Below, one piece after another: positions 1 to 64,000 of a stretch of DNA of 64,000 nucleotides. Made by a program: the position numbers and the translations under genes. The notes beneath the pieces were generated by a model, which saw only the letters and a list, made by a program, of their open reading frames with translations, did no database searches and was not told the origin of the DNA. Source of the stretch: Zygnema cylindricum (lineage: Eukaryota; Streptophyta; Zygnematophyceae; Zygnematales; Zygnemataceae); NCBI GenBank assembly GCA_037447655.1, contig JBBHKE010001576.1, positions 248,001-312,000 on the forward strand, in the 5' to 3' direction. Position 1 is the stretch's first letter, and every line of letters begins with the position of its first letter.

Positions 1-563
1 ACGGCGCAGAATGTAGATTGAATTGCAAAGTTCTAGAAGGATAGTTTCGATAGATCTAGGTTGACCGTGAAGGTCCACGTGTACATCTATAAAGTACTGG
101 ATTGACTAGTGGATGGATAGTTTAAATAGCGGAGAAGTTTTAGTCAACAGGCAGACTCTTTGAGTAGATCTTTGCAGCGAGATTTTAACTTTGTAATCTC
201 TTTCCCGGTTAATAAAACTCAACCTTTCCCAGTGACTGCTCTGTACCTTTGTTGTTGCCACGGGGAGATTCTTGGAGCCTTCCGCTATCCATTGTGGTGT
301 GTTGTGAAGTGTCTTTGTCTCTTTTACAGTACGGAACATATTGTTATACGTGGCATGACGACCAAAAATATAATACAACATATTATAAAGTATTGTTTTA
401 TAGCGTACTATATTTTTTTCTACTTATCGCCGATAAAGAATTTGTTGGTCTTGGCGCGATATATCTAGACCCATCACCGTTCGATAACAGAGAACTATCG
501 GTATTGGTTTCATGGCGATAAGTTTCTTTCTAATACACAACAATAAAAATTGCTTTTATCTTA
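1..563. other. Gene-free AT-rich sequence
   Basis: No protein with recognisable family features is visible. The right part contains TATCG/CGATA-rich sequence like the interiors of the hAT-like elements further right, so it is probably an older transposon remnant. I see no gene here. Confidence 0.5.
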
Positions 564-1859
564 TATTGTTGGGTACCGAGGACCACTTGCCGATATTCGA
601 TATGTGCCTAATTTTAGGTACTCGATTATCGATATATCGAGAAGCTAAATATCGTGATATTTTTGTCGATATGCTTGGCCGATATACCAATATATTATAT
701 CGCGATACATTGAATCTTATTCTCATGGTTTTTATAACTCTGAGGAATGATGTTTTTCGCATCCCTAAACTGATCTGCAATTTCTAATGAATTTTCCATG
801 TCTATTTTTTCCATATCTGGAATCAGTCAAGTATCATCTTCTTATACACCTCCCATGTTGCTTCCTTTTCTTTGGGAATCCATGGAGAAAGATAAGTAAC
901 CTTTCTATAATACTAATTGCTGAAAATGAATGAGCATCAATGCAATGCTTCCTTCCTGCAGATTGGTAAATATTCCTTGCTTATTCTTAAGTCTTCCCGG
1001 CTGAAACGAAGTATGCAAAAAAAATATTGTCAAAACATCATTTCACTAAATTAGTGTGAGTTTTTTGTTTGAAAGTTTGAAGTTTTGTACGTTAATACGT
1101 ACTAATTATATAAAATACTATTTTTTCTACAGTTACATGTTGCCACGTCTACCTTGAAGTAATGTAACAAAATTCACGTCATAGGCGGCGTACCAAACAA
1201 TTTTTCGCATAGTTGTTCAAACCGTATTTTACTCACGAGTCAAACGCGCGAATTATACGTAAGTAACGCATTGAAGGATTTGAAAAATTCTTTAAAATCG
1301 TTAATGATTTTGAATCCGTACTATTCCGTGCATGTAAAAAAAATTATGTACGATCGTACAGATTTCAAACTTACCGCGCGCAAATGGTATAATACTGCAA
1401 CGTCTCTTTTCGTAAAAGTCTTTACTTTTTCAATAAAATTTTGTACATTTCCGTAAAATTTCTGTTCAGTTTAAAAAAACTGGACAGAAAGTACTAAGAA
1501 GTGCAATGTATCTTTTCGTCAAAGTCCATACATTTCTCGTAAAACACCGTACATTTCTGAAAATTTTCTGTTCAGTATACCGGACAGAAAGTACTCCACG
1601 TTTTTTTGTGATTTTTTCAAAAGTCATGAATTATACGTAGAAATGGGAAAAAATTAAAAAATTGCACGATTTGAACAACACCGATTTTTTGTTTTCGATA
1701 AAATAATTCTATATAAATTAGTAAATCTAAAATGTTTTATATATCGTGATAATTTTAATTGGTACCGGTATGATATATTGAGGCCTGTGACCGATCGATG
1801 ACCAATGTATCAAATATTGAAATTATCGCGATATGAAATTTACCTGATACCCAACATTA
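564..1859 (-). mobile_element. hAT-like non-autonomous element, degraded copy
   Basis: The left end (TATTGTTGGGTACCGAGGAC) and right end (CTGATACCCAACATTA) are inverted relatives of the termini of the clean copy at 22485-23508. Its left 90 bases align with the reverse complement of that copy's right end, including GACCACTTGCCGATATTCGA. The interior is rich in TATCG/CGATA and holds another small element at 1212-1679. No transposase is visible and no 8-bp target duplication survives. Assignment to hAT rests on the better-preserved relative. Confidence 0.5.
1212..1679. mobile_element. Small TIR element, GTTGTTCAAA family, copy 1
   Basis: The element is bounded by GTTGTTCAAACCG on the left and CGATTTGAACAAC on the right. 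A second inverted match lies further in (GAATTATACGTA near the left, TTATACGTAG near the right). Inside, a CTGTTCAG...CTGGACAGAAAGTACT motif occurs twice. A second copy with the same layout is at 16995-17478. It encodes nothing obvious and behaves like a MITE nested in the 564-1859 element. The superfamily is not clear. Confidence 0.5.
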
Positions 1860-1862
1860 CAG

Positions 1863-2074
1863 TGCACCGTGAACTGCTATTAGGGTTAAGAAATATTTAG
1901 TGTTAAAGAACAACTAGTGTGATTAACGTATATTGGGAATTTGGGGATTTTTAAGGAAACCAGTCACTCTAATTTGTTTTTTTGGGTTTTTTTTATCACT
2001 CTATTGAAGATTTTGGGTAAAAGTTTAGGGGCGCCGAATTAGCGTGATTAACCTTAATAGCGATTCGCCGTGTA
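1863..2074. mobile_element. Small TIR element of the TACACCG family
   Basis: The left end TGCACCGTGAACTGCTATTA and right end TTAATAGCGATTCGCCGTGTA are imperfect inverted repeats. They match termini at 4805-5015, 21982-22190, 22337-24301 and 41997-42612. The interior has no coding capacity. It starts a few bases after the end of the 564-1859 hAT-like element. Confidence 0.5.
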
Positions 2075-2287
2075 GTATCTTTGCATGCGTTTCGGGTTTC
2101 GATTAAAACCGTACCTTGTTGGCTCGTTATAACGGATAAAATTTGGTGTAGTAGGCAAAACTACATTTTTTTGAGTTTTTGAGCCCGAAAACTGACGATT
2201 AATTTTTCGGAGTTTTTGAGCCCGAAAACTGACGATTAATTTTTCGGACGTGGATAGCTATACGGCTCATCAAACCATACCAAAAAG

Positions 2288-2907
2288 TACACCGGGAATC
2301 TTAATTAGAGTAAATTACTCTAATTCGGTCGCTCGAAATTTCGAGTCTATGACATCAAATAGAGTAATCGATTCTAATTTTTTCATTATTCTAATTTAGG
2401 TGAGGTTTAATTAGCGTAGAAAATTATAATATAAGTTATTTTTAAATAGCGTGGAGTACGAAAGACGTCTGACTGTGCAAAATTATAATTTTATAAGTAA
2501 AAAGGTACAAATAATGATTTAATAGAATCACGCTCGCACGTGAAATTGCACTAAACAAATAAATCAATCACATCGAAAAAAATCCGTTTGCATAACTCTC
2601 GTCCGTCGACAGCATCATTGTCAGTGTGAACATTAAATAACATTCAATGCGACAAATAGTACTAGCGTCATAATGACGTCAATACTATATGGACTGACAC
2701 ATTTTGTACGTCTACGTAATTTAGTGTTCATAATTATCACGCAAAAAATTATTGCCGACATAACCTAATATAGAATGCTTAAATAAATTAGAGTAAACTT
2801 CATAGTTGAAAAAGCTTTATCACATAAATTAGCGTTCATTACTCTAATTGTTTTTTTTAGTTTTTGTACTCTAATTTTTCATTACTCTAATTACGATTCG
2901 CGGTGTA
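2288..2907 (-). mobile_element. TACACCG-family TIR element, 620 bp
   Basis: Begins TACACCGGGAATCTTAATTA and ends TAATTACGATTCGCGGTGTA. Over nearly its whole length it is the reverse complement of the 616-bp copy at 41997-42612, sharing for example the GTCGACAGCATCATTGTCAG segment (GACGACGATGCTGTCGAC in the other copy) and the GACGTCA block. TA at both ends fits a TA target duplication as in Tc1/mariner-like MITEs. It has no transposase and is probably non-autonomous. Its right TA is also the first TA of the next hAT-like element. Confidence 0.7.
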
Positions 2908-4806
2908 GTGTTGTGTATCGGTAAAAAGCCTATCGCGATAACACCGATACCGATAGTTATCGGTTATCGAACGGTCAGAGGTCACGATATATCGGTCCGA
3001 GACCAACAAATTCCATATCGGCGATAACTTAAAATATATATAGTACGTATACTATAGTACTTTATAATATAGTATATTACATTATTTACATTATATAACG
3101 TGGCATGCCGCGTATATCAATCTGTTCCTCCGTTTCTATTTAACTGGAAAAGATTACGGACATCGCATCACGTAAACGTAGACAAATTTAAAATAATAAG
3201 TTATAGTTCTAAAAACATACTACCAAAACGAAAACTTAAAATACATTGTAAAATTTGAGAATCAATCTTTTTCGAAAAAATAACGCACAGACCAACAGAG
3301 TCTGCTGCCATTTACATCCACCATATTTTTAAAGTTATGTAGCACTTAATAGAGGAAGTACTAGTCTTTTATAAAATAGTAAAAACCAAAAATTATATAT
3401 TTATTCATTCTGAGGAAACTGTAGGAGGAGAGGAGGATGGGACACAGGGTTTTGATGAGGAGCTAGAAAAGACTGAAAATGTCAAAGAATTAAAAAACTT
3501 AAAAAAAATTAAGGAGGAAAACAAACATGCCAAAAAATTCATTCTGAAAGGAGTAGTATCAAAAGCATGGAATCATTTTAAGGTAGATTAAGGCAGATTT
3601 TGAATATGGTGGTTTGGAAATTGAAAACATTGATAATTTAAAAATTGAATTTTGAGAATTTGTACAATGCAGATTTTTAGAGATTGAGATTTTAAAAGAT
3701 AGGAATTGCAAAATTTTCAGATTTTGAATATGGTGGTTTGAAAATTGAAAACATGCATAATTAAAAAATTGAATTTTGAGAATTTTGACAGTTTTGACAT
3801 TGCAGATTTTTAGAGATTGAGATTTTAAAAGATAGGAATTACAGAATTTTCAGATTTTGAATATGGTGGTTTGGAAATGTAAAACATTGATAATTTAAAA
3901 AATGAATTTTGAGAATTTTGACATTGCAAATATTTAGAGATTGAGAGTTGGTTAGTTAAGAATCTTAGAATTTTCAGAATGTGAAATTGGTGATTTGGCA
4001 AGATTTGAAACATTGAGAATTTGAGAATTGAATCTTGAAGGTTTTGACTTTTGACATTGAAGATTTTGGAGATAAAGAATTAGTAAGCTAGGAATTTTAC
4101 AATTTTTAGAATGTGAAATTGGTGATTTGGCAAGATGTGAAAAATTGAGAATTTGGGAATTCAATTTTTAACATTATGACATTTAATTGATTATGCATGT
4201 TGGTGAATTGAGGCATCAAAGACGTGAATGTTAATGCCTCTAGGCTGGAATAGAAATAGGACTAAAAAATATCAAATATGTCATAAATAAAGCCATGTAC
4301 CGTCATATAACGCCATGCAATGTATACCGAATCTGCGACAATATCTCATAATCGTCCAAAATTCAACTTATGCATTTGTTTTGCCCGACCTTATTTCAGA
4401 TTGTTTGTAATATGGACTGAAAAGGCATTAAAGTAAAAAGGTACAGTCAAAAGAACATTCGGGAAGGGTATGGGAGCGTGGAACCCAAGTAAAACCCCCT
4501 TAACTTAGAAATAATCAAGGAAAAATTGCGATTTTATATTGAAATCGGGGGAAAAGGGGTCCGCTGCACGTCCGGGGAATAGCACGTACAGTTGAGTGTA
4601 TTAGCCGTTCATTTTTCTGTACGTTCCGTGCAGTTATTTCCGATAGTTATCGATATCGTTGATATCGCCGATAATAACCAATAAATATCGGTTATTTATA
4701 AGCGATAACACCGATAACGATATATCGTACCAATATATCGATTATCGTGTACCCGAAAAAAGGTCCATATCGGCTATCGGCAAATCCTTAACGATACACA
4801 ACACTA
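2906..4806. mobile_element. hAT-like element, about 1.9 kb, with internal tandem array
   Basis: Termini are TAGTGTTGTGTATCGG and CGATACACAACACTA, a clear inverted repeat in the YAGTGTTG style of hAT elements. The subterminal sequence is packed with CGATA/TATCG words. A truncated relative of the left end lies at 34073. There is no transposase reading frame. Much of the interior is the array at 3598-4180. Flanking 8-mers do not match directly because a TACACCG-family element abuts each end. Confidence 0.55.
3598..4180. repeat. AT-rich tandem repeat, unit about 122-133 bp
   Basis: The phrase TTTTGAATATGGTGGTTTG or its variant AATGTGAAATTGGTGATTTGG recurs near 3599, 3722, 3855, 3977 and 4110. 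The spacing therefore alternates between roughly 122 and 133 bases, with about 4.7 units. Open frames on either strand in this stretch come from the repeat and are not genes. The array lies inside the hAT-like element at 2906-4806. Confidence 0.7.
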
Positions 4807-5015
4807 CACCGCCAATCGTTATTAGCGTGTAAGTTTTTTTAGCGTATACGAATAATTAGCGTGGTTTATGCTAATTGGGAATTTGAAAATAATCGAAGAA
4901 ATCGTCTATTCTTATTAGGAATTAGGGAATTTTCAAATAGTGTGGATAAGTCTATTTGAGAATAAAAAAAGCGGGACCGAATTAGCGTACACAACGCTAA
5001 TAGCGATTGGCGGTG
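4805..5015. mobile_element. TACACCG-family small TIR element, 211 bp
   Basis: The left end TACACCGCCAATCGTTATTA and right end TAATAGCGATTGGCGGTG form an imperfect 22-base inverted repeat, with AATTAGCGT words inside both ends. It begins on the last TA of the hAT-like element at 2906-4806. It has no coding capacity. Confidence 0.65.
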
Positions 5016-6397
5016 ACCAAAAAGCGTTGATGTCCAATTCGTACGGATTTCAACTTTTTTACGAAAATTACGTAGTATTCGTCGATTTCATACATTTCGT
5101 AAAATTCGTGTAGATTTCGCTGTACAGGCATGTGCGAAGGAGTACGAAAACAATAATCCTATAAAGTCCTTAAAAATATCTTAAAATGTACGGAAATTAA
5201 ACAGAAATGTACGAAACCTTGCGGAATGTGTACCCTAAAGAACCTAATATAACGGAAAATCTAAGGCAGCCGTACTGAAACATAAAGGAGCGCACGGCAA
5301 TGTAACCTAAAAATCCTAAAATGGTAAAATTAAAAATCCCCCTTTAATAACCTTAAAAAGTACGGTAATGTTCAAGCGTTGTAACAGAATGTAACGAATA
5401 TGTACGGATATACACGGGAATGTACGAGAATGTACCCTACACACCCTAAAAGAAATAACCCTAAACATAGGCAAATTACTGACACTGTACGAAAATGTAC
5501 GAGGAATGTGACGCAGATGTACGTCATTAAACGGGATTTTACGGGAATGCTCTACAAATCCTAAAATAAATAACCGTAAAAAGTACGAAAAATACGGACA
5601 ACGTACGTACATTTATGACAAGTGTGAGGGTAGTTATACAGAAAAATACGGAATGTACGAAAATGTACCCTAAAAATCTAAAAATCCCCTTAAATAACCT
5701 TAAAAGTTACGGACATGTACGGGTAATGTAAATAAGTGTACCAGAAATGTACGGCTACAATTAAGGTACGCATTTAATCGACTTTTCAACATCGTTTGAT
5801 GCGTACCGTACGTAGTATTCGTTAGTTTATACCGTGCGTAATATGCGCACGGGACATCTATGCCAAAAAGCCGCCACCCTGCTTTGATTTCATCATTTTC
5901 AAGAAAGGCATTGGTCTGCATGCTCTCGCCACGTGTTGAGATCGAACAACGTGCAGAATGTCGAAAGGTCTTTTCTGGTGATTGCTTGGCGAATTTTGAT
6001 TGGTTTTAATTTGATCGCTAGATCTTTCTGATACCTAAGGGCAACATGGCGTGACGTGTACATTGTTCAATCTGTTCCACAAGGCGCGATCAGATTGCCC
6101 AGCCAGCCCACTAATCACGGACTTCATTGATTTTCGACGATGACGCAAAATGTACTTCTACTTTTTTCTATTTTTTTGTACGGTTGAAACTTACGCGTTA
6201 CGGCGCTGGGTTTTTAGAGGAAAACGACAGAAAAAACCCTTACTTTGGCACATGGAGACACACCCTAACTAAAGACGTTCGAGTGCCCGAAAATGTCTTG
6301 CAATAGCGATCAATGGGTTAACCTCATTGTACTTGGTGAGACCGTTTACAAAAATAGCAATATCAGATTGGTCCGTTTCCTTTCTAGTTTTGTTTTG
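5016..6397. other. Gene-free stretch, GTAC-rich, with a Harbinger-type terminus relic
   Basis: From 5030 to about 5760 words such as TGTACGG, CGTACA and GAAATGTACG recur every few tens of bases without a fixed period. At 6198-6260 the sequence AAAACGACAGAAAAAACCCT followed by CACATGGAGACACACCCTAA resembles the right terminus of the Harbinger element at 41640-41702, so a related element probably once ended here. No gene is supported. Confidence 0.4.
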
Positions 6398-7173
6398 CCA
6401 ACCTGAATCGGAGATATTCATCTTGGTCGTTCACGTTTTAATTTTTTCAATCGTGTCCGTCCAGGTGGATCCGCCTCGCTGAATGAATCTGCTGCTTTTA
6501 TTTTGGCCGTCCACAAATCAGCAAACATCAATCTGCGTCCGTCCATCTCCAAGCTGCATCTCTTTCCAACCTGAATCTGAGACCTTCATCTCAGCCGTCC
6601 GATTAACGCCTCAATTCACGTCCGTCCGATGTTTTACTGGTTCTGCCAATTTGAATACTACACGCTTATCGTGACCGTCGGTGACACAGCTAAGTCAAGT
6701 CACATCCGTCCGATTTCCTCCTGGCCAACTTAAACTTCCAGACGTACACAAGTACAATTTAGTAATTCAGCTCTCCAGCAATTGAGCAGTTCTTTAGCTG
6801 CTGCTGAATCCTTTGCAAGCAATATTTCTGCCAGGGAAACTCGAGCTCAAGATTCTCCAGTAATCCCTGCAACTCATGTTTTTTCAATTATATTCAATCA
6901 TCTCTCTCTACTAATGTTCATTATTCAAACTTGAATATGCACCAAAAAGGAAGAGCTAACAATAAGAGAAGCAGATCATTTTCTCGGACAAGAATTGCAA
7001 TTGAAGGCGAATAGTATCAGTTTCTGAAGCTAATTTATCACCAATTCAATTGAAAACCGCTCAATTACTGCTATTATTGCCACAGAAAGCTAAATTCCGT
7101 CATTCTTTACTTAAATTGGCTATTTTTTATCGGAAAGAAGCTTCAATTCCCGAGAACGCCAATTTAACCAATT
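6398..7173 (+). promoter_or_regulatory. Probable promoter and 5' leader of the PEAMT/FLU gene
   Basis: This is the sequence before the proposed start codon at 7174. It contains two related segments, one from CAACCTGAATCGGAGATATT near 6400 and one from CAACCTGAATCTGAGACCTT near 6568, each followed by CGTCCGTCC-type words. This looks like a short tandem duplication. The base composition differs from the transposon-rich DNA to the left. Transcript start and any upstream reading frame control cannot be seen. The regulatory role is inferred only from position. Confidence 0.3.
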
Positions 7174-10100
7174 ATGGCTCCATCTCCCATTGCAGGTTGA
7201 ACCAGTTTGACCTTTTCTATGAATTGTTTCAATCTCAATTTGTTGACTTTTTTAATTACCAAAATTTCCTGTGATCGTTGCAATAAGTGCTTCTTTTTCT
7301 TTGTTCTCTCGTCTCTTTGAGGGATAATTTGGTTCAGAATTGAGGTTGTGGATTTGTGATCTTTATGACCTTATTTTTAACTGAATTGAGGTTTTGAGAA
7401 TTGTTATTTTTGCTATAATATGGTTCAAAATTGATGTTGTGCTATGCATTTTCTTTAACTGAATTAAGGTTTTAAAGATCTTGAAATCTATGCACCTTTT
7501 TTCAGTGAATTGAAAGGTTTAAAAAGTAATTGAGCATGATTACTATGATGGAAATGAGGCTATCTTTTTTTTCTTTTCAAGAAAAATAACCATTTGTTGT
7601 TTGATTATTATATCTCGGAGGGAGTTTTTATTGTGGGTAATTCTAGTTTAGACATTTCTGCTCATTCTATCTGTTCCATTTTTCAAGCTTTTTAATTCAC
7701 TATAATTGTTATTTTGTAATGTAAAGCTAAATTTCAAAGAAAAAAGTATTGCATGAAGATAACTACTTCATTCTTCTGTGAATTTTCTGCTTGCTAAGGA
7801 GTGGTTGTCCTATTTTAGTATTTTTTGAACTTTCCATGAGGTTAATAAAAGATTGTGGTTATTGACATTTGGACTCCAATCCGATGTTTTGGATCGTCGC
7901 AGCTTTTTTTCGACAAAATAACTGCAATAATTTATATTTTAGTACTTTTGAACCTTTTTTATTAACTATTTTGAATGTTGATTCAATGCTTTGAACCGTT
8001 ACAGTTTTTTTGACAATCTGAAATCTCAATTGTGTTTCTTCTGCGCATCTGTGTTCGCTAATTTATTTTATTTGTTTATTTCTCTGTTGGTTTACTTATT
8101 GCAATTGGGAATGGTTAGAAAAACGGGTCGACACTGTTTTGTTTTTTCACATTTTTTCTATCATACATAGAAAGTGGCCAAATTGGGCTATCTTTTTTTG
8201 TTTTTCATGTTATTGGTTTTGCGGTTTTTTATTTCCTCTGCAATTTCCGTAGGCTGTTTTTTGTTTTATTTATTTAAGAGTTTTTGCAAAGAACAGTTTT
8301 AATGTTTTACTGCCATTATTGTTTTGGAGAGGAAAGGGAATTTGTAAAATTGAGCTCATTTTTCAGATCTGATGGGATTCTTTTTTTCAGAATTTACAGG
8401 GTTTTTTTTTTTCAGAGCTGGTAGGATTTTCTTTTTCAGAATTAATAGGGTTTTTTCGTTTCGAATCGATAGGATTTTATCTTTTTGTTATATTGATAGA
8501 TTTACATAGATATATATATTTTTTAGAGGCAATTGGTTTTGAGTTCCCTTGTGATGGAACTGATGCTCGCACTAAAAATTGGTTCCTTAAAAGGGTTTTT
8601 TCTTTTTTGCGGGGGCAAATTGCTTTAAGCGAACATTTTTTTTTCTATTTTTTCTCTTTCGTTTCGAAACTATTCTCCTGTTTGCATTCACTTTTTTTTT
8701 TGTTTTTAGCCAAGCTGTTCAACACGAAAGAGTGAATACTCTTCCTTGTTTGTTTGTTTGTTTGTTTTTTTTTTAATTATTTCTGAGGCAATTCTTTCTA
8801 CTATTTGTGGTTTTATGTTGAAATTAAACCCAATTTTGTTAAATCTATTTTGATTTGTACTTGTTTTTGTCTCATGTAACAACTGCTGTTTGTCCAATTT
8901 TGTTACATACACTATACTGTTGTATTATTATATTGTTACACTATATATTTCTAAATTTGTTACATACACTAAAGATTAGCCGCAACAAAGAGGTCAAGGC
9001 TATAAATAACAAGTGCTTTCTTTTTGCGTGAAAATTTTAAACTTTTTACAGAGTAGAGAAACAGCATGGTAATTCGCTGCAATTGAAAACCCGTTACAAA
9101 GTAGAAACAAAGAAACAAGCTTCAATGAAAATTTGGCACTAATTGAAACTAATCTTGACTAATTGGAAGCAAGCGTAATCCATCATAACTAATTGTCACT
9201 AATCGAAACTATTTGAAAAGGCTCAGAACGAATCAAAAAATAGTTGAAACTAAATGAACAAAACATTAACTAATTGATACTAATCAAAACCAATTTGAAA
9301 CTATTTTGGAACTAATTTAAATCAATTGAAATGAAGTTAATGCTAATTGCATGGTAAAGAAGTAAAATTCTTAACGATTATTTTTTTTGCAGGTGAGAGA
9401 AAGGAGCAGGAAGATTACTGGAAGGAGCAGATAGGACAAGCTTCCGATGGCCTCTGTGTGAAGTCCATGATGTTGGACAGTCAGGCGGCCCTCCTAGACG
9501 CCCAAGAACGACCCGAGGTAACAAAAAAAAACTCTTTCTTTTCTTTCTTTAAGGCTTTTTTTTGTTGTTTTGTTTTGAGTTTGGTTTTTGGCCTTTTTCT
9601 TTTCGGCCTGCAGAAAGAAATTGTTGTCCGTTAATCCGTGTCTCTCTCCTTGATGTCTGCCACCATCTGTTCTCTCTGTTCCTCTCTGTGTTCCTCTGTG
9701 TTCCTCTGTCTCCCTCTCTGTCTCTCCCTCTCTCTTTCTCTGTCTCTTTCTCTTTATGTTTCTACCTCTCTCTATGCCTTTCTTTGTTCCACTTTCTCCC
9801 TCTGTGATATCTTTCTTCCTCTCTGTGATCTTATGTCCTCTCTTCCTTTCTGTCTGCCTCTCTGTTTTCCTGTGTTCTGTCCTCATCCCTCTCTGTCTCT
9901 CTCTCCCTTCTGACCAGTCTTCCCTTTGTATTTTTCCTCTCTCCCTCTCTGTCTTCCTCCTGTCTCCTTCGTCTTTTTCTGTGACGTTGTCTTCTTTTGT
10001 TCCTTCCTCTTGTCTTCCTTTGTCTCGTCTGTTCCTCTCTCTTCTTCTCTGCCTCTCTATCTGCCTTTTGCTCTGTCGTCCTCTCTATCTTCTTCTCTAC

Positions 10101-12283
10101 CTTCTGACTTCCTCTCTGTCTTCCTGTCTTCCTCTATCTGCCCCTCTGTTTGCTTCTGTCTTAGTCCCCGTCTTGCTCCCTGTCTCTCGTCTCCCTCTCT
10201 GTCCTCCGCTGTCTCCCTCTCTGTCTTCCTGTCTGCGTTCTCTTCCTCTGTCTACACCTGTTTCAACCTGTCTCCCTCTCCATCTCTCTATCCGTCTCCC
10301 TCTCTGCCTTTCGCTCATCTCTGTCTTTATGTCTTCCTCTGTCTTTTGTCTTCCTCTCTGTGATCCTTTATGTTTTCTATCTTCTTCTGTCTTTTGTATT
10401 TCTGACTCCTTTGTCTCTCTCTCTCTCTCCCTTCTTCTGACTTCCTGTCTTCCTCTCTCGCTTCCTCTCTGGCTTCCTCTCTGTCTTTTGCCTTTCCTCC
10501 ATCGAGGGCGGCGTGTCTTTTGCCTTTCCTCATCGAGGGCGGCGTGACAGGGGAGTTGGGCAGTGGCATCAGAAAAAGACCGATTGTTTGTAAATGAAAC
10601 CTGAAATCCTTAAAAACTGAAATCCTTTTGTTTTTCCTTCTTCTCCTCTTTTCCGTCAGATTCTCGGACTTCTTCCCTCCTTGGAGGGTGGAGTGGTAGT
10701 GGAGTTGGGCAGTGGTATTGGACGTTTCACAGGAGCCCTTGCTGACATGGCAGCTCATGTAACAGCTGTTGATTTCATGGCCAACCTTGTGGAAAAGGTT
10801 TGTCCCCACTTTTTTTTTCGCTTTTGAGCATTGTGATGGTTTTTTTTTCTAACATATCAATTTACAATAATATTGTTATATGTTTACATTTTTATGTGTA
10901 TGTGTAATGTATACTGTATATAAATATGTATATTTTATTTGTATGAAAGAAAACCATCGCAATGTAATAACCTTCATTTATATAAAACCATATATATATA
11001 AAACCAAAGGAATTTTACTACAGTTTTTGTTGCTTATTTTTTCTTCTTTATTTATTTATTTATTAACTTTTTTTTTCTGACTAAAAGAGGAGCTGGAAAT
11101 GGAACAGAACAAGGAGACCAATGGAAAACGACAAAATCTGGATCTCCTCTGTGCTGACGTCATGACGCCAGCTGTCCAATTTGAGAACGAGACGATTGAT
11201 CTTGTCTTTTCCAATTGGCTATTTATGTACCTGTCCGACAATGAGGTGGTTTTTTTTTGTTTTTCTTTCTTTATTTGTTATTATTTCATTAATTTACGTA
11301 AAGGAGATTTTCTTAATGTTGGGTTTTTTTTGTTTTCTTTTCTCAGACCACCGTGTGCTTCATTTATCTGTTTTTTTTTTTTTTTTTTTTTGTTATTTTT
11401 TTTCCTTGTCATATTTCAAGTTTTGGAGTAACTTCTTAGAAATTTTTGTGCTGTTTTTATCTGCTGGTTGGGAATCAAAATTCTTGTGAAAAATTGCAAA
11501 AAAAAAAATGCAAAAAAGATTAAAAAAAGTAACAAACGCAAAAAAATGCAAGGAAAAAAAAAATTAGAGAAAGAAGATAAAAAAAAGTGCGGAAAAATAA
11601 CATGTTGAATGCGTTTAATTTTTTTTTTAATGGTGACGTATAAATAAAAAACGAACATTATCCACTTTGGTAAATGATATTTTTTTATCTCTTATTTTAA
11701 TGTATAACGATTATGGTAATGACTTTTATCAATCCTTTTCATTTTTTCTCTTGACTTTGTGTTGTCAATACTGCTTTTATTATTTACACGTTATTATTTT
11801 CTTTTTGTTTTTCATCATTTTTATTTGTGTTTTATTTCCTTTTTTTTTGTTTTTCATCTATTGCGGTTTTTAACATAGCCACTCTTTCTCGTGTTTTCCA
11901 AAAAAAATTATAGTTAGTACCCAAACATGGGTCCAAATATTGTGTTTTTTGAACTAATTTTTTCAAGTTTTAGTTTTCTTTTTGTTTTTCAGTGTGAAAA
12001 AAAATCTGTTTTTTTTTTCTTTTTATTACCCAAATATGAGTTCGAAAATTGTGTTTTTTAACTGGTTTTTGCATGTTTTGGTTCTCTTTATTTCTTTAGA
12101 AGGGGCAAAAAAACATGATTTTTTTTTTCTCCTTTTTAGGTGGAGGTCTTAGGGACAAGAATTATTAAGTGGTTAAAGCCAGGAAGTCATTTTTTTCTTC
12201 GAGAATCTTGTTTCCATCAATCGGGAGATCATAAAAGAAAGTCGAATCCCACCCATTATAGGGAACCTTTTTTTTATACACAG
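7174..12283 (+). CDS. PEAMT: Phosphoethanolamine N-methyltransferase, N-terminal half (5 exons)
   Basis: Proposed coding exons are 7174-7195, 9393-9517, 10660-10797, 11090-11245 and 12140-12283, 195 codons with matching phases and GT-AG introns. The product starts [17 protein letters not shown] and matches the first methyltransferase domain of plant PEAMT, the S-adenosylmethionine enzyme that methylates phosphoethanolamine on the way to phosphatidylcholine in the cytosol. Visible motifs are MMLDSQA, the SAM-binding glycine loop [39 protein letters not shown] and [22 protein letters not shown]. The family normally continues for about 330 more residues, including the end of this domain and a second methyltransferase domain. 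None of that is found to 18 kb. The next exon is FLU-like and continues in phase. The tiny first exon is the least certain part. Confidence 0.85.
7196..9392 (+). other. First intron of the PEAMT/FLU gene
   Basis: A 2.2-kb AT- and T-rich intron runs between the 22-base first coding exon (donor GTTGAA) and the exon at 9393 (acceptor TTTTTTTTGCAG). It has many T-runs and, near 9130-9330, recurring short words such as AACTAATTG and ACTAATCGAAAC. No separate gene is visible inside. Confidence 0.5.
9640..10500 (+). repeat. Polypyrimidine low-complexity tract in intron 2
   Basis: About 860 bases consist almost only of C and T on the coding strand (CTCTCTGTCTTCC-like words), inside the intron 9518-10659. 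Long open frames here read as Ser/Leu/Pro/Cys-rich strings with no family features and are composition artefacts. The same coding-strand pyrimidine bias is seen in introns of the root-cap genes at 18951-19425 and 27480-27785. Confidence 0.85.
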
Positions 12284-12372
12284 GTGGGATTTTTTTTTTT
12301 ATCCCTTGTTTTTTTTTCCCCCTTTTTTCTCCCCTTTTTTTTTTTCCTTTTTTTTTTTTTCTTCTTTTTCAG

Positions 12373-15070
12373 AACATTGCCAAAATCGATCGACTCGAAA
12401 AATCCGAAAAATTCGACGAAAAATTCGACAAATTCGGTCGTTCAGCGATGCTATTCGTCGGTTCGATTGTGACATTTGTCGCGTCCTCGGGATTCGCGGA
12501 ACGGAGTTTGGCGATTGCCGAAGATATAAGTTGCAAGGAGGAGTTTGGGGGGGCCGACCCAAATACCGTTTTTATTATCGCCTGTGTCGCCGAGTTTCTC
12601 GCTCTTACCGGAGCTGCCGTGGGAGGTGAGAATAGTGTGGTTTTTAAGGGTTTAAATTTGTATTTTTTGAGGGTTAAATTGTGGCTACAATTGGGGAGAA
12701 GTCGGGTACAATTGGGGTTAAAGTTTGGTTAAAATTGGGTACAATTGGGGTTTGATTTGGGGGTTGAAAAACCGTTTTTATCATTGCTTGTATCGTCGAA
12801 TTTCTTGTAGTGGGAGGTGAGGAGTTTTATCGTTTTAGGGTTAGAATGGGGTCAAAATGGGGTTAAGTTTTTTTATTGTTTAAGTTATATTTGGGTCATT
12901 ATAGCTTTAACAAAATATTTTCAAAATAGAGTATTAGTGAATTCCAAAAGTAAACTGTTAAAATTGAACATATCTCTCTTTTTTAATTCTTTGAAAAGTG
13001 TAAAATTTGAACTCTTAAATGCCAGAAGCAGTTGTCCCTAGGAGAATTAGGAGAAAATTTCAATTTGTGTCTTTATAAAAAACCCGTCGACTCTCAAACC
13101 CTAAGAAAACCCTAGAAAACCATGGAAAACCCCTTAAAATATTGTAAGAATGGCTCTTTATCAAAAAAAATGCGAACTTGCATTCATTTTTTTTAAATGT
13201 ATAAGACATTAGAAATCATAAAATTTGGGCGTTCCTCCCCACAAAAAACAAACAGTAAAAAAAAAGGTTATTGCACTGACAAAAAAATAAAAACCTAATC
13301 GGGGGGAAATGTTTGAAAGCCTTTCGGAAAACCTTTTGTAAAACCTTTCCAAAAACCGTTGCGAAAACCCTTTCCGAAAGCCTTTAAGAAAACCTTTCCG
13401 AAAAGCTTTCTTAACCTTCCTTAAAACCGTTCGGAAACCAAAACCTTTCAAAATAAACCTTTTTTTGCAGGCATTTTAGCTCGGCAACGAAAACAAGAAT
13501 TAGAGGTGACCAATTCCCAATTGAGACAAATAAATACAAGTTTGAGGAATGAAAAAAACAAAAGAAAAAAACCGTGCACCGACAAAACTAACAAAAACTT
13601 CTGGGGGAAAAACATTTGAAAGCCTTTCGAAAAACCTTTTGTAAAACCTTTTGAAAAACCTTTCCGAAAACCTTTGTTAACCTTTCTTGAAACATTTCGG
13701 AAACCAAAGCCTTCCAAAAAAAACCTTTCTTTGCAGGCATTTTAGCTCGACAACGAAAACAAGAATTAGAAGTTATCAATTCCCAATTGAGACAAATCAA
13801 TATAAGTTTGAGAAAACAAGCGAGAGTCGAAAGTTACGCCCCGACTTTGACTTATGCTCCTGTCGGAGCGGCTACTGTCACGGCGAGAGCCAGTGGGACG
13901 GCAACAGCTGTCAGAGAGTCGCCGGAAGTTTCCGAATCTTCTTCTTCGGTTTCGAGGGAAAAAGACGAAGCCATTCGATTGTTGAAAGCCGGGAAAAGGT
14001 GTTTGAGAGAACAGAATCCTCAAGAAGCGACATTGCAGTTCGAGGCTGCGTTGAAATTAGCAAAAAAGTTGGGAGATAAAGTGGAAGAAAAGAAGGCGGC
14101 GAGAGGATTAGGTGAGAGACTCTCTTCTTCTTCTTATTTTTGTTCTTCTTCTTTCTCTTCTTCTTCTTCTTCTTTTTCTTCTACTTCTTCTTTTTTGTTG
14201 TTTTGATTTTTTTTTTTTTCGTTTTTCGACCGTGAATCGGTATTGGCGTTAATGACACTAATTCGGTGCCGATTATTTTTTTCGGCCCCTCATAAAATAG
14301 TGTTAACAATTATTAATTGTTCTTTTTCTTTATGTATCGACTGAAATTCTTGCTACATATTTTTCAATGCTTTTCTTCTTTTCCTTTGGTTTTTCTTCCT
14401 TTGTATCCTTTATTGTCGGTTGCTTTACGATTCTCTTGTTGTGTTTTTACTTGTTAATTTCATTTCTTCGTCTTTTACTTTGTCCTCCACAATTTGGGTG
14501 ATGGTTTCTTCTTTTTTTGACTCTGTTTTGTATGTATATTGGGAAAAGAATTCCATGTCTTTGAAAAACATCCTGCAGTTTCTTTTTCCAGCCTGGATCC
14601 AAATACAGCTCTTTTTCTCTTTTTCTTTATTTACTATTTTTTTTTTTTAACTGTAGCTCTTCTTTAGTTTCCGTCTCTTTTTTTGTTTCTTACATTAATG
14701 TTCCTTTCGTTTTTCTTTCCTTCACTAAACTGATGTTGCAAACTCTGTTTTTTCTTTCTCTTTCTCCTTCTCTTTTTGTTTCTCTTTCTCTTTCTCTTTT
14801 TGTTTCTCTTTCTCTTTTCGTTTCTCACACAAACAACGACAAAAAGGCGCTTCGTATCAACGCCAAAAACTGTACAAAGAGGCGATAAAGTATCATCAAA
14901 TGGTGTTAGAAGTTTCGAAAGTATCGGGAGAATCCTCGGGCGATACCGAAGCCTTTGGAGCCATCGCTGATTGTTATACGGAGCTCGGAGATCTCGAATG
15001 TGCTGCGAAATATTACGACCGATACATTAGTCGACTCAATCACGCTAACGAACTCGACAATCAGGAGTGA
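12373..15070 (+). CDS. FLU: FLU-like TPR protein, negative regulator of chlorophyll synthesis (3 exons)
   Basis: Exons are 12373-12625, 13737-14111 and 14847-15070 with stop TGA, 284 codons including stop. The product has a hydrophobic segment ([20 protein letters not shown]), then the FLU signature [35 protein letters not shown], and C-terminal TPR helices with [22 protein letters not shown] and [24 protein letters not shown] is a plastid membrane protein that restrains glutamyl-tRNA reductase through its TPR domain. A plastid transit peptide is expected upstream but none is seen. Only an 89-bp intron separates the first exon from the methyltransferase exon, and the phase continues without a break. 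A start at the internal Met (12448) would leave no obvious transit peptide. Either a fused product or a missing alternative 5' exon is possible. Confidence 0.85.
12769..12816 (+). pseudogene. Relic copy of the end of FLU exon 1
   Basis: ACCGTTTTTATCATTGCTTG...GTAGTGGGAG followed by GTGAGG repeats the end of the exon at 12373-12625 (ACCGTTTTTATTATCGCCTG...GCCGTGGGAG then GTGAGA). About 15 bases are missing inside. It sits in the following intron and has no matching acceptor in frame, so it looks like a dead tandem-duplicate fragment. Confidence 0.6.
13290..13826 (+). repeat. Tandem duplication, about 266 bp, spanning intron tail and exon start
   Basis: Two successive copies contain GAAAGCCTTTCG, CCTTTTGTAAAACC, a run of CTTTCCGAAAACC-like words, AACCAAA.CCTT and TTTTTGCAGGCATTTTAGCTC. 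The acceptor sites lie at 13470 and 13736, an offset of 266 bases. The second copy carries the functional FLU exon; the first carries the duplicate described separately. Confidence 0.75.
13471..13560 (+). pseudogene. Duplicated 5' part of FLU exon 2
   Basis: After a good acceptor (TTTTTTTGCAG) this segment encodes [19 protein letters not shown] and INTSLRNEK, nearly the same as the start of the true exon at 13737. After that it diverges into sequence that stays open without a clear donor until a stop near 13618. Splicing into it would give a truncated product ending before the TPR domain. It could be a dead duplicate or a regulatory alternative exon. Confidence 0.65.
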
Positions 15071-16994
15071 TTTTTACGGTTTATAAACAAAAAAGAAAAA
15101 AAGAAAAAAGTAGAAAGAGAAAAAAAAGAAAAAAACAAAAAAACAAAAAGGCGAAAAAAATATATGTTCTATGTCGACAGTTCCGTTGCTGTGGAAACTC
15201 TGTCAGTTTGGAGTTACGATGAGGGTTACATTCTTTTTCCTACCCTTTTTCTGTTTTCCTCCTCTTCTTTTGTCCTCCTCGTTCTTTTTTCCCCTTTTTC
15301 TTTTCCCCTTTTTCTTTTTCCCCTTTTCTTTTTTTCTCCTCTTTCTTTTTTCCCTTTTTTCTTTTTCCCCGCTTTACTTTGTTTCCCCTTTTAGCTTTTC
15401 CCCTTCCCTTCTTTTTAAGATTAGTATAAGAAGTTTCTCTCAAACGGAAGAAACAGTTTTATGACATTTCCATGTAATGAAGGCGATTCTTTGAAATGTT
15501 CTATGTGGGAAAATTTTAATTTTTGTTCCGTTCTGATTTTCGGTTTCCGTTCGTTCCGTTTTCGAGGAAAATTAGTGACATGGATTGTCGGGGGAACTCT
15601 TCCGAGACAACTTCAGCGATAACCCTAAAAACATTATTCTAGTTTAAACGTTTTTATTGTTTTTTTAATGGTATGTAAAACCATGGTAGACTTTAGGTTT
15701 TGAGTTTTGGTTGTAGAGAGATATCTCCATTTTTGTTGTATCACTATTTTTTGTTGTATTTTTTTCTTTTTTCTTTCTTATTTTTACATTTTCTTTTTTT
15801 ATTTTTTCTTTTTTCTTTTCTTGTATTACAATACTTGTTTCGGGATAACGAGGAATTAAAAACGTTTTTTTTACAGTGAAGAATATGTGGCAAATATAAG
15901 AGTAAGTTATAAATTTTTTTATTTTATTTTTTTACTTTTTTTACTTTTATAAAGCTTTCTTTCTTGTTTTCCTTTTTTATTCCCCTTCTTGTATCGAGAT
16001 AGTTTACCCTCGCGTTTTTTAATTAAGCCTATTTTATACTATTTTCTGTTGAAATAAGTGTGGATATAATGTCATATTGCCGTGAATATTTAAGAATAAA
16101 CCCTAAAGATTGTGTTATTTCGCTAATGGGAAGTCCGTTGCCGGAAAAGAATTAAGAATATTCAATATATATATTTATCAATTTTTAGTATACTCACAAT
16201 GTTATCGTAGTCTAAAACTCTTTCTGAAGAGTCTGGTGGACAAAATTTTGCATCATAAAAAACATTTTTTGATATTTTTTGGTTTTTCTTAAATTTGTAA
16301 GAAGCAACAAACATTATTTTGTTAATCTTTGTTTCTCGTCGGTTTTCATAATTTTTTTGTTAAAATGGCCATATAAGAAAAAACGGTTTCTAGCTATTAA
16401 AAGCACAAAACAGTAATAAAAAAATGTGATGTAATATATTGTAGTATATATTCAACAGGGAGAAATAGAGCTTAAAGAAATACTAAGCTTAGAGAGTGAT
16501 TAATGATAGTCAAAGTTTGGCTATTTTTTAAGCTTAATGATGAAAAATAGTAGATTCATTTATTTTTTTGTTTTATTTTGTTTTATTTTGATTTATTTAT
16601 TATTATTATTATTATTATTTTTTTGCTTTCTTTTTTGCCTTTTTTTGGTTTTTTTGTTTGGAGATGCTGTTGATTTTTAGCATCCCCTAGGTGCCAAGTC
16701 ATATCTCAAGTCAACAACAAACACCAGGCAGTCTATGTTAATAGTACACGCAAAAGATACAAATGTGGACATGTTTCTCTTTTATTACATGTGATAAACC
16801 TTTTTTTAACACATTATACGAGTAACCAAGCGTTAAATAGGCGTTTTTAATGCGTTTTGTAATATATGTGTGTGTAAGTACTTATTATACAAGTATTGCC
16901 TATTGAATACTTTATATAGACTACCAAAGTTTCTGTAATTTCGCTACTATGTAAGCATTGTCTTCCTTCACCAAATTCCTCACAATGTGTCATA
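15071..16994. other. 3' flank of the FLU-like gene and AT-rich intergenic DNA
   Basis: A-rich then C/T-rich tracts (15080-15410) follow the stop codon, then AT-rich DNA with T-runs and an (ATT)n microsatellite near 16598-16620. AATAAA-like words occur, but I cannot single out the real polyadenylation site. No gene is supported. Confidence 0.4.
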
Positions 16995-17478
16995 GTTGTT
17001 CACGGTGTTTAGTGCGAACGATTTAATCGCGACGAATTATACGTAACAAACGCATTGAACCTTTTGAAAAAATCGTAAAAATCGTTAATGAATTTTCGTC
17101 TGTACTGTTCCGTACGTGTAAACAAAAATAAATTTCACATATACCGCAGTTTGTACATTTTTCGTACATTTTCCGTATCTTTTCCTAATAGTCCGTACAT
17201 TTTTGGTACAATTCCGTACATTTCCGTACATTTCCGTAAAATTTCTGTTCAGTTTACCGGACAGAAAGTACTACGAAGTGCAGCGTAACTTTTCGTCAAA
17301 TTCCGTACATTTACCGTTCAAAACCGTACAGCTATCGTAAAACACCGTACAGTTTCCGTAAATTAGCCGTTCAGTTTACCGGACAGAAAGTACATCGCGA
17401 TTCTTTGCGATTTTTTCAAAAGTCACGAATTATACGTTTCAATCGCAAAAAAGGAAAAAATCGCGCGATTTGAACAAC
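16995..17478. mobile_element. Small TIR element, GTTGTTCAAA family, copy 2
   Basis: Bounded by GTTGTTCACGG and CGATTTGAACAAC, with GAATTATACG near both ends in inverted order. It contains two copies of TTCAGTTTACCGGACAGAAA and several CCGTACATTT words. The layout matches copy 1 at 1212-1679, which supports both as members of one MITE-like family. Confidence 0.5.
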
Positions 17479-17749
17479 AAGGCAATGTGTTAAGAATACT
17501 TGCCAATAGTAATTTTTAATAAAGTCTTTTTCGTAGTTGCCCTTGGATATCGATAAAATAAAATAAAAATTTCGACCTGGAAAGAATTCATAACGGATGA
17601 TTGTATGATTGTATCGCCTGCGACATTCACTAAATCGCGATATATCATGTTGGCGTTATTTAAAAAACAGCCGCCTGAATGCCTGATCCACATCGATATT
17701 CACAAAAAATGGAATTTTTAATGTTAAGCTTCAACCAACCGTCGGCATA

Positions 17750-17877
17750 GGTCGCAAACGGTCAACCGAAACCGTGACCGACCGTTAACCGACCGCCCGC
17801 GCCGGATCCGGAACGGATTCGGTTGCCAAATTTTGGGGGTCGGGCGGTTACGGTCGGTTGATTCACCAGGAAAAATT
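17750..17877. repeat. 128-bp imperfect palindromic repeat, copy 1
   Basis: Starts GGTCGCAAACGGTCAACC, has a CCGACCGCCCG arm opposite CGGGCGGTTACGGTCGG, and is nearly identical to 34152-34278. GC-rich compared with its surroundings. It can fold back on itself. Origin unknown, probably the interior or end of a small transposon. Confidence 0.7.
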
Positions 17878-18699
17878 TTTACTTTTCTCTCATGTAAAAA
17901 AGTTAATGCTTACAATACTGTAGTTCACACTCCAACGAATGGCATGAAGGAAAAGACTAAATCAAATTGCGTCATCGTTATTATTGTCACTCATCATTAT
18001 CATCCTCGTCGTCATCCTCATCTCCAAATGAACGCTTACTTCGTCGAAACTTGAGAAAACGAAAACAGAATAGTTAGATCAAGAAGCTGAATTTTAATAT
18101 AACATAAAAAAAACTTAATTCCTTATAAGAACTTGCTCAGTTTTACTTTTTAAAAAGCCACACTACTTAGAATGAAATCTTTTCTATTCTAAAAATAACA
18201 ATATTTTTTCTCAATGTGCTGCAAAAGAATTTGCTAACAGTAAAATACTAGAACATAATCAAAAACAAAAGTAAAATTTAAACAATTAAAAAAATACAAC
18301 TAAGTATATTCAACTAGTGACCAGCATTCGATGTATAGACCACTCAGTTACATACACCTTATCTCCACTGTCCATGTCTCCTTATATATTTGCAACCATT
18401 AGACACCAATAACCAATTGTTCAATCCACACTACTCTATTTCGTTCCTCAATGTTGCTACTTCACTTATCATTCACTCAACTTATAAGATTCTTTAAAGT
18501 AGAAAATGAACTCATCCTAAATACATCTCCCCGCATTCCCCTCAAATTCAGCGAATTTTAAACACCTGAACCTATCCACATCTCCTTTGCAGAGTACAAC
18601 CAAAAACCACACGTTAACAACATAACTGCATATAACTATCGTCCATCAGATCGTATTTCTGAACGGAAACCTGACCCCGAAAAGTAACTTTTTGGCGCT
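17878..18699. other. 3' flank of root-cap gene A
   Basis: No gene. The right part is homologous in inverted order to the flank after copy B at 28037-28300. For example TACATCTCCCCGCATTCCCCT here corresponds to AGGGGAATGCGGGAAGACGC there. The duplication that made A and B therefore extended beyond the genes. Confidence 0.5.
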
Positions 18700-21051
18700 C
18701 TAATTGGACGACATTTCAATCACATTACCCGGCGCATTTCCGAGAAACTGAGCGAATCGGCAATCGGCGGTCAAAACGCGCGACACCACATAATCTTTTG
18801 GCGCGCCGTCAAGAAATCCGCGTCCGCTTTCGCCGTCGGCCGCAATGGGATGCTGTAGGAGGGCCGCCAGATGCGAGAATTCAACGGCGCGATTTTCCCG
18901 CCCTTCCCGGTAGGTCTGGCCGAGGACTCCGTGGACCGAGGGAGTAGTTTGGAAAGAGGGAGGAGGGAAACAGACGGAGAAAGAGGGAGGGAGGGAGAGA
19001 GAGATTAGGGATAGCACTGAAAAGGGAGGGCTTGTGGTAAGAGCGAGAGAGAGAAAAGGGGAAGAAAGAGAGATAGAGGGAGGAGGAGAAGGCAGGAGAG
19101 GGGTAGGGAGAGGGAGAGAGCGAGGCAGAGAGAGGTAGAGGGAAGAGGGAGAGGAGAGGGAGAAGAAGAGTAGGAGAAGGTAGGCGAGGGAGGCAAGAAG
19201 AGGAAAAGAGAGAGGAGAGTGGGAGAGAGAGTGGGAGAGAGAGAGGGAGAGAGTGGGACCGGAAGAGGGAGAGGCAGAGAGAGAGGACAGTAAGAGAAAA
19301 ATTGGCAGAGGGACACAGGGAGAGGAATAGAGAGAGAGAGAGATAAAATGGGAGAGAGAGTGTGAGAGGGAGAGGGATAACGTAAGGGGGAAGAGGGAGA
19401 GAGAGAGAGGGAGAGCGAGAATAAATACCTGGACCCAATTGATCCCCAGGTTGAAGTGGATCTCGGCGTCATCCGGCCTCTGGAGGAGTGGATTGGCCAC
19501 GTGGATTCGAAGATCCATGTCCAAAAGATCCACAATCTTCACGCTGTAGTAGTCCACATCGTACGGCCCCTTCTTCTCCACCCCTTCCAGCTTCACGGTC
19601 AGACCGCCGGCCAATAGCAGCTCGTCTCTGACCTGTATCCTCGGAAGATCCTCCCCATCCACGGCCGCAAGTGCCAAAAATCCTTCCTCACGCGCTGTTT
19701 CTTTCCCCGCACGTGCGACCAATTGGAGTCTATGAACTCCTCCTTTCGCGAACCTTGTCGGAAAGAAGACAAAAGCTTTTGTCGGGTTCTCCGCTGAAGT
19801 CATAGTGTGTTCCGTGCGCACCGACCAAATGCGGATCATTGTTGACTGTCGCTTTGCACTTTCCGCCCACTTTTGTCTTTATAAGAACATTGTCCGTACA
19901 TTCGGGCCCATTTCCCCCACAGTATATGAAGCATAGACCACCATAGGCTCCCCTGTGAGATGGATTTTTCCAAAACAATTGAGCTAATTTGAGTTAGTTT
20001 GGGTTACCAAATTTTTGGACATCAAGAAGACAACTCCAGCGGCAAAAAAGTAGAGGCGATAAAAAAAGAGGAGAAAGAAAAAGATACAACCAGAAACGGA
20101 TGAACTCCGAGGGACAGTAGCCAGATTCTGAGAAAGAAAAGAGAAAAATAGAACCTGGCAATCATCACAATAAAAACTTGCAAGGGAGTAAAATACAGCT
20201 TGACACGTTGAAGATTTGAGAACTTCTCCGGCACTCTGATAAAAAAAAAAATTCAAAGAAATCGATAACTTATTGTACATTACTTGTCTGTTTATGTGCT
20301 TGATTCTTTTTGTAGAGTGAGAGAATTTTTTGTTCCGTACAAGTTAAGCCACTGCCAGTAATTACACTTGGCAGCGCCCTTGCATTTAATGCAGCACTTG
20401 TCCGCTGAGCCTTTCTGAGTCACGCGAATATCGGCGTTCACGACCGTATCGTCGGTGAGATTGCCGGTGAGATAAAAAGCGGACGTCCCATAGCCCACCA
20501 GTAACGGACAGTCGGATGGAATCTGGAAGCAGGTGTGCACATAGAAAAGCGCACAAACGTCATGCCATGCAATTGTACCATGTTTGTGAGAATTCAGGAA
20601 TTTCAACTTCAGTTTTCATTCCCAACTTCAGTCTCAACTTCAGTTTTGTATCTCAAATTCAGCTTTTAGTCTTAAAGCTAAATATAGACCTTAATTTGAA
20701 TTTTTAATCTCAAGCTCAACTTTTAAGCTCAAATTCAACTTTTAGTCTCATGTTCAATTTCACTATTTATTCCAATTTACATTTCAATTCAAACTCAAAT
20801 TCAAATTCAAATTCAATTGTAATTTCAGTTTCAATTCATTTTCGTATTAAATGCAAATATCGATTTCAAATTTCAATGTTTGATTCTACTTGTTAGGGAT
20901 CCACCACAAATTTCCCCTTGAGGCCTCCCTGGCTACAAGGCCCCGTATTGCACCCGTTGTTCGCTCGGTAGTCCGGACATTGAGCTGTCACGACTACGGC
21001 GATCGCGACAAAGTAAAATGAAAGTAACATCAGATTTTTAACCGAATCCAT
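18700..21051 (-). pseudogene. Root-cap-domain secreted protein, copy A (damaged)
   Basis: Exon homologues on the minus strand are 20905-21051 (start ATG, signal peptide MLLSFYFVAIAVVVTAQC), 20341-20522 (Cys-rich, SADKCCIKCKGAAKCNYWQW), 19429-19952 (von Willebrand D/root-cap part with GGKCKATVNNDPHLVGAHGT and HYDFSGEPDKSFCL) and 18700-18948 (VHGVLGQTYREG, stop TAG). Root-cap-domain proteins are plant extracellular proteins. Compared with copy C, about 130 bases are missing after SFCLLSD and the frame shifts there. The last intron has lost its acceptor: AG is AA at 18949-18950. That intron is 480 bases, a multiple of three, and has no stop, so the frame reads through from 19839 to 18700. Either a pseudogene or an altered gene. 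Confidence 0.75.
18951..19425 (-). repeat. Polypyrimidine tract (coding strand) of copy A intron
   Basis: The plus strand is a GAGAGAGGGAG-type purine run, so the gene strand is CT-rich. It lies exactly in the position of the last intron of the root-cap gene. It stays open in the frame that joins the two flanking exons and would read as a Leu/Ser/Pro-rich stretch of about 160 residues if retained. Confidence 0.85.
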
Positions 21052-21981
21052 GGGAATCGAAATTTCGAAGGTTTGAGAAGAGGAGAGAGGGAGAGAGAGA
21101 GAGAGAGAGGGACGGAGGGAGAGGGGAAGGAGAGAGGGGAGAGAGGGTGAGAGGGGGAGAGAATCTAGTTTGAGGACTGTTTTTTAGGTGAATGATATGA
21201 GAGTATCAATCTTGCTTTATACCTGTCAAAATTTGAGATACGTACGGACAAAAACAAGCCTTGTATTCAGGTACGGAAGAGCAGAGATTCGGATTTTACA
21301 CGTGACACAACAGGTATGAGGATTAAAATGAACCGTTAATATGAACATCATCAGCGTACAGATGAAAATGATCATTGACAAGCGTTAAATTTAATTTTTT
21401 TTTGTTTGATCCTTCCTTGTCGACAAATGAATCAAAATTTTGCTTTCAATGTTTCATTTCGCTTAGAAATTCGGACCTGTCCAAAATTAAAAATTAGGCA
21501 TTTTTCCAGCTGTCAGAATAGGCTGATAATAAGCCAAAAGCCGGTACGGTACTAATGTATGTATATACATTTGTGTCGGAAGACGTGAAATTGCAAAGGG
21601 GGAATGATATATGTACCGCCGTCATATTTTATGTCTACCTAGACCTGAGGGAAGAGTGAAATATTGAAAATGATTTTGAACCATTGTCGTTGATATTAAA
21701 ACGGGGTGTGCGAATAATAATTATTTGGTAGTTTCACTAATAAACAAATCTCAGTAATTTCTTGAGATCTGTCATAACCGCCGCTACATGCGAATATTTA
21801 TAACTACTATAAATCAGTTGAAAATTTTGTTTTTTAGCGGTTCTGTAAACTTCCGTACAAGACAAAAGTATGAGACAAGCTGTAAAAAACGTTTTGTGCA
21901 CAGATCATAATCTCGGGATCTACAAAAAACTATACCTGAGAAATTTGTCTTTTTACCAAATAGGACTAAAATTGACAACGC

Positions 21982-22190
21982 TACACCGTGAATCACTATT
22001 AGGGTTAATGTTTTTTTGCCACTTAAAACATATTTTATCCGTACACACATGTCGGACTTTGGATCTGACGGTTACGATTGAATGGTAACATTCTGAGCTC
22101 CGATTTGCAGTCCCAAACTGAAAATCGGACAAATGTGTACGGGAAAAAGATGTTTTAAGTGGCGAAAAAAATATTAACACGAATAGCGAT
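21982..22190. mobile_element. TACACCG-family fold-back element, about 210 bp
   Basis: The left end TACACCGTGAATCACTATTA is followed by GTTTTTTTGCCACTTAAAAC. The right side has GTTTTAAGTGGCGAAAAAAA then CACGAATAGCGAT. Further in, CCGTACACACATGTC pairs with GACAAATGTGTACGG. The arms are thus long and nearly fill the element. The last bases of the right end have decayed. Confidence 0.55.
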
Positions 22191-22336
22191 ACCCGTTTAT
22201 ATTTTCTTTGACATCTAGAATTTTTGCGGATTTTGCGGTTCGGCGCAGTCCTTGTTTTTATGAGAAGTACATATCTTTGTCTTTTATGTACGTCTGTCGT
22301 TGTCACATGTTTTAAAGTTACGTCGCTGAACGAAAT

Positions 22337-24301
22337 TACACCGCTCATCGTTATTAGAGTTAGCAACGCTATTTCAGTCACAACATTTTTGGCCAAAAAT
22401 TAGTAAACATTTGTAGCAAGACTATTTAGTTAAGTGGACTACAATTTGCCACGTCTCTCTCCATCAAACTACTGTAGTGTTACTTAGTGTTGGGTATCGG
22501 GTAGTTTCATATCGCGATAATTTCGATATTCGATATATCGAATATCGATCAAGGAAAGTTCTCGATATATCGTACCGCGACCAACATAAATTATCGCGAT
22601 ATATATCGCGATATATTGTATTTTGTAAAATAAAAAATTTATTTAATATGTTGTTTTAGCGATAACGACAAATTTTCTAAAACGCGACGTACGACGTGAT
22701 TTTCGTTCCGTGACTTAAAAGGTAACGCCGCAAAATGTAACCGACAAAAAAGTACTAATACTGTAAAACTAATTCATATATTTACTTATTTAGTATGTAC
22801 TACGGTACAGAACTTCACATATGAAAACTTGAAACCCACACTAATTTAGTCAAAGTATGATAAGAAAAAAAAATTGCAGATTTCGTTTCATGCATGAATT
22901 TTTATTATTATTTTTATTTATTAATTTTTAAAGTGTACAAAATGAGAATTCTTATTATTATTTTTATTCAATATTTTTTAAAGTGTATAAAATGTGAAAT
23001 TTTATTCTTATTATTATTAATTATTTTTTGAAGTGTACAAATTGTAAAATCTTATTCTTATTTTTATTAATTGGAGTAGCAGTAGCTAGTACTACCTGCT
23101 GCAGTAGCACTACTAGGAGCTAGTACTACTAGCAGCAGTAGCTAGTACTAGCATCTGCAGTAGCACTAGTTTTGGCTGCAGCGGCACGTAGTTCTAGCAC
23201 CTGCAGCTAATCAATTCTCAATTAATTAGGTTCTCAATTAATCCATTTACAGTTTCCGATTCGCAGTTTCCGTGAAAAAAAAAAAACATCCTCCACCACT
23301 TTGACAGCTATCATTGTCTTCTTGCGAGAATTGACTAGCAAGATTTTTTATTTTTTTTAAGAAGCTTCGATATATTGGCGATACGATATATTGGCGATAT
23401 ATCGGGATAATTTGAATTTCGATATATCGAAGCGATACATCGATTATCGGGTACCTGAAATTCGATATTTATCGAATATCGGCAAATGGTCCTTGATACC
23501 CAACACTAGTGTTACTAAGGGTGAACCTCCATCAGGCGAAAAGTGGGGTTGTTTACTAGAAAAAGTACATTTTCGTACATATCCAACTCATTTCCGTAGT
23601 GTTTTTTTTTTATTTTTATAAAACATGATTACTGGAGATTCGTCAAGATTCTCCAAACTTTTGGGAGACAATGTCGACCGTCCGATTATGATTTTCGAAT
23701 TAAAAGGTCACTCCATCCAGTGATTGGCTACTCTCCTCAGAGAGGACACTAGCTAATCACCGGACGGGTAAAATGTTTACGCGTGGAAAGGTCACGTACG
23801 AACCACGCGCCTTCGAACATTTGCCACCCGCCTTCGGACAAGCGGGAATCAAATCCAACGAAAACAAGGAGAAAATGTTTCTCGAAGAATGTACCGTGAC
23901 ACCTCCTCCACCATCCTTTGACACCCGTAATTTGCGACGCCACGACGAAGCACGAACGACAAAACTACGACAAAAAGAACAAAACAAAAACGTACAAATT
24001 GTAAACGCGTGTAATATAATTTTGAGGCTGGCTGTACGGATACAAGTTCAGATATTTTGCTTTTGGAATCTTTGACTATGTTCGCTGACAGAAGAGGAAC
24101 CTACGTGCAACAATCGAAATGAAGCACATACGCGATAGATTTCATTGCTGACACGACTTGATGGAGAAGTGAACGAAATATTAGTGCCGGTAAACGTTTT
24201 TGTACGATTACTGTTGGCGCCTGATGGAAAAGCGACCTGATTCCAATTGCGCATTCATCAACACTAACAAACACTTAACGCTAACAACGATGGGCGGTGT
24301 A
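22337..24301. mobile_element. TACACCGC-ended element carrying a nested hAT element
   Basis: The left terminus TACACCGCTCATCGTTATTA and right terminus TAACAACGATGGGCGGTGTA pair over about 25 bases with few mismatches, and both include TA. A complete hAT-like element at 22485-23508 is inserted inside. Without it the outer element would be about 0.93 kb. The right part includes the first arm of the inverted repeat at 23761-24240. No transposase seen. Confidence 0.5.
22485..23508. mobile_element. hAT non-autonomous element with perfect 8-bp target duplication
   Basis: Starts TAGTGTTGGGTATCGG and ends CTTGATACCCAACACTA. GTGTTACT lies immediately before (22477-22484) and immediately after (23509-23516), a perfect 8-bp target-site duplication as made by hAT transposases. 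The 1024-bp interior has CGATA/TATCG-rich subterminal sequence, a GTAGCAGTAGCTAGTACTA-type low-complexity patch at 23085-23190, and no transposase. It is probably mobilised in trans. Confidence 0.85.
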
Positions 24302-24917
24302 GAGCACTATCTGGTGACGTGGCTCCTACGACGTTGTTAGTTTTAAATTATGTCAAAAAGTATTTGGAAATCACCGACGTGGCCAAAAAGGAAAATAAAT
24401 GTACTATCTTAGGCCTCTTCTCCATCAGTCACCGACAGTAATCGCACAGATACGTTTACTGGAAGTAATGTTTCGTTCACTTCTCCATCAGGTTGTGTCA
24501 ACAAGAAATCTATCCCGTAAGTGCTTTCTTTCGATTGGATGCACATAGGGTCATGTTATGACGGCGAGCATAGTAAAATATTCCAAAAGCACAATATCTG
24601 AACTCGTATCCGTAGAGCCAAGCGCAAAATTAAATTACTTTGAATGTACAATTTGTACGTGGGTATTTTGTATTTTTTGTCGATCGTGTTTCGTCGTGGC
24701 GCCACAACAACTGGATGTCAACGGATGGTGGAGGAAGCGTCACGGCACATTCTTCACCAAAGATTTTTTTGTGGTTTTCGTTGGGTTTGATTCTCGCTTG
24801 TCCAAAGGCGCATGGCCCATGTCCGAACGCCCGTGGTGTATGCCACATGTAAGGTTCCTATCTGACATCCATCGTGGATCGTACGTGATCTTTCACGTGT
24901 AAAAATTTTACACGTCC
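23761..24917. repeat. Long inverted repeat (arms 23761-24240 and 24411-24917)
   Basis: The two arms, each close to 0.5 kb, are imperfect reverse complements around a spacer of about 170 bases. Shared blocks include GGACAAGCGGGAATCAAATC against its inverted partner near 24780-24800, and CGTTCACTTCTCCATCAGG near 24476. Each arm has an open frame with a PPPPS motif in the outward direction, but these are counterparts of each other and no family is recognised. A single-arm relative is at 53951-54545. RNA from here could fold into a long hairpin. Confidence 0.65.
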
Positions 24918-25319
24918 ATTCAATCTATCTCCCGTAAAACCCATTGCTTAAATATAAGTTTTATGTTTCCCAATGATAAGAAAAAAGAAAATTATTCTAA
25001 GTTTTTTTTGCTGAATATGGGACGAATAGGATTTCGCTTTTGCTAAACAGTTTTACCCGAATGTTCCCGAATGGAGAACTTTCTCAAAATGGATGCGATG
25101 CCTATGACTTTAACCATACCTAGTTTCAGGTCGTCGAATCGGGAAAAAAAAAAGGTGTATCTAAGATATAACAACGAGAAGGTTACAAGAAGCATGTCGC
25201 GGAGCATTTTTCAAACTTGTATGAAAATTATTTTAAACCAATCTTTGTGCATAAAGTACAAGCACGCCCAATATCGAGGCAAAGTCCGTTTGATGAAAAG
25301 ACAATCTAGGTGTAATACT
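24918..25319 (+). repeat. 400-bp direct repeat, copy 1
   Basis: From ATTCAATCTATCTCCCG to GACAATCTAGGTGTAATACT. It is nearly identical, in the same orientation, to 29706-30108. Shared blocks include TTTTACCCGAATGTTCCCGA and CACGCCCAATATCGAGGC. The pair flanks the root-cap copy B region. It has no recognisable coding capacity and no TG...CA ends, so it is not a clear LTR. Confidence 0.75.
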
Positions 25320-26369
25320 TCCAAAAGAACAAAAATCCAAACGTACACAAAATGTGTACTCACGAATCGAAGTCGAGCGCTTCTTACGCGACCGCGAAAT
25401 ACATTGCGGTTCATTGAAGCGTCACTTCGCCCGATTCAACAATGAATCTAACAGGGACACGCCCTAAATGTACTATCTTACGGTACAAACAAGGGAACTG
25501 CAAATTCCTAAGAATCGAGACAGATTCTGACAATTCGTCAAATTGCGTTGCAGAATCAGTTAAGGAAAACAGAATCTAGAAATTGTGACTTTATTGGTCA
25601 ATTCAAGTTCTATGAACAAAATGACGATCTCTCAGATACTCAGATAGATTCGTCGAAGGTGTCGAAACTCTATTCAGTTTTACAACTTGTCTTTTAGTTT
25701 TATGTTGTACCACTGTGTACGGAGTCCTTACAAGTTCTGGATGATTTGAAGTCGTTATGCAGATTCTCATGAAGCAGTTATAACAGTCCCCGGCTTTATA
25801 GATCCCCAGTACGGTTTATAGATTCGGTTGCTGTTATTAATTAATTATAACACTCCCCAAAAAGATCCATAAGTTAAAGTTTACATCGTCCTGTACAAAT
25901 TACAAACCTAAGTACAGTATTACTTTTTTTAATTTGCCCGACTTTGGCTTTTTATGGTCCCCTTTTATGACTCCAGAGTGCCAAGTGCCAACTGTCAGCC
26001 GCGCTGTCCAGGGCGCAGTTTTTTCAAAGCATAATTTGTTTTTCGGTCGACAAGGATGATCGAACAATTATTTTTACATCCGACGGCTGAAAAATATCGC
26101 TACAATCGTTTCGATCGTCCGTACATTAATGATATTCATATCGACGGTTCATTTCAAGCGTCGGCCAGACTCCGAATCTCTGCTGTTCCGTACCTGAATA
26201 TCAGGCATATTTTTGTCCGTACGTGTCCAAAAATTTACGGATATAAATCGGGATTGATACTCTCATATCACCAAAGCACCAATCACTCTTCCTATACTCT
26301 ACGGGCCTCTCTCCTCACCTCCTCGAATCTTTACAAATTTGTCTCCCTTGGCCTCTGGAATTAACTTTT
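25320..26369. other. Gene-free stretch with 5' flank of root-cap copy B
   Basis: No gene in 25320-26030. From about 26045 (GTCGACAAGGATGATCGAAC) the sequence is homologous, inverted, to the 5' flank of copy A at about 21200-21420. This includes CCGTACCTGAATATCAGGC and ATTGATACTCTCATATCA, so part of a promoter was copied. Copy B has lost a GA-rich 5' leader present in A. Confidence 0.45.
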
Positions 26370-28036
26370 TGTTTCTAGTAGTCTACTTTGTCGCGATCGC
26401 CGTAGTCGTGACAGCTCAATGTCCAGACTACCGAGCGAACAACGGGTGCAATACGGGGCCTTGTAGCCAGGGAGGCCTCAAGGGGAAATTTGTGGTGGGT
26501 CCCTAACAAGTAGAATTCAACATTGAGATTTTGAAATTGACATTTTTTCCAAAAATAAAAAAGGAATTAGAATTATAACTGACATTGCACTAGAATCTGA
26601 AATTGAAACTGAAATGGAACTGAGATTTAAATCGGAATAAATAGTGAAATCGAACTTGACATTAAGGGTTTCACTTGAGATTAAAAGTTTAAATTAAGGA
26701 TAAAATTTAAACTAAGGCTAAAAATTAGATCTAAGATTCAAAACTGAATTTGAGATCAAAGCTGAAATTAAATGCTGAAGTTGAGATTAAAAAATGAAGT
26801 TGAGACTGAAGTTGGGAATGAAAACTGAAGTTGAAATTCCTGAATTTTCACAAACATGGTACAACTGCATGGCATGACGTTTGTGCGCTTTTCTATGTGC
26901 ACACCTGCTTCCAGATTCCATCCGACTGTCCGTTACTGGTGGGCTATGGGACGTCCGCTTTTTATCTCACCGGCAATCTCGCCGACGATAAGGTCGTGAA
27001 CGCCGATATTTGCGTGACTCAGGAAGGCTCAGCGGACAAGTGCTGCATTAAATGCAAGGGAGCCGCCAAGTGTAATTACTGGCAGTGGCTTAACTTGTAC
27101 GGAACAAAAAATTCTCTCACTCTACAAAAAGAATCAAGCACATAAACAGACAAGTAATCTACTATAGATTATCGATTTCTTTGATTTTTTTTTTTTTTCA
27201 GAGTGCCTGAAAAATTATGAAATCCACAACGTGTCAAGCTGTATTTTACTTCCTTTTCTTCCGAGGATGCAGGTCGGAGACGAGCTGCTATTGGCCGGCG
27301 GTCTGGCCGTGAAGCTGGAAGAGGTGGAGAAGAAGGGGCCGTACGATGTGGACTACTACAGCGTGAAGATCGCGGATCTTTTGGACATGGATCTTCGAAT
27401 CCACGTGGCCAATCCACTCCTCCAGAGGCTGGATGACGCCGAGATCCACTTCAGCCTCGGGATAAACTGGGTCAAGGTATTTATTCCCGCTCACTCTCTC
27501 GCCGCCTCTCGCTCCTCATGCTCTCTCCCTGTCTCCCTCTCTCACTCTCTCACCCACTACCTCTCCCTTTTCCTCATCATGCCTCCCTCTCCCACTGTCT
27601 CTCCCACTCTCCTTCTTCCTCTCACTCTCCCTCCTCTCCCTCTTCCTCTCCATCTCCTTCTCGTCTCTCTCCATCCCTCCCTCCCTTCTTTCCTATCCCT
27701 CTCTTTTTCCCCTCTCTCACTCTTGCCACAAGCCTTCCCTTTCACTTCTATCCCTAACCTTTTCTTCTTTGCTCTCCCTCTCTCCAGACCACTACCTCGG
27801 TCCACGGAGTCCTCGGCCAGATGTACCGGGAAGGGCGGGAAAATCGCGCCGTTGAATTCTCGCGTCTGGCGGCCCTCCTCCAGCATCCCATTGCGGCCGA
27901 GAGCGACAGCGGCCGAGGATTCCTCGACGGCGAGCCAAAATATTACGTGGCGTCAGGCGTTTTGACCGCTGACTGCCGATTCGCCCAATTTCAGGAAAAT
28001 GAGCCGGGGAAAGTGATGGAACTATCTTCTAATTAG
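26370..28036 (+). pseudogene. Root-cap-domain secreted protein, copy B (internally deleted)
   Basis: Exon homologues are about 26379-26494 (YFVAIAVVVTAQCPDYRAN; no ATG in frame), 26915-27096 (IPSDCPLLVGYGTSAFYL and ADKCCIKCKGAAKCNYW), a truncated third exon from about 27262 to 27476 (MQVGDELLLAGGLAVKLE, YDVDYYSVKIADLLDMDL) and 27788-28036 (SVHGVLGQMYREG ... MELSSN, stop TAG). Relative to A and C the whole von Willebrand D-like first part of exon 3 is gone. Intron 2 sequence at about 27250 runs straight into the middle of exon 3. Copy B is an inverted duplicate of A, with homologous introns and flanks. It cannot make a normal secreted protein. Confidence 0.8.
27480..27785 (+). repeat. Polypyrimidine tract of copy B last intron
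   Basis: CTCTCCCTCTCTCAC-type sequence on the coding strand, between donor AAG|GTATTT at 27476 and acceptor TCTCCAG at 27787. It is homologous in position to 18951-19425 in copy A. Copy B retains a normal AG acceptor where A has AA. Confidence 0.85.
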
Positions 28037-29705
28037 AGTGCAAGAAGATTGGCAGGTCCGTTTTCAGTTCGGAAAAAGGTTTTGGTGGACGAATGAGTAT
28101 AGGTATTGAACGTGTAGTTTCTGGTTGCACTTGACAAAGACGATGTGCATAGGTTTAAGGGTCCATTTTAGCTGTATTTCAGGGGAATGCGGGAAGACGC
28201 ATGTAGGATGAGTTGTTATCCTAGGTAAATTGTGCCAAATTTTAAGTAGCTGGATAAGGACGCAACAACTTTTGAACGAAATGGATTTATGTGGATTAAA
28301 CGTTTAGTTACTGGTGGTTGATTGCTGCAAATATCCAATGTAAAAATTGAAGGAGACAAGGACAATGTAGTTGTGGTTCTAGAAGTATCTAGCAAGTTTT
28401 GTGTAGAATTACAATTTATTATTTTGTGTTGACATCTTGGCTTCGGAAAAGTAGGAATGGTGGCAGAAAAACGTCTTCGTTAGTGATTTATTTTTTGTTT
28501 TATTATTTTTAATTTAAAAATATATGTATTGAAAGCAATTCTTTCCCATGTGGAATAGAGTACCCACTGAGAATTTTGAACTCGTTTTTGGACAGGAAAT
28601 GCCTTTCTTTAAACAGCTGAGTATTGAGGAAATTCTGGATTTTTTCGTGCCTCAAAAATAATAATAATGGTGAGTGTGTGCTTTTGATGATTTTGCTGGA
28701 TAAGATTTACAGTCTGGCTCTTTTACTTATATGTGGGTTGCCTGAGAGGGAGAAATGAAGGGGGGAGGGAGGGAGGGAGGAAGGGAAGGAGGGAGGGAAG
28801 GGAGCTTAGTGTAGGGCAAAATACATTTGCGTATATCACTGTCGGTTCTATTACAACTTTTCTCTGTAGGCTATGGCTCTTCGGTAATACTAAAGATATG
28901 TTGCTCCTGTTCACTTGAAAAGCTCGTGCCATCGCTTGTTGCTGGTTAATTGATTAATATCATGGTTTTATTTTGGTGCATTCCTGTGATTATATCTCTA
29001 CCTCAGTTAGTAAATTTTGGTGGGTGTTGCGATATTTTGCACACTTAGTCAATGATGGCCGACCGGGATCGACTGTGGTGATCTGATGGTCGTGTGTGCC
29101 TAGTTATGAAACTGGAGGATGCCATCCTAAACAAATTCCCGAGTTTAGTGGTATGCACGTTAATATGTTTTTGATGGAAAGGGTTTCTCAAAGAGGTAAG
29201 GGCCCCTTAGGAATCTGTGGGAATCAGATTAGCAAAGGGGGAAACGAAATTATTATGAAGGAGAAAGAAACGAATCCAACCAACTTTCTTGGCAATAAGG
29301 CAGGCATGATCTACTTTGCTTCACTAGAGGAGCATTATGCAACTGTGGGTTGCTTGCGGCAGGATCATGAGATGAGAGATTTGAGTAAAAAAAACGAGCC
29401 ATTGGTGGACCATCCTGTGCTTTAACAGCCGGTGCTATTCCAATCAACAAATGTTCTACAAAAGCACTAAGCCCCTTCCTTCACAAGGCAAACATCACTA
29501 CTCGTTCCCCTCTCTCTCCATCGCTTCCTTCTTTTACCTTGAACTTGAGTTTAGTTTTTGAAGTGAAATTTGAGGATTTTTATAAAAAGAGTTTCAAAAT
29601 ATTTTACCATGATTTGGTATTTTGCTTTTGATGGAAAGCTGAACCGTCTTCGGAGTTATTTTTATCCTAGCTGACTTCCTTTAATTTAGATTTTCCGCTG
29701 GCGAA
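28037..29705. other. 3' flank of copy B and gene-free DNA
   Basis: The first 300 bases match the 3' flank of copy A in inverted order. A (GGGAGGGA)n-like purine patch lies at 28757-28803. Short open frames around 29096-29425 show no family features or codon pattern that would support a gene. Confidence 0.4.
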
Positions 29706-30108
29706 ATTCAATATATCTCGCTTAAAATCTACTGCTTAAATATAAGTTTTATATTTTCCAATGGTAAGAAAAGAGAAAATTATTCTATGTTCTTATTGCT
29801 GAATATGGGACGAATAGGGTTTCGCTTTTGCTAAACACTTTTACCCGAATGTTCCCGAATGGAGAACTTTCTCAGAATGGATGCGGTGCCTATGACTATA
29901 ACCATACCTATTTTCAGGTCGTCAAATCGGTAAAAAAGAAAGGTGCGTCTAAGATATAACAACGAGAAGGTTACAGGAAGCATGTCGCGTAGCATTTTTC
30001 AAACTTGTATGGAAATTATTTTAAACCAATCTTTGTACATAAAGTATAAGCACGCCCAATATCGAGGCAAAGTCCGTTTTGATGAAAAGACAATCTAGGT
30101 GTAATACT
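29706..30108 (+). repeat. 400-bp direct repeat, copy 2
   Basis: From ATTCAATATATCTCGCT to GACAATCTAGGTGTAATACT. The partner of 24918-25319 in the same orientation, about 4.8 kb away, with scattered substitutions. Confidence 0.75.
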
Positions 30109-31149
30109 AGTCTCTCAGTTATTCATCAACGACATAAAGTAGTTGTGTATTATGAAGATCACATTAATGCTGAAAATTGAAGCAACCCAAATTTTTTATT
30201 CTGTCGATTTCCATGTTACATTCAAAGAAAAGTGTATGACCAATTTGCATTAATTCTCTCCTTTTACTGTGGATTCAAATTGAATACTTTCAATTGAATG
30301 TGAAATTCTACAACATTCTGAAACTCACTGCAATCAATAAACAAAACATCTTACACGGATTTTGTCATCAAGTCATATGCACTTAACCTGTATAATATAG
30401 GTACAAGAAGGAAAAAAACCAGAGGTCGTTTGAACGCCACATCCAATATAAATATTTTAGGTTTAAACAATTTAAAAAGTTACGATCGGCATTCACTACA
30501 AATACTAAGAGAAAACCCTGTTCACATACAAATAGTTTTTCCATCCTGTCTTTGACATAATTCTTAGCAGTAGGTTTTCAAAATGGTCACTAATCACATA
30601 AAAGACAATACTCAAAATCCCGTCTTACACTTCAGAATGTAGGCACTTGGTTTCAAGAACTTTCACCTTTAATTCATGGTACAAAAAATTGAAAGAATCT
30701 GGTCCAAAATACGAACTATAACAGCCAACATTAGCACCAATTTAATGCACCAATACCCAAATCTAGAAGTACATAACCATTTTAGCCCTTACCTTTTTCA
30801 AGTAGCAAACTTCCCTAAGATTTGTATCTATATCCCACATTTGGGAATTTTCAGTGAGGCTATGCTCCTCGATTATTTCTTTTGTGAAAATCATTTTGAA
30901 CTTGAACATTCCAGCTAACATCCCAATTGTGAAGACCAACTCATAACCTTCAGCTTCCAAAAACCTCAAACTTTTTCAACCCCATATACGAAATTTGATA
31001 ATCAAACATTCCACTTGCGTTCCTATTCCGGCCAACGATCTGTGCCAGAAAATTACACAAGGCCAATATATTTAAAAACTCGTGGCCATTCCAAAAGTGT
31101 CCGAAATTCTAAAATCAGTGATCTGCTCTGGAAAAAGTCTTTTCAAATC
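30109..31149. other. Gene-free AT-rich sequence
   Basis: AT-rich DNA between the direct repeat and the 3' end of root-cap copy C. Several short open frames exist on both strands, but none shows a recognisable domain or a splice context. I see no gene or repeat here. Confidence 0.4.
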
Positions 31150-33076
31150 CTAATCTATTTTCCAGCCTAATTCATTGGCAATTCCAGTATGTTCACCAGG
31201 GCGTTCCCCTACAAAACTAGAAAATTTGCAGTCCGCCTCCAAAACGCCCGAGAAGACATAGCCGGTCGGGTCGCCGTCGAGGAATCCTCGGCCGCTGTCG
31301 CTGTCGGCCGCAATGGGATGCTGGAGGAGGGCCACCAGACGCGAGAATTCAACGGCACGATTTTCCTGCCCTTCCCGATACGTCTGGTCGAGGACTCTGT
31401 GGACCGAAGGAGTAGACTGAAGAGAGGGAGAGAGAGGAAAAAAAGCGGGAAGGATGGAGAGAAAGATGGTAGGGATAAGTGGGGCAGAAAAGGTCCGTGG
31501 GAGTCGTTTGGATATAGGTAGAGAAACAAAAAGAAGTGGGAGAGGAAATGTGGGAACTTGAAAATTATCTGAACGTGTGACTGCAAGTGAAAGTGAATGT
31601 GGACGAGACTGAGATTGAGAATAAAGACAGGGAAATGGATAATTTGCGACGCCAGTATTATATGGTATGAAAATAGTATGAGATGGAAAGAGAGACTTAG
31701 AATGGTACCTTAAACCAGTTGATCCCGAGGCTGAAGTGGACCTCGGCGTCTTCCGGCCTCTGAAAGAGCGGATTTGCCACACGAATACGGACATCATTGT
31801 CCAAAAGATCCGCAATTTTCACACTGTAATAGTCCACATCATAAGGTCCTTTCTTTCTCGATAGCCTCAAATTTGATAATCAAAACGCCTTCCAGTTTCA
31901 ATTCATCTCCAACCTGCATTCTCGGAAGATCCTCACCGTCTACTGCCGCGAGTCCCAAAAATCCCTCCCCACGACTATTTTCCTTTCCCCAACGTGCTAC
32001 TAAATGGAGACTATGGCTTTCTCCCTCCGCGAACCAAAAAAGACCCACTTCCTTGATCCATGTTCGTATAGCTTTTCCGTTCTTGATAACCATGGCACTT
32101 TCCGTACGGTTGTCCAAGTATCCGATCATCTTCATGTTGATGTGGAGGTTGGAGTCGGAAACAAGACAAAAGCTCTTGTCGGGTTCTCCGCTGAAATCGT
32201 AGTGAGTGCCGTGTGCACCGACCAAATGTGGATCGTCGTTTACCGTGGCTTTGCATTTTCCACCCACTTTTGTCTTTACCAAAACGTTTTGTGTGCATTC
32301 CGGGCCCTTTCTGCCGCGGTACACAAAGCACAGACCTCCATAGGCTCCCCTGAAAGACATAAATCGGTACAAAATTACGGGTCATTTCGGGTAATTTGGT
32401 TAATTTGAGCCAGTTAGGCTAACATGAGTTATAGGCGGGATAAGGGTATTATTGATCTGATACGAATTAATGTTTGAACTCTTACAAAGATGCAGATTGC
32501 ACTTTTCTTGAACGGAAGGAAATTTGAAGTCGTATAATATCAGTGCAGCTTTACATTATTGCATTCAGAGTACATCACAATTTTCTTGTTCATTTGTATA
32601 TTCTTAAAACACAAGGCTTAGTGGGAATGTTTTTCCGTACATGTTAAGCCACTGCCAAAAAGTGCACTTCGATGCATCCTTGCATTTAAGGCAACATTTT
32701 TCCGCCGAACCCTTTTTGTATGCTCGAATATTAGCGTTGACCACCGTGTCATCCGGAAGGTTGCCCGTCAAATAAAACGCGGCCGTTCCGTATCCCACCA
32801 ACAACGGACAGTCGGACGGAATCTGTACGGATAAACAGCCATGGAACCGGTTCAGTGTGGTGAAAATTTAGCTCCAAGTGTGGTAAAAATCCAAGCTCCA
32901 AGTTTGCCCAGCATCGCCTTTTCACTTACCGCGAACTTTCCCTTGAGACCTCCATTTTTACATGGCCCCGTGTTGCAGCCATTGTTGACGCGGTAGTTGG
33001 GGCATTGGGCTGTCACGACGACGCCGCCTACGAGAGCGAGAAAGAGGAAAGAGGATACCAAGTGACTGGCAGCCAT
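31150..33076 (-). CDS. Root-cap-domain secreted protein, copy C (best preserved, one frameshift)
   Basis: Minus-strand exons are 32930-33076 (ATG, signal peptide MAASHLVSSFLFLALVGGVV ending near VTAQC), 32641-32822 (Cys-rich, EKCCLKCKDASKCTFWQW), 31709-32349 (GGKCKATVNDDPHLVGAHGT, HYDFSGEPDKSFCLVSDSNL, and a long beta-rich part) and 31150-31416 (PSVHRVLDQTYREG, EADCKF). Root-cap proteins (PF06830) are extracellular and resemble von Willebrand D domains. Exon 2, with paired cysteines, resembles a PAN/apple-type module. Phases fit, but near 31851-31858 there is one extra base compared with A and B, which shifts the frame inside exon 3. A true mutation or a sequencing error are both possible. 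Corrected length would be about 411 residues. Confidence 0.75.
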
Positions 33077-33974
33077 GGCTGGAAAAAAATTATGGGGAAA
33101 CGAGGATGGTAAAAGAGGGAAAAAGAAAGAAGCGCAAATCACGATAGAGATTTTGGAAAGGAGTGGGAGAGAAGTGTGGGAAAAGAGCGCGAATCTGACT
33201 TAAAAGTGAGAAAAGAGAGAAAGATGATGGAAGGAAGAGAGAGAGGAAGAGAGGGGAATTGTAAATTTTGAAGTGGCTTTTGCGGATTAATAGTTTCCCG
33301 CAAAGAGTTCAGATACACCGGTTCTGATCTGGCCGTACAGTAAAGTACAGAGTCCTGCAAGAAAAAAGACAAAACTGTATGATTGGTGTAAGGTTGTATC
33401 ATCGGTACATCATTGCCGGAGTTGTCGGCAGAGTGATAGATAGACCCGGCGAAAGGAAATCAGGAGAAAAAAATAGAAGGTGTGTCTTGTAGTGAAGGTC
33501 GGGCAGCTGTGAAAAAGGTCGTTCGGGCAATTGTTCAAAAGTCGACAAAAGATATTTTCCCATGTTGAAAGATTCCGCTGTTTTCTTGTGGTTATCATTT
33601 GTTTACTAAATGGCGAAACGGTAGAATCAAATGTTCATCTTTTTAATACCTAAAAATGTTATTTTGTTTGTCATGATTCATAATTAGTTTGCTTGTCATT
33701 TAGTATTTTTTTTGGAATTCTTGCATGTATAGAACTTCTCGAATGAGACATCTCATTTCAACAAAAACAAGCGTGCGAGCCATTTTAATGGTACGTATAT
33801 CTCGCGTGCGAATAGATACAGCGAATGGAAACTCCTCGTTACACGGATTGAACTTATCACACGTACAAGATTCTGTTTAATGACCTTATGTCCGGACAAA
33901 TGACGTTTTCAAACATGAAAACAATAGCCTACGGTCCGAAAAAGGAAAGCAGATGTCACGACGTTTCACATTTA
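33077..33974. other. 5' flank of root-cap copy C
   Basis: A purine-rich leader (AGAGAGGAAGAG-type, about 33100-33260 on the plus strand) precedes the start codon, as in copy A at 21070-21160. Beyond that the DNA is AT-rich with no gene. Promoter elements are not individually recognisable. Confidence 0.35.
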
Positions 33975-34072
33975 GGATATGTGCCCATGTACGGGTAATT
34001 TGAAGAATTACTTTGGATTTTAGTTAAGATTCTCCGTACTACATTTTAGAGCGTTCCATTGTTTGAAAATGG

Positions 34073-34150
34073 TAGTGTTGTGTATCGGTACAAAACTTAT
34101 CGCGATAACACCGATACCGATAGTTATCGGTTATCGAACGGTCAGAGGCA
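34073..34150 (+). mobile_element. Truncated left end of hAT-like element
   Basis: TAGTGTTGTGTATCGGTACA... follows the left end of the 2906-4806 element for about 75 bases (CGATAACACCGATACCGATA, TTATCGGTTATCGAACGGTC) and then breaks off at the palindromic repeat. No right end found nearby. Confidence 0.6.
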
Positions 34151-34151
34151 G

Positions 34152-34278
34152 AGGTCGCAAACGGTCAACCGAAACCGTGACCGACCGTTAACCGACCGCC
34201 CGCGCCGGATCCGGAACGGATTCGGTTGCCAAATTTTGGGGGTCGGGCGGTTACGGTCGGTTGACTCAACAGGAAAAG
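34152..34278. repeat. 128-bp imperfect palindromic repeat, copy 2
   Basis: Nearly identical to 17750-17877, including GCGCCGGATCCGGAACGGAT and the CCGACCGCCCG / CGGGCGGTTACGGTCGG arms. Its junction with the truncated hAT-like end suggests it inserted there or belongs to a composite element. Confidence 0.7.
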
Positions 34279-36355
34279 ATGGGCTTTGCTTTCTCGTCTC
34301 CTGTCCGGTCGACGTGAAATGGCATCAAAATTTCGAGACCCCTGCAAAAAAAAAATCCGTACTGAACGAAAACGGACAAAACCAAGCAAATTGTGTACTT
34401 TTCTTCGTCGCATTGAACACAAACAGACAAAACATAGCAAATTCTATACTTTTATTTGTCCTTGGAAATCGTATATTTTTTTTTCAAAAATTGCGGCACG
34501 TGCGAATATATGTTCCTATTTGTTTATTGATAATACCTAGTTTTAAAACACATCGCGCATGTGATTTAAACATAAGTTTGAAGATGACGTTTTTTGTCAT
34601 GGAAGTGGGTAGAAAAATACAAGACGACAAATTTTCGTACATCCTAAGTTCGAGGATGAGGCAAATTGTACTCTACAAATTTGTGATTCTTTGGTTCGGT
34701 TGCAACTTAGGCAGTACGGCGTTAAGTTTTATAGGAAAACGACAGAAAAAAACCCATACTTATGCACATGGGGACATACCCCAAGTTTGGGAACATATCC
34801 TAAGACGGTCAAAGTTTACGCCATTAAGCTTGGAGAATCTTGATAGATCTCCACTAAAGATTTAACCTAAAAAATACAAATAATGGTACGGTATTGTAAG
34901 AAATTTAAGGTATTTAGTGAACAACCTCTCTTAGGTCCACCCTCAAACGCGGTCACTTCGAAAGTCAGTAAAACCTTTGGTAAAACATAGATTTGTCCGT
35001 AAGTTTGACTGCCGCAATCGACAAAATTCAAAAGGGACTAGGGATAAGGACTCGGAAGCATTGCCAACTGCACTCGCTAATCGCTATTAGTGTTCAAGTT
35101 TTTTTCACCACTTAGGGTGCGTCCCCATGTAGGCGATACTTTGAAAAAGTATTTTGGACCGTAGTGAAGTGTTCCGTACTACTTTGAAAAGCGTCCCTAT
35201 GTGCGAAAATGAAATCGGAACTTTGGAATGTGACGGTTGTAGATGAGGGTACAACTTACGACGATTGGAAACGACTACGAAACTTACTATGAATGATGGC
35301 GTACGCAATAACTACGACGGTTGTAAATGTCTACATTACACGCGGCAATTGGTGACGTCTCAAAAACTGACGACAGATGTACACGTCTACAATGACAAAT
35401 GGTGTCACAACTCCCGCAACATGATGTGACATCGTAATGTTGACCGTGACATTGTAGACATCAGACCATCAGTGTTCAACACACTCCTACTCTACTACCG
35501 ATGTCAAACTCCTACCCTACTACCCACTGTCTTACTCCTACCCTGCTACCACTGTCTAGCTAACTCCTTTCCGCCTGCGTATTTTTATAAAACCAAGGAA
35601 TTTAATACTTCGCAATTTCTTCCATTTCCACACCTGCTACAAAAACTTAATCTGTTGCGGAGAAAAGGTAATCTGTTGCAGAAAAAATGCCAGGAAACCT
35701 TTTTGCTGAGACTTTTTTACGAGTGCTTCATCGCAATTTTTTACAAAAAAAAAACAAAAATTTCAAGAGCTTTGCATTGTGTGAGGGTTCTGTAAGTGTC
35801 ACGACCAGCTATATCTAGCACGCTTGGTTTGCACGGGTGGCCACTACCAATTAACAAACTTCTTAATAGCAAGTAAGTTCAGAGAGGCATAACCAATTTA
35901 CATATGGTGTGGAATCTATTATATACCAATTAGGGGGGAATTGAAAAATCAAAATGAAATTAGGCAAACATTAAAGTTGACCATCTTTGTCTTCCACACC
36001 AAATTGTGAGGGAATAAACCACCAAAAAAAAGGAAAAAATCAAAAGCAATATAAAGATTAAAAAAATAAAAGATAGATTGGTAAAATCAAATAAAAATCA
36101 TGAGAATCTCCAATTGAAGTTGGTATTGTAATTGTAACGTTCCTTGAAAATTGAAAAATGTAACAAAGGGTAACATTTGTAAAAATAAACAACTTATTGA
36201 AGTTTACTATATAATTTGGAAATCAACCTTGGAATTGTATATTGAAATTGCATTTCAATTTCACAACACTATTGAAAAAGATGATGGAACTAGATATCCA
36301 AAGGTGAAATTGGTGATTTTGAGAACACATGGTGATTGAAATAAAAAATTGAAGG

Positions 36356-37895
36356 GTGGGCACTTTTTGTAAGATGACACCGGAACAAAAAAAAAGATAT
36401 GTGACATTGATGATTCAAAGTGTTACACTTGCATTGATGACGGTTTTGCAAATGGTTTTGAGAACCTTGTTGCCACCGTTATTTTTCGACAATCACGGCC
36501 ACCAAATGGTCCAAAACGCTATTGCTAAGGTTATGCCTCGAATTTTAACAAAATGTATCCAACAAAATATGAATTTCTAAGGTGATCCGGATGAAAACTA
36601 CTATATTAACCCAAGGAGTATGCATTGGGTGGACGAAGAGTTACCACGCTACAACGAAAAACAATTTCAACAATTGTTTCGACTAAAAAAAGACATGGTC
36701 CAAATTTTGGTTAACGATTTAAAAGATGACTTGGATACCAAACCCCCACCCGGCCTTCATAACCTTCCTAATAGAGAATTAAGCGCGGAGAAACAAGTTT
36801 TAATAGCATTGATGCGATTGGGACATCAAGGCGGGATCACACGTACTTCCATACAGTTTGGTGTTGGACCCTCGACTGTGGCGAGGATATTTATTAAAGT
36901 CATGAAGGCGATTGTCAAAAGGCTTGAGCATTGGGTTAGATGGCCTACAGAGGAAGAAATTCAAGACACCAAATTGTTTTTCCAAGAGAACAAAGGGTTG
37001 ACGAAATTGTGTAGGCGCTAAAGATTGCACACATATAGAGATAACACTCGGGGATGAAATGTCAGCAAATGACTATTTCGATGCAAAACATAATTATTCT
37101 ATTGTAATTCAAGCAGTCGTTGATTATATGATGAGATTCATTGACCTAAATTTAGGCTCTCCCGGAGCAATGCACGACTCGAGAATTTTTAGAAGGTCGA
37201 AATTGGGGGAAAGCTTACAAAGACGTATGCAAGCAAGCGACAATATTTTCCAATGGAATAATTTAAATGTGCAACCTTACCTCGTAGGAGATGCCGGTTA
37301 CGCCCTCCATCCTAACCTAATTGTTCCTTATCTTGGTTCGAATCTTAATGCATCTCAAACAAAATTCAACTTCCAACATGCGTCGTTGAGGATGGTGGAA
37401 GAAAGAGCTTTTGGAAAGCTCAAAGGGCAATGGAGGTACCTTTTGAAGATACACAATCCAAAAAGGAGATCAATGCTTACTTCTATTATTGCTGCTTGTA
37501 TCCTTCATAACCTTTCAATTGCAAGAAACGAGACCAACATTGATTGGGAGAAAGAGTTCAAAGACGAGCAATCAAAAATAGAAACGGCATCCAAGAAAGA
37601 TTCCAAACGTATGTCCGAAGCTCGAGAACGACGAGCAAGACAAGGTGGAAATGTCCAAAGACGGTTAGTTGGTTCTCAAGCCAACAGAATTCGAGGGTCT
37701 CAAATACGAGACATTTTATGTGATTATGTCACGAGGAGAAGGGCAAATGAAGATGATGATGTTGGTGTTTACGTTTCACACGCGGAAGGAGATGATGACA
37801 TAGATATTCTCATTGACGAAGACGAAGAAAGCGAACAAACTCATGATGATACAAGTGACGATGTCACAATAGATGAAATGGACATCGATGGGTGA
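36356..37895 (+). pseudogene. PIF/Harbinger transposase (DDE), damaged
   Basis: An N-terminal part includes a helix-turn-helix-like segment (GITRTSIQFGVGPSTVARIF). The nuclease domain follows with CVGAKDCTHIEI (first Asp), DLNLGSPGAMHDSRIF (second Asp) and MVEERAFGKLKGQWRYL (Glu). It cuts and pastes the element in the nucleus together with the second element protein. Two lesions are visible. One is an in-frame TAA at 36578-36580, after QQNMNF and before GDPDENYYINP. The other is one extra A near 37006-37008, just before CVGAKD, that shifts the frame. The C-terminus is acidic (DEDEESEQTHDDTSDD). An intron could in principle avoid the second lesion, but no good splice pair is seen. Confidence 0.85.
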
Positions 37896-38817
37896 TACAG
37901 TGCCCATTATTTTCAGGTGACGTTAAAGTAGTTGCTTCCACTTTAAAGTAGTTGTTTCCATTTTACGGCGCAAGGTCGATAGGTTGACAATCCTCTAGAG
38001 GGTTTAGCATTAAAGTTTACAATACGACTTGTTTGTGGAATTCAATTTTTGGGATTTCATTTCAAAGTACACTATGTTAGTGTCTCCATGACGAAATTTA
38101 TCTTTAATCAACGTCTTGTTGTTTGATGTTGGTTTTTGATTACATGTTTTTATTTAAATCCTTTCTCAGTATTTCAAAGTGTTTTTGTAGTTTTTTTTTC
38201 TCTCTCTCCCTCTCTCTCTCCCTCTCCCTCTCCCTCATTCGTGGTTTGTTGTTTGTTGTTTTTGGCACTTTTTATTTGTTTTTTTTAAATCTTTATCTCA
38301 TTACTTCGACATATACTTTTGTTTTGAATTTTTATGTTTAGTCGACGCGTGTTGTTTTTCATGCATGGTTTTGTGTAATATGAGTACAACGAAAAACACA
38401 ACGCATGCATAAAAATGAACGTTTAAACATAGCCATCAAATCCAAACTCAAATTACAGCTCTTAGTAGCTTGGATAAAGTCATCAATGGTTTCTCCCCCC
38501 AAAATGGCAAAAATGATGCGAATTTTCATAGCATATAAAGTATTCACCTTTTGTTCTCGAAATATACATCACTTATGTAAAACACAACACAATAAATAAA
38601 CTTGTTTGCTTCACGGTTTGTTTTTGTACCGATCAAAATACCAAGAACTTCAAACTGGTCAACTTCATGCTTAACATCAAAATAAACAAACTAAAAGTAT
38701 TTGGAAGTCATATAGAAGAAACTCAAAAAACTTGGTTTCTCATCACGCGCTCAACCATATGGTACACACTAAAATGAATATTAACCAATCTTACCCTTTC
38801 TAGCAAAAAATAACTCA

Positions 38818-40064
38818 CTAAAATTTACTGCATAATATTTTATCTGTGTTTCTATCTAATGCCGACACCATTTTATCTACGACTTTATCAAGAACAATTT
38901 CGAGCCGATCGAATTGCTTGTTGGATAGTTTTTCTTGTCGCTCAAATTGCTCCTTGTTTACTTTTCCCATACTATTTTCCAGCATTTCACCAAATTCTTG
39001 CGACATATGTGAGAAGTTCTCTTGCTTAACCTTGCGTACATCTCGTTTCCTTTTCCTTGTTGTTGTGAACCTATCTCCATGCTGAGGCGAATGAAGTCCT
39101 GCACCTTTCCTTTTACTTGCACCTTTCCCTTCACCCCCCTCATCTTCTCCCTCAACCCTGTTGTTCTCCTCACCTACATCTTTAGTAGATCAATTCTCGT
39201 CCTTATAATTGCCATTATCATTTGGTTGTTTTACATTACCATTTTGGCACATTGGATCCTTTTCCAACATCACCGTATCTTCTTCTTCTTCTTCCAAAGT
39301 ATTGCCCGCCAACGGCGAATCGTCCCCAGTGTTCCATGTGAATTTTGGGTGCACCGACTGTTTCATGGTGAGCCATGACATTTCTTCGAATAATTTCTTC
39401 GAAAATGAAGGAGGCAAACCCATGCTAGTTCTATCTTTTTTTGGCATGTTAAAATAAAGGGCTAAGCCACTTTTAGAACTGCGGTCCTTAATTTTTTTAA
39501 ACTCATAGTTAAATTATTCCATTTCTTCCTACATTCATTCCATTTTTGGTTTACCCCACTCCCCTTCATAGAAATTTCCCCCCATTTCTCGACATTACTC
39601 CCAAATTTGGATTTTGCACTTGCCTCTGGTTGATGTAGGAATTCATTTTTTTTTGCTTGGTTCAACGCCTCCATCTCGAACAACTCCCACTTGACGTTTT
39701 TGGTCTTAAGATTAAGATTTTATTTTTCTGTAGTTTTCATGATTTATGTCGTTTTTCTCCTTTTGGGAGGGGTTACTACAGTTTTCTGGGAGATTGGTTG
39801 TGTCGAAAACATAGGAGTTGATGATGAAGGTCTTTTTTCCGATAATGGTGTATCTTGTGGAACAACACCTGCTGGTAAAATTGACATGGTGGAAAGCGGG
39901 AACCCATGATTGTTGACGTAAGTATCTAGGTTTGTAATAGAGATATAAGGAGGAACTACGGGTAAAAATTGAGGCGTATTCAAAAAAGGTTGTGTCGTAT
40001 TGTAATATGTGTTGTCGAAAGGCTCGTTTCTGTTATTAGTGTATGAAGACAAAAAAATGCGCAT
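38818..40064 (-). pseudogene. Harbinger second protein, Myb/SANT trihelix-like, in pieces
   Basis: Successive minus-strand frames read as one gene broken by stops or frameshifts. A Pro/Ser-rich start is at 39744-40064 (ending TPPKRRKTT). A trihelix-like part is at 39462-39683 with WGEISMKGSGVNQKWNECRK and KWNNLTMSLKKLRT. A middle part is at 39190-39447 (FTWNTGDDSP, EEEEEDTV). A Lys/Glu-rich C-terminal part is at 38818-39173 (EQFERQEKLSNKQFDRLEIV). PIF/Harbinger elements normally carry such a DNA-binding partner that helps bring the transposase to the nucleus and the ends. Some gaps could be introns. Intact function is doubtful. Confidence 0.6.
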
Positions 40065-40327
40065 TTCGTTTCAAGACATTTTACCTGTGAGGGGTGTCAT
40101 ACAGATAGGGTGAGTCAAAAGGTGTAAGTTATTATTTAATCTTCTCCAAATGATTTACTACGTTCTTTGTTCATTTCACACTGCAATTCAAAAACACTTT
40201 GCAACAATTAAAAAACACTTTGCAACACACAGAATGAGACAAATTTGCAAACAGACTACAACCAATTTTTTCAAAATGTCGTAATTAGCTCCAAGTTTTA
40301 CAACCCATAGCAAGAGCAGCAAGTGGT

Positions 40328-40530
40328 GAGCAGCAAGAGTAGAGCTGCAGGAGCAGGTGGTGAGCAGCAAGAGTAGAGCTGCAGGAGCAGGTGGTGAGCA
40401 GCAAGAGTAGAGCTGCAGGAGCAGGTGGTGAGCAGCAAGAGAAGAGCTGCAAGAGCAAGTGGTGAGCAGCAAGAGTAGAGCTGCAGGAGCAGGTGGTGAG
40501 CAGCAAGAGTAGAGCTGCTACAGTTGCTAG
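40328..40530. repeat. 34-bp minisatellite, about six units
   Basis: The unit GAGCAGCAAGAGTAGAGCTG plus CAGGAGCAGGTGGT repeats with few changes and is followed to 40740 by looser GCAGCA/CAGCAG sequence. Since 34 is not a multiple of three, the Leu/Cys/Ser-rich frames here are artefacts. It lies inside the Harbinger element. Confidence 0.85.
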
Positions 40531-41996
40531 CAGCTGTAGCTGTAGTAGCATCAGCTGCGGCGCCATCAGCTGCGGCAGCATCAGTTGATGCATATTAGCA
40601 GCAGGTGCAGCAACAGATGTAGCAACAGCTCCTGAGTAGCAAGAGCACCAGCAGCTGTTGAACATCAACAGCAGCAGATGCTGATCAACAGCACGGCAAC
40701 AACAACAGCTGAGCAGCATCATCAGAATCATCAGAGGCAAAACAGCAGCAACTGCAACAGCTATTAAACAAGAACAGTAACATGTGGATATTCTTTTTCA
40801 AATTTACAAAAAAAATCAACAGTTTTGTGTTTGTAGCCACGTATTGACCATGCTATTGAGTGATCATAATCCATGCATTTGTTTTTTTAATTTTAATTGT
40901 TAAATTTTCAAATTTTGGGTTTACTGCAAAAACTATCACATAGTGTTTACAACCACATCCAAAATTTAACGTTAAAAAAATGATAATCTTATTAAATTTC
41001 CATTCCAATCTTTTAAAACTAATCTGGTAAAACATCGGTTAAATATTCTTTGTGGGTACAATTTCTTCCCAAATGATTTTTGATATACGACCTTCTTAAT
41101 TTGACAAAATAATAACTCCCAACACATGACCGATAATAGGTAAAAAGTATAAGTCTGAAAGTATATGCCACAAATCTGGCAAAACCACCCGCGCCATTAT
41201 TACCCATCACCCTCACCGTGGATAAGATTGATGGAACCCAGCAAAACCGCAATTGATGACGTCACCATCAGTCAAATTCATCACAACGGACCTCGCCCGT
41301 CCGGTCAATGGCATATCACGATAACTGTCACTTATACGCTGGTCGGACAATTTTTTTTTTTTTTTTATCGACCTAAAATTTTCCCACTCGTGTAGCGCGT
41401 GCGTGGATCATTTTTCATTCGCCATTTCCGAGGTACTTTCCATGAAATCAAGTCGCGAGGTGATTTTTTATGAAGTTTTTTGACGGGCTGAATTCTCTTG
41501 CCCATGGGTCGAAAAAAGGAAAACGCCAAAATTCGCTAACATGACGACAAACAAGAAGAACACTCAAAGTATCGACTTGACGTTTGCAGTACTTTTAAAG
41601 AATTGCTTTTATTGTACGGTTAGTTTTTCTCGTACGGAACTGCGTTTTGGGTGAAAACGACAGATTAAAGTCGATACTTTAATACATGGGGACGCACCCT
41701 TAGTACTTTTTTGTCGGTTACATTTTGCGGCGTCTACCTTTAAGTCACGGAACGAAAATCACGGCGTACGTGGCGTATTAGACAATTTGATTTTTTCGCT
41801 AAAACGGCCGACAAGTGCGTCAGAAACTTCGTGCAAAGTCAAGAGGTGCGTGGCTATGGGCAAGTGCGAAATTGCACTGCAGTACTGTACGGTAATGTTT
41901 TTGTTCCTGGCACCGACATTGTAAGGTACAACATGCTGGCTTGTGTCGGGTACAAGCCCGTCGATCTGACGAGTTGACAGACTTGCGCGGAGACTG

Positions 41997-42612
41997 TACA
42001 CCGCGAATCGTAATTAGAGTAATGAAAAAATTAGAGTACAAAAACTAAAAAAAAACAATTAGAGTAATGAACGCTAATTTATGTGATAGAGCTTTTTCAA
42101 CTATGAAGTTTAATTTATTTAAGCATTCTATATTAGGTTATGTCAGCGATATTTTTTTGCGTGATAATTATGAACACTAAATTACGTAGATGTACAAAAT
42201 GTGTCAGTCCGTATAGTATTGACGTCATTATGACGCTGGTACTATTTGTCGCATTCAATGTCAGTTAAAGTTCACACTGACGACGATGCTGTCGACGGAC
42301 GAGAGCCATGCGAACGGATTTTTTTCGAAGTGATTGATTTTTTTGTTTAGTGCGATTTCACGTGCGAGCGCGATTCTATTAAATCATTATTTGCACCTTT
42401 TTATTTATAAAAGTACAATTTTGCACGGTCAGACGTCGTCCGTCTCCACACTATTTAAAAATGACCTATATTAGAATTTTTTACGCTAATTAAACCTCAC
42501 CTAAATTAGAATAATGAAAAAATTAGAATCGATTACTCTATTTGATGTGATTGACCTGAAATTTCGAGCGACCGAATTAGAGTAATTTACTCTAATTACG
42601 ATTCGCGGTGTA
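41997..42612 (+). mobile_element. TACACCG-family TIR element, 616 bp, next to a gene start
   Basis: Ends are TACACCGCGAATCGTAATTA and TAATTACGATTCGCGGTGTA, a perfect inverted repeat of at least 20 bases including the TA at each end. The body matches 2288-2907 in reverse orientation throughout. No transposase. The right end is 116 bases before the ATG at 42729, so it lies in the promoter or leader of the membrane protein gene. Confidence 0.8.
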
Positions 42613-42728
42613 CTGTACTGTACTGAAATGTGAGAGCCGACTGATCCTTCCAGCTTATCTGGTTCTTGTGAGCGTGCTAAGGTATGGCTGCCAGTCATTG
42701 ATCTTACATTTATGTGCACTTCAGCCGC

Positions 42729-45700
42729 ATGGCTTCGAATTGTACCGCCCCTCCTTTTCGGGTCGGGAACACTTTCGTCTGCCAGCCAGGCTGTTATTCC
42801 CTTAACAATGGAACCTGCGTAGGATTTCAACCAGAAAATGGTGGCAAACCTGTTCCAGAAACGTCCTCTTTGGGATTCTTACCGAAGTTTGATACAGCCA
42901 TATTTCAGAATGACGGCAGTTTTGGTCAAAAGTTCTTCTTCATACTCACTATTGCGACCCTTGGAGTCTGGATCGGAGGAACCCTTTTCCTTCGTCTCAT
43001 GCCTATGCGAGGCATTTGGTTTCATCTCCGACGGTTTGTCAGCATGCTCGATTATGCCTTCTCAAAGAAGCACTGGATTGTGAGCCTTTACAAGCTGACT
43101 TTACCAAGCTGACTGGATATCATGCGAAACAGCAAACTGCATAGTGTATTCTGAAAGTATTCCGAAAATTTGTCCAGAACTTATGGCTGTCTTTCGGTTT
43201 TTAGTGAATGTGCCACGATGTACGACGAAAATGCATTTGAAGTTCCTGATACACTGCAGAATCTCTTTGTTTTCAAAACATTGATGGTGCCTGTGTGAAA
43301 CAAAAAGTGATTTGGATTGGCAGTAACCTTTCGTCTGGCAATGCTGCTTTCAGGACGAGCAAAAAGTTCAAGTAAAAAGGAAAACGGAATTGGGAGGAAT
43401 GCTCTCCATCGGGGCATTTATCTTTATTATTGGTATCTGTCTCGGGTAACTACTGGTGCACTGTGTCATTGTTTAAAATCTCGCTTTGTGATCTCGCTTT
43501 GACAGCCGTAACTATCGGGACACACATTGTTGCATTGAAGAGATGACTGTAGCCTGGCTTACGTTGGAGGGAATTGACAGCCTTAATTTCAAGATGTGTT
43601 TCAAACAATCTCGTAAATGAACTACCTTGTGTTCCCACCATTCGCCAAATAGCTTATCTATATATTTTCATTTTGTACCATGTGTCCATGTCCAATGATT
43701 CGGAGTGGTGACCAGCAGTGGGACAAAGCGCGTTGTAAGCGCTGCCCAGAATTTAGGAATGCAGATTTCTTTTGATTGGTCAAAATGATACACAAAGTCC
43801 AATAGCGGAAATGTATTCCAAAATGCCACTTATTTTGAACTTCAATAACCATACCCGGATCCTTACTTCTGCCAAACCCTTGAAATTATTAATGGATAAT
43901 TCTCTCTTAGCAATCCCTGAGTGAGCTTGCTTTGTAATTTGCCTGATAAAATATAAATTGCTTCAGCACCCCATGAACTGTCCAGCTCTCCATGAGACAA
44001 CTTTGAATGCCTATTTTGCTGCAAGAATAATGATGTTAGCTACTGTTGACAGGTTTCTCTATAGTTGTTGTGCTGTCTTTTTGGACAAATGTGTAGGGGC
44101 ACTTCAGCATATTTCTTGCATGTTTTATCTTCAGCACGTTTCTTCTTGAAGTGTGATCCCAAGCTTTGGTTTAGGATTAACTCGGAAACATGAACGATCC
44201 CCTATGTGCACTAGATAAACTCATCACCACATCCAAGCACACCACTAACAATAAGGCATTTGCCACATTTGGAAGTAAAGAGCCTTTTTGTTTGATACCT
44301 TCCTTCTCAGTGTTTCTATATTCTTCAACACCTATTCCTAATATCTATTCTTCACTTGTCAAGGGGATAATAATAAAACTTTTGGTTTGCTAGTAAAGCC
44401 TTGTTTATTTTTGTGCTTTGACACATATGTCGTCCGCCAATGGATTCCTACCAGAAATCGATAGCCATGAAGACATAGTTATGTTTATCAATACTCATTT
44501 GAACCATCTCAGAAAGTATGTAAGTTCTAATGACAAAGTCTGGAACGCAATAACTTGCCCCTTGAAATTCTTGGTTTATCTGAAACAGGAATACATTGAA
44601 TATCTCTCATGTCCTATGTAATTGTTCCATTTGTCTTGTTCTTCACATTCACACAATTTTGGTGATTTTTGTCAGAACAGTTTCCTGTAGCATGGATCAC
44701 GTCGATGACTAGGGTCAACTGTGGTCCCCCGTGCCTTTGAGGTTGTTAGCAAGCATCTGATTTTGGCCGCTGGGCATGGTGTTGTTCTTGTAGAATTGTC
44801 TACCAGTTTGTGAATAATAAAACCAAGGCAACACAGAATATTGTTCCTACAAATGGTCGGGATGTGCAAGATTTCTACAATGATTTAATATTCAATGTAA
44901 CGACCGTGAGCGGCATGAAATGTTCACAGTGGACTAACTATGAGAACATCACGGTGAGCCCTTCTCTTCATGGGGGCATCAAGAAAGTGACGATTTCTGA
45001 TGATGTTTGGGTAAAAGCTGTTTTCATTTTTATGTTCAAGATTCAACCCGCATCTGTTCAAAACCACTTTCCCCTGCAGTTAGCACTTTGCTATGTGTTT
45101 ATTTGGGAAACTTCCCTTTTGACTATGTGATGCCACCTTAGTTCACTTATGCAAGTTCGGCGCATTTGAGTGGTTCATACTTAGACTTTGAGAGGTACGA
45201 TTGTTATTCCAAAATGTGTTTACGGTTCCTTAATTTTTTGTATTTTTTTTTAGTGACTCTTTAGGCTGACAATTTTGCACACGTTTTCAGACCCTTAGGT
45301 AATGTTACACCTTTCAGTTCTTTCGTCTGTTGTGATAGAGACAACCATGTCCTTAGCACAAGTTGTGGAGAAATGTTGTTATTTTCTTTACTATGTTTCT
45401 GAGTGCCAGATATGTCCAGGCTCAAACAGGGAATTGGGCCACTCCAGGTGCTTACTACACAGGTTTCACATTGAAGAAAAGTGAAACTGGTAATTTACGG
45501 ACAAACTTATATGATACTTTTGTCACAAGGATTTTAAGGAAAACTGATGTGCTTAATGGCGATGCTTATCTATCTCCAGGTGGGAGGTGGTTCTTTCGAT
45601 CAACGAATTTTTCCTGTTACCGATATTGCAACTCTCACCTGTTATGATACTGATAAGGGACCATTAGTGTCTCTCAATTGTTCAGCATGTCAAATAGCGT

Positions 45701-48700
45701 TCGACAATTACTTTTCAACCTGGCAATTTGTGGACCGCCCGGAGGAGGTACATGCCTTTGTTCCCATTATTCTCGCAAGCGCTTGTCCAGTGAAAAAAGA
45801 GAACAGATAGACTCAGCTTTTCTTTACTGACCTGTGTGTTTATCTGCAGGGACTATATGCCGCAGCGGTCGGGTTTGAGTTCTCAGTGATGGCAACATCA
45901 AACAACAACGGAAATGGTAAGATAAGGAAAAGCTTTGTGTCTGGACAGCTCCAGGCTGGTTCAAATGGAACTCAAACAAACCCATCGACACTGCGTGATG
46001 CGGCAACCAATGGATCGAACATCAACAACTTCAGGGGTTCCAGTATTATTAGTTTCAGGTGACATGTACTCCTTTTCGAGATGTTTTTTGCAGTCTGGTA
46101 ATTGAAGCTCTGCATGGTAAGGATTATTATGGTCCTCCTTCGCTCATTGTGACATGGATTTTCTCAAACTTGCCTGTATTTGATAGACTCGGGGGACTAT
46201 TTGGTGTGTTATAATCCCTTTTTGAAATAGGAGCTACCGAGGTTAGCTAGCTTTTAAGTCTCTACTTATCTCATGGAGTGTTGTTCCAGGGGTGTAGGTT
46301 TATTCCTCGCATCTTCCAAGAAGATAACAATCTCAGGCTTATTCAGACCACTTTCCATGAGTTTATCTCTGGTAACTATTTTACGAACGCTACAAGCTTG
46401 CAAGTAAGACTATTCCTTCTCTACCTTCTCTTTTCCCAGTCCTCTTTCGCAACTGGCTAGTGCAATTTCAGTCACATTTCCGGCAGTCCCTTTATTCGCC
46501 AGGAGGATGCTGGCTCTTATGTTTGAAAACTTGCAAGCTTACACTTACCTCGTGAAGTTGTTACTTACTAAAGGGCTGTGAGGGTAAGGAACAGCAGCTT
46601 AAATGTACTGTAGGGGGCAAGTAACTAGCTTGTTTCAAAAAAATGCAGCTCCTAAAAGATTGTGGAGGAAAATAAATGTTTGAAAAATTAAGTGACGTGC
46701 TCCATTTGTGGCGGAGGTTGAAAATTTTACAGTAGTATTATTCAAATCTACGATGCTGGGGCCCAGGACATATGATCACTCTCTTCCTGTTCTGTCTCTG
46801 AGACTGCAAAAACCACCACCTTTGGCAGTCAAACCTTCAGTACGGTGAAAAAGTAGAAGACTAATTCCTCGCTGTTGAATGTTGACCTTCAATATTCACG
46901 ACATGAATCGTTCTTAGTGCCACCATGCTTAGTAGGGCTGTGCTTGGGAGGGAGCGATTCCAACTGTCCCCATAGGCTTCAAAATCTTTTGGCATGAAAT
47001 CGACTGCAGATCATATCACCAAGTGAAAGTGTTTAGACATCGTGAAACGGCAACCGTTTTCAACTCTCCGGTGCTGTAAACATGCAGGAGTCCATTGCGA
47101 CAGGAACTGGAAGTCTGTCGGTGACAATGCACACAGAAGTCCTTACAGCTTACCTTGTTGAGACAACTGTTGGACCGTCCATGGGCATATGTAAATTCTC
47201 AAACACTTGTTTTCTGTTTCAATGACTTCGTTTTTGCTAAGGGTCGATTGTTTGGGATAGTCCTTTGCAACATGCTCCACATAAAATCGTCTTTATGGGT
47301 CCTCCATTTTTTTTTTTTACAAATAGATTTTAGTTGTTTTTTCTCTGCGATTTCCTCGTGCACAGAATGTGTGGACGAACAAAATTGCTAACTTCCCCTT
47401 TTCGATTTGTGCCGGCTTTTCCTTGGCAGTAACCTTCCTATCTAAGATTGGAGGTATTTATCAGCTTGGTATTCTTCTTTTCTTCTTTACGTTAAATATG
47501 GTGAGTTCTCAGCTCAATCTGCAACCAAACCTTGCCTCCAAACCATATACTCATCTTCCTTCCCTTGAGTTGCCATAGATAGTGTACTCTGCATAGAATA
47601 TATCTTCCTCCTGCAGAATTGAGTTTCTAAACTGCTGGAGAATTTTTTTGAAGTGTCAATACGTCAGGTTGCAGCAGGTTTACTATTTCTATTTTAATAG
47701 ATGCAGCCCTTCCATAGATTTGATTCTGTTGCTTGTTTGCTTACACGATTCTTTCACATAGGCTCCTGACTGCAAGTATTTTTTTTATTGGACTTTCATA
47801 TTGGAAGTACTTGGTCCTAAATTCAACGTCTTTGGTTTTCTTGAGGGTGTTGTTGCAGTCTGAGAGGTGGGTTGGCTTTCTACGGTACGACGATAAATTG
47901 CTGAATCGTTTGAGCCGTCAGCGTTTGGCTCGCGCTCATTGGCGGAAGGTTATTTCCCATAAGCGTTACTTTTTCAACTTTGATGCATACTGCTTGGGGT
48001 GGGGTTGGAGAAAATTAGGACCATCTTCAACGGTAGACAGTGCCCTGTCTGGCTCCCAACTTATGTATGCGGGCTTTTATTTTGCTTTGGGCCAATTTAG
48101 GAGGAACATTCCTCACGCTGCTCGCCTCCTGTGTCTGTTTACAGTTTTCAAGGTGGCATTATGGAGTAGTTTAGAGAATTTGTGAAGATGTATAAACGTT
48201 GTGAACGACATGATGAGGGAGGTATTTCCCGAATTTTTCTTTTGCACTGTTTTTAACGTACAAGAAATGCATATGAACATCAACCCATGAAAGACATTGA
48301 GAGAAGTCTAAATGCATTCCTACTTTTGGCACAGAAGGGCAGTAGATGTAGCGTCTTGGACATGGAAGGAAAGGAAGGTACACCCATCATTGTAGTCAGT
48401 GTGAAGTTCAAGAAGTTAAAATTGGTTGCCAAGTTTTTGGGTCTATGTGTTCCTGAGAGAATCCGTATGAGAAAGGACATGGTCCTTTATTGACTCATGG
48501 GCTCATTATCATTCGCAGTAGCACTTGGCATTATCCATTGTTATTTTAAATTTTTAATAATCTTATAATAATACTATTTTTGCAGTCCCTTAACTGATTC
48601 AGATGGTTCTATGTGCAGTCGTCAAGCTGAAAGCCAATGGTGTGGTTCTCAACCAACTACGAGGAGAGACTTCTACACTGCCCATCGCTATTAGTGTAAA

Positions 48701-51700
48701 GGAGTTATTAGTATACGAAATTAGTGTCAATTATACTAATTTAGGGCAAAGTGGCATGGCCAATTTAAGGCTGCGCTCTTATATAGCGTTATCAATACTA
48801 TTATACGATTTTCGGCCAAAAAAAGTCGAGACGGAATTAGTGTTATGAACACTTACATCGATGAACGAACTTCTAATTTTCTGACTGCTGTTCTTATGCA
48901 GGTGCGAGTCGCCTACAGAATGGGACTTCTCACAGGACGCTTTATGGAAAATGCAGAGGCAAATGCAACTGAAGGGAAATTGGAGACTGACAGCCTGTTG
49001 GAGCAGAAAAGCTCATTTTCTAAATTTTGGCTTAGTCTAAGGAATCTTATGAACATAAAACAGTCGAAGCCCCGGTCACAAAGCATGCCCGCCCAACAAG
49101 CTGGACAGGAGGACATGCAAGGCATAAATGTGAGAGGTTTATTAAAGCAGAGTGTAGGGTTTTTTTGGTTGTATGTTCCTTTCCCTAGCTTTACGAGAAT
49201 TTATCGGTTTGCTAAGAGGGTCAATGTTTCAGCTGCAATTTGTGAACTTAATTCTTTGCATGATGTCGTGTCTGGCAGATGTTATGGTCCTTGACTTTTT
49301 TTGCAATTTCGAAGGATTTGACACAAGCAGAAATCGCTGTAGATTGGGAAATTGTTCTCTAGCCTCTGTTAGCGGTGACTGCTGTCTGCAGACCGATGAC
49401 CTTTTAAGAAGTCAGATATTCGAGAACACCCCATAGATGACTTCAACCCAATGTAAACCTTCCTTTTTAAGCGTCACCAATCGTAATATTTAGTTCAGGT
49501 TTTTTGTTTTCACAATTTTGTGGCTCACAAGCTGCAGAGTTTTGCTGTCGTTGACCTGTAATTGGTCTGGTTTTGTTAAAGGGATACTGATACTTGTATG
49601 CTACGTTTATGGAACAGAAATCAGGGGACGATATCACAAAGACCGAGTCAAGTCTCAGGCTTCTTTCTGAGTCACCTTCGAATAAAACAAAGGTGATATT
49701 CTGGAATATTATCATACAAGACATGTAAAAGTTGAGAATTTCTTTGTCTTGATCCCTGTCATTTCTTTTGACATGCTTAAATGTTCAGCTGATTTATGTC
49801 AAGGAGCCTCTGTGGATTTGTGACTTGTAAATTTGGATAAAACATGTCATTTTTTAGGACTGGATTTGCAAATTTTTATCTTTGTTCTATTTATACTTAT
49901 CCTACTTAACCCTTCCTACACCTAACTACACCTAACCATCCTTATTCCCACCTCTAATTTACGTCTTTCCTAACCTTAAGCTATCCTATCCTACCTTATC
50001 CTACCTCTTACCCTATCCTACCGTACGCTGCCTCCTCCTTGATCTGATCTTATGTGTCTTACATCCATACTGACAGCCATGAAGCTACGTGGTTGCTTTG
50101 CAAGCCTCTAGAAAAATATGATGTGTGATTGTTTGAGGGGACCTTTTGAAGTGCAGTGATTCGGTACAAACAAATTTTAAAGTTTTTTTAAGTTTGTTTA
50201 ACTTGTACAGACTGTGGAATACGAAGGTTCGCTTGTGGATGTCCAACCTGATTTGCCTCCAAATGACATAAAGGTTATTTATTCCTGACATCCTGGATCG
50301 ATGTCACGGAAAATGTTATAGACTTTTTGCTTCCTTGGCAATAATTTTTGTCTCACTTTTCTCTTTCCGTCATGATCGTCTTGGGAATTATCTGTTTTTT
50401 TATTCAGTCTTATGTTCTGCAATCCAGCTACTCTGTTTATGGTTATACCCTGTTCCATATGCTGGCTTTTACACCGTAACGTTGCATGCGATTATCACTT
50501 ATGGTCACTGATTCATATTTGTGTTTGACTTTCGGGACTGCAGATTAAAGTGGACGATGTAGATGACTCTGTATCTACTTCCAACAAAGGATTAACCGTC
50601 CCAAAAATTATCGGGAAAGGCATTGCGTCAGGAATTCGGGTATGTGGCTATGTCGACTCTGTGTGTCTATCCCATGTTACATCAGAGCTGTGCAAAAGAC
50701 CTCAAAACTAAAATCCACAGTAAACTTCTATGGAACTGCCTGAGAGTTAAATGGGATGTGCACATTCAGTGCTCCATTTGCAATGGAAAAGCCGAGGAAT
50801 GATCATTTTTCAAAACTGTATGTTCCTGCTGTGGTAGATTGGAAAGCTTTTGGTGATAAAATACTGTTTAGTGAATCGAGGTCAAGATGTGTATTAGCAC
50901 AGACACAATAATTCTTGCCAAAACACATAGACTGAAGCATTATGTGTTTTGCCAGTTTGGTAAACTTGTTTAACCCCGTATATTTCCCACCACCGCAGAC
51001 ACCTTGTGTCCAATCTAGAGCTGGAACCTTTTAGTTTATTGTTTTTTTCTTTGCACATTTGTGAGGGACTTCCGCTAGACCCTTACTTACTTTCATGTTT
51101 CTATTTGCAATAGACCACAGGTCAAGTTACGAGTCGTGTCGCATCAGCCGGTGGAAGTGCTGTGAAGTTCGTCTCCCAGCCCTTCATACCACCGACTCCT
51201 TCCGGAGAAGGCTCAGAGTTGAAGTCCAATCCCGACGAGAATGCGGCAGGTCAGGGCGAAGAAAGGAAGAAGAGGAAGAAAATGAAGAAAAAGCCTCGGG
51301 ATACGCGTTTAGGAAGCACATCGGAGCATAAAGGGAGTGTTGTCCGGAGTTTCCGAAACCCAAGTTGGATTCAGGGATACGAAATGCTACCTGCTGTTCC
51401 TTGTGAGTTTGAACTCTGGATTAGTTTGGTGGTTGTGCAGTATAATAAATTAGTTTGCAGCATTTATTGCATTGGAATCTGACTTTCTGAGCCATTTTCT
51501 GAGCGACTTTCTGTCACCTCGATCTCTTCAAACGTTGGAGGGCTGACTGGTGTTATATGACGTGAATGTGAAACCGAGAATGCCGTCAAGGCTTCCTAGC
51601 ACGGAAAATGAAATAAACTTCCTGCATAGGTAAAGGTAGGTGTAGGTCTAATGAACTGATGATGTGCCAAGGGATGACAAGCCCCTTGCAATATCAAGCA

Positions 51701-52395
51701 ATCGATTAGATTAGTGCAACTGAGTTTTGGTTTATATGGCTGTCTGAAGCATTGGATGGCTGGTGCTTTTATATCGAATAGGATTCAATCATGGTTGGTC
51801 TGATGGCCCGTTTTTTGGACCTCTTTTGCAGACGTGGAAGACGTTATGCAACTTGGGGAGAAAGTAGCGGAGCAAGAAGAAAAGAGGAAAAGAAAGGTGG
51901 AGGAGATGGAAAAACTTGGGGAAGCGCCTCCGGAGAACGATGGTGACAAAGAAGAGGACAGTGATGATGACGTGGTTCAATTGGACCCTGTTGACTTGTA
52001 CAACTACCTTATTGTAATATCTCTCACTTTCTTGTTGAGGCTCTCATGATTGTCCCTTAGCTTGTAAATCGCATGCTTGATTTCCCTTTTTTGGGCTTGT
52101 TCTCACATTTAGTAACTTTTATGCATCTTATTTTGAATGTGGACCACCTTGATCGGAGGTACCTGTTTTTTCTTGTCTTTCAGCAACAATCTTCCTATGG
52201 CCAGCAGCTGACCTCATGTGTTTGACATCTTACAATGTGGGTTAGTGATCATCTACTTTCCTACTTTCTCTCAATGCTGGTTTGATGTTGCAGGAACTCT
52301 ACGACTACCAGGCCCGGCTTCGAAATGATTTTCTCGCTGCCCAATCGATGCTGGAAAATGTGGTCCAACGCTTTCGTCCTCACAGTGATTTGTAG
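42729..52395 (+). CDS. Unrecognised multi-pass membrane protein, 777 residues, 15 exons
   Basis: Exons proposed: 42729-43079, 44837-44953, 45420-45489, 45587-45747, 45850-46058, 46298-46403, 47088-47190, 47334-47500, 47859-47948, 48902-49129, 50211-50273, 50544-50639, 51114-51402, 51832-52013, 52294-52395 (TAG). All phases agree and the sum is 2334 bases. Residues 69-88 form a membrane segment (FFFILTIATLGVWIGGTLFL). A 280-residue region follows with N-glycosylation sites (NVT, NIT, NGS, NAT) and cysteines (LTCYDTDKGPLVSLNCSACQ). Two more hydrophobic stretches lie near 393-428 (FPFSICAGFSLAVTFL, YQLGILLFFFTL). The C-terminal 350 residues are hydrophilic, with KKRKKMKKKPRD, a charged coiled-coil-like part (EKRKRKVEEMEKL) and an acidic patch. 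I do not recognise the family. A receptor or channel-like role is only a guess. The long first intron may hide another exon. Confidence 0.75.
48674..48866. mobile_element. TACACCG-family small element in intron 9
   Basis: The left end TACACTGCCCATCGCTATTAG is followed by TGTAAAGGAGTTATTAGTAT and AATTAGTGT words. The right side has GGAATTAGTGTTATGAACAC and then decays. The layout matches the small copy at 4805-5015. It lies inside the intron 47949-48901 and does not touch an exon. Confidence 0.45.
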
Positions 52396-53950
52396 GCTTA
52401 GCTGTACTTCGATGTATTTATGCGCCTTGTGTTCCTCCGCACTGAGCAAGTGTGGGGTTAGTAAGCTCTGTTGAAGGAAGCTCGTGCATTCCTCTCATGT
52501 AATATGACTAGAGTAAGCAGATTAAGGGCGGTTAAGCTTAACATCTGCTGAGCTTTTAACAGTATGAGCACCGTTGGGATTTTAATAAGATGATCAAAAG
52601 TGATATTTATGGGTCCGAAAATCAATTTCTGTCTATTTGCCCTGCGGCTGGCCGAAAAAATATGAGCCCTGGATTTTATAAATTAAAAGTATTGTGTTAG
52701 TGATTTCTGAATTCCATCGTATTGTTGGCTCTGATGCGTATTGATACCATGGTGATTGAGCAATTTCAAGCAGAACATAACTCGTCGGTCTTCAGCATAT
52801 GACGGTTATCCCAGGCATTTGCGCAGTATCAAATACATGTCAAATCCTAGCCTCAGCTTGTGCTATTTCCGCAAATGTCAACGAATTCATTCACGGCAGT
52901 GTGGCACCAACATCATATGAATAAACAAACTCTTAGGTCCTGATGCATAACTGGCATTTGCATGACTCGATACCTGATATTATTCCACTGGTGGTAGCAC
53001 TCCTTTTTCATCGACAGTATCCTTAAGCCGACATCAATATTGCTTTGGCAGGCTCAGTTTGTCAAATTTACAGCTACTGGGTAATGTGGTAGGTTTACGT
53101 AGCCGATGCCTGGACTGGTCAGTAACAAGAGTAGATGTACAGGAAACTGTACAATTTAAATTGGTCAAGTAACAATTAATAGTACTGCTTTCTGGACAAT
53201 TGCTGCAGCAACTGTCCAGCAACGCCATGTGTCCCGTACGCATGATTAACTCATAATTACTCTACCGTGGTCAGCATTGTGGCCAGGAGCATACAGACTC
53301 TAGGTCCAAAGCATCATCAAAATGTAACAATGAAGACGGTCATTACTGGTTAGGGATGAAAACCCCCACGGACTGCAAACATAACAAATGCAAAGCAAAA
53401 TTCTGAACTGCAAGCTACGACAACAAAAACAAAAAAAAGTCATACTAGCACTAGAAAACACTCCATAGCCTAAAAACAAAAAAAAAGTGGGCCCTTGGCC
53501 TGAAACCCAGGACTATGCCACCCTAAAGGTAAAAACCTCGAATATGATCTATATGCACCAGTTAGTTGTTATGCACTCAAAGTCTATGGCCATCATCCGC
53601 CACCTTACCTTGTCAAACAACGGCTGAAGCTAGGGCGTTGAAAGGCGACGGCGACACATTGGCAATAGAAAGTAGAAATGAGAGGTGGGGAAGTGTCGGT
53701 TCTTCTAACTTCAGAAGATCAACTGGCCCGATCTATGAGCAATCCCTGTGTGCCTCCCCTTAAAGCAAGGAGGCTTTCAGTCGTCTACTCAGTGGTGTGT
53801 CCATTCCTCTTGTCGTATGATCCTGCGGCCGGCGGGAGGTTCCACGTCATGCCGCCAACGGGCAAGGTTTCCTTGGCGCCGTTCAAGTCCTGACGCCTAT
53901 GTGGAATCCCCGTCGGCTTCCGTATTCGTATGGTATTGCCACGTTGGATT
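52396..53950. other. 3' flank of the membrane protein gene and gene-free DNA
   Basis: Sequence after the stop codon includes the probable 3' untranslated region and then intergenic DNA. Short open frames around 53566-53960 have no recognisable features. Nothing else is supported. Confidence 0.4.
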
Positions 53951-54545
53951 AGGGTGAACCTCCATCAGGCAAAAAGTGGGGTTCTTTACAGGAAAAGGTA
54001 CAGATCCAGCTCATTTCCGTACATGGTCGTACTGTTTTTTTTTTTATATAAAACATGATCACTGGAGATTCGTCAAGATTCTCCAAACTTTTGGGCGACG
54101 ACGTCGACCGTCCGATTATGTGTTATCGAAGCTTCGTCCAGTGATTAATTAATCTCCTCAGGGAGGACACTAGCCAATCACCGGACGTGTAAAATGTTTA
54201 CGCGTGGAAAGGTCACGTACGACCCGCGCGCCTTCGAACAGGCGGGAATCAGATCCGACAAAAACCACCACAAAAAGTTTTGTTGAAGAATGTGTCGTGA
54301 CGCCTCCACCACCATCCATCGTCATCCGGAATTTGCTGCGCCTGCTTGCAAAACAGGTACGTACAACCTGTACATTCCCGTCATTTTATTTTGCGGTTGG
54401 TTGTACGGATACGAGTTTGGACATTTTGCTTTTGGAATCTTTGACGACGCTCGCCATCAAAGCAGGAATCTACGTGCATCCAATCGAAAGAAAGCACGTA
54501 CGCGATAGATTTCATTGGTGACACGACCTGATGGAGAAGTGAACG
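53951..54545. repeat. Dispersed repeat related to 23517-24240
   Basis: Starts GGGTGAACCTCCATCAGGCA as at 23520 and shares GGAGATTCGTCAAGATTCTC, ATGTTTACGCGTGGAAAGGT and GACACGACCTGATGGAGAAG. Only one arm of the long inverted repeat at 23761-24917 is present. The CTCCATCAGG word at one side and CCTGATGGAG at the other suggest a TIR element of unknown class. Confidence 0.6.
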
Positions 54546-55636
54546 AAATATTACTCCCGGTAAACTTAGGGTAACATTCCATTACTCAGTCCCAGTAAAT
54601 GTACGGACAGCGTTTACTGGAAGTCCGCTCCATTATGTCGTGCCAGTAACAAACCTTCCTCAATTATGATTGGCGCCACATAGGTTAGAGTCCAGATTCT
54701 AAAAATCTTTAAAAAAACTACAAACAGAATATCTGTACAACCGGAGGTAGTTCATAATTCGTACATAAAGTTTTCGGCCAGATTTTGATTTTGAAAATGG
54801 AAATCTAAATTTCGAAACGGAATTGCAAAAGGACGAGGCAAACTTTCAAGGTCGCGGCAAACTTTGAATGTCGGTGGATGTCAGACAAAGCGTGCAAGAT
54901 ATTTTCAACCTGACCTGCATTCAGCGTGGCAGGCGGCACATGGCATGTGCGACTTGCATGCCTGTGATCGCTTGTTCAAATTAGATATTATTTTGCTTTT
55001 TCACGTGTACCAATGGTAATGAATGGCAATCATCCAGCGGGCCCCAACTCTCCTCGCGAGGAGAGTTGGGGCCCACAGGATGATGTGCGCGATTGCTTCG
55101 CGCTTCTCAAAAAGTGAAACATCCAACGGTCAAGAATTACGCCTACATCATTGGAGCTTCCCGACAGCTTTCCAGTAACGATGTTTCGTCTGAAAACAAA
55201 ATTTTTAGGGTACGGCTATGTACGGCAATGTACGAAAACTTACGGCGTTCAATAACGAACCCCCACTTTTCGCCTATTGGAATGTTACCCTTATTCGTAC
55301 AATTACTGTCGGCGCGTGATGGAGAAGTGGCCTTAGTGTGACCGCGTTTGACCCCGGAATAATATCACCCAGCCTCCAATAGTATAGTTTCGCTGTCGGC
55401 GGAAAGTTGACTATCCGCAAACTGATGGTCAACGTTGTCTTGGCCCCGTCGTTAACTCTCGGCGCCTACGTGGAATCCAATAATCCATGTTTGGATTCCA
55501 TATGATGACGTGAACGTCCCTAAGCCACGCTGGATGGTTCATTCGCGTAATCCCCATGTTTCTCCTCACACCATGTAATTTTATGGTCGGGGGGAGCCTC
55601 TTCCCATGGTAATCAATCCTCGGCGCCCTCGTCATA
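54546..55636. other. Gene-free stretch with terminus-like repeats
   Basis: Around 55255-55335 a segment ACCCCCACTTTTCGCCTATTGG ... GTGATGGAGAAGTGGCC is an inverted relative of the CATCAGGCGAAAAGTGGGG termini at 23530 and 53960, so another copy or end of that family lies here. A perfect short palindrome around GGGCCCCAACTCTCCTCG / CGAGGAGAGTTGGGGCCC is at 55039-55075. No gene. Confidence 0.45.
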
Positions 55637-56394
55637 TGCAATTCGGTGTCCTCGATTAGACCACTGAATATAGGAAGCCTCTAGATAGTATTTAACTAAC
55701 CCACTTCAAGCCACAACCACTGCTGTTCAGGAGGGCAAAATGACAGTTTGAGTGCACCCCTATGCAGCTTGGACTCCCCTAAGTCCATAGCAAAAAGAAT
55801 CACTGAAAACGGCCAACTAGCCGATAAGTTATGAGGCAGTAAAAATGCCAATTTGTACAAACTCTCAAAGGGAGAGGTGACTACCTACCAAAATTTTCTA
55901 AGTCCTGATTCCCTCTAATAACTTCTATCTACTGAAGTACGGACCAATCAGATTACTGTACCGTACCAAAAAGTACTACTGCCAGTGTACCTTTTGTACG
56001 GCTTATGTACGACAAGGCTATTAAGCGGACGCGTGTCTGCATTTCACTCGTCCGTACATTCCTCGGAATTCCCATGACCGAATGTCATCTCTCCACGTGG
56101 CTCCAGGTCATGCCACGTCACAAAACGCCAAAGTGACAATTCCGGGATTTCGGCGATGATGTGCGCCGTTGGATTTTCAGCGAGACGCAATCTTAGCCAT
56201 TATAAATGCTTGCGCGATTTGTTTCACTATCGAAACAAAATGCTTGATATCCGTTTTGAAATAGAAACGTACTATGTACTTTCATAAAACTGTTTCTATG
56301 CATGTCGTATACAATTTTAGTTAAATGGATTTGTTCCTCCCTAAATATATATATCTATCACATACTATAGCATTTAGCATTGGTCATAGTCTAA

Positions 56395-56438
<44 letters not shown>

Positions 56439-56754
56439 TCTATCACATACTATAGCATTTAGCATTGGTCATAGTCTAATAGGATAAAGCTGACCGTTAT
56501 CGGCCAACTTGACAAACCGCAGGTACCGCGATCAAATCCCGGGTCCGTCAGGTATATTTTTAGTAACCTACTAAAAATAACTGCCCGTTGAACTAAGGCA
56601 ACCATGGATCAACCACCCTCTCTATCCTTCAGTGACTACAACAAGTATCGGGGCTAGAGAGAGGAGGTGGAGGCAGGCTGCCCGTCCTTTTCATTTCTTT
56701 TATTCTAACAAATTTAAACCTACAAAATACTCTCGAAATCCAATAATTTCAACA
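55637..56754 (-). repeat. Copia 3' LTR
   Basis: 1118 bases, similar throughout to 61058-62102 with scattered substitutions. It is 73 bases longer because a CTATCACATACTATAGCATT ... block is repeated around a (TA)n tract at about 56396-56440. Confidence 0.85.
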
Positions 56755-56767
56755 CCCCCCTTATTTT

Positions 56768-59700
56768 CTAGTCTAATTTTAATTTTTCATTCAACTCGCA
56801 CTTTTCCCGACAATATTTTAATTTAGGAGAGGGCACAGGTTTGGTCATCGTGTCAGCCACCATTTCTTCATCAAGTCTATACATAAGATTTAAAATTTTA
56901 TTTTCAACTTTTTCCCTTATGAAGCTTAATCTTATGTCCCTATGTTTTGCTTTGAAATGGTGTATTCGATTGGCTGCAATTGCGATTGCAGCTTGATTAT
57001 CGCAAAACATTTCATGCACTCCCTCCTTCATTTATACCAGTTCTTGCATCAATGACTTCACCCACATTAGTTCTTTTACAGCAGAACAAGACGCCATATA
57101 CTTAGCCTCCATAGTAGACTGAGCAACCATCTTTTGTTGCTTACTGCTCCAACAGCAAGCACCTTCCCCCACATACAAAACATATCCAAAAGTGCATCTT
57201 CTCATAGGTGCATCCCCATAACTAGCGTCACTCCAAGTGGTGATATCAGTGTGCTCCCCTCCCAAATGCAACCATAATTCTCTAGTTCCAACCACATATC
57301 TCATGACTCTTTTGGCTACCTCCCAGTCTCTCTTTCTATGATCATTAAGACTCCTACTAAGAAATCCAACTGCTGCCGCTATGTCCGGCCTGGTACAATT
57401 CATAAAATAGATCAAACTTCCTACGACATGTCTATAAGGGATAGACTTCATAAACTCTCTCTCCTCTAGACTCATCTGATCGTCTAAGATCATCACTCCT
57501 CCTTCTACACTCCCATCACTTACTTTTTTCAAGTCCATGAGAGTGGTACAAATGTTAGCATTTTCCGTCTGGAATTTTTCAAGCATATTTCATATTGCTT
57601 CTTTTTGAGTAAGTCTAATAATCTTCTTCCCTCTATCTCTCTCCATTTGGATCCCCATAATATATTTTGCCTCCCCTAAATCCTTCATATCAAATTTGCC
57701 CCTAAGATGTTTCTTTAGCTTATTGATCTTCTCCAAAGACTTACTTAACACAAGCAGATCATCCACATATATTGCAATAAAAATGACACCATTCTCATCT
57801 TCAAACATATATGTAGAATGGGCAGAGCTGATACCGATATATCCCAGATTGGTGAGAAACTCATCTAGTTTCTTATTCCACTGTTGGAGAGCTTGCTTCA
57901 GTCCATATAAGGATTTTATGAGCCTGCAGACTTTGCTCTCTTCTCCTTCTTCCACGAACCCCTCGGGTTGCCTCATGAAAATTTATTCCTCTAACTCACC
58001 ATTAAGAAAAGTTGTCTTAATATCCATCTGGTGGATTTCCATGTCTTCCGCTGCTGCCAGACTGAGGAGAATCCATACTGAGGGGATCTGAACAATTGGA
58101 GCAAAGGTCTCCTCATAGTCAATCCCTTCCTTTTGAATGAACCTCTTTGCTACAAATCGAGCCTTATATCTCTCAATGGTATTATCTGGGGTTCAGTTTT
58201 AGTTTAAATACCCATGTACACCCAATAGGTTTTCTGTTTGTAAGACAATCTGCTAATTCCCAAGTATTTGCTTCCATGATAGAAGCCATCTCATCATTTA
58301 TGGCTCTAATCAATCTTTCTTTCTCTGGACTATTCACTGCCTCCGAGTAAGACTGAGGCTCATCTGGGTGAGATAGCTTAGTTACCTTATGAGCGACCTA
58401 TTCTCCTTCCTCCCTAAAACTCCGAAGCTGGAATGGATGGAAGTCTTGGGTTTCTTCTCACTGTCTCATCGGCTCCCCTGTCCATAGAAGCCGGTTTTGG
58501 TCCCACTTCTTCTATGTCCTCGAAATCCATAGGAGTATGTGAGGTTTCCGGTGAGTCTCCTGTATCTCGAATCTCCCCTGAATCTGCAATCACGGTTTCA
58601 CTCATGTCCTTTTCGGGAACGACCGAGTTCTCCTCACTTTCGGACTCAAATCTGATTCTTATCTTCTTAGTATATTTGAAGGGGTCAAATGACTTCCATT
58701 CATCCATGACAACTAAGTGTTTGACCAGAATTATATTTTTCTTTGCTAAGTCATAGACTCTATATCCCTCAACATCCTCATCATATCCCACAAAGTATTC
58801 AGGTTTTCCCTTAGCATCTAGTTTCCAGTTCTTCCTATCTGTGTCAAAACTGTAAACTTGGTTACCGAATATTTTAAGGTGTGAGATATCTGGTTTCCTT
58901 CCAGCCCATATCTCATAAGGTGTCACTCCTTTACAGCTGAGGTAAGGACTCTATTCTTAATGTAGTTGGCACGGTTCATTGCTTCTGCCCAAAATCTCTT
59001 TCCTATTTTCTTGTCTTCCAACATACTGCATGCACTATCTCCTACGGTTCGATTCAACCTTTCAGCTATCCCATTTTATTCCGGGTTATATGGTACAGTT
59101 TTTAGGTGCTGCACTCCCTCATCTGTTAGATATTCCTCAAACTGGTTAGAGGTATATTCCCCTCCATTATCACTCCTTATCCTTTTAATGGGTGTTACAT
59201 GCAACTTCTCACTCCAGGCTATATATTCTTTGAAGTAAGTTGATGCTTTAGACTTTGTTTTTAGGAAATACACTTTAGAGTATCTAGACCAGTCATCGGT
59301 TTTTGTCAACATAAACCTCTTTCCTCCAACCGAAGGTACTTTTGCAGGTCCCCAAATATCTGTGTGGACCAAATCTAACACTTTCTCACCTCTATATGTG
59401 GCGGCTTTGGGAAAGGGAAGTTTGTGAGCCTTACCTTGAGCACAACCACTACAATCATCTATCATTTCATTATCCCCAAATTGAATGCCTTCTACTACCC
59501 CAAGCTTTTTCATTTCCCTCAACCTATCAAAATGCACATGCCCCAACCGCTTATGCCAAATCATCACATAGTAAGCATTCTTCTTTTCATTACTCAGGTT
59601 AAGCCTAAACATTCCTTGGCTACCCTTATCTGCCGTGAAGTAAACTTTATCCCCATACTTAGTTGTAAAGACTCCCTTTCGGGTGAAGGTATCAAACTCT

Positions 59701-60250
59701 TTGTCATCTAACACAGACGTAGAGACAAGATTTTTACTCAACTGAGGAATGTAGAGTACTTTTGAGAATGCAAGTATAGAAGTCTTACCCTCCACTAAGA
59801 CTTTCAGATCTACTGATCCACTAGATCTGTAGTAACTATTCTCCCATCCCTATACTCTATCTCTACAGTAGGGATTTTCCTTAGCTTGGTGAAGAGTTCT
59901 TTATCAGACACATATGCATGGATGCACCTGAGTCGATAATCCATCCTTCCTGTGGAGCTTTGCGAATTGCTCCAAGGGCACACTTTTGTCTACGAGGGAT
60001 CTCCTTCTCCTCCAGACTCTCGTCAAGAAGAAGCTCCCCATCCTCCTCAGAGGACTCATCCTCGGTTTCTCCTGTCACTTTTGTAACCACAAATGCCTTT
60101 TTCTTCCCTCCGGAAGAACTCCCTCCACGGTTCTCTTGGAGCCTCGGCTCCGACAGCTTAACACAATCTGCAATTAAGTGTCCCGACTTTTTGCAAAAAT
60201 GACAAAGACCCTTTGGGGAACTCGGTTCTCCAGGATGATCTCTTTCCCCT
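56768..60250 (-). pseudogene. Copia pol region: protease, integrase, RT, RNase H (interrupted)
   Basis: Reading on the minus strand: zinc knuckle CHFCKKSGHLIADC (about 60163-60215), protease motif IDSGAS (about 59920-59945), and integrase with HKRLGHVHF, CSGCAQGK, DLVHTDIWGP and IRSDNGGEY (59076-59795). After a stop at 59076-59078 integrase continues with AERLNRT. TPYEIWAGRKPD follows (58414-58926). Reverse transcriptase has MRQPEGF, LYGLKQA and the YVDD box (57590-57976). RNase H lies at 56768-57586 with the SDASYGD and MEAKYMA motifs. Stops fall after the integrase YNPE, before MRQPEGF, after the QKEAI segment and before the last RNase H part. It is a defunct polyprotein. Confidence 0.88.
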
Positions 60251-60276
60251 TTGTACGGTTTCTTCGGATCCTTCCC

Positions 60277-60993
60277 CTATCGGTCCCCTCTTGCTGCTAG
60301 AGCTTTAATGCTCTTTCCTCCTCTCCTAATCTCCATTGTGTTTTCTTGCACAAGTATCATCCTTACCATTGTGTTCCATTTCCATGAACTGTCAGGCATT
60401 TCCTGTGCTCGATACACTATGTTCTCGAACTCATCTGGTAACTTCATGATAAGAGTGTTAACTTTCATTTTAATTGTACCTGTCCACCCGGCACTTTCCA
60501 TCTCCATATATAAACAAGAAAGATCATTACAGTAATCTAACATCTTTCCTCCTTTGTAAGTGTAACTCACTAGCTTTTGCTCAGCCAACTGGAGCTCCTC
60601 AATAGTTCTAGCTCTATAAATCTCCACAAAACTCACCCACAACTCCTCGGCCTCGTAAATGTGAGGATGAGGAGTGGCCAAAGCTTGAGTGAGGTGCATG
60701 AGAATGAAATTCTTGGCAGCCATGTTTACATCCTCCCACATTTGAGTATCGTTCTCCGTGGTCTTCACGATCGCCGCTCCTTGTACTGCGGCAATACGAG
60801 TAAGGGGTGTCTCCTTCCCTTTTCCCTTTTCAGACACACTGCTGTCCCCATCATCTGCCTCATCCGCTAAGGCAGCCGTTGCTGCACAAAACCTTACTCC
60901 TCCAAATCCTGGTGGAGTTCCCGAAGGTGGACATTTCACTTGTCCACTAATGATACCCCAGTATCGTTTTTCGCACAAAACTCCCATCATCAT
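60277..60993 (-). pseudogene. Copia gag-like region
   Basis: An open frame of 238 codons starts MMMGVLCEKRYWGI. It has the gag-type helix region with MAAKNFILMHLTQAL, ARTIEELQLAEQKLVSYTYK and LNTL-type sequence (MKVNTLIMKLPDEFENIVY), which in copia elements forms the capsid. It ends at a stop just before the zinc knuckle, whereas gag and pol are normally one frame in this group, so this stop is probably a lesion. Confidence 0.8.
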
Positions 60994-61042
60994 GGATTCC
61001 CAATAGATGAACCTAGATCAGTTGAAGGTGGGCACCTTAGAG

Positions 61043-61057
61043 GGTGGGCCCATAACC
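61043..61057 (-). other. Copia primer-binding site matching the inside of initiator tRNA-Met
   Basis: The plus strand reads GGTGGGCCCATAACC immediately before the TG of the 5' LTR. As I recall it, the anticodon arm of plant initiator tRNA-Met contains GTGGGCCCATAACCCAC. The minus strand (element sense) would therefore pair with the anticodon region and not with the tRNA 3' end. This is the half-tRNA priming known for Drosophila copia and Volvox Osser. Confidence 0.65.
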
Positions 61058-62102
61058 TGCAATTAAAAATCCTCCATTGGACCACAGAATATAGGAAGCC
61101 TCTAGATAGTATTTAACTAACCCACTTCAAGCCACAACCACTGTTGTCATGGAAGGCAAAATGACAGTTTGATAGCACCTTTATGCAGCATAGACTCCCC
61201 TGCGTCCGTAGCAAAAAGAATCACTGAAAACGGCCAGCTAACCGATAAGTTATGAGGCAGTAAAAATGCCAATTTGTACAAACTCTCAAAGGGAGAGGTG
61301 ACTACCTACCAAAATTTTCTAAGTCCTGATTCCCTCTAATAACTTCTATCTATTGAAATACGGACCAATCAGATTACTGTAACGTACCAAAAAGTACTAC
61401 TGTCAGTGTACCTTTTGTACGGCCTATATACGACAAAGCTATTAAGCGGACGCGTGTCTGCATTTCACTCGTCCGTACATTCCTCGGAATTCCCATGACC
61501 GAATGTCATCTCTCCACGTGGCTCCAGGTCATGCCACGTCACAAAACGCCAAAGTGACAATTCCGGGATTTCGGCGATGATGTGCGCCGTTGGATTTTCA
61601 GCGAGACGCAATCTTAGCCATTATAAATACTTGCGCGATATTTGTTTCACTATCGAAACAAAATGCGTGATATCCGTTTTGAAATAGAATCGTACTTCGT
61701 ACTTTCATAAAACTGTATCTATGCATGTTGTATACAGTTTTAGTTCAATGGATTTGTTCCTTCCTAAATTTATATATATACATAAATCTATCACATACTT
61801 TATCATTTAGCATTGGTCCTAGTCTAATAGGATAAAGTTGACCGCTATCGGTCAACTTGACGAACCACAGGTACCAAGATCAAATCCCGGGCTAGTCAGG
61901 TATATTTTTAGTAACCTACTAAAAATAACTGCCTGTTGAACTAAGACAGCCATGGATCAACCACCCTCTCTATCCTTCAGTGACTACAACAAGTATGGGG
62001 GTTAAAGAGAGGAGGTGGAGGCAGGCTGCCCGTCCTTTTATTTTCTTTAATCCTAACAAATTTAAACCTAGAAAATACTCTCGAAATCTATTAATTTCAA
62101 CA
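61058..62102 (-). repeat. Copia 5' LTR
   Basis: 1045 bases, TG at the left and CA at the right on the plus strand. Contains a TATAAATACTTGC box-like sequence near 61621 and the same TTCGGCGATGATGTGCGCCG segment as the other LTR. It directly abuts a gypsy LTR fragment at 62103. Confidence 0.85.
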
Positions 62103-62234
62103 AACGTCTTCCAAATTCATAACTCTATATTAGTAACACTTAAATACCCATTTACGAACAAGTACGATTCACTATTATTGTTACATCATCCCCTCCAAAT
62201 ATTTAACTGACCTCAATTAAAACACATTTCATTC

Positions 62235-62728
62235 TCAAGACAAGACTTCTATATTATTATCCCTCCAATACCTTGGTAAAAACTTAGAATTTTTACCTTC
62301 TAAAGTCAACTCATATTCTGGCCTTCCTAGATAATGCACTTGCCATAATATAGTATTGCCGACCTTAAACCCTTGACCAACCCAATCTATTACCCATCTG
62401 TGGACTTCAAGTTCTATAATTATTGAGGGATCCAATTCCAATTCTCTTTCAGTTGGTCGAACATTTGCTAGTTTCAACTGACTGATGTGTATCACTGGAT
62501 GATTTTTGTTGAAGGCGGAAAGTCCAATTTGGCAGCAACTGACGATATCATCTCGATTACAGTAAATAGTCCGATGTACTTAGGAGCAAATTTCCCCGTA
62601 GGATCTGATTGTCCCTCGATCTTGCACCTGTAATGAGTTGTTGAAAGACAAACTTTCTCACTTGTGCTTACCACCCAATCACCTCGTTTGTGGTTAGCAT
62701 GTATTTTTTGCCTTCTTTGTGCCTCCAC
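62235..62728 (-). pseudogene. Gypsy integrase C-terminus and chromodomain
   Basis: Two frames: 62492-62728 (RRQKIHANHKRGDWVVSTSE ... FTVIEMI, the GPY/F-like region) and 62235-62495 (IHISQLK, then a chromodomain-like WQVHYLGRPEYELTLE ... LPRYW). In chromoviruses this domain steers integration towards particular chromatin. The two frames meet near 62492, where a frame break separates them. Confidence 0.7.
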
Positions 62729-62966
62729 TAATGCATCCTAGACTGTTTTCCAAACTGTTTGAATGTATTCCCAAAACTCTGTTCCATAACCCTTATTCTC
62801 TAGAGTGACCCTTGTTATTAAGTCTAATGATTCTCTCGGTTGGTATCCGTATGCAACTTCAAACGTGAGAATCCTATACTCTCATGTTTACATCAATAGT
62901 ATGCAAATTCCATTAATGGCAGTTTAGATTCCCATGTGATTTGGACTCCACTACAAAGAGTCATAA

Positions 62967-63074
62967 GCATTTCCTCTAGTGTACGGTCCATCCTTGCTAT
63001 TTGTCCATCTATCTCTCTAAGCATTTCCTCTAGTGTACGGTCCATCCTTTCTATCTATCGATCTATCTGTCTAA
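62967..63074 (-). repeat. 54-bp tandem duplication in gypsy integrase region
   Basis: GCATTTCCTCTAGTGTACGG begins at 62967 and again at 63021, a period of 54 bases (18 codons). The second copy degenerates into CTATCTATCGATCTATC sequence. Confidence 0.7.
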
Positions 63075-63167
63075 GGATGATTAGAGGTACTCATTTTTAA
63101 TTCAATGCCTAAATTTTGCTGCAAGTTTTCCAATATGCAGACGTTAATTTTGAATCACTATCACTGA

Positions 63168-63362
63168 CTATAGACAGAGGAAATTTTCATAATGTCTAAC
63201 CACGTTTTCAAAATATAACTTTGCGATATCTAGAACTGAATGAGTAGTTTCATAATGTCTAACCACGTTTTCAAAATATAACTTTGCGATATCTAGAACT
63301 GAATGAGTAGTTTTGCAAGGGATAAATATTGCCATTTTACTGAACCTATCGACTACGACCAT
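63168..63362 (-). pseudogene. Gypsy integrase core fragment with duplicated segment
   Basis: Frame [20 protein letters not shown], the start of the integrase core with the first catalytic Asp (VDRFSK). The 21-residue segment starting [16 protein letters not shown] is present twice, from a 63-bp tandem duplication (63188-63250 and 63251-63313). A duplicated helix in the core would probably abolish activity. Confidence 0.8.
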
Positions 63363-63696
63363 GATATTGTCATTTCTTCAAGATGTAGCCGGCAATCTTA
63401 CAATAAAATTCATACAACAGACTCCCATTGTCTTTCGAGATATCCAAAGGTTTTAAGAAACCCCGGGGTTTTTGGTTACTAAGTTTACTAAGTTGTCAAG
63501 GGAGACAACTTTCCACATGTTTCAACACCTTCTTTGCCATCCTTGGCCAAAAGAATGTACTCTGCAACCGACTAAGATTTTTATCTCGACCTAGATGTCC
63601 TAAATGCTCATGGGTTTCATGTAAAAGCTATTTCATTAAGTCTCCCACCTCAAGAATGCATAGCCTATTTATTGTTTGCAAATACAGTGAACCATA

Positions 63697-63957
63697 TCAT
63701 ATTTTAAAGTTCTTGATATGCCTCTCATTCAATGGGTCAAAATTCTCCTCGGAAAGATTCTTGCAAATTATAGCAAAATAAGGATCTTTATCACCATTTC
63801 TAACAACATCTAAAAACAATTCATCCTTAACCATCACACTTATTTCAAAACATCTACTTAAAGGATCTACCACCACATTTGTTTTTCTATGAATATGTTT
63901 GACGTTAAATTTGAAATATGTCAATTTTTGCATCCACCTAACTTGTTTACCGGTCAT
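63697..63957 (-). pseudogene. Gypsy RNase H end and linker
   Basis: MTGKQVRWMQKLTYFKFNVK HIHRKTNVVVDPLSRC is the typical end of RNase H (family form: R..RW...L..F.....H..G..N..AD.LSR). The G and A of the usual motif are changed (KTNVVVD). It is followed by the spacer before the integrase zinc-binding domain. Confidence 0.75.
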
Positions 63958-64000
63958 AATTTGTGCATGACTTAATCTTTGTAGATAAAAAAGTGACTTA

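Follow-up and report, generated by a model that had tools for sequence, protein, structure and literature searches.

The window analysed here is a 64-kb stretch of Zygnema cylindricum DNA (64,000 nucleotides of contig C1178), in which five exons of a phosphoethanolamine N-methyltransferase (PEAMT) are followed, head to tail and in a single open frame, by three exons of FLUORESCENT IN BLUE LIGHT (FLU). The question raised by this locus is whether the two halves form one gene in the alga or were brought together by the assembly. The structure that the original prediction had read from the sequence could be rebuilt as described, with five PEAMT exons up to 12283, an 89-bp intron with good splice signals and then FLU; all introns were GT..AG, the phases agreed and the frame comprised 478 codons plus the stop (Table 1). 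One boundary was revised: 11108 (acceptor ..GGAACAG) is the more probable start of exon 4, six codons after 11090, because the related protein P0002 reads NLVEK followed by NKETNG, and with this start the frame has 472 codons. The junction intron is also much shorter than the other six, which measure 310-2197 bp when exon 4 is taken from 11108. Pfam placed a methyltransferase domain at residues 64-166 of the fused frame and TPR at residues 400-466. The phrase "two truncated genes head to tail", offered by the original prediction as an alternative, is right as a description of the assembly.

Table 1. Exons and repeated segments at the PEAMT-FLU junction (window positions unless a contig is named).
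Feature	Position	Strand	Remarks
PEAMT exon 1	7174..7195	+	MAPSPIAG, phase 1 donor; P0002 counterpart MAPSPVEG
PEAMT exon 2	9393..9517	+	81% to P0002; contig C2326 has a near-identical exon
PEAMT exon 3	10660..10797	+	83% to P0002
PEAMT exon 4	11108..11245 (probable start; originally 11090)	+	start favoured by P0002
PEAMT exon 5	12140..12283	+	phase 0 donor; 92% to P0002, which goes on AFKNLQ..
Junction intron	12284..12372	+	89 bp, 90% pyrimidine
FLU exon 2 (membrane segment)	12373..12625	+	matched to P0001 and C2572
FLU exon 3 (linker, first TPR part)	13737..14111	+	matched to P0001 and C2572
FLU exon 4 (TPR, stop)	14847..15070	+	96% to P0001
Shared block	12292..17875 = C2572:39290-44861	+	99.66% identity
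Dispersed repeat, ~134 bp, ending in A-run	17742..17875		further copy at 34147-34277

Among the matches listed, the closest relative of the PEAMT part was P0002 (495 aa, 78%), a full two-domain enzyme, and the part stops at a position equal to P0002 residue 189. Since the similarity of P0002 to PMT-1 (4krg) spans residues 15-236, domain 1 is cut short by about 47 residues, presumably the last strands of the methyltransferase sheet, and the window copy does not reach the end of a complete domain 1 at about residue 236. The portion retained is predicted to have an AdoMet-binding methyltransferase fold, as suggested by Pfam matches over the cut-off (Methyltransf_11 and others) and by the structures 5wp4 and 5wp5, and exon 3 carries what we take to be the AdoMet motif. 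No exon of PEAMT domain 2 rose above background in the 64-kb window, nor was any found in the 15.5 kb from its right end to the end of the contig (C1178:312001-327473), which bears out the original description of a methyltransferase that ends inside its first domain and lacks the second. A nested-gene model, with FLU lying within a long PEAMT intron, was rejected for the same want of a domain-2 exon in these two regions.

The FLU part was closest, among the matches listed, to P0001, a separate FLU protein of 295 aa (82% over 99% of the FLU part). The TPR domain of FLU is present in the window copy (Pfam; TPR region vs. 4yvo, E 2.2e-40), and the membrane segment and linker also appear to be present when the copy is aligned with P0001 and four further FLU homologues. 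According to PMC10967246, mature FLU combines a membrane segment with a coiled coil and a TPR domain, and it acts at the thylakoid. The plastid-targeting leader exon is absent from the window copy, so the missing transit peptide had been correctly noticed; a leader-like exon, judged by eye, sits on contig C2572. Partial copies of FLU exons 2 and 3 were observed within the intron after exon 2 (12771-12818 and 13470-13553; 62.5 and 75% to P0001, respectively), and the exon 3 copy belongs to a local tandem duplication (13353-13549 vs. 13619-13815, 86%).

A search of the same genome with P0001 returned eight exon matches, four on C1178 and four on C2572, and the latter contig was compared over 30,000 of its 250,222 bases. 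The FLU exons of C2572 matched by P0001 lie at 39380-42063. Exon 1, at 37359-37586, has 76 codons, is transit-peptide-like (MSTSLLVHVAASSSCHVCRAATWQDAKES..VTMAEESERRERK) and ends in MAEESERRERK with a phase-0 donor (AAG, then gtaagg); in P0001 the corresponding residues are MMEESERRERK. Against C2572, the first 15 residues of P0001 reached a best score of 49; the other strand gave 22, and 60 shuffled peptides scored no higher than 32. An intron of 1.78 kb follows, and then the same three exons as in the window, so that C2572 encodes an uninterrupted FLU protein of 359 aa; a small exon may have been missed in this model, since the stretch SILETIPSK of P0001 has no counterpart in it. Inside FLU intron 1 of C2572, at approximately 38442-38540, a decayed exon-2-like stretch (KFRKSGHSALLFVSSLTFVSL) was seen by eye. 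From these alignments, the window copy is best described as a second copy of the last three exons of the C2572 FLU gene.

Past 12335 the two FLU copies are separated, in 5.5 kb, by three substitutions (13430, 14557, and 17318) and two indels (1 bp at 14207 and 10 bp at 15291-15300), all five of them outside exons; in the junction tract, the window differs from C2572 at 12301, 12306-12308, and 12335. At the left edge, homology to the C2572 FLU locus starts within the junction intron, between about 12292 and 12309, and to the left of it C2572 carries FLU intron 1 and exon 1 instead of PEAMT. At the right edge, the block ends at the A-run closing the dispersed repeat. Sequence of either kind can lead an assembly to switch path, and real rearrangements occur at such sites as well. 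Beyond the block, the window and the 30,000 bases of C2572 shared only shorter or more diverged matches, many of them multi-site, and these were taken for dispersed repeats; a P0002 search of those bases found nothing. Adjoining the right edge, the minus strand at 17987-18055 could encode the C-terminal end of a gene with an acidic tail (LKFRRSKRSFGDEDDDEDDNDE, then a stop). The possibility that C2572 was a haplotig confirming the fusion was discarded, as its FLU copy shows the opposite, an exon 1 of its own.

The introns involved are both of phase 0, at the donors of PEAMT exon 5 and of C2572 FLU exon 1, and whenever two real genes are joined intron to intron their splice sites will look good; for these reasons, the agreement of phase across the join is weak evidence for a fused gene. 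The least probable of the explanations considered places the start of FLU transcription in the FLU part itself, or in a first exon hidden in a PEAMT intron: there is an in-frame ATG in FLU exon 2 at about 12448, but a scan of 6000-12400 with the P0001 N-terminus for a FLU exon 1 within the PEAMT introns found nothing above background, and the exon 1 that does match lies on C2572, beyond the limits of the shared block.

Homologues were retrieved with the fused query (844 proteins, best 120 of 844 listed), with the FLU part (best 120 of 700) and with the PEAMT part (all 23 listed). Counted once each, the proteins listed number 248, of which 127 matched the PEAMT half, 121 the FLU half and none both; organism-named matches listed for the fused query came from land plants and Closterium. 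A fused relative did not appear among these proteins, the closest of which (P0001 and P0002) are separate. No near-identical protein fitting the same species occurred among the 248 listed (top identity 82%, P0001). PEAMT fragments of the same species were sought among the 23 PEAMT-part matches and none was near-identical (highest identity 75%). None of the papers searched names "fluorescent in blue light" together with "phosphoethanolamine N-methyltransferase" in those spellings.

These results do not support one of the two readings of the original prediction, a chimeric gene whose protein, half PEAMT and half FLU, would tie choline to chlorophyll control. One open frame does run over all eight exons, but the methyltransferase part lacks domain 2 and some 47 residues at the end of domain 1, the FLU part is without a leader exon although FLU with a leader exists on C2572, and the listed homologues keep the halves apart. 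Moreover, the two FLU copies are so nearly alike, even in their introns, that selection would have had little time to become visible. No function is expected of a fused frame with only a partial methyltransferase domain and no plastid leader, and we regard a functional chimera as very improbable.

The assembly (352.8 Mb in 2689 contigs) was searched with P0002 for further PEAMT copies. Nine matches were obtained, four at this locus, one on C2669, three to copies of exon 2 (C2326, C805, and C2596) and one on C974, the last being another methyltransferase (27%). Scoring of 12 candidates in this search revealed no intact PEAMT domain 2; the only copy found is a decayed one on C2669, with two TGA and four TAA codons. 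The absence of an intact domain 2 fits either an incomplete assembly or loss of the PEAMT 3' half, and no contig with PEAMT exon 5 running into exon 6 was found.

The domain-2 pseudogene at C2669:8987-9806 lies in pieces spaced as if by introns. A second PEAMT 5' end with exons 1 and 2 intact occupies C2326:43302-47251 and matches window positions 6324-10175 at 85%. Its exon 2 differs from that of the window at 2 of 125 positions (98.4% alike), whereas intron 1 is 90% alike over 1400 bp and 88% over its last 390 bp; the copy may once have been under selection, given that exon 2 is far closer to the window than intron 1 is. It was rejected as an intact PEAMT, for after exons 1 and 2 a copia-like sequence begins in intron 2 (tblastn matches to the copia frames of the window) and none of the exons from 3 onwards came to light. 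Both C805 and C2596 carry a rearranged PEAMT 5' pseudogene, the latter being a redundant contig, with 13,059 of its 13,463 bp 100% identical to C805.

Considering the near-identity of the FLU copy to C2572, the low-complexity and repeat sequence at the edges, the existence of redundant contigs and the separate proteins of the relatives, we think it probable that a misjoin or wrong gap-fill put a second FLU fragment behind a truncated PEAMT. The assembler or gap-closer would have passed from a pyrimidine tract in PEAMT intron 5 into the one immediately upstream of FLU exon 2, and would have come out of the FLU sequence at the A-run that ends the repeat at 17875. The switching would have cost PEAMT its 3' half, and the open frame across the join would be incidental. 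An assembly break at 12284-12372, which the original prediction had itself set against a fusion, is accordingly likely on this comparison of contigs. Several observations speak against a misjoin: the FLU copies are not 100% identical, as a reused contig should be, there are no Ns in the window, a contig with the normal continuation of PEAMT after exon 5 did not turn up, and the C2572 gene model may lack a small exon.

The likely source of this DNA is the assembly of Zygnema cf. cylindricum SAG 698-1a_XF, given in PMC11096116 as 359.8 Mb in 3,587 scaffolds with a BUSCO value of 70.6%. The same paper reports 29.8% Copia and a heterozygosity of 2.22%, terms the genome both "diploid" and "probably polyploid", and names SPAdes, WENGAN and gap closing by Platanus-allee as assembly tools. 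The BUSCO value and the gap closing are in keeping with a misjoin. If this is indeed the source, three substitutions in 5.5 kb fall far below the average allele difference reported there, and it is then more likely that a single locus was assembled twice or that the copy is very recent.

A very recent copy could also be a real one. The join may have arisen through a duplication that set some 5.6 kb of FLU sequence beside a PEAMT copy whose 3' half was lost, recently and without function, and the PEAMT affected is possibly one of several copies in a duplication-rich, possibly polyploid genome. The dispersal of PEAMT 5' fragments (exons 1-2 on C2326 and the rearranged copy on C805), the decayed domain 2 on C2669, the few sites at which the FLU copies differ and the other local partial exon duplicates within the window all agree with such an event. 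However, no continuation of PEAMT was found past the block, either within the window or over the 15.5 kb that remain of the contig, the edges coincide with low-complexity and repeat sequence, and redundant contigs exist in the assembly, so that we hold a recent real join to be possible but rather unlikely. We consider it doubtful that the living alga carries a very recent copy of the FLU rear spliced behind the PEAMT front, yielding from the PEAMT promoter a protein of half PEAMT with membrane and TPR segments that is perhaps mislocalised outside the plastid; if real, this would be a gene newly made by exon shuffling, on which selection has yet to act. As inferred from the contigs rather than from reads, the join is most likely an artefact and not a recent mutation. 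In that case, gene prediction at the window would merge two unrelated genes, and caution is advisable, as gene models over low-complexity introns in repeat-rich algal assemblies can yield convincing in-frame fusions.

The remainder of the window contains other elements. On the minus strand, an open frame at 18700-19878 gave a Root_cap Pfam match barely above the cut-off over 21 residues. Open frames near 27168-27965 (plus strand) and 31150-33199 (minus strand) resemble it by eye, suggesting a repeated gene family, and the two frames tested at 31150-33199 had no Pfam match. A transposase with HTH_Tnp_4 and DDE_Tnp_4 (Pfam), which we take to be Harbinger-type, lies at 36581-37895 (plus strand). 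A Copia-type element occupies 57032-61017 (minus strand), with gag_pre-integrs and an integrase core at 59076-59849; its remainder was read by eye.

Compared with known systems, the first half of the frame resembles the plant two-domain PEAMT/PMT (PMT1 and PMT2; structures 5wp4 and 5wp5), residues 4-189 of the 189-aa query aligning with residues 3-184 of 5wp5 (E 5.7e-73). The AdoMet motif is kept, whereas the window gene ends inside domain 1 and lacks domain 2. The second half shares the membrane segment, linker and TPR of FLU, the TPR regulator of glutamyl-tRNA reductase (P0001; structures 4yvo and 4yvq), and differs in the loss of exon 1 with its transit-peptide-like leader, which the C2572 copy has. 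Misjoins and false duplications at low-complexity and repeat edges are a general kind of assembly artefact. The present case departs from this kind in the few differences between the copies, and is proposed here from assembled sequence; it is like it in the near-identical block on two contigs, in edges formed by a pyrimidine tract and an A-run, and in the redundant contigs found elsewhere in the assembly.
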